Below are positions 1-64,000 of a DNA stretch of 64,000 nucleotides, in pieces. The notes beneath the pieces were generated by a model. That model was given only the letters and a program-made list of their open reading frames with translations. It searched no databases and was not told the DNA's origin. This DNA is from Galerina marginata. Taxonomy: Eukaryota > Basidiomycota > Agaricomycetes > Agaricales > Galerinaceae. Position 1 is the stretch's first letter; every line of letters begins with the position of its first letter. The stretch lies in the NCBI GenBank assembly GCA_023014335.1, contig JAECYW010000003.1, forward strand, positions 4,030,001-4,094,000, read 5' to 3'. The position numbers and the translations under genes are program-made.

Positions 1-75
1 TAGGACGTAAACGAAACGCAGACGCTTTGACGCGGGAGTCATCCGGCTGTCGGGTCTCCAAATTGCCGTGTTCGC

Positions 76-165
76 ACGACCCTTTGTTGACCGGTCAGGC
101 CTGGTTGACCGCTTCTTGACCTTTTTTTGACTGACCCCGGCCTGACCGGTCATGACCCGGGTCAG
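76..165. repeat. TGACC/GGTCA-rich dyad cluster
   Basis: This short tract carries many TGACC or GGTCA half-sites in both orientations, including the palindromes TGACCGGTCA (twice) and TGACCCGGGTCA. It lies immediately upstream of a long fold-back element and a BRR2 5' relic. It could be a cluster of regulatory half-sites or a decayed simple repeat. Nothing in the sequence decides between these. Confidence 0.5.
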
Positions 166-169
166 TGAC

Positions 170-362
170 ACCACTGGCCTCTGTTTTCGAGAGAAACAGC
201 CAACAAAAACACGAGTTCTTTCTTTATTGTCTGTTTCTCAAAGATACAGCAAGTCGGGGATACTTAAAAAGGAAAGCCCGAATGCTGTTTGTGAAAGAAA
301 CAGGCGATAAAGACAGAAGACATATTTTTTACTGCTATTTCTTTGGAAAACAGAGGCAGGTG
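170..362. repeat. Long imperfect fold-back (hairpin) element
   Basis: The two halves are imperfect reverse complements with arms of roughly 80 nt. The left arm starts CCTCTGTTTTC near 178, and the right arm ends GGAAAACAGAGG near 356. Inner blocks such as CTTTATTG/CGATAAAG and CTGTTTCT/AGAAACAG also pair in register. The centre is near position 267. As a result, the two strands encode similar short peptides. It could be a MITE-like fold-back element or a small-RNA precursor. It sits about 60 bp upstream of a BRR2 relic. Confidence 0.65.
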
Positions 363-424
363 CCAGCTGTGAGACGCACTCCCGGTGTTCGACATCAGTA
401 CACACTTTTTCTCTTCTTAACACC

Positions 425-1000
425 ATGTCTGGCCGAGGAAAACCTGATCTTTCCGGGTACAATTACGGGCTCATCTCGTCGCTGGTGGTAACAACACACG
501 GGGCAGCTTTACCACGACCGGACAAGGAACTAGATGGTGCTCCAGTTTCTCTTGCTGGTCGGATCAATGCCGAGGAGGATACTACGGGGTCGGGCGTTCT
601 CGATACGAACAAAGAAAAGACAGCTGTGGGCGAGGACGCTGAGGGCTTGACGTATCGTCCTCGGACAGCGGAGACTCGCCGAGTTTATGAGCTCTTTTTG
701 TCGGCGGTTCATACCTCGCTGCCCAGGACATCGTACGCCGCGCCGCGGACGCCGTGCTCGAGACATTCAAGAACGAAGATATGACAGAAAGATCTCGACA
801 AGAAAACGGAGGTTGAGGAGGTCGTCGGGTCCATCTCGAGCGAGCAGTTCTCCCAGCTCGTTGATCTGTCCAAGAGGATCACGGACTACAACCCGGACGA
901 TTCTCCAACTGGCTTGGTTACTGTGTCTCAGTCTGTTCGAAGTATACCCGGCATCTCTGGTTGGACCTACGGCACCATCTCGTCGCTCGTACGTATTTGA
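425..1000 (+). pseudogene. BRR2: BRR2 5'-end relic, copy 1
   Basis: From the ATG at 425 the translation matches the start of intact Brr2 ([15 protein letters not shown], then [11 protein letters not shown] and [13 protein letters not shown]), preceded by the same CTCTTCTTA-rich leader. The segment equivalent to residues 55-90 is mostly deleted. The frame breaks after the VHTSL block, and homology resumes out of frame as KKTEVEEVVGSISSEQFSQL and ITDYNPDD. After the Asp-Asp codons it leaves Brr2 and enters a tail reading SQSVRSIPGISGWTYGTISSL, which relics at 7.6-8.3 kb and 24.2 kb share. No helicase domain is present. It is non-functional as Brr2. Whether it is transcribed cannot be told from sequence. 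Confidence 0.85.
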
Positions 1001-1019
1001 CCACTTGTTTAAACACCCC

Positions 1020-2620
1020 ATTTTGAGGATGAATTGTTAGATACTTGGCTTCGATGAATGATGCATGGAAGCTTATTTATGAACGCAGAGTTATAAGAAA
1101 GAGGAAAGGATCAGAGTATCATTCAGGACGAGGAGGGGACACACCTGCATCGACGGAAGGTATGACATCCCGAATCCCGGTCTACCTTCTGATCCTGACG
1201 GAATTGTAGGTGAAGCTTTGAAAATTTGAAGATCCATTCGTTTTCGAACACCTTACTATAATAATACTTGGAAACAATATATATACCTACTTAGATTCCA
1301 TGCATTCCCCATCTCCTTTCCTCTTCTTTTCTCTTCAAACCCTTTTCGTTTTCATCATCCCCCAGCATCTCGAAGTCGACAATGACGACAGCGCATATAT
1401 TCACAAGTTGGTACATTTTGTCCATCCTACATAGTCGGTGCACTTGACCTTTGCTGACGTTCTCGCCGACCTAGGCAGGTGCCTTCTCTTTTGCCTGTGT
1501 TTGCCTGTGTGGATTGTCCGTCGTTTCGTTTCTTCTCGTTTGCTGACTTGCTGGCCTCGTTGCAGTTCGATGCGAATAACGAATGTGAATGCACCCGCCA
1601 ACTGGCAACGACCGACTGAGGGTCGACGGTGTCAACAGTGACTTGCACCATCCAGCGCGAAGAGATAGCGTCACCTTGTCTTTCTTAGCCTTCCTCTCTT
1701 GGTTTCTTGGCACTGCATCTCTCATCCGTCCGCCCTGTTACGAGCAACAAGGCGGCTATCTATCCTCTGATCCCGCTCGACCCACAGAAGTAGCCTCTCT
1801 GAGCATCTCGAAGTTGACGACGACGTCGGCGGCGCATATACCCACGAGTTGGTACGGTTTGTCCATCCATCGCATGCTTGACCTTGTTTGACGCTCTCGC
1901 CGATCTAAGCAGGTGCCTTCTCATCTGTTCGTGTTTATGTGTGGGTTGATGGTCATTTTCATTTCGTTTCGTTACCTTTTGACTTCGTTGCAGATCGAAC
2001 TGTCCAGCGCGGAGACGGCATCACCTTGTCTCTCGTACTATTCCTGGCTCTGCATCCCACATCTGTCCACCCTCCGCTACGAGCAACAGGGCGGCGACGA
2101 GGCATGCGACTGCAGAAATTTGATGTCTCTGGCCGAATGCTACGGTGTGCTGACCTCGGACCTCCAATTAAGCCGGTGTCGAGTGTGTGGTCTCGCAGCC
2201 CTCCTCCTTAGCAAGTCTGGCCGCTCTCTGCTCCTTATGGTGCTGGATGAAGTGATAATCATGATGATGCCGGCGGATGACATCTGCCGCTAGACATCGA
2301 CGAAATGGCGGATGGGGACGTATGTGCGTGTGTTGTGGTTTCCGCTGCCCGAGTCTGAAAATTGGAGAACGGTAAAAATGAGGCAAGTATTTCGATGCTA
2401 GTGAATCATTGCTTGCCCTCGCGGCTAGCTTATGACGAGTTGTACTGTGCCAGGTAAGCCTGCACCGTGATTGCTTTGACCCCAATTTTCGACCTTCCGC
2501 TAATCTACATATATTTCACCAGGTATTGTTAATGCCAGGTCATCAAGTACCGGACCTCGGGGCGGTTTATGAGCACAGACAAGATTGCCTCGCCTGGATT
2601 GGTTTTTAAATGAAAATCAT
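1020..2620 (+). repeat. Cassette array following BRR2 relic 1
   Basis: Non-BRR2 sequence that recurs after the other BRR2 5' relics. It has a head (about 1,030-1,360: an ATGATGCATGGAAG block, then a CTGATCCTGACGGAATTGTAGG block), followed by two copies of a body. Each body starts AGCATCTCGAAGT (near 1,363 and 1,802) and contains GCGCATATA, a CTAGGCAGGTGCC-type junction (near 1,475 and 1,908), and a pyrimidine-rich stretch ending TGCTGACTTG...GTTGCAG. A final block near 2,330-2,460 carries CTGCCCGAGT and an intron-like segment. No convincing long reading frame runs through it; the ORFs present are short and in different frames. It may be a decayed multi-exon gene or a non-coding repeat. Confidence 0.6.
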
Positions 2621-2724
2621 GTTCCTTCATGTACTAGATTACTCATTTATCAATGTTGTATTCCATGAGGTTGCGTACCATCTTCAGATATAATATAGCC
2701 TCGTTTGAATAACTTCTTGTTTGT

Positions 2725-5700
2725 TTCCATCTCTTTCATTTTATTCATGACGGAGCCATGGAGTGGTGGTCATACCGATCACAAGAAATCAAATAACAAA
2801 TGACTATGAATTACATACAATAAAGCAAGAAAGATCATCGGCAAAATACGATTGAGTATCTACTCATCCTGGCCGCTATCCATGTCGTCGTCACTATGGG
2901 TTTCCTCTCCTTTGGCATAGGGTCTAGGGAAATAATGTGGTCGGCACCAACATAGGGGTCACAGATCACCCAGAGTTTGAGTCAATGTTTGCCTTTTGGT
3001 AGCGAGAATTCCAGTTTGGCAGCAAGGCTCTTCGCGACGGTAACACACTTGATGACGAGTAACTGGCGGGTGGCGGGATCGCCGATGACGGGCCACCAGT
3101 TGGCGAGCTTTTTCAGTGGGTAAAATGGTGCGACGACTATTTGATCGCTTTGATCGTCTTCATCGATATCACGAGCCAATGCAACCTTCAGGAAGATAGA
3201 CGAGCCAGCGGTGTACTCTCCTTTGACGAGCTCATGAGAAACGTCGAGGGTTAGGTAAGAGTTGAAGAAGGTGGCAACGTCTCGCCTGAGAGGTTCTATC
3301 AGTGATCAATGGAAATAAATGATAGACAAACACTTACATCTGAGCCTGAGACATCTGCAGTAATTCGTTGTGTTGGTCGTCCTCCATCTCCATAACATCG
3401 TACACAGATTCAATGTTCGCGTCTTTACACCTCTTGATAACCTGAGGAAGTACAATGATTAAGTCCGGAACAGCGACGAGACATACAGAAGCTTACGTCA
3501 GGTTCAAAGTGCGGAATCTGCTTCAACGGCGAATCGGTTTCCCACATGGATTGAACGCACATCTGCGAGAGATCCATTGCACCAAGGGGGTTCAGCCATG
3601 CATTTGACGACATGACATCGACATTACATCAACACAAGCAAAGAGAAGATTGAGAATCTTCTCCAATACGAGGACCTGATCTGCTGCCAGGTCTGGAGGA
3701 AGTTGGATGCGAGAGAAGTGGGCTTGGAGCAGGCGGAATGTTTTGAAGTGAGGAGCTTCGAAGTCGGCGCGGTCGAGTTTGACTGGAACGCGGTCGTAGA
3801 TGCGTCGGAGCAAGGTGTCCTCGTGGCGGCGGATAGGAATGGTCTCGCATTCGGCGGAAGATGAGACGACGTCTAGCAGACCTTTTAACTTGGTTCGCGC
3901 CTTGAGGAATAGCGCGTATACATCCACGGTAATGTCTGCAAACACGATTTTTAACAGCCGTGTTCGTGAATTTGAAGATGTGCTTACATGAGATGTTGTA
4001 GTATGCGGCGATCATGCCAATGTTGAGAGTGACATCCATTTCGTCCTCTGCCAAAAGATCAGATACCATTTACCACAGCTAAGGTAAAAGGCGTACCGAT
4101 AGCAACACAATTCAAGTTGCCCAAATTATTCAAACTGGTCTCGACGAGTTCCGATAGATGATCGAATACGTGTTAATGACTCGTGTTGTGAAGGTTGTAG
4201 TAGTTGGGCTTTTCGAGCAATCTCTTGTAGAAGTCGTCCAAGTCAGAACATCTTAAAAGCCAATCATTCAGCAACAGTAATCACACGGAAACATACGGTC
4301 AAACTGACCATAGCATCCTGTTTGTTCTCGGTAGTCTCGACGACAGAAATCTCAGCCAGGAAGTAGTCGTGCAGGTAATGGGTCGGCAGGTGCGACTCGA
4401 TGGCAAGACTTCGAGATAAACTTCTTGTACAAGTCCTTGCGGGTTTGGTGGCACATGAGGACGCAACGACTGTGTTCTTGTCTTCTAGGGGTCTGCATGC
4501 CTTGCCCATCATTTGGAGGACATCCATAACGGGGTAGTCAACGTATCGATGTTCCATTCCTTCGTAATATTGGACACCCATGTGATGACTAATTCCGTGC
4601 AGTATCCTAAAGAAATGATCAGTAGTAATGACTGAGGAAGGAACATTAACATACTTTAGAAGCTATAAGGACCTGAATGGCCACTGATTCGAAAACAATC
4701 CGTTTATCATGCTTATCCAACGCTTCGTGGCAATAGCCAATGCCACGTTTCAAGGTCTCCACAAGTGGTTTGTCGTTAATATAGTCGAGATGAGGTTGGA
4801 GGTCTTCGAGTTCGATGTTCAGGAACATATCGAATTGATCGTCTGCCGAGCAATGGGCTAATATGTTGTCAACCGTCAATCGGCACTGCCTCCTGCAACT
4901 TCAAGGAACGAAGACGATGACGGGTTTTGAAAGCCAATATTTCTTGATGGCCAGATAAGTTGGCTTTGACCGGGAAATCATCAAAGACGGGAAATGAGGG
5001 ATTGAGAACGATTGAATATGTATAAATATATCTAGCGGACGAGCACAGTAGAATGTCAGTAAATAAAGGAAGCATTGACTTGGCAAAAATACCGACGAAA
5101 CTTGAGGAGAAGTTGAGGATGGTATGCTCAGAAGCACCGAAGAATTCTATGGGGGGTATACTGAGCGCAGGGCCACAAAAATAAATCGAGAGAACGACAT
5201 ACCGTCCAGCAGGCTGCTACACGAAAACCATATCGGCAACAAGAACAAAACCTAGAATGGAAATAAGATACAAAAGATTGACAGACAAAGAAGAACATAC
5301 CGTCAAGCCTCAGATGCGAGACATATGCCAGCAGTAACACATTCACATTCACCGCCGGCTCCTCTTAACCGGGATTGGCAACTACTCCAGCAGCTTGACC
5401 AGCTCGAGCTTCTCCTGGCGCAGCGGCAGCAGCTTAAACTCGTTCGACAGCGCGAACACCCTGAAGAGCTCCAGTGCTGGCAAAGTGGCGGTGTCGGCGG
5501 GTTTTTGGATGAGGCCAGCGTCGTCGTCTTGGTAGTCGGCGCCGACGCCGTAGAGGGCAGGCGAGCGGAGTATGCGGAAGTACCTGCAAGGCATCTGATT
5601 GGGTTCAAAAATATTGAAGGACAAGAAAATGACTTACAAATAGGTATACCCTAACCACTGCACCGCCTCGTCCCGATCCTTGACGGTACCCAACACAATC

Positions 5701-5945
5701 TTCGAGTTCAAATTGTCCGGCGGCGTCCGCCAACTTCGCCACAAACTGGCTCTCGATAGAGAGTTTCTGGTTCGGGTGTGGATGATTGAAAAAGGGGATG
5801 ATTAAGCCATAAACAACATCTGATGAAATAATGTTCATTAGAGAGGGCGAGAATTAGAACCAAAGCAGATCATGCTTACCTGCTGCAACTCGTCGTAACC
5901 TAGGCTAATAATGCTTCAATAGCATCAAGATACTTCATTGTTACG
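2725..5945 (-). pseudogene. BRR2: BRR2 3'-half relic (minus strand)
   Basis: Read on the minus strand, this follows intact Brr2 from the end of the first helicase cassette ([12 protein letters not shown], then the [25 protein letters not shown] block) to the acidic C-terminus and part of the 3' UTR. It has frameshifts throughout. Near 5,145-5,160 homology jumps from the intron before the [14 protein letters not shown] exon to the GASEHTI block. That removes about 1.45 kb, including the second Walker A (GSGKT) and DEVQ motifs. The Sec63-like C-terminal blocks remain recognisable ([16 protein letters not shown] near 3,700; [18 protein letters not shown] near 3,080). It is a clear genomic pseudogene because intron positions are retained. 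Confidence 0.88.
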
Positions 5946-7600
5946 GCTCTCCGATCTCCCGCCAGCCCGGTCCATCGTCAAGTTAAATTCGGGCAGCTTT
6001 CGGCAGCACGAGCAGCGGACGGGGCCAGACCTGCTATGGGGAGAGGTGCTTGATCATAGATTCGACGCCTGCTTGGGTTGGAGGTGCGGAGGCCCGGAGG
6101 GCGACATACCCAGCCTGTTAGTCAACAGACGGGTAGGAGTCTGGGCTTCCATTTGTTGCCGCCCTCGCCTTCCTACCGTAGACGGCCGGTGTGTTGAGCA
6201 GGGCTGAGAGTGGACGGCGTTAGAGATACGGGTGACGGTGGAGAGAAAATATGTCCACGTACCGAGCTTACAGAGGTTCAGGCCTGGAGACAGCCACATC
6301 GACCTTTTGTAGTCGCCGCCGCTGCCATATTTCTCGTAACGGAGGGAGGACGCATGCAGGATGAGACGTCAGGCACTAAGGAAGGAAGGACCATTGACAG
6401 GGTTAACCCTCACTTGACCGTTGGCGGGTAAATTCGCATTCATTGTAGGTCCGCATAGAACTGCAACAAGGTCAACAATTCAGCAAACGAAACAAAATGA
6501 AAATGACTACCAACCTACACATAAACACGGACACATGAGAAGGCACCCGCCTAGATCGACGAGAGCGTCAGAGCAAGTCAAGCATACGATGGATGGACAA
6601 ATCGTACCAGCTCGAGGATGTATGCGCGGCCGCAGCCGCCGTCGACTTCGAGATGCTCGGAGGGGCTGATCCCGCGAGCCGAGCGGGATCAGAAAGTAGA
6701 TAGGAATTCGGGACGACACATCAAATCTAGTTGCCATTGCTTCCCCTGCTCCGTTTCTGAGACTCAGGTTGTGTCGAGTATGTCCTTCATGTTCTGGATG
6801 ATATTTTGATCCTGTCGACTTTCAGAGACAAGGACGGTGGTGGAGAGTATACATGCTGGAATCTTCAGGTCTGAGGACAGCGAGTTCGACTAGTTGTGCA
6901 GTTGTCATCGTCGTTGCAGCCCTGTTGGTCATAACGGAGGTGCCGGGAAACCAAGAAAAGAAAGCTAAGAAAGAAAAAGAGGCGCCGTCTCTTCGCGCTG
7001 TATGGTACAATGTACGTTGACACCGTTAACCCTCACTTGATCGTTGATCATTGGCAGGTATATTTGCATTTGCTATAGGTCCGCATCGATCTGGAGGTCA
7101 ACAAGTTATCAGACGAGTTACGAAACGAAACAAAGGACGAACAATCCACACACGCAAACACAAACAGGAGAGAAGACACCGGCCTATGTCGGCGAGAGCG
7201 TCAGCACGGATCAAGCGTGCGGAGGATAGGCAAATCGTACCAACTCGTGAATATATGCGCCGTTGTCATTGTCGACTTCGAGATGCTTGAGAAGGATGAC
7301 GAAAACGAGCAGGAGGTTGAATAGAAAAGAAGGAGAGGAGAGGAGACGGCAAGAAGAATCAAAGTAAGATGTTCGGAAACGAATGAACCCAGAACCTACA
7401 ATTCCGTCAGGATCAGAGGTAGGATTTGAGATGAGGTCAAACCTTCCGAAGCTCTGTTTCTGAGTCCTAATCTCCTCCTCGTCCTGAATGATACTCTGAT
7501 CCTTTCCTCTTTCTTACAACTCTGCGTTCATCAATAAACTTCCATGCATCATTTATCGAAGCCGATTATCTGACAACGCATCCTCAGAATGGGGTATTTA
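5946..7600 (-). repeat. Cassette array, minus-strand copy
   Basis: Minus-strand counterpart of the 1.0-2.6 kb and 24.3-26.4 kb cassettes. Reading from 7,600 downward gives the ATGATGCATGGAAG head, an AGCATCTCGAAGTCGAC body near 7,285, a second head with CTCGACACAACCTGAG near 6,780, a second body near 6,655, and the CTGCCCGAATTTAACTTGAC block near 5,985. It joins the BRR2 5' relic (7.64-8.3 kb) to the BRR2 3' relic (2.7-5.9 kb) on the same strand. The cassettes therefore occupy the place of the missing middle of Brr2. No intact gene is seen. Confidence 0.6.
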
Positions 7601-7639
7601 AAGAAGTGGTCAAGTATGTTGCCGTAGGTCCAACCAGAG

Positions 7640-8300
7640 AGGCCGGGTATACATCGACCACTGAGACACAGTAACCGAGCTCGTTGGAGAATCGTCCGGG
7701 TTGTATTCCGTGATCTTCTTGGAAAGGTTGACGAGCTGCGAGAACTGCTCTTCCGAGATGAGCCCGACGACCTCCTCAACCTCCTTTTTCTTGTCGAGAT
7801 CCTTCATGTCTTCATCCTTGAGTTTCTTGAGCACAGAGTCCGCGGCGCTGCGTACAATGTCTGGTGCCTCGACTCCAAGCGAGTTATGGACAATCAACAG
7901 AATGAGCTCGTAAACTTGGCGAGTTTCCGATGTCTGAGAGCGATACTTCAAGCACTCGACGTCCTGAGTCACCTCGATTATATCCGCGTAGCCAGAACCA
8001 GAAAACACGCCCACCGCTGTCTGTTCCTTCTTCGTATCGAGAACCTCCGAGCAATAGTATCCTTGGGATCAACCCGACCAGCAAGAGAAACTGGAGCGCC
8101 ATCTGTTCCCTTGTCCAGTCGCGGTAAAGCTGCCCTGTGCATTGTCGACACCAACGACGAGATAGCCCCGTAGTTGTACCCGGAATCAGGTTTTCCTCGG
8201 CCAAACATAGTGAGATGGTGGTAAGAAGAAGAAAGTCTGCTGAGTCGAACAGTAGGAGCCTGGAGCGCGTCTCTGAAATCTTGTTGATTATGTAATTTCT
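7640..8300 (-). pseudogene. BRR2: BRR2 5'-end relic, copy 2 (minus strand)
   Basis: A minus-strand relic whose ATG is at 8,206-8,208 ([19 protein letters not shown]). A frameshift or small deletion follows the AGRVDPKD block. In another frame, [48 protein letters not shown] and KITEYNPDD follow. After the Asp-Asp codons it ends in the same non-Brr2 tail as copies 1 and 4. The leader upstream of the ATG (ATTACATAATCAACAAGATTT, GTTCGACTCAGCAGAC) matches the intact gene, so this is a genomic duplicate including promoter-proximal DNA. It retains more Brr2 sequence than copy 1 but encodes no helicase core. Confidence 0.87.
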
Positions 8301-9965
8301 AGTTGCACAAACTTGGTCGCGGTCCGACGGTGGCCAAGTTTCGTCGTCCACGTCAATACGGCATCTCATATCACCCGCCCTGACCTATCTGATACCTCCC
8401 CCGTATCCCCAGAACTCGAAGAGATCCACCCAATCCTTCCAACTCAAATTTTCGATTCTGTCTGAATCTTCATACCACCCCGACGGCCTCCACCAGCCCT
8501 CTTCGCACCGACTGGTCCTTTCCCTGTCGTATACATAGAGCTGGATCAAAGAATACACATTGATAATTAAGGCATGGCGGATCGTGCGGAGGGCTTACCT
8601 GGCTTTCAAGGTAAGTAACGGTTCGTTGCCATCGAATACTGGCTTACCCTGTTTATATAGCCGGCCCAATCCCCTGTCTAGCCGCAGTTGATGGCTGTTC
8701 TGCGTGGAAATCTGTTCAACGTCCCGAGAACGGAGCGTAAAACCCAGCGCGGAAGCAGTACTGGCCCTGTCCTTACTGTTTGTCGTGTCCTGGGCGCAGA
8801 GGTAAGTAACATTTCTCAGCATAAAATACTTACTTACCTTGTCTCTAGCATTCCTCAAAGAGCGCGAAACTCACACAGCTCCATCCTGCCACCTCCTCGT
8901 CTTTTCATGCCAAACACTCAAGCTGCAGCAAGTATCAAAGCCTGCATGAAAATCAGCTAAACGGCGTGAAATTTTAATCAAACCACCAATGAACTCACTC
9001 TCGCACCAGCCCATCTGGTAGACATCAAAATCACCCACCCACCCACCAATCCATTCTCGCCCTCTGCCCGCGACTGGAGGAGAAAACGTGCTTTCTGTGA
9101 ACACACCGACGGCAGTCTCGACTACATTATTTCAGTCGTCACCGCTGCTGCCGTCGTCATCGTGATAGATTAGACGAGGAGCCGGGCTTCCAGAGGCGGG
9201 TGTTGTAAAGAGAAGCACAGATGGTGCAGAGGAAAACGAAAAGACGTACCGAGGCCGTATACCGTTAGGCCGCAGTTACCGCTGTCGCCTGCCCCATTGC
9301 CGCGCTTTCTGGTCATGGATGTGAGATGCAAGCCCAGAGAGTCAGAGACCGAGAAAGCTGAGGCGAGTTTGAGGGCGTCAACGACGCAGCGGAAGCGGGA
9401 TCTAAGCTGCAGTATAGAATTTTCCTGCGTGAAATTTGAAGTGAGTTAAACGTTGCCACAATGAAACCTAAGCACAGGACTCACCTTCGAACCAGCCGCA
9501 ATCTTCGTCAACGTCAAATTCACCCCCCCTCCACCCCCCCTACCAAGCCATCCTCCCCCGTCTGCCTGCGAATGGGAAGAACCGCGATCATCATCGACTA
9601 TTTCCGGTCGTCGCCGCTGTTGCTGCAGCTGCCTTCGTCGTCGTTATAATCTCCTTCCACAACTCAAGGACCGGAATACGACCAGGTCCGGGCTGCTAAG
9701 GAAGCTGGCTACCCGTTAAATACCCGTCTGGTTTGAAGGTGCGGTTGCAGGGGGGCGGGGCGACGAACGTACTGGTACCGAGGCATAGATGATCAGTCGG
9801 CACACGCGCAGCGGTATCGACTACGATTATTTCCAGTCGTCGCCATCATTTTCATCGTCATCATCTCCTCGTTTAGCAGCTTGAACTCTCTGGGTCGTGG
9901 AAGAATAGGGCAGGGCCTAGCATACAGAGGAGACCGGCTGCTTCGGGAACCGTTAGGGACGATCA
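8301..9965 (-). repeat. BRR2 upstream-type repeat array (minus strand)
   Basis: In minus orientation this region resembles what lies upstream of intact BRR2 at 35.8-37.3 kb. It contains GGAAATAGTCGA-type blocks (reverse complements near 9,130, 9,600 and 9,830) and intron-like GGTAAGTAA...TTACTTACC segments near 8,610 and 8,800. It sits directly upstream of the minus-strand BRR2 5' relic, preserving the intact locus's order. The tracts near 9,030-9,050 (CCCACCCACCCACC) and 9,520-9,540 (C-rich) are simple-sequence. No gene was recognised. Confidence 0.55.
8800..8839. repeat. Perfect 10-bp inverted repeat with splice-donor-like arms
   Basis: AGGTAAGTAA at 8,800-8,809 is the exact reverse complement of TTACTTACCT at 8,830-8,839, with a 20-nt loop. 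Each arm reads as a consensus fungal 5' splice site (AG|GTAAGT) on its own strand. Related, less perfect versions lie at 8,596-8,617 and in the 36.8-37.3 kb array. Confidence 0.75.
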
Positions 9966-9971
9966 ACCAGA

Positions 9972-11760
9972 CATCCTCCTAAACATTGAACTTGAAGATC
10001 TCCAGCCACATCCGGATCATATTCGAGTATTAACGACAAAGCTCATGTGGAGACCTTCAAACCTGGCATTTGGTATTGCCACGAGGCGTTGGATAAGTAC
10101 CCTGAGAGAATTGTTCAATGTCTTTTCGAATTCGAATCAGTGGCCATTCAGGTTTCTGTAGCTTCTAAAGTATGTTAATCTCTTTGTTCCTTAGGCATTA
10201 TTACTGATCGTTTCTTTTAGGACACTACATGGAGTCTTCCTGTAGCGAGCTGTCATCATCATGGGTGTCCGATAGCACGATGGCAAGGAACACAGATACA
10301 ATGACTATCCTGGTATGCATGTCTTCCAAATGACGGGCAAGACGTGCTGACCCCTAGAAGACGAGAACAGTTATTACGCCCTCATGTACCAACAAACTCG
10401 CAAGAATCTCTGCAAGAATGAAAGCCTTCCCATCGAGTTGCATCTGGCCGCCCATTACTTGGACGACTATTTCCTCGCCGAAATTGCCGTCGAGACTGTC
10501 GAGGAAAAACAGGATACTATGGTCAGTTTTGCTGTATGTTTCCTCCTGGATTACCATTGCTAAATGATCGGCTTTTAGGGTGTTCTGGCGTGGACATACT
10601 TTTACAAGAGAATGCCCCAAAACCCCAACTACTACAACCTTCACCAACGAGTAATCAACATGTATCAGATCATCAATCGGACTTCGGCGAGACCACTTTG
10701 AACAATTTGGTCACACTCAAAATATTGCCATCGGTACTTTTTTTGCCTTGGCTATGGTAAATGTTACGCAGTTACGATCGTGTTCCAGGCGACCGCGCCG
10801 ACTTCGAGGCTCCTCACTTCAAGCTAGTCCTCCTGCTTCAAGCGCACTTATCTCGCATTCGACCTCCCCCGGACCTGGCAGTGGATCACGTTCTCGTATA
10901 GGAGAAAGTCCTCAATATGCTCTCCGCTTGCGTTGATGTCATGTCGTCGAATGCATGGCTGAAAGCCCTTGGTGCAATGAGTCTCTCGCAGATGTGTGTT
11001 CAAACCATGTGGGAAACCGATTCGCCGTTGAAGCAAATTCCGCACTTTGAACCTACCTCAGCTCTTGTGTGTTTTGTCGCCGTTCCAAACTTAATCATTG
11101 TACTCCCTCAGGTTATCAAGAGGTGTAAAGACGCGGGCATCGAATCTGTGTACGATGTTATGGAGATGGAGGACGACCAACGCAACGGACTACTGCAGAT
11201 GTCTCCGGCTCAGATGTCAGTGTTTATCGATCATTTATTCCTATCGATCACTGATAGAACCTCTCAGGCGAGACGTTGCCACTTTCGTCAACTCGTATTC
11301 AACTCTCGAAGTTTCTCATGAGCTCGTCCATGTTCCTGAAGGTTGCGCTGGCTCGTGGTATTGATGTAGACGATCAAAACGATCAAACAGTCGTCACACC
11401 ATTCTACCCACTGAAAAAGTTTGCCAACTGGTGGCTCGTCGTCGGCGATCCCGCCACCCACCAGTTACTCGTCATTAAGCGTGTTACTGTCACGAAGAGC
11501 CTTGCTGCCAATGGCAAACATTCACTAAATCTCTATGTGATCTGTGACTCCTATGTTGGTGTCGACCATGATATTGTCCTGGACCCTATCGATGTAGCTG
11601 AAGGAGGGAAGAGCGATAGTGATGACAATATGGATAGCGATGAGGACGAATAGATGCTCCGTTGTATTTTGCCGATAATTTCCCTTGCTTTCTTGTAACT
11701 CATAGTCATTTGTAATTTTTGTTATTCGATTTCTTTTGATCGGCATGACCACTGCTTCAT
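9972..11760 (+). pseudogene. BRR2: BRR2 3'-end relic with 3' UTR (plus strand)
   Basis: Homology to intact Brr2 starts abruptly at the LNIELEDLQPH block and runs to the acidic C-terminus (SDDNMDSDEDE, stop 11,651-11,653) and about 100 bp of 3' UTR. Frameshifts interrupt the region. About 260 bp equivalent to 43,770-44,030 is missing, so the sequence jumps near 10,765 from the LPSVLFLPWLW frame to the [15 protein letters not shown] block. The last exon is well preserved over [31 protein letters not shown] sequence, but about 12 codons equivalent to [12 protein letters not shown] are lost. The downstream neighbour gene was copied with it. Confidence 0.87.
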
Positions 11761-12129
11761 TGCTCCCTCATACTCGAGTAGATGAAAAAGACAGAATTCA
11801 ATAATACACTGCGTTAATATATGGACAAAAAAGATGGTCCACAACGTCATGGAATACAATACAGATAAATTGGTGGCAAACGAAGAGGAAGTGCAGGTGA
11901 GTTTCGACAGAAAACGAGGATAGAATCGTTGGTCAAGTGTCGGAAGCGGTATTATATATAGGATATTGCCTTGAATATTATAGAAAACGAGAGAAAAACG
12001 CAAGAAAGGTGAGAACAAAATAGAGTGGTCAACAAAGATCATGAAGCCGGTGTCTCGCTTGACGGTCGAACATCGACGCAAACTGATGTCATGAGGGCTT
12101 CTTCTACGTTTAACCGTTATCCCAAAATC

Positions 12130-12665
12130 GTGAGAACTATTTCAGAGGGTCGCGATAGATGAGGTGGTTAAGGACGTACCTAAGCTGTTGCTCTTCCTGT
12201 GAAAGAGAAACAATTAAACGAAGTACATGAAACATGAGAAGGTAACACTGACAACAGTGAAAATTTGCAAGTGCGGCATGAGAAAAGAGTGTACAAAGGC
12301 CACGAAGGTGTAGGCGGGTCTTCATGTTGAGTATCAGTAACAACGCAGACATTTCAGACATCTAGGCCGAATGATGAGAGATCGCAGATGACGGCGCAGA
12401 TTGCAAGTGGGTCGACGTTGGAGAGTTCTACAGGGTTTCGATGTTCTTTGGGCGCACAATTAAGCGCGGCCTAGAGGTTGGAGTAAGATGGAAGTGTCAT
12501 GACAAAATAAATCCAGATACGGACCAGCCAATAATCTGGGAATGTGGCAAATGCCAAATCTACAATTTCATCCTAAAATGTGACATAAAGATCGCTATTC
12601 CTCTAGAAAAGGACGTCAACCATGAATTTGACGACGAGGGCGACCGATCGTGTGGTGCGGGTGTA
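12130..12665 (-). pseudogene. Degenerate copy of the gene downstream of BRR2
   Basis: Minus-strand sequence matching the unidentified gene at 45,345-46,204 (MSALLLILNMKTRLHLRGL, then the EEQQLRYVLNHLIYRDPL exon). It sits in the same convergent position behind a BRR2 3' end. The 12,440-12,665 part matches 45,835-46,060 at nucleotide level, but the first exon is interrupted. About 80 bp present in the intact gene near 45,590-45,665 is missing here. This shows that BRR2 and its neighbour were duplicated as one segment. Confidence 0.75.
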
Positions 12666-13052
12666 AACGGCACTTTTGATGTTTGGACAAGCTTGCCACG
12701 AACCTAATACGAGCGCGTACTCCGCAGTCCTTCCCTCAAAGAATGGCTGTGTCACTGTCGAGCCAGTATAGAGGGTCGAGGTTGAACACGTAGGAACGGC
12801 GTCGGTGTGTTGCGTGGAAGCTAGAAGTTGTAAATACAGAATAAGTCAAGGTTGATATCTGAGCCCACTGAGGTCGGGATGAATCAGAATTGGGGACTGA
12901 CATTCGTGAGTTTACCATGGGATCGTGGATCATCTCTCCGATCTATTCTTTGATCATTGGTTAAAAATGAGTCGAGGTTCTCTGTGTCAGAAAAGAAAGG
13001 GGAAAGGCATACCAGCGGTCAGTGTTGCAGATTTGTGCGGACGGAGAGGTAC

Positions 13053-13768
13053 CTGCCGCTTGTGACCTAGTTTCTCGAGGACTTCGCATTCCAGTTGGAG
13101 GACCACTGTTGAGTTGATATCTGCGGGGAGAGGCCGTGCTCTGAGAGTAGTCTCCGCATTGGTTTGAGAGCTATAATTTGCGCTGTTCGTGAAACGTTAA
13201 AATAGCGAAGCAAAAGGAGAAAAGAAAAACACACCATCGGGATCAGCTACATCCCTCTCTCCCAGGCAAGATAGTCATAGGTCTCGTTATCGGTTTTTTA
13301 ATCGTACGTTTCGTCGTCCGAGAAGGGGATGAACGGCCTGTAGTGCGAGTCGTCGCCCACGAGCAGGCTCTGCGATATCGAGGTGCACATGTTGTATGGG
13401 GGATACGGGCGGAGGATATCAGATAGGTCGATGGTGATCGTGACGGGCGGTATGAGGTGCCGTTTTGACGATGACGACGAGGCATGGCCACCGTCGTACG
13501 TGTAATCGGTAATCGTGCATAATTCAGTAAGAGCCTTGGGGTCGACTGGCTTTTTTAATGGTGATTTTGTCGGTTTAGGCTGGGGACGAGGGCGAGCGTA
13601 CGGGCGGGAGAGGCTGGCGATGGTTTGTTGAGAATGTTCGTAATCCCAAGTGAAATAGTCATTCCAGACAGACTCGTAGGTCTGGATAACAAGGTCAATT
13701 GAGTCGGCAGGAAGTTCATAAGGCTCTTCTTGAGAGTCTGGGACCATTGACAAGTCCGAATCCTCCAT
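13053..13768 (-). pseudogene. Unidentified acidic/Ser-Pro gene, probably broken
   Basis: A 156-codon minus-strand frame starts MEDSDLSMVPDSQEEPYELP at 13,768. It is rich in Asp, Pro and Ser, with a basic PKPTKSPLKKPVDPK stretch. It ends in TAA at 13,298-13,300, but the same frame continues with KTDNETYDYLAWERG and, after a one-base shift, ERDVADPD. A plausible intron then leads to a second exon (about 13,172-13,053) reading SQTNAETTLRARPLPADI...LECEVLEKLGHKRQ. The stop plus shift suggest a decayed gene, though a genuine early terminus is possible. The product is not recognised. A trace of the same gene lies upstream of intact BRR2 (37,316-37,550), so it may be BRR2's ancestral divergent neighbour. 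Confidence 0.45.
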
Positions 13769-13929
13769 AATGGGAGAAAATCTGAGAAAATCTGTTTTGA
13801 ACGGTTGGGGATTGGAGATGCGGTATAAACAAGTCAGAACGTGTATGTCGCGTGTATTTCTGTTCCCCCGCCTGTTAAAAATGGACAGTCAATAAGTTAA
13901 CAGACATGTAACACGTCTTGGGTACTATG

Positions 13930-14345
13930 GGTAAGGAGGAGAACAAGTCAGATAACAGAGTCATGACCGCGACTTTCGTGTCACTTAGCAATTACATAAT
14001 CAACAATTGTTGACGCGCTCATTGATGCAGATGAACCACCTTTTCTTCAACCATCTCTGAGATCTGAGTCCGGTCAAGGTTGATCCGACCTCCTTGGCTG
14101 CAGTGCATCTACGGCGCCATCTCATCGCTCGCCTGTGCTTGACCGCTTAAATACCCATTCCGAGCATGTACTCGAGTATTGTTGCATAGTGGCCCTTCTA
14201 TAAATGATGGACAGAAGGCTATCGATGAACACGAAAGACGAAAGGATCAAAATATTACCCAGGAAACTAAGGAAACACACCTGGATCTCGGAAACGGAGC
14301 AGCAGGAGCGAGCTTTAACAAGGGCCAAAATTTGCCTGGGTCCGG
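13930..14345 (+). pseudogene. BRR2: BRR2 leader trace plus cassette head
   Basis: The GAACAAGTCAGATAACAGAG and AGCAATTACATAATCAACAA blocks match the DNA just upstream of the BRR2 start. A short ATCTACGGCGCCATCTCATC block follows. From about 14,190 the sequence matches the head of the repeat cassettes (ATGATGGACAGAAGGCTATC, ACACCTGGATCTCGGAAACG). Coding sequence is almost gone. It is read as the most decayed member of the 5' relic family. Confidence 0.5.
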
Positions 14346-15544
14346 ACGATAAAAGAACGAGCGTCTTGGTATGTACTGTCGGATTCATTTTTTGCTTCCC
14401 TCTTGACGAGCCCTATATAAATAGGACTCATAACCGGCTTGACAGTGATAGAGCATTCTGGAAGTTTCTGACGCAGTCGCCATATATCTTCTTTCCAATC
14501 CGTTATATAAACTGCGAAGTTCACCCGTAGTATCTCGTCTCCGAGCTCCTGTCAACAACACGCAGATGCATCGACGATGGATGGCATGAGGCAAAACGGA
14601 TGCTTGCATCAGCTTGCATCTTCTAAAATCCTGCGTGTTTCACGCATACGGGCACATCGATGATTTCAAGGTCCAGATCGAGCATGGGTTATGACATGAG
14701 GTAAAACGTTTTGAAACTTGATGAGCCCAGATGCTGACGATTACCAACAGGTGTTCTGTCACATTTCCTGCAGGAAGTCGTGCATCATCCATTGTGCACT
14801 GCTGCGTTTCGAGGACACTCCTCGACAAGACCTTCTCGCTACTCATCCGACCACTCCTCCTCTGATGGCAACGTCCTGGCGCGGCTTTTGGCCCCACGAC
14901 CTCGCCACTACACGGTCCTCTGGCAGATAATAGGGCACTCTTGCGTCGTTACGGCTCTGTCCTTAGGGCCCATTCATGATTTTCTCTTACTGTCACTTCG
15001 CCAGTTAATTGTTACACCGTAGCATATCAACAATGCAAAATGGCACATAAACACGAAAAGGCTCACAAGCACTGTACGAAAGACGTCTTGAAATTGCCCC
15101 CTTAAGCTCCTCCTGTACTTGAACCTTTGAACGCGGAAGCCACATGCCCGGACGGAAGATTGACGCTGTACGATCGCCATTTTTTTTTTTGGACGACGTT
15201 TTCTTCCAATCAATCCCGGACCTCCTTAATCACTTGGTCGACAACGGTCAGATAAGCTCTGAAACGTACTTGAACATTCCAACGCGGAGGTCACTTCCGG
15301 GTGGAAAATTGGCGCCGTGCGGTTGTCATTTTTTGGATGCCGTTTTTCCTCAACAGATGTGCTCAGTCATTAGTTAAGATCGGTCAGATTTAGAAAACCA
15401 TGCGTCGATGGCAGAATTGCCTGCCTGTGATTATCTTGCGTCACATCTCGGACAGCGTACAAAAGCGTACAAAAGTACGAGGGCAAGGTCTGTTTTATAA
15501 CCCAGCTTTCTGGTGTCTGTTGCGCTTCGCACTTCTTTCATACG
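14346..15544. other. Region without a recognised gene
   Basis: Contains a TATATAAATAG box at 14,414-14,424 followed by GACTC. This resembles the TATAAATAGGACTC box of the GTPase gene at 19.9 kb and hints at a lost GTPase paralogue promoter. No GTPase coding sequence follows within the next kilobase. A pair of direct repeats lies at 15,117-15,370. TTTATAAC near 15,493 may be the TATA-like element of the 15,545 gene. Confidence 0.4.
15117..15370 (+). repeat. Two diverged direct repeats, period about 150 bp
   Basis: Copy 1 (from about 15,117) and copy 2 (from about 15,268) share TACTTGAAC, AACGCGGA, GGAAGATTG/GGAAAATTG, a CCATTTTT/TCATTTTT tract and GACG/TGCCGTTTT. They lie just upstream of the first GTPase gene and contain no clear ORF. 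Confidence 0.55.
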
Positions 15545-17808
15545 ATGCCCCCTTCCGCCGTGTCACCAGATGCGTTTGAGACGGGTACACCTGACTTACC
15601 TTCGAGAGTTGAGGAAACTCTCGGTGCTTGCTCACAGTACGCGACATCCTTTCGTCAATGTCTAATTATTTCTCACTGCTAATAGATTTCGGATCCTCCT
15701 TATTGGAAATGTTGGAAATTTTCCTTAGCACTCTATTTACTATCCGTACTAACGTTAGGCTAGAGTGGAGTCGGCAAGTCTTCACTGGTTGGCAGTATTT
15801 TCAACATCAGTTTGAACGTATGTGCTCGTCTTCCTTCCCTTTGACGATATCTGAGTGTCATAGGATATCGATATTGCGCATGATCGTGCCGGAAGAGCTG
15901 ATATTACTCATGGATATACATCGGACGAAAATCCGCGATTTATCTTGCACGATAGTCAAGGGTTTGAAGCCGGTTCCACGGGGAATTGGGACACGGCCGA
16001 AAATTTTCTCCGGGACACGGCCGCAAAGGGAATAGAGAGCCGAGTTCATGCAATTTGGTAGGTTATTACCGTTCAAGTTTTATCTAGAATATCTCACACC
16101 CATCTTTAATAGGCTTTGCGTCGAGGCCCCTCGGGACGGCGCGAGGTTACAGCAGACTGGCGACGAGAAGCTCCTCTCGCTCGCTCGACAATGTGAGGTT
16201 AATGTAAATTCTCAATTCCGCCGCCCCCTGACTGCGAGTCAAGTACACATTCCCGTTATTATTGTCTTTACAAAGTACGACATCCTTATCGACGAGCAAC
16301 ATTTCGAGGCTGAGAATGAGGGGGTCGTGCTTTCTGATGCTGAGGCAGCAAAAAAGGCGGAGGCTTCTTTCAATGATCGTGTCAAAACACTTAAAGCGAA
16401 GGAGGTCGTTATTGTCAAAGTATCAACCGATAGGGACTATGCCGGTCGGTCTTCTTAATCGCCCCCTGTAACAGAAATCTCATACATCACAGAACGGCTT
16501 GACACACTTGAAGACTTGACTAATGTGACTCGCAAATGTCTCGCTGACGCCTCTAGTGTCATTGCCAGCACGAACCCATCGCACGAGAGCCGTAGCCAAA
16601 AAGCCGCACAACAAAAAGCTGAAAAACAAAGAGCAGAAGGAGTATCGGTGCTATGGACCACTGCTCAGCGAATAAGTGCATCCCAGAAGGTTGAAACCTC
16701 CATCAGGTGTGTCCTTAGCCTACGTCCCGACCGCTTGGTATTAATCGTCGATCGTCATTGTATTCAGCGAAGGCTTTAAAAGTATGTATTTTCTCGCTTC
16801 AATAACCCTACTCCTCGCTCACATTTCACAGAATATTGGCGTGATTTAGGAAAGAGTGCATTCTTTCAAGGACATACTGTGGCCCAATGTGTCTTCCGTA
16901 TCCACGACGACATTCTTAAAGTCTGGAATTTCAGTGATCCACACAAGGTTCAAGTTCTGACGCTCTTTATCGACAGTCCCAATCTAATTAAACCTCTTTA
17001 GCTACTTTATAGGGAGGATTTTTTCACGCAAATGATAGACCTCGTCAGTCCACTATTAGAGGGACATGAAGCTGAAGTCCAACAGTAAATCGATTTCTGT
17101 CCAGTACCCCATGTCCTGAATTTTTTTTTGCAGGGATAACTCGGCAGAAAAGCTCTTGAGTGCGCTGGGTAGTGCTGCCCCGGCTGTTATGAGTTTTCCA
17201 CATATGCTAATTGCGGCCGGGATTGCCGGGATTGGATTCGTGGCATTCAAATTCCTCTACGGAAGATATCAAAAATTGTACGGTTTTTTACTGTTGGCGT
17301 GCCGTATGCTTCTGATGCTTCTGATCTTTGTCTGCGACTATCTAGACCTTTGACTGCGAGATATCTGGGAGCATATATCGTCGATCTCACTTGTGTTCTC
17401 CATCGCCTCTTTGTGAAAACGCGCCTTACGGATCCACCGACACCTTTGTCGAAGGAACTCATTTTTAGCGTGGTGAATACTTACAAAGAAGAGGATTTGT
17501 GGCTCGTCCACAAACGTGTCTCCCAGATGAACTTTATGCTCGACTACGAAGGGAAAATCAAGGATCTAATTTACACAACCATTCCACTTCCACAACCCAC
17601 TCACATTCCTCAGGATGACGAACACATTACGCCTGTACCTCGGGCCGCCCAACACAATACATCTATTCCTCCAGACAGCAGCCATTACGCGCCTTCTGTA
17701 TCGGCTTCAAACTTCGACGCATCAAAATACCCAGAAGGTGGAAAGAAGTCGGAGAGGCGTCAGCGTAAACGGGAAGACAAGGGCCATTCAAGTTGTATAA
17801 TTGTTTAG
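15545..17808 (+). CDS. P-loop GTPase with membrane segment and C-terminal CaaX box
   Basis: A multi-exon model restores a complete GTPase. Exon 1 is 15,545-15,636 (MPPSAVSPDAF), then 15,686-15,710 (FRILLIGN), then 15,764-15,817 (SGVGKSSLVG). Splicing out 15,711-15,763 (branch site TACTAAC) completes the G1 loop GNSGVGKS. The exon from 15,864 gives the G3 motif DSQGFE, and 16,244 onward gives VFTKYD (G4, TKxD). Later exons read KKYWRDLGKSAFFQG and DDILKVWNFSDP, then a hydrophobic helix (PHMLIAAGIAGIGFVAFKFL, about 17,200-17,265). The final exon (17,344-17,808) ends CIIV-stop, a CaaX-type prenylation signal. The family is the fungal lineage-expanded G-domain proteins. The substrate of any downstream pathway is unknown. 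Membrane attachment is inferred from the helix plus CaaX. All junctions were placed by motif and frame. Confidence 0.8.
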
Positions 17809-19760
17809 GTGACTTTTATCCGTTCTATTTCATTATCTTCAGCTGATTACGATCGAAAATACTTAGGAGGAACCAGTTTAAATACCGTTGCGAGACAGAT
17901 GTTTTCAAGCTTGCTAGCCACCTTTCTTCGGCCTATATAGTCATTTTAAGCAGCTCTTAATATCAGGTTCTTACTTCCAGTAGAATGTACGTGGTATTCG
18001 AGTACCATTGAAAGGAGTTGTTACGATGGCCATTTCAGGGAGCTTGTCGAGAGCTTCCTAGTCGAACAATTTTGCTTCTTTCTTCTCCAGACATTCTATA
18101 GCGATCTCTGTCAACGGGGACCAATGCCTTCGTCTAGAGATTAAAATTCGATATTTTATCACTACTCCAACACGCGTCACGACCTTCACGTCGTGGCAAA
18201 TATCAGCCATACCTTCGAGTTCTGCATGGACAAGGCAGTCTAATGTTTCACGGCGTCCGGTGTTCACTCCAAGACCAGGAAGGGATAACATGCAGGTAAA
18301 GGTTATGTCTTATTCTTAATTCCAAAGACACCGGCTAACCTAGTATCGAAGTTCTACATGTTCCTGTACCCGACGAGCCCTTCTAAACATCGAAAAACGT
18401 CCCATTCAGCCGAGACGCGGGTCTGGAAACTCAAAAAATTGTCCAAAGGGTCCAAATGCCAACCAAATCCCTGCCGTTGAAACTTGAACGTTCGTCTCCT
18501 TGCTTGATTGGTCACCTCAGTAAAACATTAGCCCAATTTGCAGGCTACATAATAATTCGCTTACCTTACACCTGAGAATCGAGCTATTATAGACCACTTT
18601 CCAACTGCGACCATGCGACTGGGCCAAACTATATGCTAGATGCGAGGAAGTTTTCAATGAATCATGCGAGGCGCAGACGCTCCAGGAACACCTTGTCTTG
18701 TTGCTGGAGCGATGTGCGGAAAAAAGATGGGAAACTCACTTCAAATGTCGTGTCCATTGGGTCGACCAATTCTTGTATCGTGAATGGAAACCTCACTTGA
18801 ACGCGATCCTATATTGATCCGGGAAATCTTTCGCGCTCTTTGGATCATCCTGATGGATCCCACAAACATAGTAGAGTAGATAGTGCGAACAACAGGGGTC
18901 ATTTGCAACGAAAGAGAGGAAGTCCGGATGTTCGAAAAGTCATAGCCGGAAATAACCCGACAAATGGCGCATACAGTCACTGCGAAATACATGTAGGCAG
19001 TGATCAGTGAAATCCAAGTATCCTCAACATAAGTTGATACACCTACCCGTTGGAGTCTTAGGCGCCAAGACTCTCACCGCTTCATCTCAGAGTACCCCAG
19101 AGTTAGCTGGAGAAACCTGAACGGGAATACATCTGTGGCGACCGAGGGGGCGGCGGGGTCGGATGATGGGAGAGGGAAGAAAGTAACGAAGGAATTATTT
19201 TTCGCGCTATAGATGAGAACGGACATAGTGAAAAGAACGGTCGAAACGACAGGGTGAAAGACGAACAGAATCCAGAAGCCCATAAGTCAATCGGACGATT
19301 GCGACATTCAAAGGAAAGCCGGAGCTATTCCCTGTGCTCCCAATAACGCATAAAAGACGACATCCTGTCGCAGACTCCAACAAAAAAGCCCCAGTCCGCA
19401 GACAGCTTCAGACCTGTTTGTGACCGATTTCGACTGGGAAGCCTGAGTGCTCACTGCTAGATATTGCTGTCTCGATGACCGAGAGAGAGAACAAACATAC
19501 CTGGATTGGAACGTCCGCGTTCCGTTGGCCAGGACTTGGAATGCAAAATCATCACTTGCCCCCACCTCCAGACGTTGTTCAAGGCTTGTCCGGTGTGGGA
19601 TTTCATAGAAAGTTGGAACGAGGCCGTGACAACATAGTCTCACTTAGACAGACCATGAGAGCGCTTGTGTACATAGGGATCAAGGCCAGCACATTCGGCT
19701 GAACGGTGCTGGTGAGAGGATGATGAGAGGGCTTGCTCAGATTCAGGCGACTCAGAAACG
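17809..19760. other. Intergenic; possible minus-strand membrane-protein remnants
   Basis: Short minus-strand frames at 19,074-19,283 (GFWILFVFHPVVSTVLFTMSV) and 19,308-19,380 (RQDVVFYALLGAQG) are hydrophobic. With the frame at 18,741-18,992 they could be exons of a multi-spanning membrane protein, but I could not join them in frame. The frame at 18,058-18,291 (minus) is not recognised. The region may hold a decayed gene. Confidence 0.25.
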
Positions 19761-19776
19761 ACGTTCACCGGCCTTC

Positions 19777-19785
19777 TATAAATAG
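19777..19785 (+). promoter_or_regulatory. TATA box of the second GTPase gene
   Basis: TATAAATAG lies 92 bp upstream of the chosen ATG at 19,869. It makes the in-frame ATG at 19,800 unlikely as the start, because that codon would lie at or before the expected transcription start. Confidence 0.6.
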
Positions 19786-19868
19786 GACTCTCAGGTCTCG
19801 TGGTCAGATGTTACGAGAAGCCAAGTAACCCGGTCGCACAAAGCTCTTTGTCGAATCCTACCATCGAG

Positions 19869-22800
19869 ATGGCTGATAATCGCGGACAGACTGCCAAAGA
19901 GTCCAAAGGAATTCGCAGTCGACTGAAGGACTTCAAGAAGGCCATAGGACTTGGATCGCGGAGTACTAGTACGCCTCAAAGCCGCTCGAATTCGCCTGCG
20001 AACGTCGTTCAAGTTGCTCCGCCAGTCGCTACCGCGCCTCCGTCTGGTGTTTTGCCTCCACCACCAATTACTTTGCCACCACCTGCTTCTCAGCCTCCGC
20101 CTGTTGCTGAACCTCCCGTTATTTTGCCACCATCTGCTTCTCAGCCCCAGCCTGCTGCTGAAGCTCCAGTCGTTCCCGTGCCTGCAGCTGATTCCTCACC
20201 CGCTGCAACAATCGATCCAGTCACGGTTGAAGAAGCTGCAAAACTTCGGGAAAAATACACTCGCTTTCGCATTCTTGTTATTGGGAGGGCGAATGCTGGT
20301 AAAACAACGCTGCTAAAGCGGGTGTGCAATACAACTGAGGAGCCATCCATTTATGACGAGGATAAAAACCTGGTGAGCTCTCTGCTTATTTTCATATCTC
20401 ACTCTCATTATTTCTTCATCAACAGCTTGAACCAACCTCTGAGGTGTGGCTTGGTGATTTTTGCACCTACCTTAAACCAGATGACTGATGTCAACATTTA
20501 GCGTGGACTCCATGATGTTCATCGTTCATTTGTCTTTAAAAGCAACCCAGGTTTCATCTTCCATGACTCACCTGGCTTTGAGGCTGGGGGAGAGGAGGAA
20601 CTCAAGGCTGTGATGGCTTTCATTCACAAGTGCTCAAAGGCCACAGATGTTGATGATCAAATTCATGCTATCTGGTATGTTTTCATTACTGTTTTCAGTG
20701 CAGTTTTAGTGACTATGTGATCAGGTTCTGCTTCAATCCAGATGTATCTCGTCCTTTATCACTGTTAGAAAAGAAATTCTTCAATGAAGATCGTGCCTGG
20801 AATGGTAACCTCATCTGGATTATCTAAATGTTTATTGGAAAATGACAAAATACAGTCCCAGTTGTGGCAATCTTCATGAAATTTGATGATCTTATCAAAC
20901 AGGTCTATAACAGAAAAAAAGGCAAAGAGGAAAATGTCAAAAATGCATTGAATACTTTAGACACAAAATTCAAGCAGCCACTCAGCGACTACAAATTCTC
21001 TCCTCGTACTTATGTGCAATTTGAAGGTGGGTTATGTGTTATTCAGTAGCTGATCTTGAGACTGATGCCAAATCAGCTATCCACAAGGATGAAGGTGATC
21101 ATCAGAAACAGGTTGGGGAACTAATTAAACAGACAGCAGCATCAATCGACAATCTTGCACTGAAGATGCTGTTTGTCACTATTCAACAAAATAACATGGA
21201 GCTTTGTATTGAATATGCAGTGAATGAGTATGTTGCACACTTTTCTATTCTTGCTGAAACTTATTTTGTGTTGCAGATATATCTTTGTTATTACTAATGA
21301 TGTGGTATGGTTTTTTGAAAATATCAGATATGCCTCTACTGAAATGAATATAGGTGGATTTGATTGAAAAAGTTGCAAGTTGGTTTGGACATTGCTACAG
21401 AACGGTATGTAATAATATTAAATGTTGTTTTCTAAATGACAGTGGAAGTTAAAAAGGATTATGTGAGAAAATTTCTTGTGTGTCAGAAATTGAACACATT
21501 GGTGATAGATTTTAGGATGTAAGTAATATACTATTCCTTATAAAAAATAGTATTGACAGACATATTTAGTATGTAAGTATAATGATTAAAGTGTTGGACA
21601 ATTACCTTGGACAATTACCTGAGAAGTAATTTCAAAGGGAAAAAAGGTCAGATTTGAATTAATTACAGAATAATATCTGAATACAGTTTACAGATGGTGA
21701 TTAAATGGATTATTAGTGGTTAATTTTAATTGCTGACAATTCTTCCACCAAATTCCATCCAGTCTGTGAGTTGTGTGCACATTCATAAGCTTGATTTTGA
21801 TTGCTGACATTTCCTGCATCAAATTCCATCCAGTTGGTGAGTTGTGTGCACATTTATGAGCTTGATTTTGATTGCTGACATTTCCTGCCTCAAATTCCAT
21901 CCAGGCAGTGAGTTGTGTGCACATTCATAAGCTTGATTTTAATTGCTAATATTTCCTGCATCAAATTCCATCCAGGCAGTGAGTTGTGTGCACATTCATA
22001 AGCTTGATTTTAATTGCTAACATTTCCTGCATCAAATTCCATCCAGAAAGTGAGTTGTGTGCACATTCACAAGCTTGATTTTAATTGCTGATATTGACTG
22101 CATCAAATTCCATCCAGACAGTAAGTTGTGTGCATGTTTATGAGCTTGATATTAATTGCTGACATTTTCTGTATCAAATTCCATCCAGTTGGTGAGTTGT
22201 GTGCACATTCATGAGCTTGATTTTGATTGCTGACATTTTTTGCATCAAATCTCATCCAGGCAGTGAGTTGTGTGCACATTCATGAGCTTGATTTTGATTG
22301 CTGACATTTTTTGCATCAAATCTCATCCAGGCAGTGAGTTGTGTGCACATTCATAAGCTTGATTTTGATTGCTGACATTTCCTGCATCAAATTCCATCCA
22401 GTTTGTAAGTTGTGTGCACATTCATGAGCTTGATTTTGATTGCTGACATTTCCTGCATCAAATTCCATCCAGGCAGTGAGTTGTGTGCACATTCATGAGC
22501 TTGATTTTAATTGCTAACATTTTCTGCATCAAATTCCATCCAGTTGGTGAGTTGTGTGCACATTCATGAGCTTGATTTTGATTGCTGATATTTCCTGCAT
22601 CGAATTCCATCCAGAAAGTGAGTTGTGTGCACATTCACAAGCTTGATTTTGATTGCTGACATTTCCTGCATCAAATTCCATCCAGACAGTAAGTTGTGTG
22701 TACATTCATAAGCTTGATTTTGATTGCTGACATTTCCTGCATCAAATCCCATCCAGGCAGTGAGTTGTGTGCACATTCATAAGCTTGATTTTGATTGCTA

Positions 22801-23502
22801 ATATTTCCTGCATCAAATTCCATCCAGAGAGTGAGTTGTGTGTATGTTCATGGGCTTAATTTTGATTGCTGACATTGTTTATACAATGCCATCCAGCCAG
22901 GGAGTTGTGTCTTTTATAGTTATTTTTTATAACTAATGTATCATTTTATACTTCATCCAGTTTGTAAGTACTCTAGTAAATCATTTTGTTCTGTACCCTT
23001 AGTGAATCTGTATACCATAGGTAAATAGGATTAAAGATGTTACTTGTGCCCACTTCAATGTATGTTTTTATTATTATTTCTCTCTGCCTATCAATTCTAA
23101 TTTTTATAGATGCCATCTTTGAATGCTTTTATAGGTCTGATCAGAGATGTTTCTTTCTATATAATTTTTTGTCTTATCATTATATGCTTAGCAATTCTGA
23201 TATGTCTTGAGCATTCATTCTGGCTTACTCACTCTGGCTCCAGTCCTACCGAAGCCTTCATTCAAGCCTTGGACACCTATATCAAGGAAAAAGATGCAAT
23301 CCTTAATCAAACATTGGATAAATACTTGAAATCAAACCAGAGCAAGGACTGGTTTGTGATAAAATATAAACCATCTGATGATGAGTGCATAGACATCAGA
23401 AACATCATTCTTAACAACCTTCTTTGTATGATCAGCTGTTGTCTTCATTACCTTAATGTTGCTGATATAATATTTTCAGCTCGTCCAAAACCTATTGGAT
23501 AA
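19869..23502 (+). CDS. P-loop GTPase with Pro-rich N-terminus, interrupted by a repeat-filled intron
   Basis: Starting at MADNRGQTAKESKG, the protein has a basic segment, a long Pro/Ala-rich linker (about residues 40-115) and then a G domain. Its G1 loop is GRANAGKT (about 20,284-20,310), G3 is DSPGFE (exon from about 20,502) and the G4-like motif is MKFDDL (about 20,877). Further exons read KMLFVTIQQNNMELCIEYAVNE and IFVITNDVVDLIEKVASWFGHCYRT (ending near 21,404). A donor GTATGT follows, then about 1.7 kb containing the 71-bp array. Likely C-terminal exon(s) lie at 23,110-23,502, including TEAFIQALDTYIKEKDAIL. It is a paralogue of the 15.5-kb GTPase but has no CaaX. Whether the long interruption is spliced out, or the gene is truncated after CYRT, is unresolved. 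Confidence 0.7.
21720..22970 (+). repeat. 71-bp tandem array, about 17 units, each intron-like
   Basis: The anchor TTGTGTGCAC recurs at 21,771, 21,842, 21,913 and 21,984 and continues at 71-bp steps to 22,836, with decayed end units to about 22,970. Each unit begins GTGAGT or GTAAGT (5' splice-site-like) and carries TTGCTGAC or a variant (branch-site-like). It ends CCAG (3' splice-site-like). Consecutive units are separated by 3 nt that vary: TCT, TTG, GCA, AAA, ACA, TTT, AGA. The array lies on the coding strand of the surrounding GTPase gene. The period is not a multiple of three, so it is not a peptide repeat. Confidence 0.9.
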
Positions 23503-23639
23503 TAAACCTGCAAACAGGGCATGTGGATTGTGCAATCTGAATAGATCTATAAACTGTCAAGAGTTTGTACAGCTACCATTTATATGAACTTCTTTGCATT
23601 TCTTTCCTAGATCTATTAGTTGGCAACTTTTTCATTGGG

Positions 23640-24290
23640 ACCAAGTTTGTGCAACAGAAATTACATAATCAAGAAAGAATTCGGAGCCTTGTTCGAATTC
23701 GACTCCGCAGACTTTTCTCTTACCACCATCTCACAATGTCTGGCTGAGGAAGACCCCGATTTTTTTCGGGTACAGCTACGGCGCCATCTTGTCGCTAGTG
23801 CTAACAACACACAGGGCAGCTTTACTACGACCGGACAAGGATGGTGCTCTTGCTGGTCGGACCAATGCCAAGGAGGATACTACAGGTCGGGCGTTCAAGT
23901 TCTCGATACGAACAAAGAAAATACAGTTGTGGGCGAGGACATTGAGGGCTCGACATATTGCCCACGGACAGCGGAGACGCGCCGAGTTTGTGGGCTCTTT
24001 TTGTCGGTGGTTCATACCTTGTCGGAGACCACGCCCGCGACATCATACGCCGCGCTGCGGATGTCGTGCTCGAGACGCTCAAGAACGAAAACACGGAGGA
24101 TCTGGACAAGAAAAAGGAGGTTGAGGAGGTTGTCGGGCTCGTCTCGACTGAGCAGTTCTCCCAGCTCGTCAACCTGCCCGAGAAGATCACGGACTACAAC
24201 CCGGACGATTCTCCAACGGGCTCGGTTTCTGTGTCTCAGTCTGGTCGAGGTATACCCGGCCACTCTGGTTGGACCTACGGCACCATCTCG
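23640..24290 (+). pseudogene. BRR2: BRR2 5'-end relic, copy 4
   Basis: The leader (ATTACATAATCAAGAAAG, TTCGACTCCGCAGAC) precedes a decayed start (23,736: MSG-like in a shifted frame). Brr2-like blocks follow in several frames: NYG-like [48 protein letters not shown] and [20 protein letters not shown]. After ITDYNPDD it leaves Brr2 into the shared tail SQSGRGIPGHSGWTYGTISSL. It lacks residues equivalent to 55-95, as copy 1 does, which suggests copies 1 and 4 are closest relatives. Confidence 0.86.
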
Positions 24291-24299
24291 TCGCTCGAC

Positions 24300-26450
24300 G
24301 CTCGTACGTACTTGTCCACTTGTTTAAATACCCTATGCTGAGGATGCATGGTTAGATAATTGGTTTCGATAAATGATGCATGGAAGTTTATCGATGAACA
24401 CGGAGCTGTAAGTAATAAAGAGGAGCAGGTCAGAACATCATTCAGGATGAGGAGGAGACCCGAATCTCAGAGCATTGTAGGTATGACATCATCCCGAATC
24501 TTACCTTCTGATCCTGACGGAATTGTAGGTTCTGTGTCCATTCGTTTTCGAACATCTTACTATAATGGGATTTGGAAACAATACATATATTTACCTACTT
24601 GGATTCTAGTTTTTCCCGTCTCCACTCCACTCCTTCTTTTATTCAACCTCCTGCTCGTTTTCGTCATCTTTCTCAAGCATCTCGAAGTTGACGATGACGA
24701 CAGCGCATATATTCACGGGTTGGTACATTCTGCCCATCCTCCTCACGCTCGACACGTGCTGAGGTTCTCGCCGACCTAGGCTGCAGGTGCCTTCTGTTCT
24801 GTCTGTGTTTGCGTATGTGGATTGTCCGTCGTTTTTTTTTCTTCGTTTGCTGACTTGTTGACCTCGTTACAGTTCGATGCGGACCTATGAGGAATTTGAA
24901 CGCACCCGCCAACGATCAAGTGAGTGTTAACGGTGTCAACGTACCTCGCACTGACTTTGGCCTCCCCCTTCCCGTCCAGCGCGAAGAAACGGCGTCACCT
25001 CGTCTTTCGTGGCCTTCTTTTCGCGACTACAACTAGTCGACGTCGCCGGCCTCGGGTCTGAAGATGTGATGTGCGGGCTCCAGTACCTATGCCCGTCTTC
25101 CTCTCAACCATCATCCTTGTTTGTGGAAGTCGACAGGATCAACATATCATCTAGATCGCAAAGGACATGCTCGACACACCTGGATCTCAGAAACGCAAGT
25201 AGGCAAGGAATAACATCGAGATTCGAAGCATCATCCTGAATTCCTATCTACCCTGCCTTTGACCCCACTCGGCTCACGGAATCAGCCCATCCGAGCATCT
25301 CGAAGTGGACGGCAGCTGCGGCGGCGCATACATCCACGAGTTGGCACGATTTGGCCATCTATCGCACGTTTGACCTGCACTTACGCTTTCTTCGACCTAG
25401 GCAGGTGATTTTTCGTCTTTCCGTGTTCATATGTGGATTGGTGGTCGTTTCGTTTCGTTTCGTTGCGTTTGCTGACTTGTTGCCCTTGTTGCAGTTCGAT
25501 GCGGACCTATAGTGAATGTGGAAAGAGTACACCCTCCAATGATCAAGTGAGGCTTAAGGGTCTCAAGTTACTTGCACCGTCCATTACGAGCAACAGGGCG
25601 TCGGCGATGCCTGCGACTACAAATAGTCGAAGCCGCTGCCTTCATGCCAGAAGGTCATGGTGTGCGGCTTCAGTACGTATGCCCGTTTCCTCTCCACCAC
25701 TGCCCTTGTCTCCAACGCCGGCCACTCTCAGCCCTCCTCCTCAACACACCTGCCGTCTCCGACTCTAAGGAGACGAGGGCGATAGCGGCGACGATTGGAA
25801 TGATCGAAACTGCTATTCGTTGGTTAAATGGTTGATCAATGGTCTGCTGCTCGGTATAACGCCCTCTCGGCCTCCGCACCTGCGACCCCAGCTGGTATCA
25901 TATGCGGCTTTGCAATCCCCCTTAGCAGGTCGTGCCCCACTCTCCTCCGCTCCTCCTCCTGCTGGATGAGGTGATAACATGATCATGGCGGCGGATGTCA
26001 TCTGCGGCTAAACAAGTCCGAGGTGGTGGATGGTAATGCATGTGTGTGTGCCGTGGTTGCAGCTGCCCGAGTTTACCTTGACAGCTGGGCTGGCACGGCG
26101 GAGAGCGGTAAAAAATGAAGCAAATATTTTGATACTACTGAACCATTTCTTACCCTTGTGCCTAGGTTACGGCGAGTTGTTTTGTACCAGGTAAGCGTGA
26201 TCCGCTTTGGCCCTAATTCTCGGTCTCGCTCTAATCAACCTTATTTCATCAGATATTGTATCTGGCCCGATATCCTTTTTTATGATCCATGCCCTCTTCA
26301 TGAGAGAGATCATGATAACCGTGTGGTCAAAAACAACTCAGGCAAGATGTCACTACGCAGATTCTAAGTATTGAGATTCTATGGGTGATTGTGGTATGAC
26401 TCAGGTGAAAGTGTTCTGAACTTCTTCAGATGTAGCTTTGGGCATAACCT
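24300..26450 (+). repeat. Cassette array between two BRR2 5' copies
   Basis: Heads occur at about 24,370 (ATGATGCATGGAAG) and 25,110-25,260 (CTCGACACACCTGGATCTC). Bodies begin AGCATCTCGAAGT near 24,677 and GAGCATCTCGAAGTGGAC near 25,293. Each body has a GTAC donor-like motif, a CTAGG...CAGGTG junction (24,776; 25,398) and a GCTGACTTGTTG...TTGCAG or TTACAG end. Bodies are followed by TTCGATGCGGACCTAT. A CTGCCCGAGTTTACCTTGAC block lies near 26,065 and an intron-like copy near 26,115-26,165. The plus-strand frame 24,360-24,779 includes HLEVDDDDSAYIHGLV, which is also readable in other bodies, so a decayed protein-coding origin is possible. Confidence 0.6.
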
Positions 26451-26668
26451 CTCTTTGGGGCCTAGTACTTTTAGTGTAGCAAATATACTTGGTTCAAACA
26501 AATCCGAAGAAAAGGAATACTGCACCCAACTGTATCTCGGATTAAATACAGTCAGTAAGGTGGGGGAGTCATATCCGAATTTTGCCCGACATAGCAATTA
26601 CATAATCAACAAGATTTGCAGACGCGCTGCCGCGGTTCGACTCAGCAAACTTTTCTCTTCTTACCACC

Positions 26669-28280
26669 ATGTCTGGCCGAGGAAAACCTGATCTTTCCGG
26701 GTACAATTACGGGGCCATCTCGTCGCTGGTGCTGACGACGGACAGGTCAGCTTTACCGCGACGTGACAAGGAACCAGATGGCGCTCCAGTTTCTCTCGCT
26801 GGTCGAATTGACCCCAAAGACATGGGATCAAGGGTTATTCGACAGGCTCCAAAGGACCTCGACAAGAAGAAGAAGAAGGCTGTGGAGGGCGCTGACCCCT
26901 CTGAAAAGGCTGCTGTGAAGCGCAAGGCCGAGGCAGCTGGATTTGGCTACGCGGATATCATTGAGGCGACTCAGGATGTTGAAGGGTTGACGTATCGCCC
27001 TCGGACGGCTGAAACACGCCAGGTGTACGAGCTCATCTTGTCTGCAGTCCATACCTCACTTGGAGACCAGGCTCAGGACATCGTACGCAGCGCCGCGGAT
27101 GCCGTGCTCGAGACTCTCAAGAACGAAAACATGAAGGACTTCGACAAGAAAAAGGAGGTCGAGGAGGTCGTTGGGCTCATCTCAGGCGAGCAATTTTCCC
27201 AGCTCGTCAGTTTGTCCAAGAAGATCACCGACTTCAACGCGGACGACGAGACGATGGCGGACCCAGACCAGGAACGCAAGGACGCCGAGATTGACGAGGA
27301 GGGTGGAGTTGCGGTCGTGTTTGACGAGGAGGAGCAAGAGGAGGAGGACGAAGAGGGTTTTGAAATTCGAGAGGACTCCGACGAAGACGAGGACGAGGGA
27401 GAAAACGAGGATGAAAACGAGGTAGAAGCCGAGGGCCACGACGAAGACATCGTCATCGGAGGCGAAGCTTCGGGGAAGAACAAAGTCAAAGCCGAAAAGG
27501 ACATTGTCTCCCCTCACTCCATCGACGGCTTCTGGGTTCAGCGACAAATTTCAGAAGTCTATCCCGACCCCGTCACCGCCGCCGACAAAGCAGCATCGGT
27601 ACTTAGCATCCTTGGCTCCGAATCCAGTGCCCGCGACGCCGAAAACCAGCTTATGGAACTGTTCGAGTACCAAAGCTTCCACATTACCGCGAAATTCCTC
27701 AAGAACCGTGAGGTCGTCGTCTGGTGCACGAAGCTGATGCGAAGCGACGCCGAGGAGAGAATCAACGTCGAGGTGGCGATGCGCGAAAAGGGTCTGGGAT
27801 GGATCCTCCGCGACCTCGCAGGCGATCGACAGACGAAGGCAAGCAGGTCCGACGCGATGGACGTGGACGAATCCAAACCGACACAGGTTCCGAAGACCGC
27901 CACTCTCGCTCCTGGCTCGACACTGCAGCCCAAACGCACTGTTGACCTGGAAAGCATGGCGTTCTCGCAGGGCGGGCACTTGATGTCGAACAAGAAGTGC
28001 AAGCTACCGGACGGGTCGTTCAAGCGGGCGAAAAAGGGCTACGAGGAGATTCATGTGCCCGCGCCGAAGCAGAAGCCCGTGACGGAGGGCGAGTTGGTGC
28101 CAATTTCGAGCCTGCCCGAGTGGGCGCGCCAGGCTTTCACGGTGCCGAAGCTTAATCGCGTGCAGAGCAAGTTGTACCCTGGATGGACGAACGAGGTGTG
28201 CGATCAGTTTCTTTGTTTTCACTTTGATCTCTGACATGTTTTTACAGATGTTTCTTATGTTTTCAGGCACGAACATATAA
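26669..28280 (+). CDS. Stand-alone Brr2 N-terminal-region protein (truncated BRR2 duplicate)
   Basis: An open frame from the same [15 protein letters not shown] start as intact Brr2, preserved for about 504 residues up to NRVQSKLYP. It then switches at about 28,179 to unrelated sequence (GWTNE), just before the first helicase domain would begin. The frame stops at 28,232-28,234. If a 52-bp intron (28,196-28,247, with CTGAC branch site) is removed, it ends MFLMFSGTNI at 28,280. Only three amino-acid differences from intact Brr2 are visible, against dozens of silent changes. It carries the Lys-rich segment, the long acidic tract (about residues 215-265) and the conserved block up to the helicase. 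In known Brr2 proteins this region regulates and restrains the helicase, so a regulatory role is inferred. The alternative is a very recent pseudogene. Confidence 0.75.
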
Positions 28281-29090
28281 AAAGTGAGTATATTTTGAAA
28301 GTAGACTAACTATAAACGTACTAGATCGTGTTTAAAAGTGCAAGTTTCCAACGACCTGTCCCCTCCTTTTATCCGTACATGCAGAGGTTCTCCCACCCCG
28401 AAGGGCAGGAGAACACGCCGACGGGTGTGGGGTACACCCGTCGACGATGGCACGGAGGAGGAGAGGGGATGGGGACGTGAAGGCGAGGGAATGACGAGAG
28501 GATGGGGAGCGGAATAGATACGCACCATGTCTCAATGTACGTAGCCAGTAGTTGTCAATAAACCGGTTTAGCCTCCCATCCGTGTCCTAACCATCCTATC
28601 AACCCCTACTCCCTCGTCGCCGCTGTCGCTAACCGTATCCCATTCCGTCTGAATACTTTCGAGAAGGTCGTCTGGGCTGTTAGACTGAATATAAGACTCA
28701 AAAATACCTAGGAAATGTGAGGAAATTCGTACCATCAATGAATTATATGAGTTCTTCGCCCGTAAGTAATGCCTTTCGTAGATCCGGCTTCACGTCGAAT
28801 TGTAGGGTCGGAGGTGGGAAGCGAGATGCGTAAACCGGAAAAAAGCCTTCAAGTTGAATTGGGTGGGACATTCGTAGATGGGTCTTCACGTTGAATTGGG
28901 TGGGTGTCCTCGTCGAACTGTAGCGTCGGAGGTGGGATGCGAGATGCGAAACTCAGATAAAAGGCTTCAATTTGGAGCTCAGAGGCGATGGTCGGGAAGA
29001 GTCAGATTAAACGCGAAAGCAATAAAATTAGCGCAGTACTGAAGAAAGGGACACTTATTAAATAACATTGCCCTGTTCTACCTGCATCCA
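28281..29090. other. Region without a recognised gene, with a short direct repeat
   Basis: Two direct repeats (about 28,785-28,860 and 28,865-28,975) share CTTCACGT, GTCGAATTG/GTCGAACTG, TAG.GTCGGAGGTGGGA, GCGAGATGCG and AAAAGCCTTCAA or AAAGGCTTCAA. The remainder shows nothing identifiable. Confidence 0.4.
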
Positions 29091-29099
29091 AACATCCAA

Positions 29100-29890
29100 C
29101 TGCCTCTCCGAACATCTGAATATCGAATTTGAGGGTGTCAGGTCTATCCCATTGTCGAGGCGATCGGCGGAACTCTGAATATCAAGTTAAAATCTCATCA
29201 GTAAGGAAACAAGACTGACAGAGAATCAAGGCTTACCGCGCAACATAAACCCGTTTCCCGGACGCCCATATATCAAGTCGGAGTCCCTACAGCCTCTATG
29301 ACGACCAGGCAATTGGCGGAATGCTGAAAGTCGAATCGGAAGCTGGATAGTGGGAATTATAAGATGAAACAAACGAAAAGGAACAAACGAATAGCTTACC
29401 ACTGTATACCGTTTCCCGGAAGTCTAAATATCAAGTCGAAATTTCTGCCCGCTTCAGAGGCTCGCTAAGGCTTCAAATCATTAATTAGACCTCAAATGAA
29501 AGAAGTAGATAGCCGTATCTTACTCACAGCGTTGCCCGGAATTCCAAATATCAAGTCGGAAATCCCAGCTGCTTTGGAAGCTTCAAAGGCTTCAAATAAG
29601 TAGTTAGACTTCAAATTAAAATAGTGGATAGCTGTATCATACTCACAGCATTTCCCGGAACTCCAAATATCAAGTCGGCATGTTTGGTCCCTTCAAAGGC
29701 TTCAAAAATAACAAGTTAGCCCCGAAATTGAAAGATTAGATAGCCATAGCCTACTCACAGCGTTTCCCGGAACTCCAAACACCAAATTGGATTCTTCAAG
29801 GTCCTATAGCAAGACCTGCATACCAAAATATGAGCATAGGTCCATAAGAAAGAGGAGAAATGAAACTCACGACGATGAAGAGGAAACATG
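29100..29890 (-). repeat. Tandem array of exon-intron-like units (minus strand)
   Basis: Read on the minus strand, five or six units follow one another. Each has a block with GACTTGATATTTGGAGTTCC or variants (readable as DLIFGVPGN), then GTGAGTA (donor-like), a CTAAC/CTAAT branch-like site and a TTTGAAG acceptor-like end. The best units span about 29,400-29,770. Modelled exons are about 53, 62 and 71 nt, differing by 9 nt and each leaving remainder 2 on division by three, so the reading frame rotates from exon to exon. A possible first ATG (MFPLHR) lies at 29,888, but no continuous protein could be assembled. Confidence 0.6.
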
Positions 29891-30321
29891 ATGGTCACTG
29901 TCGAAAAAGGAAGGTCAGGGTAATGTTTGGCGCATCACCATGATCACGCACCAAATATAACAGATAAGATCGTGATCAGGCTTCGTCGTCGACAACGATG
30001 ATGAGGGGAGGATTGGGCGCAGATGCCGCCATAATGCAGGCATTACGACGACATGGGGGGTACCCTGTTTCGGTGGGTGAGTACCTACCTTTATACCTAT
30101 TTTCTTGCCAAGCATCTCAAGGCCACTAACACAGCCGTCTAAGATCTAAGTTCTCGCTGCTTGCCTGTTCGCTTCAACATTTAATTATGAATCTCATAGT
30201 AGCCTCTTAGTTCCTTATTAGTGAATCATTTCGCTTAATTGAACCCTGAGTTTTCGGATCACTCAAGTCTGAATCATTCTCTTACTGAGTCCTGACCATT
30301 TGAATTCTTATATTCTCTCAC

Positions 30322-30408
30322 AATTCCAGTACCATTTCTCTCACAAAAATTTATCTGCTAGCCAATGGCTACCAAATAATATTTTCTGAGTGAGATGGTA
30401 CTGGAATT
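30322..30408. repeat. Fold-back element with about 19-bp arms
   Basis: AATTCCAGTACCAT...CTCAC at 30,322-30,344 pairs with GTGAGATGGTACTGGAATT at 30,390-30,408, with a small bulge in the first arm. The loop contains a nested TAGCCA-A-TGGCTA palindrome. It could be a miniature inverted-repeat element or an RNA hairpin. Confidence 0.7.
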
Positions 30409-30584
30409 TCCAGTCACTCAAGGGAAAAGAAATAAAATCACAATGGACTACTCACCAAATCTGCAGGGTCCTGTCAAGATGCAAGCCCAGAGAATTCACG
30501 CCGCTGACAGGATTCTCGCCTGAGAATCCACATTAGTGAGGTTCTCCGGCTCCGAGGTGTCACTTTGCCTCAGCTGCCGGTCCT

Positions 30585-30607
30585 CTGAATATTTGAGAAA
30601 TATTCAG
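30585..30607. repeat. Perfect hairpin, 10-bp stem and 3-nt loop
   Basis: CTGAATATTT, GAG, AAATATTCAG. The stem is perfect but AT-rich, and no T-tract follows that would mark a terminator. Function is unknown. Confidence 0.65.
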
Positions 30608-31162
30608 TTTGTGAATTTGGGTAAAATTCATAATTCAAAATGAGATAAAAGATTTATTTGCTCACCAGGAAGTACACTGTAAATTTTGTTTTAAAGGTAA
30701 TTAAAATCTACTTGGAATATTAAGCAAGAAATGTATAACAATCAGGGAAGGTACTTCTCGGGGTGTATGAATCCACTCCTCCGAATAAGGGCGTCAAATG
30801 TGACTGTGCGGCACGCGCAATTGCCGCGCGCATCCCCGAAATTTCCGAAATTTGATTGCCATCGACATCTCTTTCTCAAACTCCCACCTTCACACCCGCT
30901 CTGCCATATCGTCAAATTGCCTGGTGAGTCTCTACAATATTATTTCTAGCCCATCCCAGCTCACCATCACATTTCTTGCTAGCTTCTGTGTGTGTAATTT
31001 CGCTCCTGCAAGTTGCATGCTTTATTTTCACCTTTGTGAAAGTCTCATAACAAAACTCACAGTACGGAACTTTCAACTGCCCATTCATCCCAATATTTAA
31101 CTCTGATGAATTATCCGCTGTAGAGCACTGCAATGACACGGCCGCGGCATGGAGGCGCGGTT

Positions 31163-31690
31163 TGAGATGCAATCGATCGCATCCATGGGCTACTTTCGGA
31201 ATCCCAGTGTACCACGCGACCTTGGGAATTCTGTTATATCAAACGGCCAGGTAAGCTTGTTATTCCCTCTCTCAATTTATTTACTAACTTGGACTTAGGT
31301 TTTACACCCCATGTACAGTCGACGAACATGTGCGCTTATCAGCTGTTTTCAGCCCGAAACAGTGAGTCTTAGAGCTTTGTTTTTTTGATGATATTTGACT
31401 TACGATTTCACTGTACTTCATCAGAAACTCTCATTCGCCATTAGCTACCGTAGTTGGCCTTTTAATTCCCCTCATTGTCGACTTCTACCACCCCTATAGC
31501 TTTGTTACTGGTTACCCGGCTGCTGGGAACAAAGCTATATTGAGTGTTCCGTGCTCATTTCCTTCTCTTTGACCGTATCCAACTTCTACCACCCATATGA
31601 CTTTGTTACTGGTTACCCGACTGCTGGGAACAAAGTCGTATCGAGTGTTCTGTGTTCATTTCCCCTTTTGCGCCAATGGAGAAGATCGCA
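31163..31690 (+). other. Possible spliced short gene with duplicated hairpin segment
   Basis: A frame beginning MQSIASMGYFRNPSVPRDLG (ATG at 31,167) runs to a good donor (CAG|GTAAGCTTG) and an acceptor (GGACTTAG). The next exon reads VLHPMYSRRTCALISCFQPET, followed by another donor GTGAGTCTT. The third segment contains two approximately 100-bp direct repeats, each with a hairpin (31,495-31,539 and 31,595-31,641). Each repeat reads FYHPY.FVTGYP.AGNK in one frame, but a TGA separates them. Product unrecognised; it may be decayed or non-coding. Confidence 0.35.
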
Positions 31691-32739
31691 ATGTCCATCT
31701 CAAGGTACTTAATACCCTAATCACATTCTAATTATGTTTTCGTAACTTATCTTCAAGTTACACAGCAGATTCTGTACTGGCAGTTGCGTTTAATTAGCGC
31801 TGCTGTTCTGAACTTCCGAATTGACAACTCTGTAAGTTTAATTTAAATCAAGGTATGTGAGGAACCGCAGATTATAAGCTGTCGGTTTTGTTATTTGATC
31901 CGTAAGATCAAGCGCTTAAGCGCTTAACTGTTAAACCGGCTGAGATTGAGAAATTAAATTACGTGGTAGGATAGCTTATTTCCCTTTTAGATAGAACTTG
32001 GATTGAATGATCGGGTGACCATTGTCTCCTCCGTCCCTGCTTCATGTTTATTTGGAGACGGAGGCTTGTTCATTTCTTCTTCGCTTCTTGTTTTTGGTTC
32101 CGCATTTACCACTTTCTGGGCTACCATGTATTGCCGTTTCATCGCCACCCATGACGCGAAGGCCATGGCGTCATATCCTTGAGGTGTGGAATGCATCGTA
32201 ATCCTCGGATATGGTACGGCAGCTCCATTGAGCCGTCATACTTCCCTTCCTCCATCCCTGCTTTCGCCAATTGACTTCCTTTCTGATTCTTAATTTTCGG
32301 TTCTCTATTTGCCTCTGGTCTGTGGGTTTACTTGGGAGTACCACTACGCGAGCAGAGGTCATGTCACAATCCGAGAATCGCGCAGGTCCTCCAATTAGCC
32401 ATTGTATACTTAATCCTCCACCCCCGCTTCCTTATTTCTCTTGCGAAAACTGACCCATTTACTTTACTTTATTTTTAGGTAATTGGATATTTGGATACCA
32501 CTGGTCCAGTGGTTAATTGGGCGGTTGAACGGTTGAATGGAAGGCAATGACAATGGGCGCCTATTTTGATGTTTAGAAGACATTGTCAAATGTCCGAGTC
32601 TTTTTTCAGTTTTCTCTTCAATAAATAAATTAAATTGGAGTCCAAGTAATAGATAGAGTAGATTACAAAATAACGAGCACTGAAATATTGGAATTGGAAC
32701 GGAGATTGCTGAGATTGCAAGACAGCAGAGCGGTATCAA
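31691..32739. other. Region without a recognised gene
   Basis: Contains AAGCGCTTAAGCGCTTAA near 31,912, a short palindrome, and TCCTCCGTCCCTGCTT-type blocks near 32,025 and 32,255 that resemble the start of the 490-bp repeats downstream. No gene was seen. Confidence 0.35.
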
Positions 32740-34360
32740 ATGCCGCCCGATTGATCATCAAACCATCTCCTCCGCCGTCCCCTTTTCCCCGTTAAACTGT
32801 AGAAAAAATACTCGGGTCTCATGCTTTAACTTTATTACTCGGACCCGATTAGGCTGGGGTCCTGTAAACGCATGATGATCGAGTTCGAAGGGAGAAAACG
32901 CAACCATGGCACTCATAATTGTGGGGGTGTACTGTAATTGCATTTCACCTTTAACATTAACTTGGTAGTACCCATGAAGAAGAGTATTATTGAAATTAAT
33001 ATATGAGATCTTATTCTCGAGTGTTGTGGATATAAACGGGTGCGTAAGCGAAGGAGCGGCACGGTAGGTTGCGGGCGCTTATGCGCGCTGCGAATCGCGC
33101 AGACTACGACTGCTTAGCATCCTTGGCACGCAGTGCAATAAACCAGAATGAAATAAACACGTATATTGACTGGAGTTGCATCACAATCAATTGGTCTGTA
33201 AATCAGCAATTAGAGAAGGGTTTGTGGGATCAGAAAGCACTATGGTATGCTGTCCGGTTAGACCACCTGCTCCTCCATCCCCTGTTCTCCGTTTCACCCC
33301 AAAAAAAAACACTCGGCTTTTCGTGAATCAATTCCACTAGTCTTATTCGCTTCCGATTAGGCCAAGGCGCTGTCAATGCAAAACGGACGAGGAAAAGGCG
33401 GCATTTGAGCAGCTTGGAAGTCTGTAAGTGTACTTGAATGCATTTGACGTCTAATATTAATCTGATCATAATTTTGAAAGAGATCCTGAATAAAATCAAT
33501 GTATTGGATTTTAGTTACTAATAATACGCAGCTAAACGGGTGGATGAACAGAAGGAGCGCCTGGTAAGCGGTGGGCGCTTATTTGTGCAAAATACGACTC
33601 CCCGTCTCTTTAGCCACCACTGTAATAAATCGGAAGAATAAAACCATAACATTGACTAAGAATACACTAATGGACAGGTATGTACTCGAATCTGCAGATT
33701 AGAGCAGCATTTGGGACACGAAGGCGCTACCGTGCAATCAAATGACCTCGTCCTCCGTCCCCCTTTCTCCGTTTAATTCCAAACATTCGGACCCGTTTTC
33801 TTCGCGTCGCATCACTTGGCGCTATCTGCTTGTTCAGTTAATGCTAGGCCAGGGTTCAGTGAAGTTATCGAAGCCAGTCTGGCGCAAACGACTCGAGAAG
33901 CGTGTGTGGCGGTTTCTTTCTCGTTTAGGCGCCGACCTTCGCTGCCTTGTGTATGTTTCGTAAATTTAATTCAAAGATCCTAGGAATACAAATATATTAG
34001 GTCACAGAACCCGTGGAATAGAGTACGTACGAATACCTAATTAATTAGAGGCGAGAGCGAGCGGCGGAGACGAAGGGTGAGGCAGTGGACCCGAGATCAA
34101 GATATCTCCGAGTCTTGCATCTCCTCCGTCTCCCTTTCCGTTCTCTTCTCCAAAAAAAAGTGGTGCGTTTTGGCTGCTCGGTTCCTTTTACTATTCGCTT
34201 CGCGCTAGACTGGGAAGATGAGCTAACGAATGTCCAAGGAAAGCTTTTCGAAGCTGCGTCCCGGGGCTATGTTTCGCAATTCAGTGCGTTTTGCGATCTT
34301 CCCAATTCCAGCCGCTCTTGGGACGCCTTGGGATCTAACGAGATGGTTTTTCTAGTTTAG
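32740..34360 (+). repeat. Diverged direct repeats of about 490 bp
   Basis: A block reading (C)TCCTCC(G)TCCCC...CCGTTTAA occurs near 32,765, 33,265, 33,750 and 34,125. The first three are followed by ACTCGG or ATTCGGACC and a GATTAGGC or GCTAGGCC block. The units also share AGCGAAGGAGCGGCACGGTA or GAAGGAGCGCCTGGTA, then GCGGGCGCTTAT or GTGGGCGCTTAT (33,040-33,080 and 33,555-33,585). The spacing is about 490, 490 and 375 bp. No coding frame is shared between units. Confidence 0.55.
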
Positions 34361-34489
34361 TCCTACAGGTTTAATTCATTGTTTGTGGGTCTAGAGTTTG
34401 AGGGAGGAAGCATTGGGATTTGTTGGTAGGACTTGCCTTTCAAGTTACACTTTTGGTACGAGTAGTTAGTTAGAAATAAATTCAATCAA

Positions 34490-37310
34490 GCATGGAAAGC
34501 TTTAAGAAACAGATTAAAAGTATCAGGATATCATGCAGAACACGACGGAGAAGATATTCGACACACCTGAATCTTAGAAACGAATCAGCGGGAGGTATGT
34601 TGTCTCCCCGATCTACCCATACGATCCCGTTCGGCTCACGGAATTGCAGGTGCAGGGTCCAGTCCGACTTGCCAACAATTCCCGTTATCGATTATCCCAC
34701 TAGCCGTGGTTCGTTGATTCCGTGCTAAGGCTATACCGAATACAGGAGGTGGAAAAAAGGTATATAGGCTTACACGAATTCGAAGACATTCCCCATCCCC
34801 TCTTCCGTCTCCTCCTCTCCTCTCTTCCCTACTCATCTTTCTCTTCTCGTTTGTACCTCTTCACAGCGGTGGTGCCCACACCCGCGATCTTGTGCGATCT
34901 GCCTGCCCACTACATGTTCGCCCCGCGCTGACATCGACGCCGACATATCTAGGTGCCTTGTCATCTGTCCGTGCCTGCGTATGTGGTATCTTCGCCGTTT
35001 CGCTTCGTTTCCCACTTGCTGACTTGTTTACAGTTTCAATGAAGACCTATAGCGAACGGGAAGATCAGCCAACGATCAAGTAAGTTTTGACGGTCTCGAC
35101 GTACCTGGCAGCAACTCTGATCCTCTCTTCCTCCTTGCCCAGCGTCCAGCACGAAGGTAGCGACAGGCTAGGCCTCGAGCTCTCAGGTAACTCGTTGTCC
35201 GCGTATCCTTCCTGCTGTCGCGCTGATTTCGTGTTCGTTTGCAGGAAAGCCAGCTTTCAAAACAAATCAACGGTAAGTACAGCTCTTTGACGATCGGATA
35301 TATAAAAACTTACCTAGGTGTTTGCAGTGGCGGGCGCTGTCGGTTTGCGAGTGGTTAACGAGCAAGGTGAGCCCGTCTTGCACCTCTGAAATCGTCGACG
35401 CCGTGGCTGATCCTCACATCTTCATGGAAGCAGCAGCGGAACCTTCGGTACGTGTTTCTTCGTCTCGATGGCTTATCGCGGCGTTGCTGACGAGGTGCTC
35501 GCAGGAGTTGGTGCTGCTGGGATGCGAAGGGACAACGAGCACGGTAAGCCCGTCCTGCTGCCATGGAATCGTCAACACCGCCCGCTGACCCTCGTATCTT
35601 CGAAGAAGCAGCACGAAGGATGGGCGGAGGGAGTCCTGGGTACGTGTTTCTCCAACTTGCTGGCTTCTCGCGATGTCGTTGACGTGCTTGCAATTCGCAG
35701 CCCTCCTTTCCTGGTTTCCAGGCCCCGCGTCACAGATCCACTGCGTAAGCCCTCTCCCTCATAGCCTCCCGCGGCCTCGTTGACGTCCTCGCCTCACGTA
35801 GCTCTCCCTCCGCCGGTTTTCTGGGCCTGCATCCTACATCCACGACGAACGACTGGGAAGCGCGGCGACTATGGAAATAGTCGAGACCGCTGTCCATCAG
35901 TTGCCTGACGGTTTGCGGCCTCGGTAGGTTTTCCCGTTTTCCACTGCACCACCCGCCCTTATCCCTAACGCCCACTCCTCGCAGCCAGGCTCCACATCAC
36001 ATCCACCATGATGACGATGGAAGCAGCGCCGACGACTGGGAGTAGTCGACGGCCTTGGTATGTTCTTCCTTCCCCCTGCAGCACCCGTCCTTCTCCCTAA
36101 CTCCTGCTTCTCGCAGCCCTCCTCCTAAACATACCCGTGCACTCCGATGAGGAAGATACGACGGCAGCGGCGACTGGAATAGTCGAGACCGCTGTCCGTT
36201 GTCGATAGATAGTCTATGGCCTGGTCAGTCCTCTTTGCACCTCGAGCCCCGCCCCATCTCTAACGGTTCCGCGAGCAGCCTTTCTCCTAGGCCCTATTCC
36301 CCTCCACCAATCCTCGAGCTGCGAATCGAGGTGATAAGGATGACGGTGGCGACGACTGGAATTAGTCGAAATCGCTGTCCATGCGTCGACTGGTGGTCTA
36401 TGGCGCGGTACGTTTCCCTTCGCACCTCGAGCTCCCCACGTCTCTAACGGTTCCCAGGGCAGCCCTCCTCCTTAGCAGGCCAGGCCGTATTCTGCTCTTC
36501 GAGCCACGGAACGAGGTGATAACGGCGATGAAGGAGCAAGACGACTACTGGAAATAGTCGAGATCGCTGTCCCTAGTTGACAGCGAGCGCGGAGTCTTCC
36601 TAGTCGCGGGTAGAAGGGAGGATGGCTGTGTGGGTGAATCTGGGGTTGAAGGTGACGGCGGCAGGTTCGGGGGTGAGCTCGGTGATGATTTGAAGTCGTT
36701 TTCACGATTTCGACTAATTTTCACGCAGGGTTTGCTGCAGCTTTGAGGTGATAGGCATGGAGCTGCGTGGGTTTGAGATTTTGAAGAATGCTAGAAACCG
36801 GGTAAGCAAGCATTTGATATTAATGAATCATTACTTACTTGTGCGCCTAGGACTACGATCTGGGTTCCAGTGTGAGTTCCGTGCTCAGTTCTCGGCAGGC
36901 ATGGAGGCGGGTGTGCGTGCGCCGTGGTTGCCTGTGACCGAGTTTAACTTTTCAAGGGTGTTAGAATCAAGGTAAGTAAGCATTTAGTACTAATGGACTA
37001 TTACTTACCGATGTAGCTAGAACAACGAACCCGTCGAACCGAGTCCCACGACGAGCTCGCGGGAGCTGTGTGTGCGAGCCCAGTGGATGCTACTACCGAA
37101 TTTAAGTGCTGAAAACGAGGTAAGTAAACATTTGATACTAATGAATTATTTCATTGCTCACCTACGCGCCTAGGACTACGAACCGAGTTTTATGGTGAGT
37201 TCCATGCTCCGTTCTCGCGACGTTGAACTGATTTTCACGCAGGACAGCGACTGCGATTAGACAGAGCAATGCTAGAAACAAGGTAAGCAAGTATCTGATA
37301 TGAATGAACT
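34490..37310 (+). repeat. Composite cassette array upstream of intact BRR2
   Basis: In order: a cassette head near 34,500-34,660; a partial body with CTAGGTGCC (34,950) and TTTACAG (35,030); two approximately 178-bp units near 35,360 and 35,540 with CTTCGGTACGTGTTTCT-like donors; five units with GACTGGAATAGTCGAGACCG-like cores near 35,874, 36,041, 36,177, 36,361 and 36,553; and four intron-like GTAAGTAAGCATTTGATAC blocks near 36,800, 36,972, 37,119 and 37,281. Parts recur in minus orientation at 8.3-9.9 kb. No continuous protein could be assembled. Confidence 0.6.
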
Positions 37311-37315
37311 GGTAC

Positions 37316-37550
37316 TTACCTCGAAACTAAAGACAGGGAGCCCGCCGTAGAAAGCGATATGGCCATGCACACGATGGGCAGAGGGCCAGGTTGGGCTGGT
37401 TGATGGCATCGTCGTATGGGGGGCAAGGACGCGGGCCGGGGAGACGTGGTTGAAAGTTGGGTTGTGCGACAGAGGGACGGGTGGAATGAAGACGACGAAT
37501 CTCTTCTTGAGAGTCTGGGAGCAGGGAGGTGTCTATGACGTTTGTACGAA
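37316..37550 (-). pseudogene. Trace of the divergent neighbour gene
   Basis: On the minus strand DSQEEIRRLH... at about 37,510 aligns with PDSQEEPYEL of the 13.05-13.77 kb gene, sharing TCTTCTTGAGAGTCTGGGA. The rest (Pro-rich, frame open to 37,316) shows little similarity. It is interpreted as a leftover of a gene that once diverged from BRR2. Confidence 0.3.
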
Positions 37551-37585
37551 CAAGTCAGATAAACAGAGTCAATGTGAATTTCGTA

Positions 37586-37667
37586 TGACTTGGCAATTAC
37601 ATAATCTACAACATTTTGCAAACGCGCTGCCGCGGTTCGACTCAGCAAACTTTCTCTTCTTACCACC
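37586..37667 (+). promoter_or_regulatory. BRR2: BRR2 leader conserved in all 5' copies
   Basis: GACTTGGCAATTACATAATC, GCAAACGCGCTGCC, GGTTCGACTCAGCAAAC and CTTCTTACCACC precede the ATG. The same blocks precede the copies at 425 (last part), 8,208 (minus), 23,736, 26,669 and the trace near 13,990. This DNA was therefore copied with the coding sequence. No clear TATA box is present within it. ACCACCATGTCT gives a favourable start context. Confidence 0.6.
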
Positions 37668-40600
37668 ATGTCTGGCCGAGGAAAACCTGATCTTTCCGGG
37701 TACAATTACGGGGCCATCTCGTCGCTGGTTCTGACGACGGACAGGTCAGCTTTACCGCGACGTGACAAGGAACCAGATGGCGCTCCAGTTTCTCTCGCTG
37801 GTCGGATTGACCCCAAGGATATGGGATCAAGGGTTATTCGACAGGCGCCAAAGGACCTCGACAAGAAGAAGAAGAAGGCTGTGGAGGGCGCCGACCCCTC
37901 TGAAAAGGCTGCTGTTAAGCGCAAGGCCGAGGCAGCTGGATTTGGATATGCGGATATTATCGAGGCGACTCAGGATGTTGAAGGGTTGACGTATCGCCCT
38001 CGGACGGCTGAGACACGCCAGGTTTACGAGCTCATCTTGTCGGCAGTCCATACCTCACTTGGGGACCAGGCGCAGGATATCGTACGCAGCGCCGCGGATG
38101 CTGTACTCGAGACTCTCAAGAACGAAAACATGAAGGATTTCGACAAGAAAAAGGAGGTCGAGGAGGTCGTCGGGCTCATTTCGGGCGAGCAATTTTCCCA
38201 GCTTGTCAGCTTGTCGAAGAAGATCACCGACTACAACGCGGACGACGAGACGATGGCGGACCCAGACCAGGAACGCAAGGACGCCGAGATTGACGAGGAG
38301 GGTGGAGTTGCTGTCGTGTTTGACGAGGAGGAGCAAGAGGAGGAGGATGAAGAGGGTTTTGAAATTCGCGAGGACTCCGACGAAGACGAGGAAGAGGGGG
38401 AAAACGAGGACGAAAACGAGGTAGAAGCCGAGGGCCACGACGAAGACATTGTCATCGGAGGCGAGGCTTCGGGGAAGAACAAAGTGAAAGCCGAAAAGGA
38501 TATTGTTTCCCCCCATTCCATCGACGGTTTCTGGGTCCAGCGACAAATTTCAGAAGTCTATCCCGACCCCGTCACCGCTGCCGACAAAGCAGCCTCGGTA
38601 CTCAGCATCCTTGGCTCCGAATCCAGTGCCCGCGACGCCGAAAATCAGCTTATGGAGCTCTTCGAGTATCAGAGCTTCCATATCACCGCGAAATTCCTGA
38701 AGAACCGTGAGGTCGTCGTGTGGTGCACGAAGCTGATGCGAAGCGACGCCGAGGAGAGAATCAACGTCGAGGTGGCGATGCGCGAAAAGGGTCTCGGATG
38801 GATCCTCCGCGACCTAGCAGGCGATCGACAGACAAAAGCCAGCAGGTCCGACGCGATGGACGTTGACGAGTCCAAACCCGCACAGGTGCCCAAGACCGCC
38901 ACTCTCGCTCCTGGCTCGACTTTGCAGCCCAAACGCACCGTGGATTTGGAGAGCATGGCGTTCTCGCAGGGTGGTCACTTGATGTCGAACAAGAAATGCA
39001 AGCTGCCGGACGGGTCGTTCAAACGGGCGAAGAAGGGCTACGAGGAGATTCATGTGCCCGCGCCGAAGCAGAAGCCCGTGACGGAGGGCGAGTTGGTGCC
39101 AATTTCGAGCCTGCCCGAGTGGGCGCGCCAGGCTTTCACGGTGCCGAAGCTGAATCGCGTGCAGAGCAAGTTGTACCCGATTGCTTTCGGGACGGACGAG
39201 CCAATCTTATTGTGTGCTCCCACTGGTGCTGGCAAGGTATGCCTTATCATCCTAACAAATAATCTTTATGCTCATTAAATTTTTTCAGACCAACGTCGCC
39301 CTCCTTACAATTCTTAACGAAATGTCGAAGCATCGAAACGCTGAAACGGGCGAGTTCGACCTCGACGCCTTCAAAATCGTCTACATCGCGCCCATGAAAG
39401 CCCTCGTTCAGGAGATGGTCGGTAACTTCACCGAACGGCTCAAGGTCTTCGGAATCAAAGTCGGCGAGCTTACTGGCGACTCTCAAATGACCAAGCAGCA
39501 AATCGCAGAGACGCAGATTATCGTCGTCACTCCAGAAAAATGGGACGTCATCACACGGAAGCAAACGGACACGAGCTACACGAACCTTGTGCGGCTCGTC
39601 ATCATCGACGAGATCCATTTGCTGCACGACGACCGTGGTCCAGTGCTCGAGAGCGTTGTAGCCAGAACTATTCGGAGGATGGAGCAAACACATGAGTATG
39701 TGAGGCTGGTAGGCCTGTCGGCGACGTTGCCGAACTACCAAGACGTGGCGACGTTCCTGCGGGTGGACGAAAAGAAGGGGCTATTCTACTTCGACGCGTC
39801 CTACCGGCCATGCGGGCTCCAACAACAGTTTATTGGGGTGTCCGAGAAGAAGGCCATCAAGCGGTACCAGATCACGAACGAGGTGTGCTACGAGAAGGTC
39901 TTGGACCAGGTTTCGAACAAGAACCAAGTCCTCGTCTTCGTGCACTCGCGCAAGGAGACTGCGAAAACCGCCAAATTTTTGAAGGATATGGCCATAGAGA
40001 AGGAGACGATCACGCAATTCGTTAGGCCCGATGCTGCGAGTCGCGAAATCCTGCAAGAGGAAGCTGGCAGCGCCAAGGATCGGAATCTCAAAGAACTGCT
40101 CCCTTTCGGATTCGCCATTCATCACGCCGGGATGTCCCGCGAGGACCGTGTCGTCGTCGAGGAACTGTTTGCGGACAACCAGGTGCAGGTGCTCGTCTGC
40201 ACAGCAACACTCGCCTGGGGTGTCAACCTTCCCGCGCACGCGGTCATCATCAAGGGCACCCAGATTTACAACCCCGAGAAAGGGAAGTGGGTTGAATTGT
40301 CCTCGCAGGACGTGCTGCAGATGCTCGGGCGCGCCGGTCGCCCGCAGTACGACACGTACGGCGAGGGCGTAATTATCACGAACCACAGCGAGCTGCAATA
40401 TTATTTGAGTCTGCTGAACCAGCAGCTCCCGATCGAGAGCCAGTTCGTGGCGAAATTGGCTGATAACTTGAACGCGGAAATTGTATTAGGTACGGTCAGG
40501 AATCGGGACGAGGCGGTTCAGTGGTTGGGTTATACCTATTTGTAAGTTTCTTTTCGTTATCCCTGAATATTTCGTGAAACTGATTGGAATGTCTACAGGT

Positions 40601-43600
40601 ACGTCCGCATGCTCCGCTCGCCCGCCCTCTATGGCGTCGGTGCCGACTACCAAGACGACGACACGGGCCTCATCCAAAAACGCGCCGATATCGCCCACTC
40701 CGCCGCAGTTCTCCTTGAGAAATGCCAGCTCATCAAGTACGAGCGGTCGTCGGGACGGTTCACGAGCACCGAGCTCGGCAAGATCGCCTCGCATTACTAC
40801 GTAACCTACAACTCGATGATGGTTTACAACCAACATTTACGGCCCACGATGTCAGCTCTGGAGTTATTCAGGGTGTTCGCGCTTTCGAACGAATTTAGGC
40901 TACTTCCGGTGCGCCAGGAGGAGAAACTCGAGCTGGCGAAGTTGCTTGAGCGGGTGCCGATCCCGGTTAAAGAGACGGTGGAAGAGCCGGCGGCGAAGAT
41001 TAACGTGCTACTGCAGGCGTATATCTCGCAGCTGAAGCTGGATGGTATGTTTTTCTTTGTTCTTTTGCGTCTTTGTAACTTATATCCATACTAGGTTTTG
41101 TACTTGTCGCCGATATGGTTTTCGTGCAGCAGTCTGCCGGCCGGTATGTCTTTCTTTCGTTTTATTTTCGTTGGTCTATACTCATTACACCTCCAACAGA
41201 ATCCTTCGTGCAATGTTCGAGATTTGCTTGAAGCGAGGGTGGGCTGTTCCCGCGAAGGCTGCTCTTGACATGTGCAAAATGGTCGAGAAGAGGATGTGAG
41301 TTCTCTTTTTAACCATATTTTAATGAGTCTCAATTTTTATTCGATAGGTGGGGTGCTATGACTCCGTTACGTCAGTTCAAGGGTGTTCCGCCTGAAGTCG
41401 TTCGCAAGGCTGAAGGAAAGCAATTCGTACGTATTTGACATTAATTCTGTGGTCATATTTTCTGACTTGACGTTAATAGCCCTGGTACCGTTACTTCGAC
41501 TTGACACCCCCCGAAATTGGCGAGCTCATCGGCGTTCCTAATGCTGGTCGCTTGGTACATCGTCTTGTACACAACTTCCCGAAGCTTCAGTAAGTCTTTT
41601 CAAATCTTTGACATTTTCTTCTTTTGATGTATTTATTATCTTCAGATTGCAGGCACAGGTGCAACCCATCACGCGTTCGCTCCTCCACATCGACCTTTCC
41701 ATTGTTCCCGATTTCCGCTGGGATGAGAAAATACATGGTTCAGCCGAAACCTTCTTAATCATTGTGGAAGACGTCGATGGAGAAGTTATCCTCTTCCATG
41801 ATACCTTCGTCCTTCGCCAACGATATGCAGAGGACGAGCATACTGTCACGTTAACAGTACCCATGTTCGAGCCCGTTCCCCCCAACTACTACATCTCAGT
41901 TATCTCTGATCGCTGGTTACACGCCGAAACTCGACTGCCCATCTCCTTCAAACACCTCATTTTGCCCAAAAAATTCCCCAAGCCGACACCACTTCTTGAC
42001 CTGCAAGCACTTCCGCTATCCGCCCTGCACAACGAGGAGTTTGAAGCAATATACGCCAACACGATCCAAACATTCAACAAAATCCAAACCCAGGTGTTCC
42101 AGGCCCTCTATACGTCGGATGAGAATGTCTTCATTGGAGCACCGACAGGAAGTGGCAAGACCATCTGCGCCGAGTTCGCGCTCCTCCGACTATGGAGCAA
42201 GCGAGAACGGAGTCGGGCCGTGTGCATTGAACCGTACCAGGAGATGGTTGACTTGCGCGTGAAGGAGTGGAAAAAGAAGTTCCAGGACCTGCAGGATGGA
42301 AAGCAGATCGTAAGCTTGACTGGCGAGACGAGTTCCGACCTGCGCATGCTGGAAGTGGGTGATGTTATCGTTTGCACTCCAACTCAGGTTTGTTATTGGT
42401 TTCTCCTAGTGCCTTTGTGTTTGCTCATCGTATGATTTAGTGGGACATGATTTCTCGCAGATGGCGCCAACGCAAGGCCGTCCAAACCCTTGGACTTTTA
42501 ATTGCCGACGAGGTTCAAATGGTTGGAGGCGAAGTGGGGCCAGTTTACGAGGTCGTCATTTCACGAACTCGTTACGTTGAACGACAGACCGGGAACAAGA
42601 CTCGTATCGTCGCATGTGGTGTCTCGCTCGCCAACGCCGAGGATCTTGGAAAGTGGATGGGTGCATCTGAGCATACCATCTTCAATTTCTCGCCAAGGTT
42701 CGTTGTTGGTAATAAGTCAATGGTTCTTTTATTTAGTGACGTTCTACAGTGCTCGTCCGCTGGATATGTCCATTCACATCCAATCATTCTCGATCCCTCA
42801 CTTCCCGTCTTTGATGATTGCCATGTCAAAGCCGACTTACTTGGCCATCAAGGAGTATTCGCCTTCAAAACCCGTCATCGTCTTCGTTCCTTCGAGGAGG
42901 CAGTGCCGGTTAACGGTTGACGACCTTTTAACCCATTGCTCGGCGGACGATCAACCTGATATGTTCCTTAACATCGAACTCAAAGACCTCCAGCCCCATC
43001 TCGATCATATCAACGACCAAGCGCTTGTGGAGACCTTGAAACATGGCATTGGCTATTACCACGAGGCGTTGGATAAACGGGACAAGATAATTGTTCAACG
43101 TCTTTTCGAATCAGGGGCCATTCAGGTTCTTGTAGCATCTAAGGTACGTTAACGTACTCCTTCCGTAGTCGTTGTTACTGATCGCTTTTCTAGGATACTG
43201 CATGGAGTCTGCCTGTAGCGAGCTACATGGTCATCATCATGGGTGTTCAATTCTACGAAGGAAAGGAGCACAGATACGTCGACTATCCCGTCATGGACGT
43301 CCTCCAGATGATGGGCAAGGCATGCCGGCCATTGGAAGACGAAAACAGTCGTTGCGTCCTCATGTGCCAACAAACTCGCAAGGACTTTTACAAGAAGTTT
43401 ATCTCGGAAGGTCTTCCCATCGAGTCGCACCTGCCGACTCATTACTTGCATGACTACTTCTTGGCCGAGATTGCCGTCAAGACCATCGAGAACAAACAGG
43501 ATGCTATGGTTGGTTTTACTGTATTTGTTCTGTCAATTCTTGTTGCTAAATGGTGGGTTTTAGGATGTTTTAACTTGGACATACTTCTACAAGAGGATGC

Positions 43601-44957
43601 TGGAAAATCCCAACTATTACAACCTTCACAACACGAGCCATCAGCACGTTTCGGATCATCTATCGGAACTCGTCGAGACCACTCTGAACGATTTGGTCAA
43701 CTCAAAATGCATCTCTATCGGTATGTTTTTTTGCCTTCGTTGTGGTGAATGTTATCTGATCTTTTGGCAGAGGATGAAATGGACGTCGCTCCTCTCAACC
43801 TTGGCATGATCGCCGCATACTACAACATCTCATGTAAGCATGCCTTCAAATTCACGGACAAGACTGTTAACAATTGTGTTTGCAGACGTTACCGTGGAAG
43901 TATACACGCTATCCCTCAAGGAGCGAACCAAGTTGAAAGGCCTGCTAGAGGTTGTCTCATCCTCCGCCGAATTCGAGTCAATTCCTATCCGCCGCCACGA
44001 AGACACCCTGCTCCGACGCATCTATGATCGTGTTCCAGTCAAACTCGACCGTGCCGACTTCGAAGCTCCTCACTTCAAAACGTTCCTCCTACTTCAAGCC
44101 CACTTCTCTCGCATCCAACTTCCTCCAGACCTGGCAGCGGATCAGACCCTCGTATTGGAGAAGGTCCTCAATCTTCTCTCCGCTTGCGTTGATGTCATGT
44201 CGTCGAATGCATGGCTGAACGCCCTTGGTGCGATGGATCTCTCACAGATGTGCGTTCAAGCCATGTGGGAAACCGATTCGCCGTTGAAGCAGATTCCGCA
44301 CTTTGAACCTGACGTAAGCATTTGTGTATTTTGTTGCTGTTCTAAACTTAATCGTTTTGCTTCCTCAGGTTATCAAGAGGTGTAAAGACGCGAACATCGA
44401 ATCTGTGTACGACGTTATGGAGATGGAGGACGACCAACGCAACGAATTACTGCAGATGTCTCCGGCTCAGATGTAAGTGTTTATTTATCATTTATTCCCA
44501 TTGATCACTGATAGAACCTCTCAGGCGAGACGTTGCCACCTTCGTCAACTCGTACCCAACTTTAGATGTTTCTCATGAGCTCGTCAAAGGAGAGTACACC
44601 GCTGGCTCGTCCATCTTCCTGAAGGTTGCGCTGGCTCGTGATATCGATGAAGACGATCAAAGCGATCAAACTGTCGTCGCACCATTCTACCCACTGAAAA
44701 AACTCGCCAACTGGTGGCTCGTCGTCGGCGATCCTGCCACCCGCCAGCTGCTCGTCATCAAACGTGTTACCGTCACGAAGAGCCTTGCTGCCAAGCTCGA
44801 GTTCTCGCTGCCCAAAGGCAAACATTCACTAAAACTCTATGTGATCTGTGACTCCTACGTTGGTGCAGACCACGATATTGCCCTGGACCCTATCGATGTA
44901 GCTGAAGGAGAGGACAGCGATAGTGATGAAGACATGGACAGTGAGGAGGACGAGTAG
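37668..44957 (+). CDS. BRR2: Pre-mRNA-splicing helicase Brr2 (U5 snRNP 200-kDa type), intact
   Basis: Brr2 is the Ski2-like RNA helicase of the U5 snRNP that unwinds U4/U6 during spliceosome activation. The model has about 15 exons and encodes roughly 2,150 residues, the usual length. Exon 1 (37,668-39,236) holds the regulatory N-terminal region with a long acidic tract. Exon 2 (39,289-40,541) completes the first Walker A (GAGKT, split by the intron) and carries DEIH (39,607-39,618), [10 protein letters not shown] and [10 protein letters not shown]. The Sec63-like unit follows. Cassette 2 has APTGSGKT (42,139-42,162), DEVQ (42,507-42,518) and [10 protein letters not shown], then a second Sec63-like unit ([19 protein letters not shown]) and a Ser/Asp/Glu-rich C-terminus. 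Introns are 46-60 bp; for example 39,237-39,288, 40,542-40,598, 41,045-41,094, 42,388-42,440 and 42,698-42,749. No frame break was found. Confidence 0.96.
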
Positions 44958-45344
44958 ATGCTCCATTGTATTTTGCCGACGATTTCCCTTGCTTTTTTGT
45001 AACCCATAGTCATTTGTAATTTTTGTTATTTGATTTCTTTTGATCGGCATGACCACTGCTACCTCATAAATAAGATGCAGAAGACGGAAAACTAGAATGA
45101 TACATTATAAGTAAGGACAATAAAGATGGTATACAACGTTATGGAATACAATACAGATAAATTAGAGGTACAGGGAGAGACGTGGCTTTGATTTGGAAAT
45201 ACATGTGAGTCTCGATACCAATAAGGATAGAATTGTTGGTCAAGTCGGAAGAGGAATCATCCATAGGATACCGCCTTGCACATTATGGAAACGAGAGAAA
45301 CACCGACAAGAAAGATAAGGACGAAATAGAGTGGCCAACAAAGA
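44958..45344. other. Convergent 3' region between BRR2 and its neighbour
   Basis: About 390 bp with T-rich and ATAAAT-containing stretches, expected to hold both 3' UTRs. The same sequence follows the BRR2 relics at 11.65-12.1 kb (+) and, in part, 2.72-2.86 kb (-). Confidence 0.5.
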
Positions 45345-46204
45345 TCATGAAACCGGATACCGGCTTGACGGCGGAACACCGACGCAAACTGACGCCATGA
45401 GGGCTTCTTCTACGTTTAACCGCTTATCCCAAATTTGTGGGAAGTATTCCAGAGGGTTGCGATAGATGAGGTGGTTAAGGACGTGCCTAAACTGTTGCTC
45501 TTCCTGTGGCCGACGGATAATTAGATGGAGCACAGAAAAATGAGAACGTAGCACTGACAACAGTGAAAATTCGCAAGTGGCGCTTGCACCGCGATTTAAC
45601 CAGGTCCATGCATTCATAAAGAAAGAAGGCCGACATCTCATCTGTGGCATGGGCGCCAGCATGAGAAAAGAGCGTACGAAGGCATTGAAGGTGCAGCCTG
45701 GTCTTCATGTTGAATATCAATAACAACGCAGACATCTCGAACATCCCGAATGAGAGAAGGCCGAGTGATGAGAGGTCGCCGATGAAGGCGCAGATTGCGA
45801 GAGGGTCGACGTAGGAGGGTTCTACTGGATTTTGATGTTCTTTCGGCACACAATCAAGGGCGGCCTAGAGATGGGATGGGATGAGATGGAAGTGTCATAA
45901 CAAAATAAATCAGGATACGAACCAGCCAGTAATCCGTGAATGTGGCAACTGCCAAATCCACGATTTCATCCTGAAATGTGACATAAAGATCACTGTTTCT
46001 CCAGAAAAGGTCGTCAACCATGAATTTGACGATGAGAGCAAGCGATCTTGTGTATCGGCGCTGGGTAGCCGCAGTCGTATGAATATGAAGGACGACGTCG
46101 TTCAAGATGTCCTTGCATGAAAGAAGCTTGTTGGTTAGGTTCAGAGCGACGCCTTCGATGTCGTGAGGGTGGCATATCGGAAGTTGGACGATTGGAGGAG
46201 GCAT
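45345..46204 (-). CDS. Unidentified protein, convergent with BRR2
   Basis: The chosen start is MPPPIVQLPICHPHDIEG at 46,204. An in-frame upstream ATG at 46,288 lies directly after a TTATAAAAG box (about 46,292-46,300) and so is probably not transcribed. Exon 1 reads through FMVDDLFWRNSDLYVTFQDEI to TDYWL. An intron of about 55-60 bp follows, with acceptor near 45,866, then AALDCVPKEHQNPVEPSYVDPLAICAFIGDL and MSALLLIFNMKTRLHL. A second intron (donor GTCAGTGCT near 45,560) leads to EEQQFRHVLNHLIYRNPLEYFPQIWDK and a stop at 45,345. No known domain was recognised. A degenerate copy lies at 12,130-12,665 behind a BRR2 relic and lacks about 80 bp found here near 45,590-45,665, so that part of the exon model is uncertain. 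Confidence 0.6.
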
Positions 46205-47533
46205 TGGGGCTCTAACGCGTCTGTTATGAGCAGGAAGTGTATGGATTAGACGGAGAAGATAGGTGAAAGTGAAGGACACGAACAACATCTTTTATAAAGC
46301 GCGTCGAAGGGCCATGGTCCATCATCCACATCTGAAATGCTGTGGCACACAGCACGTGTCTACAACAGGATAAAGAAAAGCTGGCCCTCCGTGGACAATG
46401 CGAAAATCCACAAATTTTATTGCCTTTCTAGATTCGTTGTTGTGGTTACTACTGTCTCTTTCAATCGAGGAAGTGGAAATATTAGTACCTACCTCCCGAG
46501 CTCGGCCAGATGTTTTCTACTTACTGTGGCCACTGGTGTGGAGATAAAGACCGAATATCCATAGGTTCAGAAGGGTGGTATATCAAACTGCTGGAGTTTC
46601 AAGGCTTTCAATAAATGACACCAATGGCATGAAGTGGCACGGCGTAGATGCCTGACCAGCCAGGCGTCGTTTGCCTGTCAAACATAGATAAGTCTTCCTG
46701 CAGGTTTATCCTAATGAGGGGGGTATAGTCAATACGTCCAGTAGATCCATTTCAAAATTGATAGAGAGAGCTGAAGCTTGAAGCTGAATTATGATTGAAG
46801 ACGGTTCAAGTTGGCCCACGATGTTATCAAACTCAATTCAACCGGCCCTAAACTCAGGAAATATCCTGAAGATTTTCTATTTCTGACCATTTACATATTC
46901 AAGTTCAACCTGAATTGCCTCTCATTCACAGAACTCCCCAATGAACGCGGTCAGGCTGTTCTCTTGCAGCGAACCCATAAAACTCAGAGAATGATTAAGC
47001 CGCAGCGAGTACACCGATAATAGGAGAAGCCTGGGACATTGATTCTACGAGAAGGACGACGGTCCGGGTCCACGAGGAATCTCTTGGACGGTCATATCAT
47101 ACGCTATGGGATTCATTGAATGTTTCGCAGTTGCTTCTTCCTTTTGATATACTTTTAAATGGATTTTTAGCTTCCATATGTGTCCTACTGGGTCTCTTCG
47201 ATCACTTGGATGTTGTACCTCAATGGGCCGACTTTTCTACCTCGTGTGTCGCGGACATCCTTGACTTATCTGGACTAAAAGCAGCGAGTGTTCCCTCGCA
47301 TATGCCTTCTCCTCTGTGCCTTTGACTCAAGGATCCCTAACTACGGAAGGCGGAGCTGAATCAAATTTGTTCGCTCGAACATCAGACTGATTATGTTCAG
47401 CAGTTATCGCTTCCGGCTATGAATTCATGTGGACTCGCGACAAGGTGTCTCGGTGCGATAAGGACCGAAAACTATAAAGGCACATGCCCTTTCTTCATGG
47501 ACGATTAATCATTGTGTTCGAGTCGACAACAGA
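46205..47533. other. Intergenic; protease promoter at its end
   Basis: No gene was recognised. Short plus-strand ORFs (46,337-46,564; 46,811-47,020; 47,116-47,325) lack recognisable domains. A TATAAAG box at 47,473-47,479 sits 55-61 bp upstream of the protease ATG. Confidence 0.5.
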
Positions 47534-50238
47534 ATGACTTCCTTCAGCAAACTCCTAGCGTCTGCTCTTTTGGCCATAGCCTATGCATCTATTGGCTTTT
47601 CTACGCCCTTGGCCACACATGAGCGTCACGCGACACGACGTTCTATCACGGCAGACTCTGGTCTCGAGATTGAGACCTTCCACCCGACCAGCACATTCGA
47701 GGTTAGTCGCCTTAAAATGTTTATACTAAGTTCCGTTAATAACATCATCCTTTTTGCTAGACGTTTGAAGCAGGCATCGACCATCCACTTTCCAAGCGTG
47801 CCAAATTTTCCTTAAAAGACGCCGCAATCGCCTTTGTTGGTTCCCGCCTCTCCAAAAGTCCGGCTTCAGTTGCTTTCAAATCAGGATTCGCAGGAGACGT
47901 CTCACAACACGCGTTCCTCACCCAGACTCACGTATACTTCACGTCTTCTTGCGATATGCCATATAAGCTCACTAAATCCCATTTTCTCAGGACGGCGTTC
48001 CATTCGCAAATGCTGTAGCAAATGTCGGTTTCAACAAGGACCAGAAAGTAAGCAGTCATGTGGCACCAATGGATCAGTACGTCGCTTATATTTCGATTTT
48101 TTCTTTAGGTCGTCTCTTTTGGCTCGTCTTTTGTTACTCCTAGTAAGTTACTACATCATGCTTTCGACAGCCTTTTTGACAACGGTTTTCAAACAGAAAC
48201 CATCGCATCTTCTACACCAACGATCCCTCTTGCTGATGCGATCGCAACAGCTGAGAAAGCATTAGGCGGAAAATTCAACAACCATCCTGCTACTTTGGAA
48301 TTCTTTGCCAAGCCAGACAACACGGCTGTCCTTACCCACGTCATCCAAATCGAAAATGATCAAACCGGCGCATGGCTCGAGGCATTCGTGGACGCCCATT
48401 CCGGCGACCTCATCTCAGTGACAGACTTTGTCTCGAAAGCTTCTGTATGTCTTCTTTTTCTCTCATCCTAACCCCGTTTACTTCTCTTGAGTGATTCTCA
48501 TGATCCGTTGCAGTACCTCGTGCTACCAATGCAAAAGGAAACACTTTTGGATGGGTTTGAACTCTTGACTGATCCTGCTGATCTCCTCGCTTCGCCACTG
48601 GGATGGCATAATACCGGTACGGACAACACAACGTGAGAATAGTATTACTACACTCCACTTGAGAACGTAGCTGATAAGATAATTCTGTTCCCAGTGCCAC
48701 AGCGTGAGTGTGTCGTCTTCCTTGGCAAAGGACGAACTCTCATCCTATCTGTAGAGGAAACAATGCGATCGCATTCAAGGCTTCACAAACTGCGACTACT
48801 GGCCAATCCTCTCCAGATCTTAACTTTGTCTTTACCCAAGATCCCAACTCTAGCCCAACGGCGCAAGTCAATATTGATGCTGCCCGCGTCAATGCATTCT
48901 ATGTCGTCAATACCATGCACGACCTGACATATCGGTACGCACATTTAACTGGGCCATTTTCTGGTACTAAATCGCCCCCCAGATATGGATTTACAGAAGT
49001 ACTTCCTCTCCGTTTCTCTTCACCGTACATCTTTCCTAAGTCGCCCCTTTTTAGTCCTCTTTCAATTTCCAGAACAGCAACTTCAATCTAGGAGGTGTCG
49101 GAAATGACCGTGTTACTATCTCTGTTCAAGATGCTGCCGGAACGAATAACGCAGATTTCGCAACACCTCCTGAGTCAGTGATCCTAATTTTCTGAGCTCT
49201 TTGTTTTCGTTGATTTTCATTATCGTAGTGGGCAATCAGGACGAATGAGTCAGTACTCTGCAATCTCATATTCACCTCTATCTAAACTTGCCTCTAGGAA
49301 TGTTTTTGTTCACGTCGACCAATGTAAACTACCCTTTTTCCCCTCTTAGAGAACCCATGCTGACCTTCTTTAGCCCAATCGAGACGGCGCTCTTGAGAAC
49401 GACATCGTCACCCACGAGAACACCCACGGAGTCACAAACCGCATGACGGGTGGTGGCACTGGTCGTTGCCTGCAAACAACTGAAGCCGGCGGAATGGGAG
49501 AAGGTTGGTCAGATACCATGGCTAAGTGAGGATCAAACGACATTTTTACTTCTTACTTTGATTAACTATTCGTGTAGCTGGAACGAGAAGACCTCAGCCG
49601 ATGTTCCCGATTATGTTCTGGGTCAATACGTGATCAACAATCCTCTTGGGATCCGTACTCACCCTTACTCAACGAATGCGTACGTCAAAGAGCGATTGTA
49701 GCCTTCGTCTTGCCTTCTAACATATTTGACTAACAGGGTTACGAACCCGCTCCGATACTCCGACCTCAAGGTGCGGACCGAAGTTCATGGTAAGGGTTCC
49801 TGAAATTATGTGTTGCCATTCATTTCGATAACAAAATTTTATAGCTATCGGAGAAGTCTGGGCGAACATGCTCCACAACGTCTATGCCAGCCTTGTTGGT
49901 GCCCATGGCTGGTCAGCAACAGCTCGGACGGACCCGACCACTTCAGAAGGAAACGTCGTATTCTTGCACCTTTTCTTAGACGCGCTTGCCCTCCAGCCTT
50001 GCAACCCGACCTGTAAGTTTAAAAGCACGAAGCCACTTGTATTTTCCGATACTGAGCATCACTTCTTTTTCCATTAGTCTTGACCGCTCGTAATGCTTGG
50101 ATTCAAGCGGACGTAAACCGTTACGGAGGCGCGAATGCATGTCTTCTTTGGAAGGCGTTCGCCAGCCGCGGCTTGGGCTTTAATGCTGCTAATCACACAG
50201 ACGACACTGCCGTGCCGCCAGCCTGTGTCGATGCTTGA
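47534..50238 (+). CDS. Fungalysin (M36) secreted metallopeptidase
   Basis: Extracellular zinc endoprotease of the fungalysin family. The start [20 protein letters not shown] is a signal peptide. A FTP-type propeptide follows ([11 protein letters not shown] block near 48,415-48,445), then the M36 catalytic domain. Zinc ligands are visible as HENTHG (49,413-49,430, HExxH) and the downstream Glu of GEGWSD (49,497-49,514). [14 protein letters not shown] and the closing [22 protein letters not shown] are typical of the family. About a dozen introns of 45-65 bp are needed, for example 47,702-47,760. After removing them the frame runs to a stop at 50,236-50,238. The family's usual residue after HE is Tyr, and here it is Asn. 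Roughly 600 residues, normal length. Its likely role is extracellular protein degradation. Confidence 0.93.
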
Positions 50239-52871
50239 TCTCAGTCGACTAAGTAACTGCGAGGAACAGGGCTCGTAGCCTGTAAATTATGGTTCTAGTC
50301 AAAAGTTGTTGGGTTTTACGGTCCATTTCATATATATCTATTTGCAACTGATTTGCTGTTATTGTTCTGCACTGTTAACCGAAGCTTGAAGCTTGCAAAG
50401 GCGCCGCACATATCACGGCATGCGGACGTCTGTTAGCTGACGAGTAGTCAGCTTAATGCCGTCTTGTGTGGGGAAGAACATGGTGCATTGCCATGCTGGA
50501 ATGTCCGCAACATAAGGATTTATTTATTTACGAATATTCATCCAACGTTATTGCTCTTGCCTTATGGCGCAACCTGGGGCCTGGAGAGCATGAAGGACTA
50601 AAAATGATCTGGAGCTGGAAGATAAGAATTCAACACGCCTGGTAAAGTTCAAGCACATTTGTAAAATTTTGTATAAGACACCCCTTAGGGTGGCTTCAAG
50701 AAGCCAGTTGACTTGTTCAAAAGTGCTCTGAGGGTATATGACTACTTTTGTTGGCCTTCTGTATGCTTTCCATTCTTCGCATGCAAAACAGGTACTCACG
50801 TTCGCACATAACGCCTTGTCAATTGGTCAATGATTCGCAGACAGAAAGGATCCTCGGCCTGATTTTGCTAACTAAATGTTCTTCAATAAAACCATCGAGA
50901 AGACCAAGGTTGGTCAACGCGTTCTCCGCCTCGAAAAGCAAGGACAAAATATTCAGCGGCTTGAGGAAATCCCCAATGTCGGCGAGGATTAAAGTAAACA
51001 CTCCCTTGTCTAACCATAAGTAGCTCTGCAGGCTTCGCGTTCCAAAAATTCGTTGTTGGGTTCGCGGGCGATATCGACGGCCCAATTTCACCATGGTGTT
51101 TCATTCAGCGCCAATGAGTCGGAGTAGTCATTGTTGGGGAGTGGTGTGTGGTATAGTGGAGCATCTCGACCGTTATTTGGGCCAATATTAATCGCTACAG
51201 GGTAGGAACTTGCAGGGATAGGGTTATTTAACCATGATAATATCAAAAAGCCGTCATGAGCTCGTATTCCTGCGTGAAACGGAGGGTGTCTCCATTTAAG
51301 TAGTCAAGAATGGGAGAGAAACTGTTGGACGTGAATAACTTCTTCGGGAGATAACGCACGGTCGTCGCTCCAATGATTTGGGAGAACAGGTAGCGGAAAT
51401 TTGGAGAAAGCGAACTATGTATAGAACGGTGTCAAAGGGAGAGAAATGTTACGAGGAGCTGAGGCTGGTTTAGAAGCCCGATTTCGACATCGATAGGCCC
51501 TTGCCTCTGGATCTTGGGCGACTGTCTTCGCAGGTTGTCTTAAATTCGAACATCAGCCGCAAACTGGGAAAGGTTGAACATCTCATACTATTTTGACGCC
51601 CTGGACGTATATCAAAGCTGTGGCTATAGAAGTCAGACCCATTCCTTCCAACAGGATTAGTTCGGTAATTCTGAACGGACGTTGTTATCGGTTGTGAGTC
51701 GGTAATTATTCCGAGGATATAATCGAGTAACCAGCCCGAGTCACCGCCTCTGCTTGTATTAAGTGGGAGTTGGAAGTTCCTCGTCGTCAGTGCCTGTCCG
51801 CGAAAGAAACGGCGAATCGAGGTGAATAACCGAATAAAGATGAAGGACTATGAACGCCACAGATGTAGCCCATCAAGGATAAAGAGCAGAAGGAAAAAAA
51901 AGAGGCGTATCGTCGACGTTTTGAAGCCTTTGTCAGTATACAAACTCCGAGATCATCATCTCGTCCACAATGAATATTTATAGCAAGACGCGTGTAACAA
52001 CACCTGCCTGAGGGGGCGACGAAGAAGCGGCCTATGGGGGCTGATTTGTATGTTAATTCTGATAAACGTGTATGAATGAGTCTTGATATTTCAAATTCAA
52101 ACTGGGGAAAGAAATTAGCAAGGTCTTGACGATCTACTTATCGCCTCGCATGAGTGACGTGCTGTGGTCCTTGTTCTTGTAGTCAATTGACTGTCAACAT
52201 CACGGGAAACCGTCGGAAGGGCGCGTCGCCTAGTTATTCCGAGTACAATGGTGAATATTATGAAGAACAGCCACGAAGACGTCATTGTGGGCGTACTCGT
52301 GAAGCTGTCGTGCGCATGTCAGGTCCATCTTACGAAGGCGTCCGGCAAGGGGGGTTATAATGCAAATGTACGCGCGTATAACCTGCTGTGCACTTCTAGC
52401 GCGTGGAAACAACGTGTTTTCGCATCCAACAAGGGTTCCAACACGAATGGGCGCTGATTTGATCTATAAAAAAACCAGAAAGTGAGCAGGGAACACGAGT
52501 CGATCACCTCGAGGCTGCCTGCCCGCCTAACATTACCTGATTAGGAGAATCCCGCCATAATAGGTGTGGGAAACGGCGGTTTTGGCGCGTCGATCATCTG
52601 GCGGACACCCAGAAACGGTCAGATTGCGAGGTGAGTCAGTTGTAGCCAAGTACATCACCGAGGACGAACCCTTCGGCCGTGTAGGTGGTGGGGCGGTGTG
52701 ACAGAAATAAATGGTTTTACAAAGTCCGGTTTGGATTGGGCAAACACGAGTGCCCTTGTTCTATAAGGCGAACAATTGTCAGCGATTTCAACACAGCACT
52801 CCCATCTTTGCTTCCCTCCAACACCGTTCCAGCTAATCCCTTTGTTTTTCCATCTGTCCAATCGACTCTCG
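50239..52871. other. Long intergenic region without a recognised gene
   Basis: Small ORFs on both strands (for example 50,548-50,799 and 50,819-51,094, minus; 50,748-51,023, plus) show no domain I can name. No terminal repeats, poly-A tail or retroelement motifs were seen. TATAAAAA at 52,466-52,473 and the pyrimidine-rich stretch near 52,790-52,870 may belong to the promoter of the next gene. Confidence 0.4.
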
Positions 52872-54126
52872 ATGTCTTTCCCGACCGATTCTGCCCTCTT
52901 CTCCCTTGCCCAGCCTGAACCCTGGGCCTGGTATGACGCCACGATGGGCGCTTACCAGCAAGAAGCTGCGCACGATGCGAACGATCCGCAAGGTAACCTT
53001 TTTTGCAAGCGCCAATGAGCCTGAAAGTTAATCCTGATTAGCAGCCGGTTATTTTTCTGATTTTTGGTACTCCGGAGACGTCTCTCCTCTGTCGACAATG
53101 GACGGATCAGCGTATAATTGGCTCTATAATCCATCCTTTGCCAAATCGCCATCGATTGCGCCGCTACCAGCGCTTAACCCACAGTCTATCACCGGAGTCG
53201 ACCAGATATATTACGATTTCATCGATCCATTCGTATCGGCCAAGTGGTCACCGGCGTCGTCGACAACGTCGGCAGGCGACGTTGATCTAGACAATTGGAT
53301 CCTCCCGTCCATGTACGCCGATGCTCCTGCGACAGAGGTCGCGACAATGCCCTGTTGCATGTCCGACCCTCGGCCCCAAATTTCCCCGCCGCCGCCGATA
53401 ACCTCACGCCGCGATGGGCGAAGTCGTTGTTCTGTCCTCCTAACCGGAGAGATAGAACCGCCAAATCAATTTATATTCAACCAGCAACCTGAAACAGGTT
53501 ATAACACCTGCTCCGAGTTCGAACTCGTCGAGCGGGACCTTAAACACGCCCTGCACACTGATCGAAGGTAAAGTGATTGGTGTCCCATCTCTCGAATAGG
53601 AAGCTGACAACGATTTCTATCCTTCATAATAGCCGATCGGTGAGGGGATCACGGCGTATCCGCAGCCACGCAAGGCCTTCCAATGCCAGAGCCAGTGAAC
53701 CAGAGAGGAGGGCAAGTGCGGATCCAGAGGACACGGTTTGGAAATTCGTACAATGCACAGGCGAGACATCAACACAGTCCTCCGTAAGTGCCTCGACGGC
53801 GTCGAATACATCTCGTCGTCCATCAACATCCTCGGTCCCTAAGCCATCTACTCTGCAACTGCGATGGCAATCGTATCCGTCTCTCTCGGACCAGGTATCG
53901 GAATCAAGGAGGAGAAAACCCTACGAGCGTCCCGAAGCTCATGAGTCTTCAGTCCCACCAGCGAAGCGAAAGAGATCGCCGCCAAGGCTTCGTGCTGAGA
54001 AGAAAAGCAAATCCCAGGCGATGTTTGTTATGGAAGACCCGACGTAAGTAATTTGACGCACCAGTTTGAACTTGAAATCATATTAACATGAGCGCCAGTG
54101 TACCCGGTTATCGTCACAGGTGTTGA
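52872..54126 (+). CDS. Unidentified Ser/Pro-rich basic protein, possibly nuclear
   Basis: The start MSFPTDSALFSLAQPEPWAW was chosen because the frame upstream lacks coding character. Exons are 52,872-52,992, 53,045-53,567, about 53,633-54,043 and 54,099-54,126, joined by introns whose removal keeps the frame (AGYFSDFWYSG follows the first intron). The protein is about 360 residues. The first half is acidic or aromatic (QIYYDFIDPFVSAKW). The second half is Ser/Arg-rich with a strong basic, nuclear-localisation-like cluster (PPAKRKRSPPRLRAEKKSKS near 53,960-54,015). It ends VPGYRHRC. No DNA-binding domain was recognised. A transcription-related role would be a guess from composition only. Confidence 0.6.
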
Positions 54127-54702
54127 GTTGGAAGACGGCGAGGAACGAGGGCAACAGTCGAGGAGGGAAGTCAGATCGTGGAGGTTCGAGATTGAGATAT
54201 TAATTTTTTTGTTTCCGAACTATTTATATCTAATCTGTTCTCGTGGGAATATCCCGTCGGCACGATCACTGTCGGCATCCATACATTGTCCACAATGTCA
54301 CCTTAACACAACCACAATGTCCAGCTTGGAGTACAATGAGAAGGTTTTGCGCACAACTGTCTGGAGGGAAGAATATGCTTTCATTTTTCTCGGCTAAGCT
54401 AGACGTACGACCATCGTTTGAGCAGACTTGAACCTCGCTTGAACTTCTGGACGGAATTTGGCGGACAAATCATGGAAGAACTCATAGCAGACATTGACAT
54501 GACACTGTGGATACAGAAATCGGAATACAGATGGATTACCGAGTACGAAACGGACCTGATCAGTTGCAGGAGGTGGAGGAATAATCAGATAAGTACTGCG
54601 TTTCTGGGAGGCGGAGTTTGTCTGATGTCGCACAATTGTGATTTGGAGATTAGATTCTTGTTTTGAGCGCAAGGCAGATTGTGCGGCGATCAGCAAGAAA
54701 AA
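54127..54702. other. Intergenic, no recognised gene
   Basis: The plus-strand frame 54,418-54,666 and minus-strand frame 54,394-54,696 overlap each other and show no domain. The region presumably holds the 3' UTR of the preceding gene and the promoter of the F-box gene. Confidence 0.4.
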
Positions 54703-56535
54703 ATGCCACTCATGTTGCCCTTAGCCATGTCCGTCACTCTCCCGTACGATGTGTTGGAGCAGGTTGTAGTTTACATTGATGACTACCACGACGTTCTCAA
54801 TTTTGCTTTATCCAATAAGGACGCCTACTCAGTGGCGGTACCCCAGCACCTCCACTACCGCGATATCCGTTGCAAACTGCGTAACCCCTCCGTGTGGCAA
54901 TGGCTCTCCCGTTCGGAAAACCGCCGAGTGGCGCACATACGCTCTCTTACTATATTACCAGAGGATACAAAACACCATTGGTTGCCTTCCGAGCATTTGT
55001 ATGACCTCCGCCGACGCCTCCCGGCCGAGCTTTCCGGACATGAATCTCCAAGTATGCGCCGCCCCACAGAAGAGATGTTGCGCGACTCTGAGTGGAAGTT
55101 AGTCGCTGCCCTAAAGAGGATGTCAAATCTACAGCGATTCCGGTGGTATCATGCACCCCGCCCCCAATTAAATGGTAGCGATAATGTCTGGAGTACTCTC
55201 AAACGATTGGGCTCAGTCAAGGAGGTGGACGCCGTAGACTCCAGTTTTTATTTTCCACAGGCAGGAGTAAAATTCATGGCCCTTTCAGAAACTGTGCGTA
55301 TCTTAGATTTGATCTGAACTTAGCCTAAGAGTTGACACTCTAACACTCTATTAGTTTCTCTCTTTAACTGGCTTGACAAGCTTCAAACATCGAACAACAA
55401 TCTGCGACAGTTCCCCAGATGACGAGGATCCCGAGATACCTTTACTTGAGGAAATGATTGCGTATAAACTCCCAGAGCTCAGAGTACAATTCTTTCTGTG
55501 GATAAATGCCGAACCTTTGTCTAACTCGATCAACTTGCATTTAGGTTTTAGCCCTTGAGCTTGACCACAATGAGCAACGCAATGGCACGGCAAACATTAC
55601 CTTCCTAATGAACAACGCTCAGTGGTCATTACTACGCGTACTACGTTTACAAGGGGTGAACTGCCGAGCGCCAGACCTTGTGAAATTTTTGGTTTCTCAT
55701 CCCACCCTCGAAGAACTTGCTCTTGCAGAGATGATGCCAGGACACGCCTGAACGCAGGTTGACCTCCCGAGGGACGCTTTACCCAATTTACGATATCTGG
55801 AGTGTTCGTCTGCCCAAGCGGTCGGATTGTTGAAAAACAGGCCCGATAATTCCCTGAAAACCCTACGTGGCGTCGAAGTGCACGATACGATCGTTGATTC
55901 AGATTATTTTACCTGGGACGAAGACTGGGAGGACGGTGAGTTAGACGATGATGCGGCCGACAAGAAACAACCGTCGCCGTGGAAGGAGCAGTTCTTAAAG
56001 TGCCTTAAGGCCCAAACTTCCATCACCAATCTGAGGGTTACGTCCATCGACGTTTCTCAGGAGATGGAAACACTATCGATCGTTGTCCCGCAGATAAAAG
56101 AACTAGACATAGGCGACAGGATTTCGGATGCGATCTCAGTAAGTACCTGTACCGCGTTATGCAATCCCATATATGATAGGTTCTGCAAAACTTACAATGC
56201 CGTTCATATAGGCCAACGAGTGGCATAGACTATACTCCCTCTTCCCGCTCCTCGAAGTAATTTGGGCAGGGCATCTCTTATCTCTTGATTCAGTCGTAAA
56301 GCTGACTCCTGAGGCGGCTGTTTGGACTGACCGGGTAATACAGGCCCTCGCTCGGTCGTGCCCAAGGCTGAGGGTGATACTAATTGGCGTGTGGGCGAAA
56401 AAAGCGGTGATTATCAGGGGAGCAGAGTCGAGCGTTGGGGTAAGTTGGGTCGTGCGGAGATGGGAGGAGAGTGAAGACGCTCAGGCAAAAGATGGGGAAC
56501 AAGTTTTTGGCCTAGAATACTTTTTGAACCAATAA
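54703..56535 (+). CDS. F-box/LRR-like protein with an in-frame UGA
   Basis: The start MPLMLPLAMSVTLPYDVLEQ leads straight into an F-box-like helix set (LPYDVLEQVVVYIDDYHDVLNFALSNKDAY). Leucine-rich segments follow: VAALKRMSNLQRFRW, LLRVLRLQGVN, HPTLEELALAEMM, NLRYLEC, SLKTLRGVEV and CPRLRVILIG. F-box proteins act as substrate adaptors of SCF ubiquitin ligases. Introns are inferred near 55,294-55,352, at a GTACAATTC donor near 55,488 (which restores the frame to VLALELDHNEQ), and near 56,140-56,212. After those the frame is open except for TGA at 55,749-55,751. The homologous reading continues on both sides without a shift. This could be a nonsense mutation, or the stop could lie in an optional 78-nt intron (55,680-55,757). 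Confidence 0.7.
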
Positions 56536-57792
56536 TGTCGCTTGGGATTGTATCAGTTGGCGCTTAACTCTTGATCATATACGAGCTTTCTTCCTAGGTG
56601 GACATCAAAATTGTCACTCCTTATATCTGGAAAACTGTGGCGCAGTTGAGAATTTGTATGAAAAGAGGTGAAATTATGGGACATTAAGAAATAAAAAATA
56701 CGCCTCGTACGTCGGTATAATCCTCGAGCTTAGATAAAGACTAGATAATCACAGGTCCCCACGCCTGAAGACCAGTAACAGGAATTGAACATAGGAAGCT
56801 AAAATTATTGTAGTAGTGATATCTTTGAGATCAGACATTGCCACTGGCAGAAACGGCACATGTACAGTCGGGGCAGAATTGATTAATGGTTCGGGCTTTG
56901 AGAGAATTTCAACATTAGATTACTTATAAAAGGCTAAAACCCACTGTACTGCTCGGGGAATCTGCGGCTGTCAAGAATAATGGCAAGTGCGAAAGTTCAG
57001 TAACCGTAAATCCAGCAGGAGAAAGGGACATCGTACAATTGTCTGCAGGTCTCCTTGCATTTTGGGGGTACACAATCTTTTGGATGATTCGGACTGAATA
57101 TACAATTCACTGCAGTGCATTTTATCTAAAGACGAGGAGAGATCATGGAATCGCATGTCCAGTTGGAAACTGAACTTACGATCTCGTCTGGCTACCCCTT
57201 ACATTAAACTCGGCGAAGAAATATAATACGTATGTGGCTTACTTGTAGCTCGACGTGATTGCAGCGCTTATAGAAATTTGTGACTCTATTTACGATGTGG
57301 CCTTCATGAATACCGTATGCGTGTAGCGAATTTCGTGAGAGGGAGACTTACGAGCGACGGTGACATCCTTGACGCTCACTTAAAGTTGACAGTCTGTCAG
57401 TTGGCGGCGACAGTTGAGAAATGGCTGGGATATCGTCGGTATGAAATTCTTTTGGGCTATGGCCCGCCCCTCGGGTTTGAAGGGTTATACGACGAAAACA
57501 CATTTGCTCTGAAGTATTATTTGGCATTAGAATAGGCATCGCCGTGACGCTATACACCCCTCGTTAGGTCTCGAGTAACTCAAGGACGAGTAACGCACAA
57601 TTTTTTAGCCTGGTTCAGTTCAGTAGAGGCTACGAGGTCGCCTCCGTTATGTAGTGCAACATCTTGCGCCTGGTTTGAGATCTCCGCGCTACTGACATCC
57701 TCTGACAAAAAATCAATGTTAAAGTGACAGGAGCAACGAGAGCTGAGACGAGTTTGAGGTGAAAGTTCACTGAATATAACTTGACAATGGAC
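56536..57792. other. Intergenic without a recognised gene
   Basis: The frame at 57,317-57,535 (plus, 72 codons, MRVANFVRGRLTSDGDILDA) and the one at 56,971-57,156 (minus) have no recognisable domain. Nothing else was seen. Confidence 0.35.
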
Positions 57793-58766
57793 TCACCATC
57801 GTTTTTGTCTCCAAGATCGAGCTTCGGTGGTAATGAAAGAACATCGTGGGCATTGTATCTTGGCCTCCGTTCCTACTGTCTTCGTCATCTGAAATTTGAC
57901 AACAATACTTATCTCAAGGACCACCCCTTCTTTCGCCACCTTGGCAAAAGACGAACGAGGCAATAAACGACCGTCAGGCAGGATTATTTTGTAGTCACCT
58001 CTCTCTACGTATGCCTGACTAACTCGATTCTGAGAATAGCCGTTCAGCACGTAATGAAAATTCTGATTTGAACTCGATCAAAAATAAACCCTGAGATCAT
58101 GTGTGGTGTGCTTACCTCCCAAGAGGAACAAAATAAAATGGGAATGGGTATTGTGTCTCCCAAAGCGTCCACTACGCAGATCATTTTGTCCTTTATTCTG
58201 GCCTGAGAAGAATAGCTCGTTTGGTTAACGACTGAAGTTCCATGGGAAGCAGACGGTCCTTGATGTAGAAACTCAAGGCTATACCGATATGAAAAACATT
58301 GGAACAGAAATTTAGATATGCAACAATATCTAACTCACGAGTTCATGGAAGCTAATAACAAAGCCAGCTTTAATCGATGACCGGACAGCTTTGCAGTCAA
58401 TGACTCCGTCTCGTCGGAGGCTGCCCATACAACTCTACGCCAAAGATTCGGGATACTGGTAGAAGCCAATGACTCTCGAAAAATTGCGATTTTGTCCGAC
58501 AATTCCACCAATGCCATATGGCATTGAACTACCTCCGGACACACGAAACGGGCAAGTGGTTCACCCAGAGGTGTTGACTCGTAATGCTGTAATGCGAATT
58601 GTGTAAGGATGAGGACTTGTTGTAAGGATCGTAGCTCCGTTGCAAGAGTGTCGCATTCCTTTGATATGTTTCTATTGTCGTAGATAACTTGTATAATTGG
58701 AGCAATTAAACCAGCCGTAGCGAGTATGTCCCCTAGAGAGCCGGCCGTAAATGCAAATACTGGCAT
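57793..58766 (-). CDS. Fungal ubiquitin-like-domain protein (ULD-type)
   Basis: Exon 1 (58,766 to about 58,338) reads MPVFAFTAGSLGDILATAGL followed by a helical region (CDTLATELRSLQQVLILTQFALQ, then KLSGHRLKLALLLASMNS). This is the N-terminal module seen in many Agaricomycete ubiquitin-like-domain proteins. After a 70-80 bp intron, LEFLHQGPSASHG and MICVVDALGDTIPIPILFCSSWE begin the ubiquitin-like fold. A third exon (from about 58,072) gives NFHYVLNGYSQNRVSQAYVERGDYKI, LPRSSFAKVAKEGVVLEISIVV and a closing CPRC motif, with a stop at 57,793. The whole is about 290 residues. Families of this kind are expanded in mushrooms and their biochemical role is not established. No break was seen. Confidence 0.75.
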
Positions 58767-59644
58767 TTGAAGGTTAAACAGGAGAGGAATGTCCGATCGG
58801 GAATGCCTGAGGGGGAAGATAAAGGAAGGAACCCAGTTATGAGGACTATTGGGACCATCTGACCAACACTGCTTTCATGCTCTTTCATGCTGTGCCTTCG
58901 GCAAAACAATGATGGCTCGTTATTCCGAATGTTCGCCTCAGTTTTCCACCTTTCGCTCAATTTGGTCAACATCATACTATATATAGCACAGTGCGGCAGA
59001 CCTTTTCCTATATCTAAGATTCCATGTTTTCGGTGCCCAGTACCCTCTCTAAAGCGCCAAAGATTGGAGTTGTCCGAAACATCTTCGTCGGTATCTCTAG
59101 GTTCTCCAGATTGTCTGCAGTCTCCATTGCGGCAAGGAGAAAAATCAAATATAAGATTACCTGGGTCACGTGGTAAGTGGTCGAAGTATACTAAAGGGCA
59201 TGTAACGCACGTAGAAGATAAAACCTGAGTGCCATTGTAAAACAAGGTGAACGATGGAGGACCAGGAGGAGTGATTTACAATTTGCCTGAGACTGGACAG
59301 GAGAAGGGTTCGTGAGATATTATGGTGTAATTGATTGATGGCCCGGGGATCGGGCATCCCGCCTCGCACCTGCCAAGTTGCCTCGCACACGAACTATAAT
59401 TCTGACTTGATTCTGACTAACTGCTACGATTAGGCGCGTGTATTATCCAAAACCGCAGAACATTAACTCAAATTCAAATGGCACTGTTTCTCGTCCCATG
59501 ATCACAGCAATAAGTAATCCGGGGTTTCGATATTCTTAGCATGGCTCATGAGGAGGACAGCCCCGTCAAAGCAGTGACGCGATTGACACTTGTTCGTCTC
59601 TTATTTACTCTGTCTGCTACTCTACACTAACACTACCCTCAGCC
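58767..59644. other. Intergenic; one doubtful minus-strand frame
   Basis: A minus-strand frame at 58,733-59,245 (170 codons) overlaps the start of the ubiquitin-like gene in another frame and has no recognisable domain, so it is not called. The rest should contain the promoters of the two divergent genes. Confidence 0.4.
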
Positions 59645-60944
59645 ATGGCTTTATTTCTTCATCTTCCTCAAGAAACTGTCGACGAATTCGTCGACTATGT
59701 ACACGATTCCGACTCGGACCGTCAACACCTTCTCACTTGCACCCTAATTCACCGTTCATTCCTTCCACGTTGCCAGTTCTATCTGTTCTCCACCATTTAC
59801 TTAGGCGGCGTGGGGGACACAAAGAGGAGTCGAAGGATCAATGAACTCTACGACATCCTTCAACGCAAACCTTACTTAGCCCAGTTCATACGGGAACTGA
59901 GGCTGTCGGTTTCTGGCATGAACCCGTATTGGCTGACGTATGATCGTTCATTCATCCAGGTCATGGAGCTTCTTGTGGAACAGGGATGCGTTCTCCATAA
60001 ATTCGCGATTGTGAAAGCAAACCCATCTTGGTCCGCCAAAATAATCGACCCCGCTGTCTTCACGAAACAAATTGCGCCGCTCGTGTCTTCGGTTCGATCA
60101 TTGGAGTTTGGAGAGTTAGGAAATATACCGGCGAATTTAGTGACCTCCTGCGCCGAACTTCAAAGCCTCATCCTCGATGGATCCGACTTTGTCCATTCAC
60201 AATTTGAATATACTGAACACCTTCCAAAGAATTTGCCAAGAACTGCCGCGAATCCTTTGGTACGGCACCTTGAAATATCAGGCTCAGTCGACACTCTATC
60301 CAACATAGGACTCCTTGGCGACAATCCCCCGAACTCATGTGCTCAGGCTTTCGACATTAGCCGAGTGCGCTCGTTCAAGGTTTCAATATCTTCCTGGGAC
60401 GCCAAGCGAATGGCTACTAGGGTAATGAAGGTCACCAACAGGCATCTCCAAACATTATCTGTGTTATTGGATAAGCCAGAATTCCTAGGTAATTCTTTTT
60501 TTCCTTGCAATGGCAAGAAACCAGCTCAAATTACCATGTTTTATAGGTGGTTTTAGTCTAAGCGAATCGAAGGCGTTGAGGATTTTGGAGCTCGAGATAA
60601 TACTGGGCCCTCGCGACACACTGGATCTGTTGGCTTCCTTCCTGAAGTTGATTCCGCACGACAATGCCCTCGAGAAAATCACAGTACATGTTCGCAATAG
60701 GTACCCAACGCGCTGGGATCGCATGCTCATGGAAGATTTGAATTGGCGCCGGCTGGATGAAGCCCTCTCCGTCCTGTCAAAAAATAGGCCGCTTGAATTC
60801 AGCTTTACTCTCGATTTCGAAGACACGCGAACGCTGTGGACGACTTTCGATGTCGACGCAGGTGCCAGAGAATGGGAAAAGCGAGCACGCGAAAAGTTAC
60901 CGAGGACGGTTTCTCTGCCAGAGATCAGCTTATGCTTTGCATAA
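59645..60944 (+). CDS. F-box-like protein
   Basis: Two exons, 59,645-60,488 and 60,547-60,944, joined as FLG|GFSLSESKALR. The protein is about 413 residues. The start MALFLHLPQETVDEFVDYVHDSDSDRQHLLTCTLIHRSFLPRCQFYLFSTIYL is the standard Agaricomycete F-box opening. It is followed by leucine-spaced segments (FIRELRLSVSG, VRSLEFGEL, LQSLILDGSDF, LRILELEIILG) of an irregular repeat domain. By family knowledge it is an SCF adaptor candidate. The target is unknown. The frame is intact, with a well-placed stop at 60,942-60,944. Confidence 0.82.
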
Positions 60945-61301
60945 CAAGTTGAGCTCTCCTGCAAACTTTAAGCATAAGCCTCACTGACCAAGTTACTACT
61001 ACAATTAAGCCTTGTATAGAATTTTGCGTGGGTGACAGTCATGTGGGGAGCAACCTTCCAATCATATTCTACTCTAGCACGGCTGCGTTGTAGATAGTAG
61101 GCCAACATTTTACAGGTGTCGACGATGCCGGCTAGCAATCCATTTCAACGTTGCTTTAAAGCGCCATCCTCGCAACCGTACACTATTCTTTTTAATTCTT
61201 TTCGAGGACACAATTTATTATCGGTTAGATTGCAATTACGAACAGGCTGATTCGGAGCGGCGTGGTAAGTGTGTGATTAAGTCCGTACGCATGCTTAAAA
61301 T
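60945..61301. other. Convergent 3' intergenic region
   Basis: Lies between two convergent F-box genes. A T-rich stretch near 61,190 is the only notable composition. Nothing else was seen. Confidence 0.45.
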
Positions 61302-64000
61302 TCAAACGGCTTCGCCGAAAGACTCTGATTCCGGTTTTGGAACGGAATATCCAATTCTCTGCTCGAAATCGCGAGAAAATCGTTCGAACATGAAAAGGTC
61401 GCGGGGTTCCTCCGGCTCAAGAATAGCGTGCCTGGACACCGATTGTTAGCAGTCTGTATAGCGGACAAGCGTTAGAGGTTTCAACGACGTACGTGTCCGC
61501 GAGATGACAAAAAATCTCGCCGCGATCTTGTAGATCTGTCATATACAGAGAGCAATGGCCACACGTCCATAGTTTTGCATCCCATTTGGGGTCAATCCGT
61601 TCTGTCCTTTTGACCTCATCAGCGACTGTGGCCGGAAGCACCTGCCAGCTGCATCCTTCCACTGGAGACTCCCGTCGTGTTCCTCGATGCCAGTGAGGAG
61701 AATATCGTACAGCATGAGAAACCTGAAGGCAGTCTGTTAGTAATTATGTATTGAGTGTAGGGTGACAGACTTACGGCTCTACGCCATGAATATCCGTTGG
61801 CCATCCAGAGGTTGGCCGAGACTTGGATAGGTTTACATAGACGACAACTGAATCGAAGATCCTTCTGATCCATGTCAGACACCGATGCCGTCTTTGGATC
61901 CAATCCAGCAGATTGGACGAGGGAACTTGCAGTTTGTGCGCCTCGCAGAGAAAAGCTCAACGACATTGCGCTCCGGTTAAAGGTGAGATTATAATCTGCA
62001 TCACAATGATGCGTCATGAGTTCCTCCACTCCAATGATACTGCAGCGTTCGTGATACCGAATACATTGGCCTTCGCACTGAAACACCGACGTGGCCAGTT
62101 CCAAGGGATCTACTAGGTCGTGCGGCGAAGATGCCGCCTCGGGCTGGTGGGCATTATCAGACAGGTCGGTCTTTTCCACACGAAGGATGTCCCTAAACTC
62201 TTCGAGTTTTCTTTCCGAGAGGGAAGAGAGCAATGCAGGCAACATCTTCATCCCATCTCCGAAGTCCTCCGCGGTGACGACGACGTCCGTAGGAGCTTCG
62301 ATCAACTGGGCGAATGGCTCAAGCTCGCAGATGTCGAGAGTTCGAGGTAAATACCTCCACTGAGACGGAACGAGCGACCGTTGGTACGTTTGGTATAGAT
62401 CATGCACGATATTCCTTCGGGTATCCATTAGGGTGGCTCTCTCCGCCGCGATTCTCTCTTCCTGGAATTGCAGGATTTGCGGTTCCAAGATAGGCAGAAT
62501 TCGTTTCCAAACTGATAACGAAGATGAAGTTGAGCTCTAGGAACGGCGACATAAGTAAGAATGGAGACTTACTACGATCTGTAAGCTGTATTGTTGAGCT
62601 CAGTTCAGGCTCAAATTTAAGGCGTATAAAATCTCGTTCGTCGTAGCCCATCTCTCTGAGACGGTCGTAAATCCTGTGAAAGACATTAGATAAAGAAGTA
62701 GGTCAGTCTTGGAGGACGGCGTACGCTTCCCGACGTCTTTCCACGAGAGTATCTTTGTTGGTTCGACGGTCTCGATCGTCCTTTTTAACCCATTGTTGGT
62801 ATTGACGAGCAGACTACCAGAACGGAATAAGGAACGCTATGAAGAATAAGTCAAGTGAATATCAACTTACCGAATGAATCTCTTGCACAATATTTCCTTG
62901 TTTCTGCTTAAACTCGTGCAGTTTAGTCTTCGCGTCCTGCTGCCCTATGACCACGTTTTGCTCCAGTGCAGCCACCTTCTGGAGCATCATCTCAACATCT
63001 TCTTTCCAGAAGAAGCGGCTATTACTCCGATTATTTGCCCATGGTCCGGCTAGAATAGAAAAACAAAGTGAGTTAATTATACAACGCACTATGCCAAAAC
63101 ACCAGGAAGAACTGAACGTACTTTCTGTATATGGGACGAGATCGAAAATAGTCTTGTCGAGAATCCGCAGGTCTTTCTTCAGCCTCGATTCCACAAAGAT
63201 ACTGTTCAAGATGGACGGAAATTGCAAAGAAATTAAAGATCGCCGAAGTAGAGGGAAGGCGGAGAGTTCATATGAAACTCACCCGCTTTTCTTGCATTTA
63301 AGACAAAGGCGTCTTCTCAGCATGAAATCTACAGCTTTGACCTGCTTCGCGCCGCAGTTCTTAAAGGCATGAGAATCAGTATGTCAGCTCAGCAGTTAAA
63401 GGAGACAATCACATACCTGACAGGCATTCCCAAAGACTAACGCTGCCCAACCCGGTTCTGTCATGTCGCTGGGCGGCTCCGGCGCACCACGACGTTCCCT
63501 TGCCGCTTTCCAGACAGTGATTGCGCCATGTGATGTTAAAGTCTCTCTGAACATCTTGCTCGTCCTCGCTACGTTGACGATGTCCATTGGATTGAGCCGC
63601 CTAAAAATCTAGAATAGAGAATAACGGAAAGATTCTTTAGACACAAAAATAGTCAGGAAAGCGGAACCCACACCTCGAATAACACGTCAAGAGGCATCGT
63701 GGGGAGGAGACTCAAGTTCTTCTCCTGACGATTCTTGTGCTTTAAGGGCAATTTAGCTTTCGCCGAGGAAGTTGTCTTTGTCCGTTTCGTTGCCGGGGCT
63801 TTCGTCCTGGCTGTCTTTTTATCATTACCTAGGAACAATTCACGCGTTAGAAGAAGAGAAAACCACACAAAAATACAAGTATTCACCATAATCATCGTCC
63901 TCGTCAGAGGAATTAACTTCCACTGCTTTGCTGTCGGAAGCCGTGCCTGCATCTTCGAGGAAGTCATCCCCATCCTCTTCCTCGACGGCCCTTCGTTGAA
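61302..64000 (-). CDS. Cysteine-rich F-box protein, 5' end beyond the window
   Basis: Enters from the right edge in an acidic frame (RRAVEEEDGDDFLEDAG, then SSDEDDDYG), spliced to a Lys/Thr-rich segment (KTARTKAPATKRTK). The F-box follows: LSLLPTMPLDVLFE joined across an intron to RRLNPMDIVNVARTSKMFRETL near 63,600. A CxxC...CxxC pair (NACQNCGAKQ and LCLKCKK, 63,290-63,425) suggests a zinc site. Later parts include VEMMLQKVAALEQN, YDRLREMGYDERDFIRLKF, a long exon (about 62,510-61,770) with FSCRLCKP, then a terminal WTCGHCSLYMTD and HAILEPEEPRDLFMFERFSRDFEQRIGY. The stop is at 61,302. About 10 introns of 50-60 bp are present. This architecture is common in mushroom genomes. Likely an SCF adaptor with DNA- or protein-binding zinc sites, by inference. 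Confidence 0.8.

Follow-up and report, generated by a model that had tools for sequence, protein, structure and literature searches.

A probable displaced start of BRR2 lies next to a repeat that recurs between duplicated gene starts in Galerina marginata

A truncated duplicate with a dN/dS ratio near zero is often inferred to have gained a new function. The 64,000 nucleotide stretch of a Galerina marginata contig analyzed here (hereinafter the window) raises the question whether this inference holds for a copy of the start of BRR2, the gene for the Ski2-like spliceosomal helicase (SNRNP200), that is located upstream of the intact gene and encodes the plug and PWI domains but no helicase cassette. 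The copy (hereinafter f), its leader and the intact gene (hereinafter g) are as follows:

26566-26668, forward strand: 5' leader of f, common to g (37566-37667), from the alignment of 26566-28179 with 37566-39178
26669-28179, forward strand: f, displaced copy of the BRR2 start (codons 1-503), an open frame that includes the plug and PWI domains, from the alignment to g and Pfam
37668-44954, forward strand: g, intact BRR2 (exon 1, 37668-39236; first intron, 39237-39288; later exons set by eye), matching the whole query

In the searched genome (69.3 Mb, 43 contigs), g is the only copy that matches the whole BRR2 query, all others being fragments, and we take it as the functional gene. The two copies align without gaps over 1511 nt (26669-28179 against 37668-39178), whereas upstream of the common leader their flanks are unrelated. 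The 79 differences between them comprise 76 synonymous and 3 replacement changes (Y189F, E242D and A405T, written from g to f), are distributed over codon positions 1/2/3 as 3/1/75 and are spread all along the copy (85-100% identity per 60-nt window across 26600-28159), with Ks of 0.267, Ka of 0.0026 and omega of 0.0096 (Nei-Gojobori, 503 codons). There is no frameshift and no stop in the BRR2 part of f, which corresponds to about the first quarter of the gene, and both domains are whole (Pfam BRR2_plug, 116-182, and Helicase_PWI, 276-383). Thus, f shares with full-length BRR2 the plug and PWI regions, with three differences in 503 residues, and differs from it in lacking both helicase cassettes and ending in repeat-derived sequence. 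A previous sequence-only reading had counted 26 synonymous differences and a single Phe/Tyr change over the first ~590 nt, which is exact (the replacement is Y189F), and three amino acid differences over ~504 residues, which agrees with our three replacements in 503 codons; the dN/dS of the two intervals is indeed far from 1.

The homology between f and g ends sharply at 28179/39178, inside BRR2 exon 1 rather than at an intron, and no BRR2 similarity was found when 28180-37565 was scanned. The break coincides with the beginning of the first helicase cassette, ahead of the Walker A motif (GAGK), at 23% of the gene, so that the earlier description of a copy ending just before the first helicase domain is accurate. 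Two features adjoin the break:

28180-28234, forward strand: non-BRR2 tail of the f open reading frame (ORF; 17 residues and a stop), a run-off into the left end of the repeat R described below, from ORF reading
28196-28247, forward strand: candidate intron-like GT...AG stretch, part of the R left end, from sequence only

The short new C-terminus that had been proposed to arise through an intron does exist as this 17-residue tail, but its stop (28232-28234) is reached without any intron, and a splice-like sequence resembling 28196-28247 is also present at the R left end beside an uncharacterized gene (gene X) and an EXO70-like gene; a GT...AG intron at 28196-28247 is possible. We also considered splicing across R that would rebuild BRR2 from f. 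The join would be in frame, but the Walker A stretch would be missing according to our reading of the sequence, and gene X breaks inside a single long ORF; this candidate was rejected.

To polarize the changes, we used Galerina marginata CBS 339.88, where BRR2 is intact (2164 residues), continuous through the f break point and 98% identical to the query over residues 1-510; for gene X, the identity to the CBS 339.88 protein is 91%. With this outgroup, f has two derived residues (Y189F and A405T) and g has one (D242E), and 8 further differences from CBS 339.88 are common to both copies. Among the exon 1 homologs that make up the best 120 of 522 matches to f, position 189 is Y in 119, position 242 has E in 96 of them and D in 12, and position 405 varies; only Y189F is firmly polarized. 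Had f been neutral since its split from g, ~140 replacements would be expected on the f branch (with fragment L055 for polarization) and two are seen, which bears out the earlier statement that neutral decay would have produced far more replacements and limits the neutral time to at most ~5% of the f branch.

These figures speak for f being a stand-alone gene, with a Brr2 N-terminal product that binds or restrains Brr2 in trans and is kept by selection: omega is 0.0096 over 503 codons, the frame is undamaged, both domains are whole and only two derived changes accumulated. The homologs do not point in this direction. No f-like G. marginata protein was found among the best 120 of 522 matches to f in a database that includes annotated proteins of the species, and the best match among these 120 is 87% identical; the Walker A-type motif missing from f is present in 119 of the 120 homologs listed, the remaining one appearing frame-shifted, and directly follows the position of the f break in the 27 homologs with tails read. 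Taken together with the comparisons below, in which the same signature appears at unrelated genes, we consider a trans-acting regulator unlikely.

The surroundings of f contain two elements that were absent from the earlier account, namely the repeat R that separates f from g and numerous other BRR2 fragments in the genome. The repeat is delimited as follows:

28180-37565, forward strand: repeat R, ~9 kb between f and g, from alignment to other R copies
28266-28290, forward strand: conserved motif of the R left end, GGCACRAACATATAAAAAGTGRGTA (25 bases), from a genome-wide motif search
36787-37343, forward strand: R right end, four repeated units, most with GGTAAG...CTTAC stems, from recurrence

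R can be aligned with its other copies from about 28192 or 28256 to 37342, and its last ~220 bp show no alignment between loci. The left-end motif is represented in the genome by 11 exact and 3 two-mismatch copies, compared with none in a reversed control; weaker left-end matches on contigs C40 and C5 are outside these 14. The right end recurs at other R copies and 5' of some older BRR2 fragments. Relatives that are colinear with R occur on C4, on C39 and at two other sites on C23, one of which has two copies; on C17, C27, C19, C2 and elsewhere, the relatives are patchier. The R copies differ from one another by 15-35%, and the one at BRR2 is ~15% different from its nearest relative in the genome.

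Protein coding in R was rejected on two grounds. A six-frame Pfam search of the window copy and most of the C39 copy (short of its right end) detected no family above the cut-off and no endonuclease or integrase-like domain, the best trace being DUF6444 (E = 0.074, below its cut-off), and the substitutions between R copies show no codon periodicity, in contrast to the f/g control, which does. No Rfam match was found in the window at the gathering threshold. A conventional LTR or long-TIR transposon was rejected as well: in the window copy, the R ends are not joined by any inverted repeat of at least 18 nt (8 pairs examined) or direct repeat of at least 25 nt (14 families examined), and the duplicated segment at BRR2 is 1.6 kb long. 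Helitrons are characterized by TC/CTRR ends, a 3' hairpin and a RepHel protein; the Pfam scans of R detected no helicase or Rep domain, and its right terminus is poorly defined.

The arrangement seen at BRR2 is not limited to this gene. We tested 11 of the 14 R left ends (the other three are on C2, on C19 and at C23:2757287), and in all 11 the gene segment on the left recurs beyond the R right end. Six R-flanked genes were identified, encoding Brr2, an EXO70-like protein, an MFS transporter, a Sec10-like protein (with a Sec10 helical bundle), a protein kinase and the uncharacterized protein X. The leader and first part of the gene duplicated to the left of R amount to 1.6 kb at BRR2, 2.2 kb at X and at least 1.1-1.6 kb elsewhere. 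The break falls at different positions in different genes, namely at 23% of BRR2, ~74% of X, near the end of the EXO70-like gene (profile position 353 of 372) and in the last codons of MFS (by eye); the displaced copies of MFS and the EXO70-like gene are complete or nearly so and those of X and the Sec10-like gene are truncated. At the three loci read far enough, BRR2, X and MFS, the gene to the right of R is intact. Some of the arrangements are stacked: the X locus has the layout start-R-start-R-full gene, and on C17 four Sec10-like starts, each followed by R, precede a fifth copy, the match to which ends before R begins. Downstream (3') of gene X, there is an ORF that by eye resembles a Tc1/IS630-type transposase.

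Left ends with the Sec10-like gene were found on C17 and C27, and the gene itself is present on three contigs (C17:666-712 kb, C27:8-20 kb and C19:71 kb). The distinct copies, truncated or not, differ by 5-7% from the queries N1 or N4, a spread that looks like that between alleles; two are identical to N4. One of the Sec10-like starts on C27 matches two C17 starts with 100% identity over 1,500 bases; an assembly duplicate or a recent segmental copy could explain this.

Observations of this kind bring up an assembly or haplotype artefact, whereby sequences of the two nuclei of a dikaryon were joined at R; f and g would then be alleles that never occur together on a real chromosome. The allele-like divergence, the presence of the Sec10-like gene on three contigs and the perfect C27/C17 match are what such an artefact could produce. 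It does not account for the left end of R, a conserved terminus that meets different positions in different genes, which implies that the gene-R junctions must exist as molecules; furthermore, four of the six R-flanked genes (BRR2, X, MFS and the kinase, with only a 71% relative of the latter on C10) have no second near-identical copy on another contig, and mis-joining would hardly yield stacked triplets and a five-copy array. An artefact of this type therefore appears very unlikely.

At all five loci measured of the six known (the kinase is the unmeasured sixth), the left and right copies differ mainly by silent changes. The synonymous and replacement counts are 76 and 3 for BRR2, 62.5 and 27.5 for X (with two 2-residue indels dropped and the tail after the break removed), 63 and 4 for MFS (exon limits set by eye), 23 and 0 for the EXO70-like gene (1,147 bp of the right copy, 262 codons, exon limits also by eye) and 40 and 2 for the Sec10-like gene, where two displaced copies were compared over three chosen exon pieces (288 codons). 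Gene X is the least constrained of the five (omega 0.14). Silent divergence ranges over the pairs from 0.13 to 0.27, and for each measured pair the counts firmly rule out neutral evolution of one copy from the split onward, under the assumption that half of the synonymous changes belong to each branch. Synonymous divergence exceeds intron divergence at MFS (0.214 vs 0.120) and at the EXO70-like gene (0.132 vs 0.081); because splice and branch sites impose constraint on short fungal introns, no conclusion on recoding of the working copy was drawn.

Hence the constraint is not specific to f: the same pattern is present at X, MFS and the EXO70-like and Sec10-like genes, including copies that are complete or cut elsewhere. 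Given that the same layout and the same low number of replacements occur at unrelated genes, it is improbable that each fragment acquired a new role of its own, and a signal shared by every measured gene with one layout more likely reports the time at which the fragment was cut off than what the fragment does. Gene X supplies a direct comparison: with the G. marginata outgroup, 9 derived residues are assigned to the truncated copy and 13 to the intact one (2 are unclear), so that truncation was not accompanied by more change, and both 2-residue indels are derived on the intact copy. Accordingly, of the earlier proposal that selection keeps the protein of a free Brr2 regulator, the purifying signature stands and is large, and the regulator is not favored.

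Use of other BRR2 fragments as outgroups gives a mixed picture of how the f/g differences are shared. The f:g partition is 26:23 with L055 and 28:24 with L056, and 8:8, 12:11 and 8:8 with three window fragments, whereas fragments of the same cluster load f more heavily (18:7 for L050, 14:9 for the minus-strand L052 and 10:6 for L049).

An indication of what happens to a displaced start over a longer time comes from the region immediately upstream of f:

23656-24208, forward strand: e, an older BRR2 start (within codons 1-193) that was displaced and has since decayed, carrying frameshifts and a stop, from alignment
24209-26565, forward strand: U, short degraded relative of the right third of R, between e and f (59-82% in pieces, mostly in order)

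We read e-U-f as an earlier start-repeat-start event at BRR2 of the same kind as f-R-g. When e and its relatives are pooled (8 of the 16 other fragment groups, namely the codon-193-type fragments of C23; L054-L063 were left out), 223 synonymous and 217 replacement codons are counted over the 8 copies, compared with 76 and 3 for f/g, and frameshifting gaps are present in 7 of the 8. The older fragments still show an excess of third-position differences, which indicates that each had a constrained phase before decay. Thus, a BRR2 start displaced earlier in the same way as f decayed, which speaks against a regulatory role of such products and, together with the recurrence at R loci and the 9 against 13 derived residues of X, makes recent truncation, which the sequence-only reading had entered as a caveat, the better-supported branch.

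Fragments of BRR2 are numerous: 31 pieces of the genome match f and 76 match g (themselves included), and many start fragments end at one common point, codon 193. Apart from e (23656-24208, +), those in the window are located at 372-900 (+), 2642-5773 (-), 7692-8301 (-) and 9957-12654 (+). The window region 372-12654 and C23:3.79-4.01 Mb contain a family of such fragments with the common codon-193 cut and common internal deletions, some of which have R-type right ends upstream; these seem to have arisen by segmental duplication inside a ~300 kb part of the contig. An apparent common truncation at codon 504 in copies on C15 and C17 turned out to be a query-end artefact, the copies running on into the helicase region. 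The 5' region of f (26370-26940) is 92-100% identical to the decayed fragment L050 (C23:3870.4-3871.0 kb), with 70-92% identity on both sides, and this tract likely results from gene conversion or other copying between BRR2 fragments, as judged from the identity profile.

The best reading of f, in our opinion, is that of a displaced 5' end of BRR2 rather than a new regulator, and we consider it probable, with considerable room for doubt, that f is the 5' end of a once-working BRR2 allele that was cut off very recently or is still whole in strains without R. Members of the R family are placed such that the leader and first part of a gene lie on the left and the same gene restarts on the right. 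Under this scenario, displacement would have occurred at BRR2 at least twice, producing e-U-f and then f-R-g, with the right-hand copy in each event serving as the working gene and the left-hand copy being cut off. The f/g divergence would have arisen while f still began a working BRR2 allele, in another haplotype or lineage; f would then have been severed only recently, or might still be part of an intact BRR2 in strains that have no R at this site. We infer that the duplication is tied either to R insertion itself or to unequal exchange at R, and exchange at R could also have brought the alleles or lineages together. By this account, f would have been functional until recently and would now have no product that matters.

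Several observations are at odds with the displaced-allele scenario. Alleles of one species would hardly be expected to show silent divergence as high as 0.13-0.27, no young source copy of R at BRR2 is visible in the genome, the older fragments likewise went through a constrained phase, as their third-position excess shows, the polarization is uneven with some outgroup fragments, with more changes on f (e.g., L050), and the other strain or haplotype that the scenario requires is absent from the data examined, nothing in which dates the break directly. The limit of ~5% on the neutral part of the f branch implies that the truncation is recent, or that R is absent from some chromosomes, or that selection acts on the fragment; a single genome does not distinguish among these three, and selection on f is possible.

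The age of the R copies bears on the last of these options. At gene X, the right ends of the two R copies, together with the adjoining leader, are 85% identical, that is, about as diverged as the neighboring gene starts, and this, along with the 15-35% differences among R copies, suggests age; if the X array is old in cis, the truncated X copies are under real constraint, and f may be likewise. All left copies at R loci could then have been constrained since old insertions for one common reason, for example because N-terminal products or transcripts are needed where R disturbs the intact gene, or because regular copying between left and right restores any copy. At BRR2, X and the Sec10-like gene alike, the truncated copy is clean, and copying between BRR2 fragments seems to occur (the tract shared with L050). 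Yet the older BRR2 copies decayed, and copying would erase synonymous differences too, whereas the f/g divergence shows no clear patchiness. We regard such a common constraint, with these two reasons taken jointly, as unlikely.

A further, more speculative possibility, which we consider quite unlikely, is that R and the gene start it carries constitute a selfish, gene-anchored nuclear unit with drive-like behavior. Such a unit would enter conserved genes and supply a diverged but nearly protein-identical 5' end, so that the gene keeps working, and would spread in the population by cutting or silencing unoccupied alleles, the starts of which (e.g., f) would be left behind. If true, this would be the natural equivalent of a cut-and-rescue drive, with a non-coding element at its core.

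The layout at R loci has a partial parallel outside the nucleus. Mobile endonuclease ORFs (mORFs) with duplicated gene ends are described in atp6, atp9, cox2 and nad3 of Glomus sp. mitochondria and in atp6 of Allomyces (PMC3630166). The two atp6 ends of Glomus sp. share 63.5% identity at the DNA level and 91% at the protein level, and for two of the four genes, atp6 and cox2, the mRNA no longer includes the native end (PMC3630166). Like R, these elements lie between two versions of one gene end and have hit several unrelated genes (PMC3630166). Mainly synonymous divergence between the two ends, a feature of this type of element, is seen at all five R loci measured. They differ from R in affecting 3' ends, being ~1 kb long and carrying an endonuclease gene (PMC3630166). 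R is associated with the 5' ends of nuclear genes, spans ~9 kb and has no recognizable coding capacity, and its mobility is a proposal made here; given the 5' location, the nuclear setting and the lack of a visible enzyme, we refrain from filing it as a member of the mORF class.

Bacterial integrative elements rebuild the end of their target gene, so that insertion in a gene is tolerated because a second end is supplied. R is unlike these elements in that no integrase-like domain was found in the Pfam scans and the duplicated segments are kilobases long. Ordinary tandem partial duplication followed by pseudogene decay resembles the decayed BRR2 fragments around the locus, but f differs in being undecayed and in belonging to duplications that affect several genes and go with a single repeat family, the left end of which is conserved. 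A limited search of the open-access literature found no equivalent of R in nuclear genes, so that precedent for the layout would seem to come only from fungal mitochondria. The R-linked duplication of gene starts is a more interesting finding than f itself, and poses the question of how such insertions are made and tolerated, which comparison of strains can test.

Finally, the window also contains, at 21649-22942, a tandem array of ~18 units of 71 bp (15 overlapping 300-nt matches, 73-92% identical to the reference).
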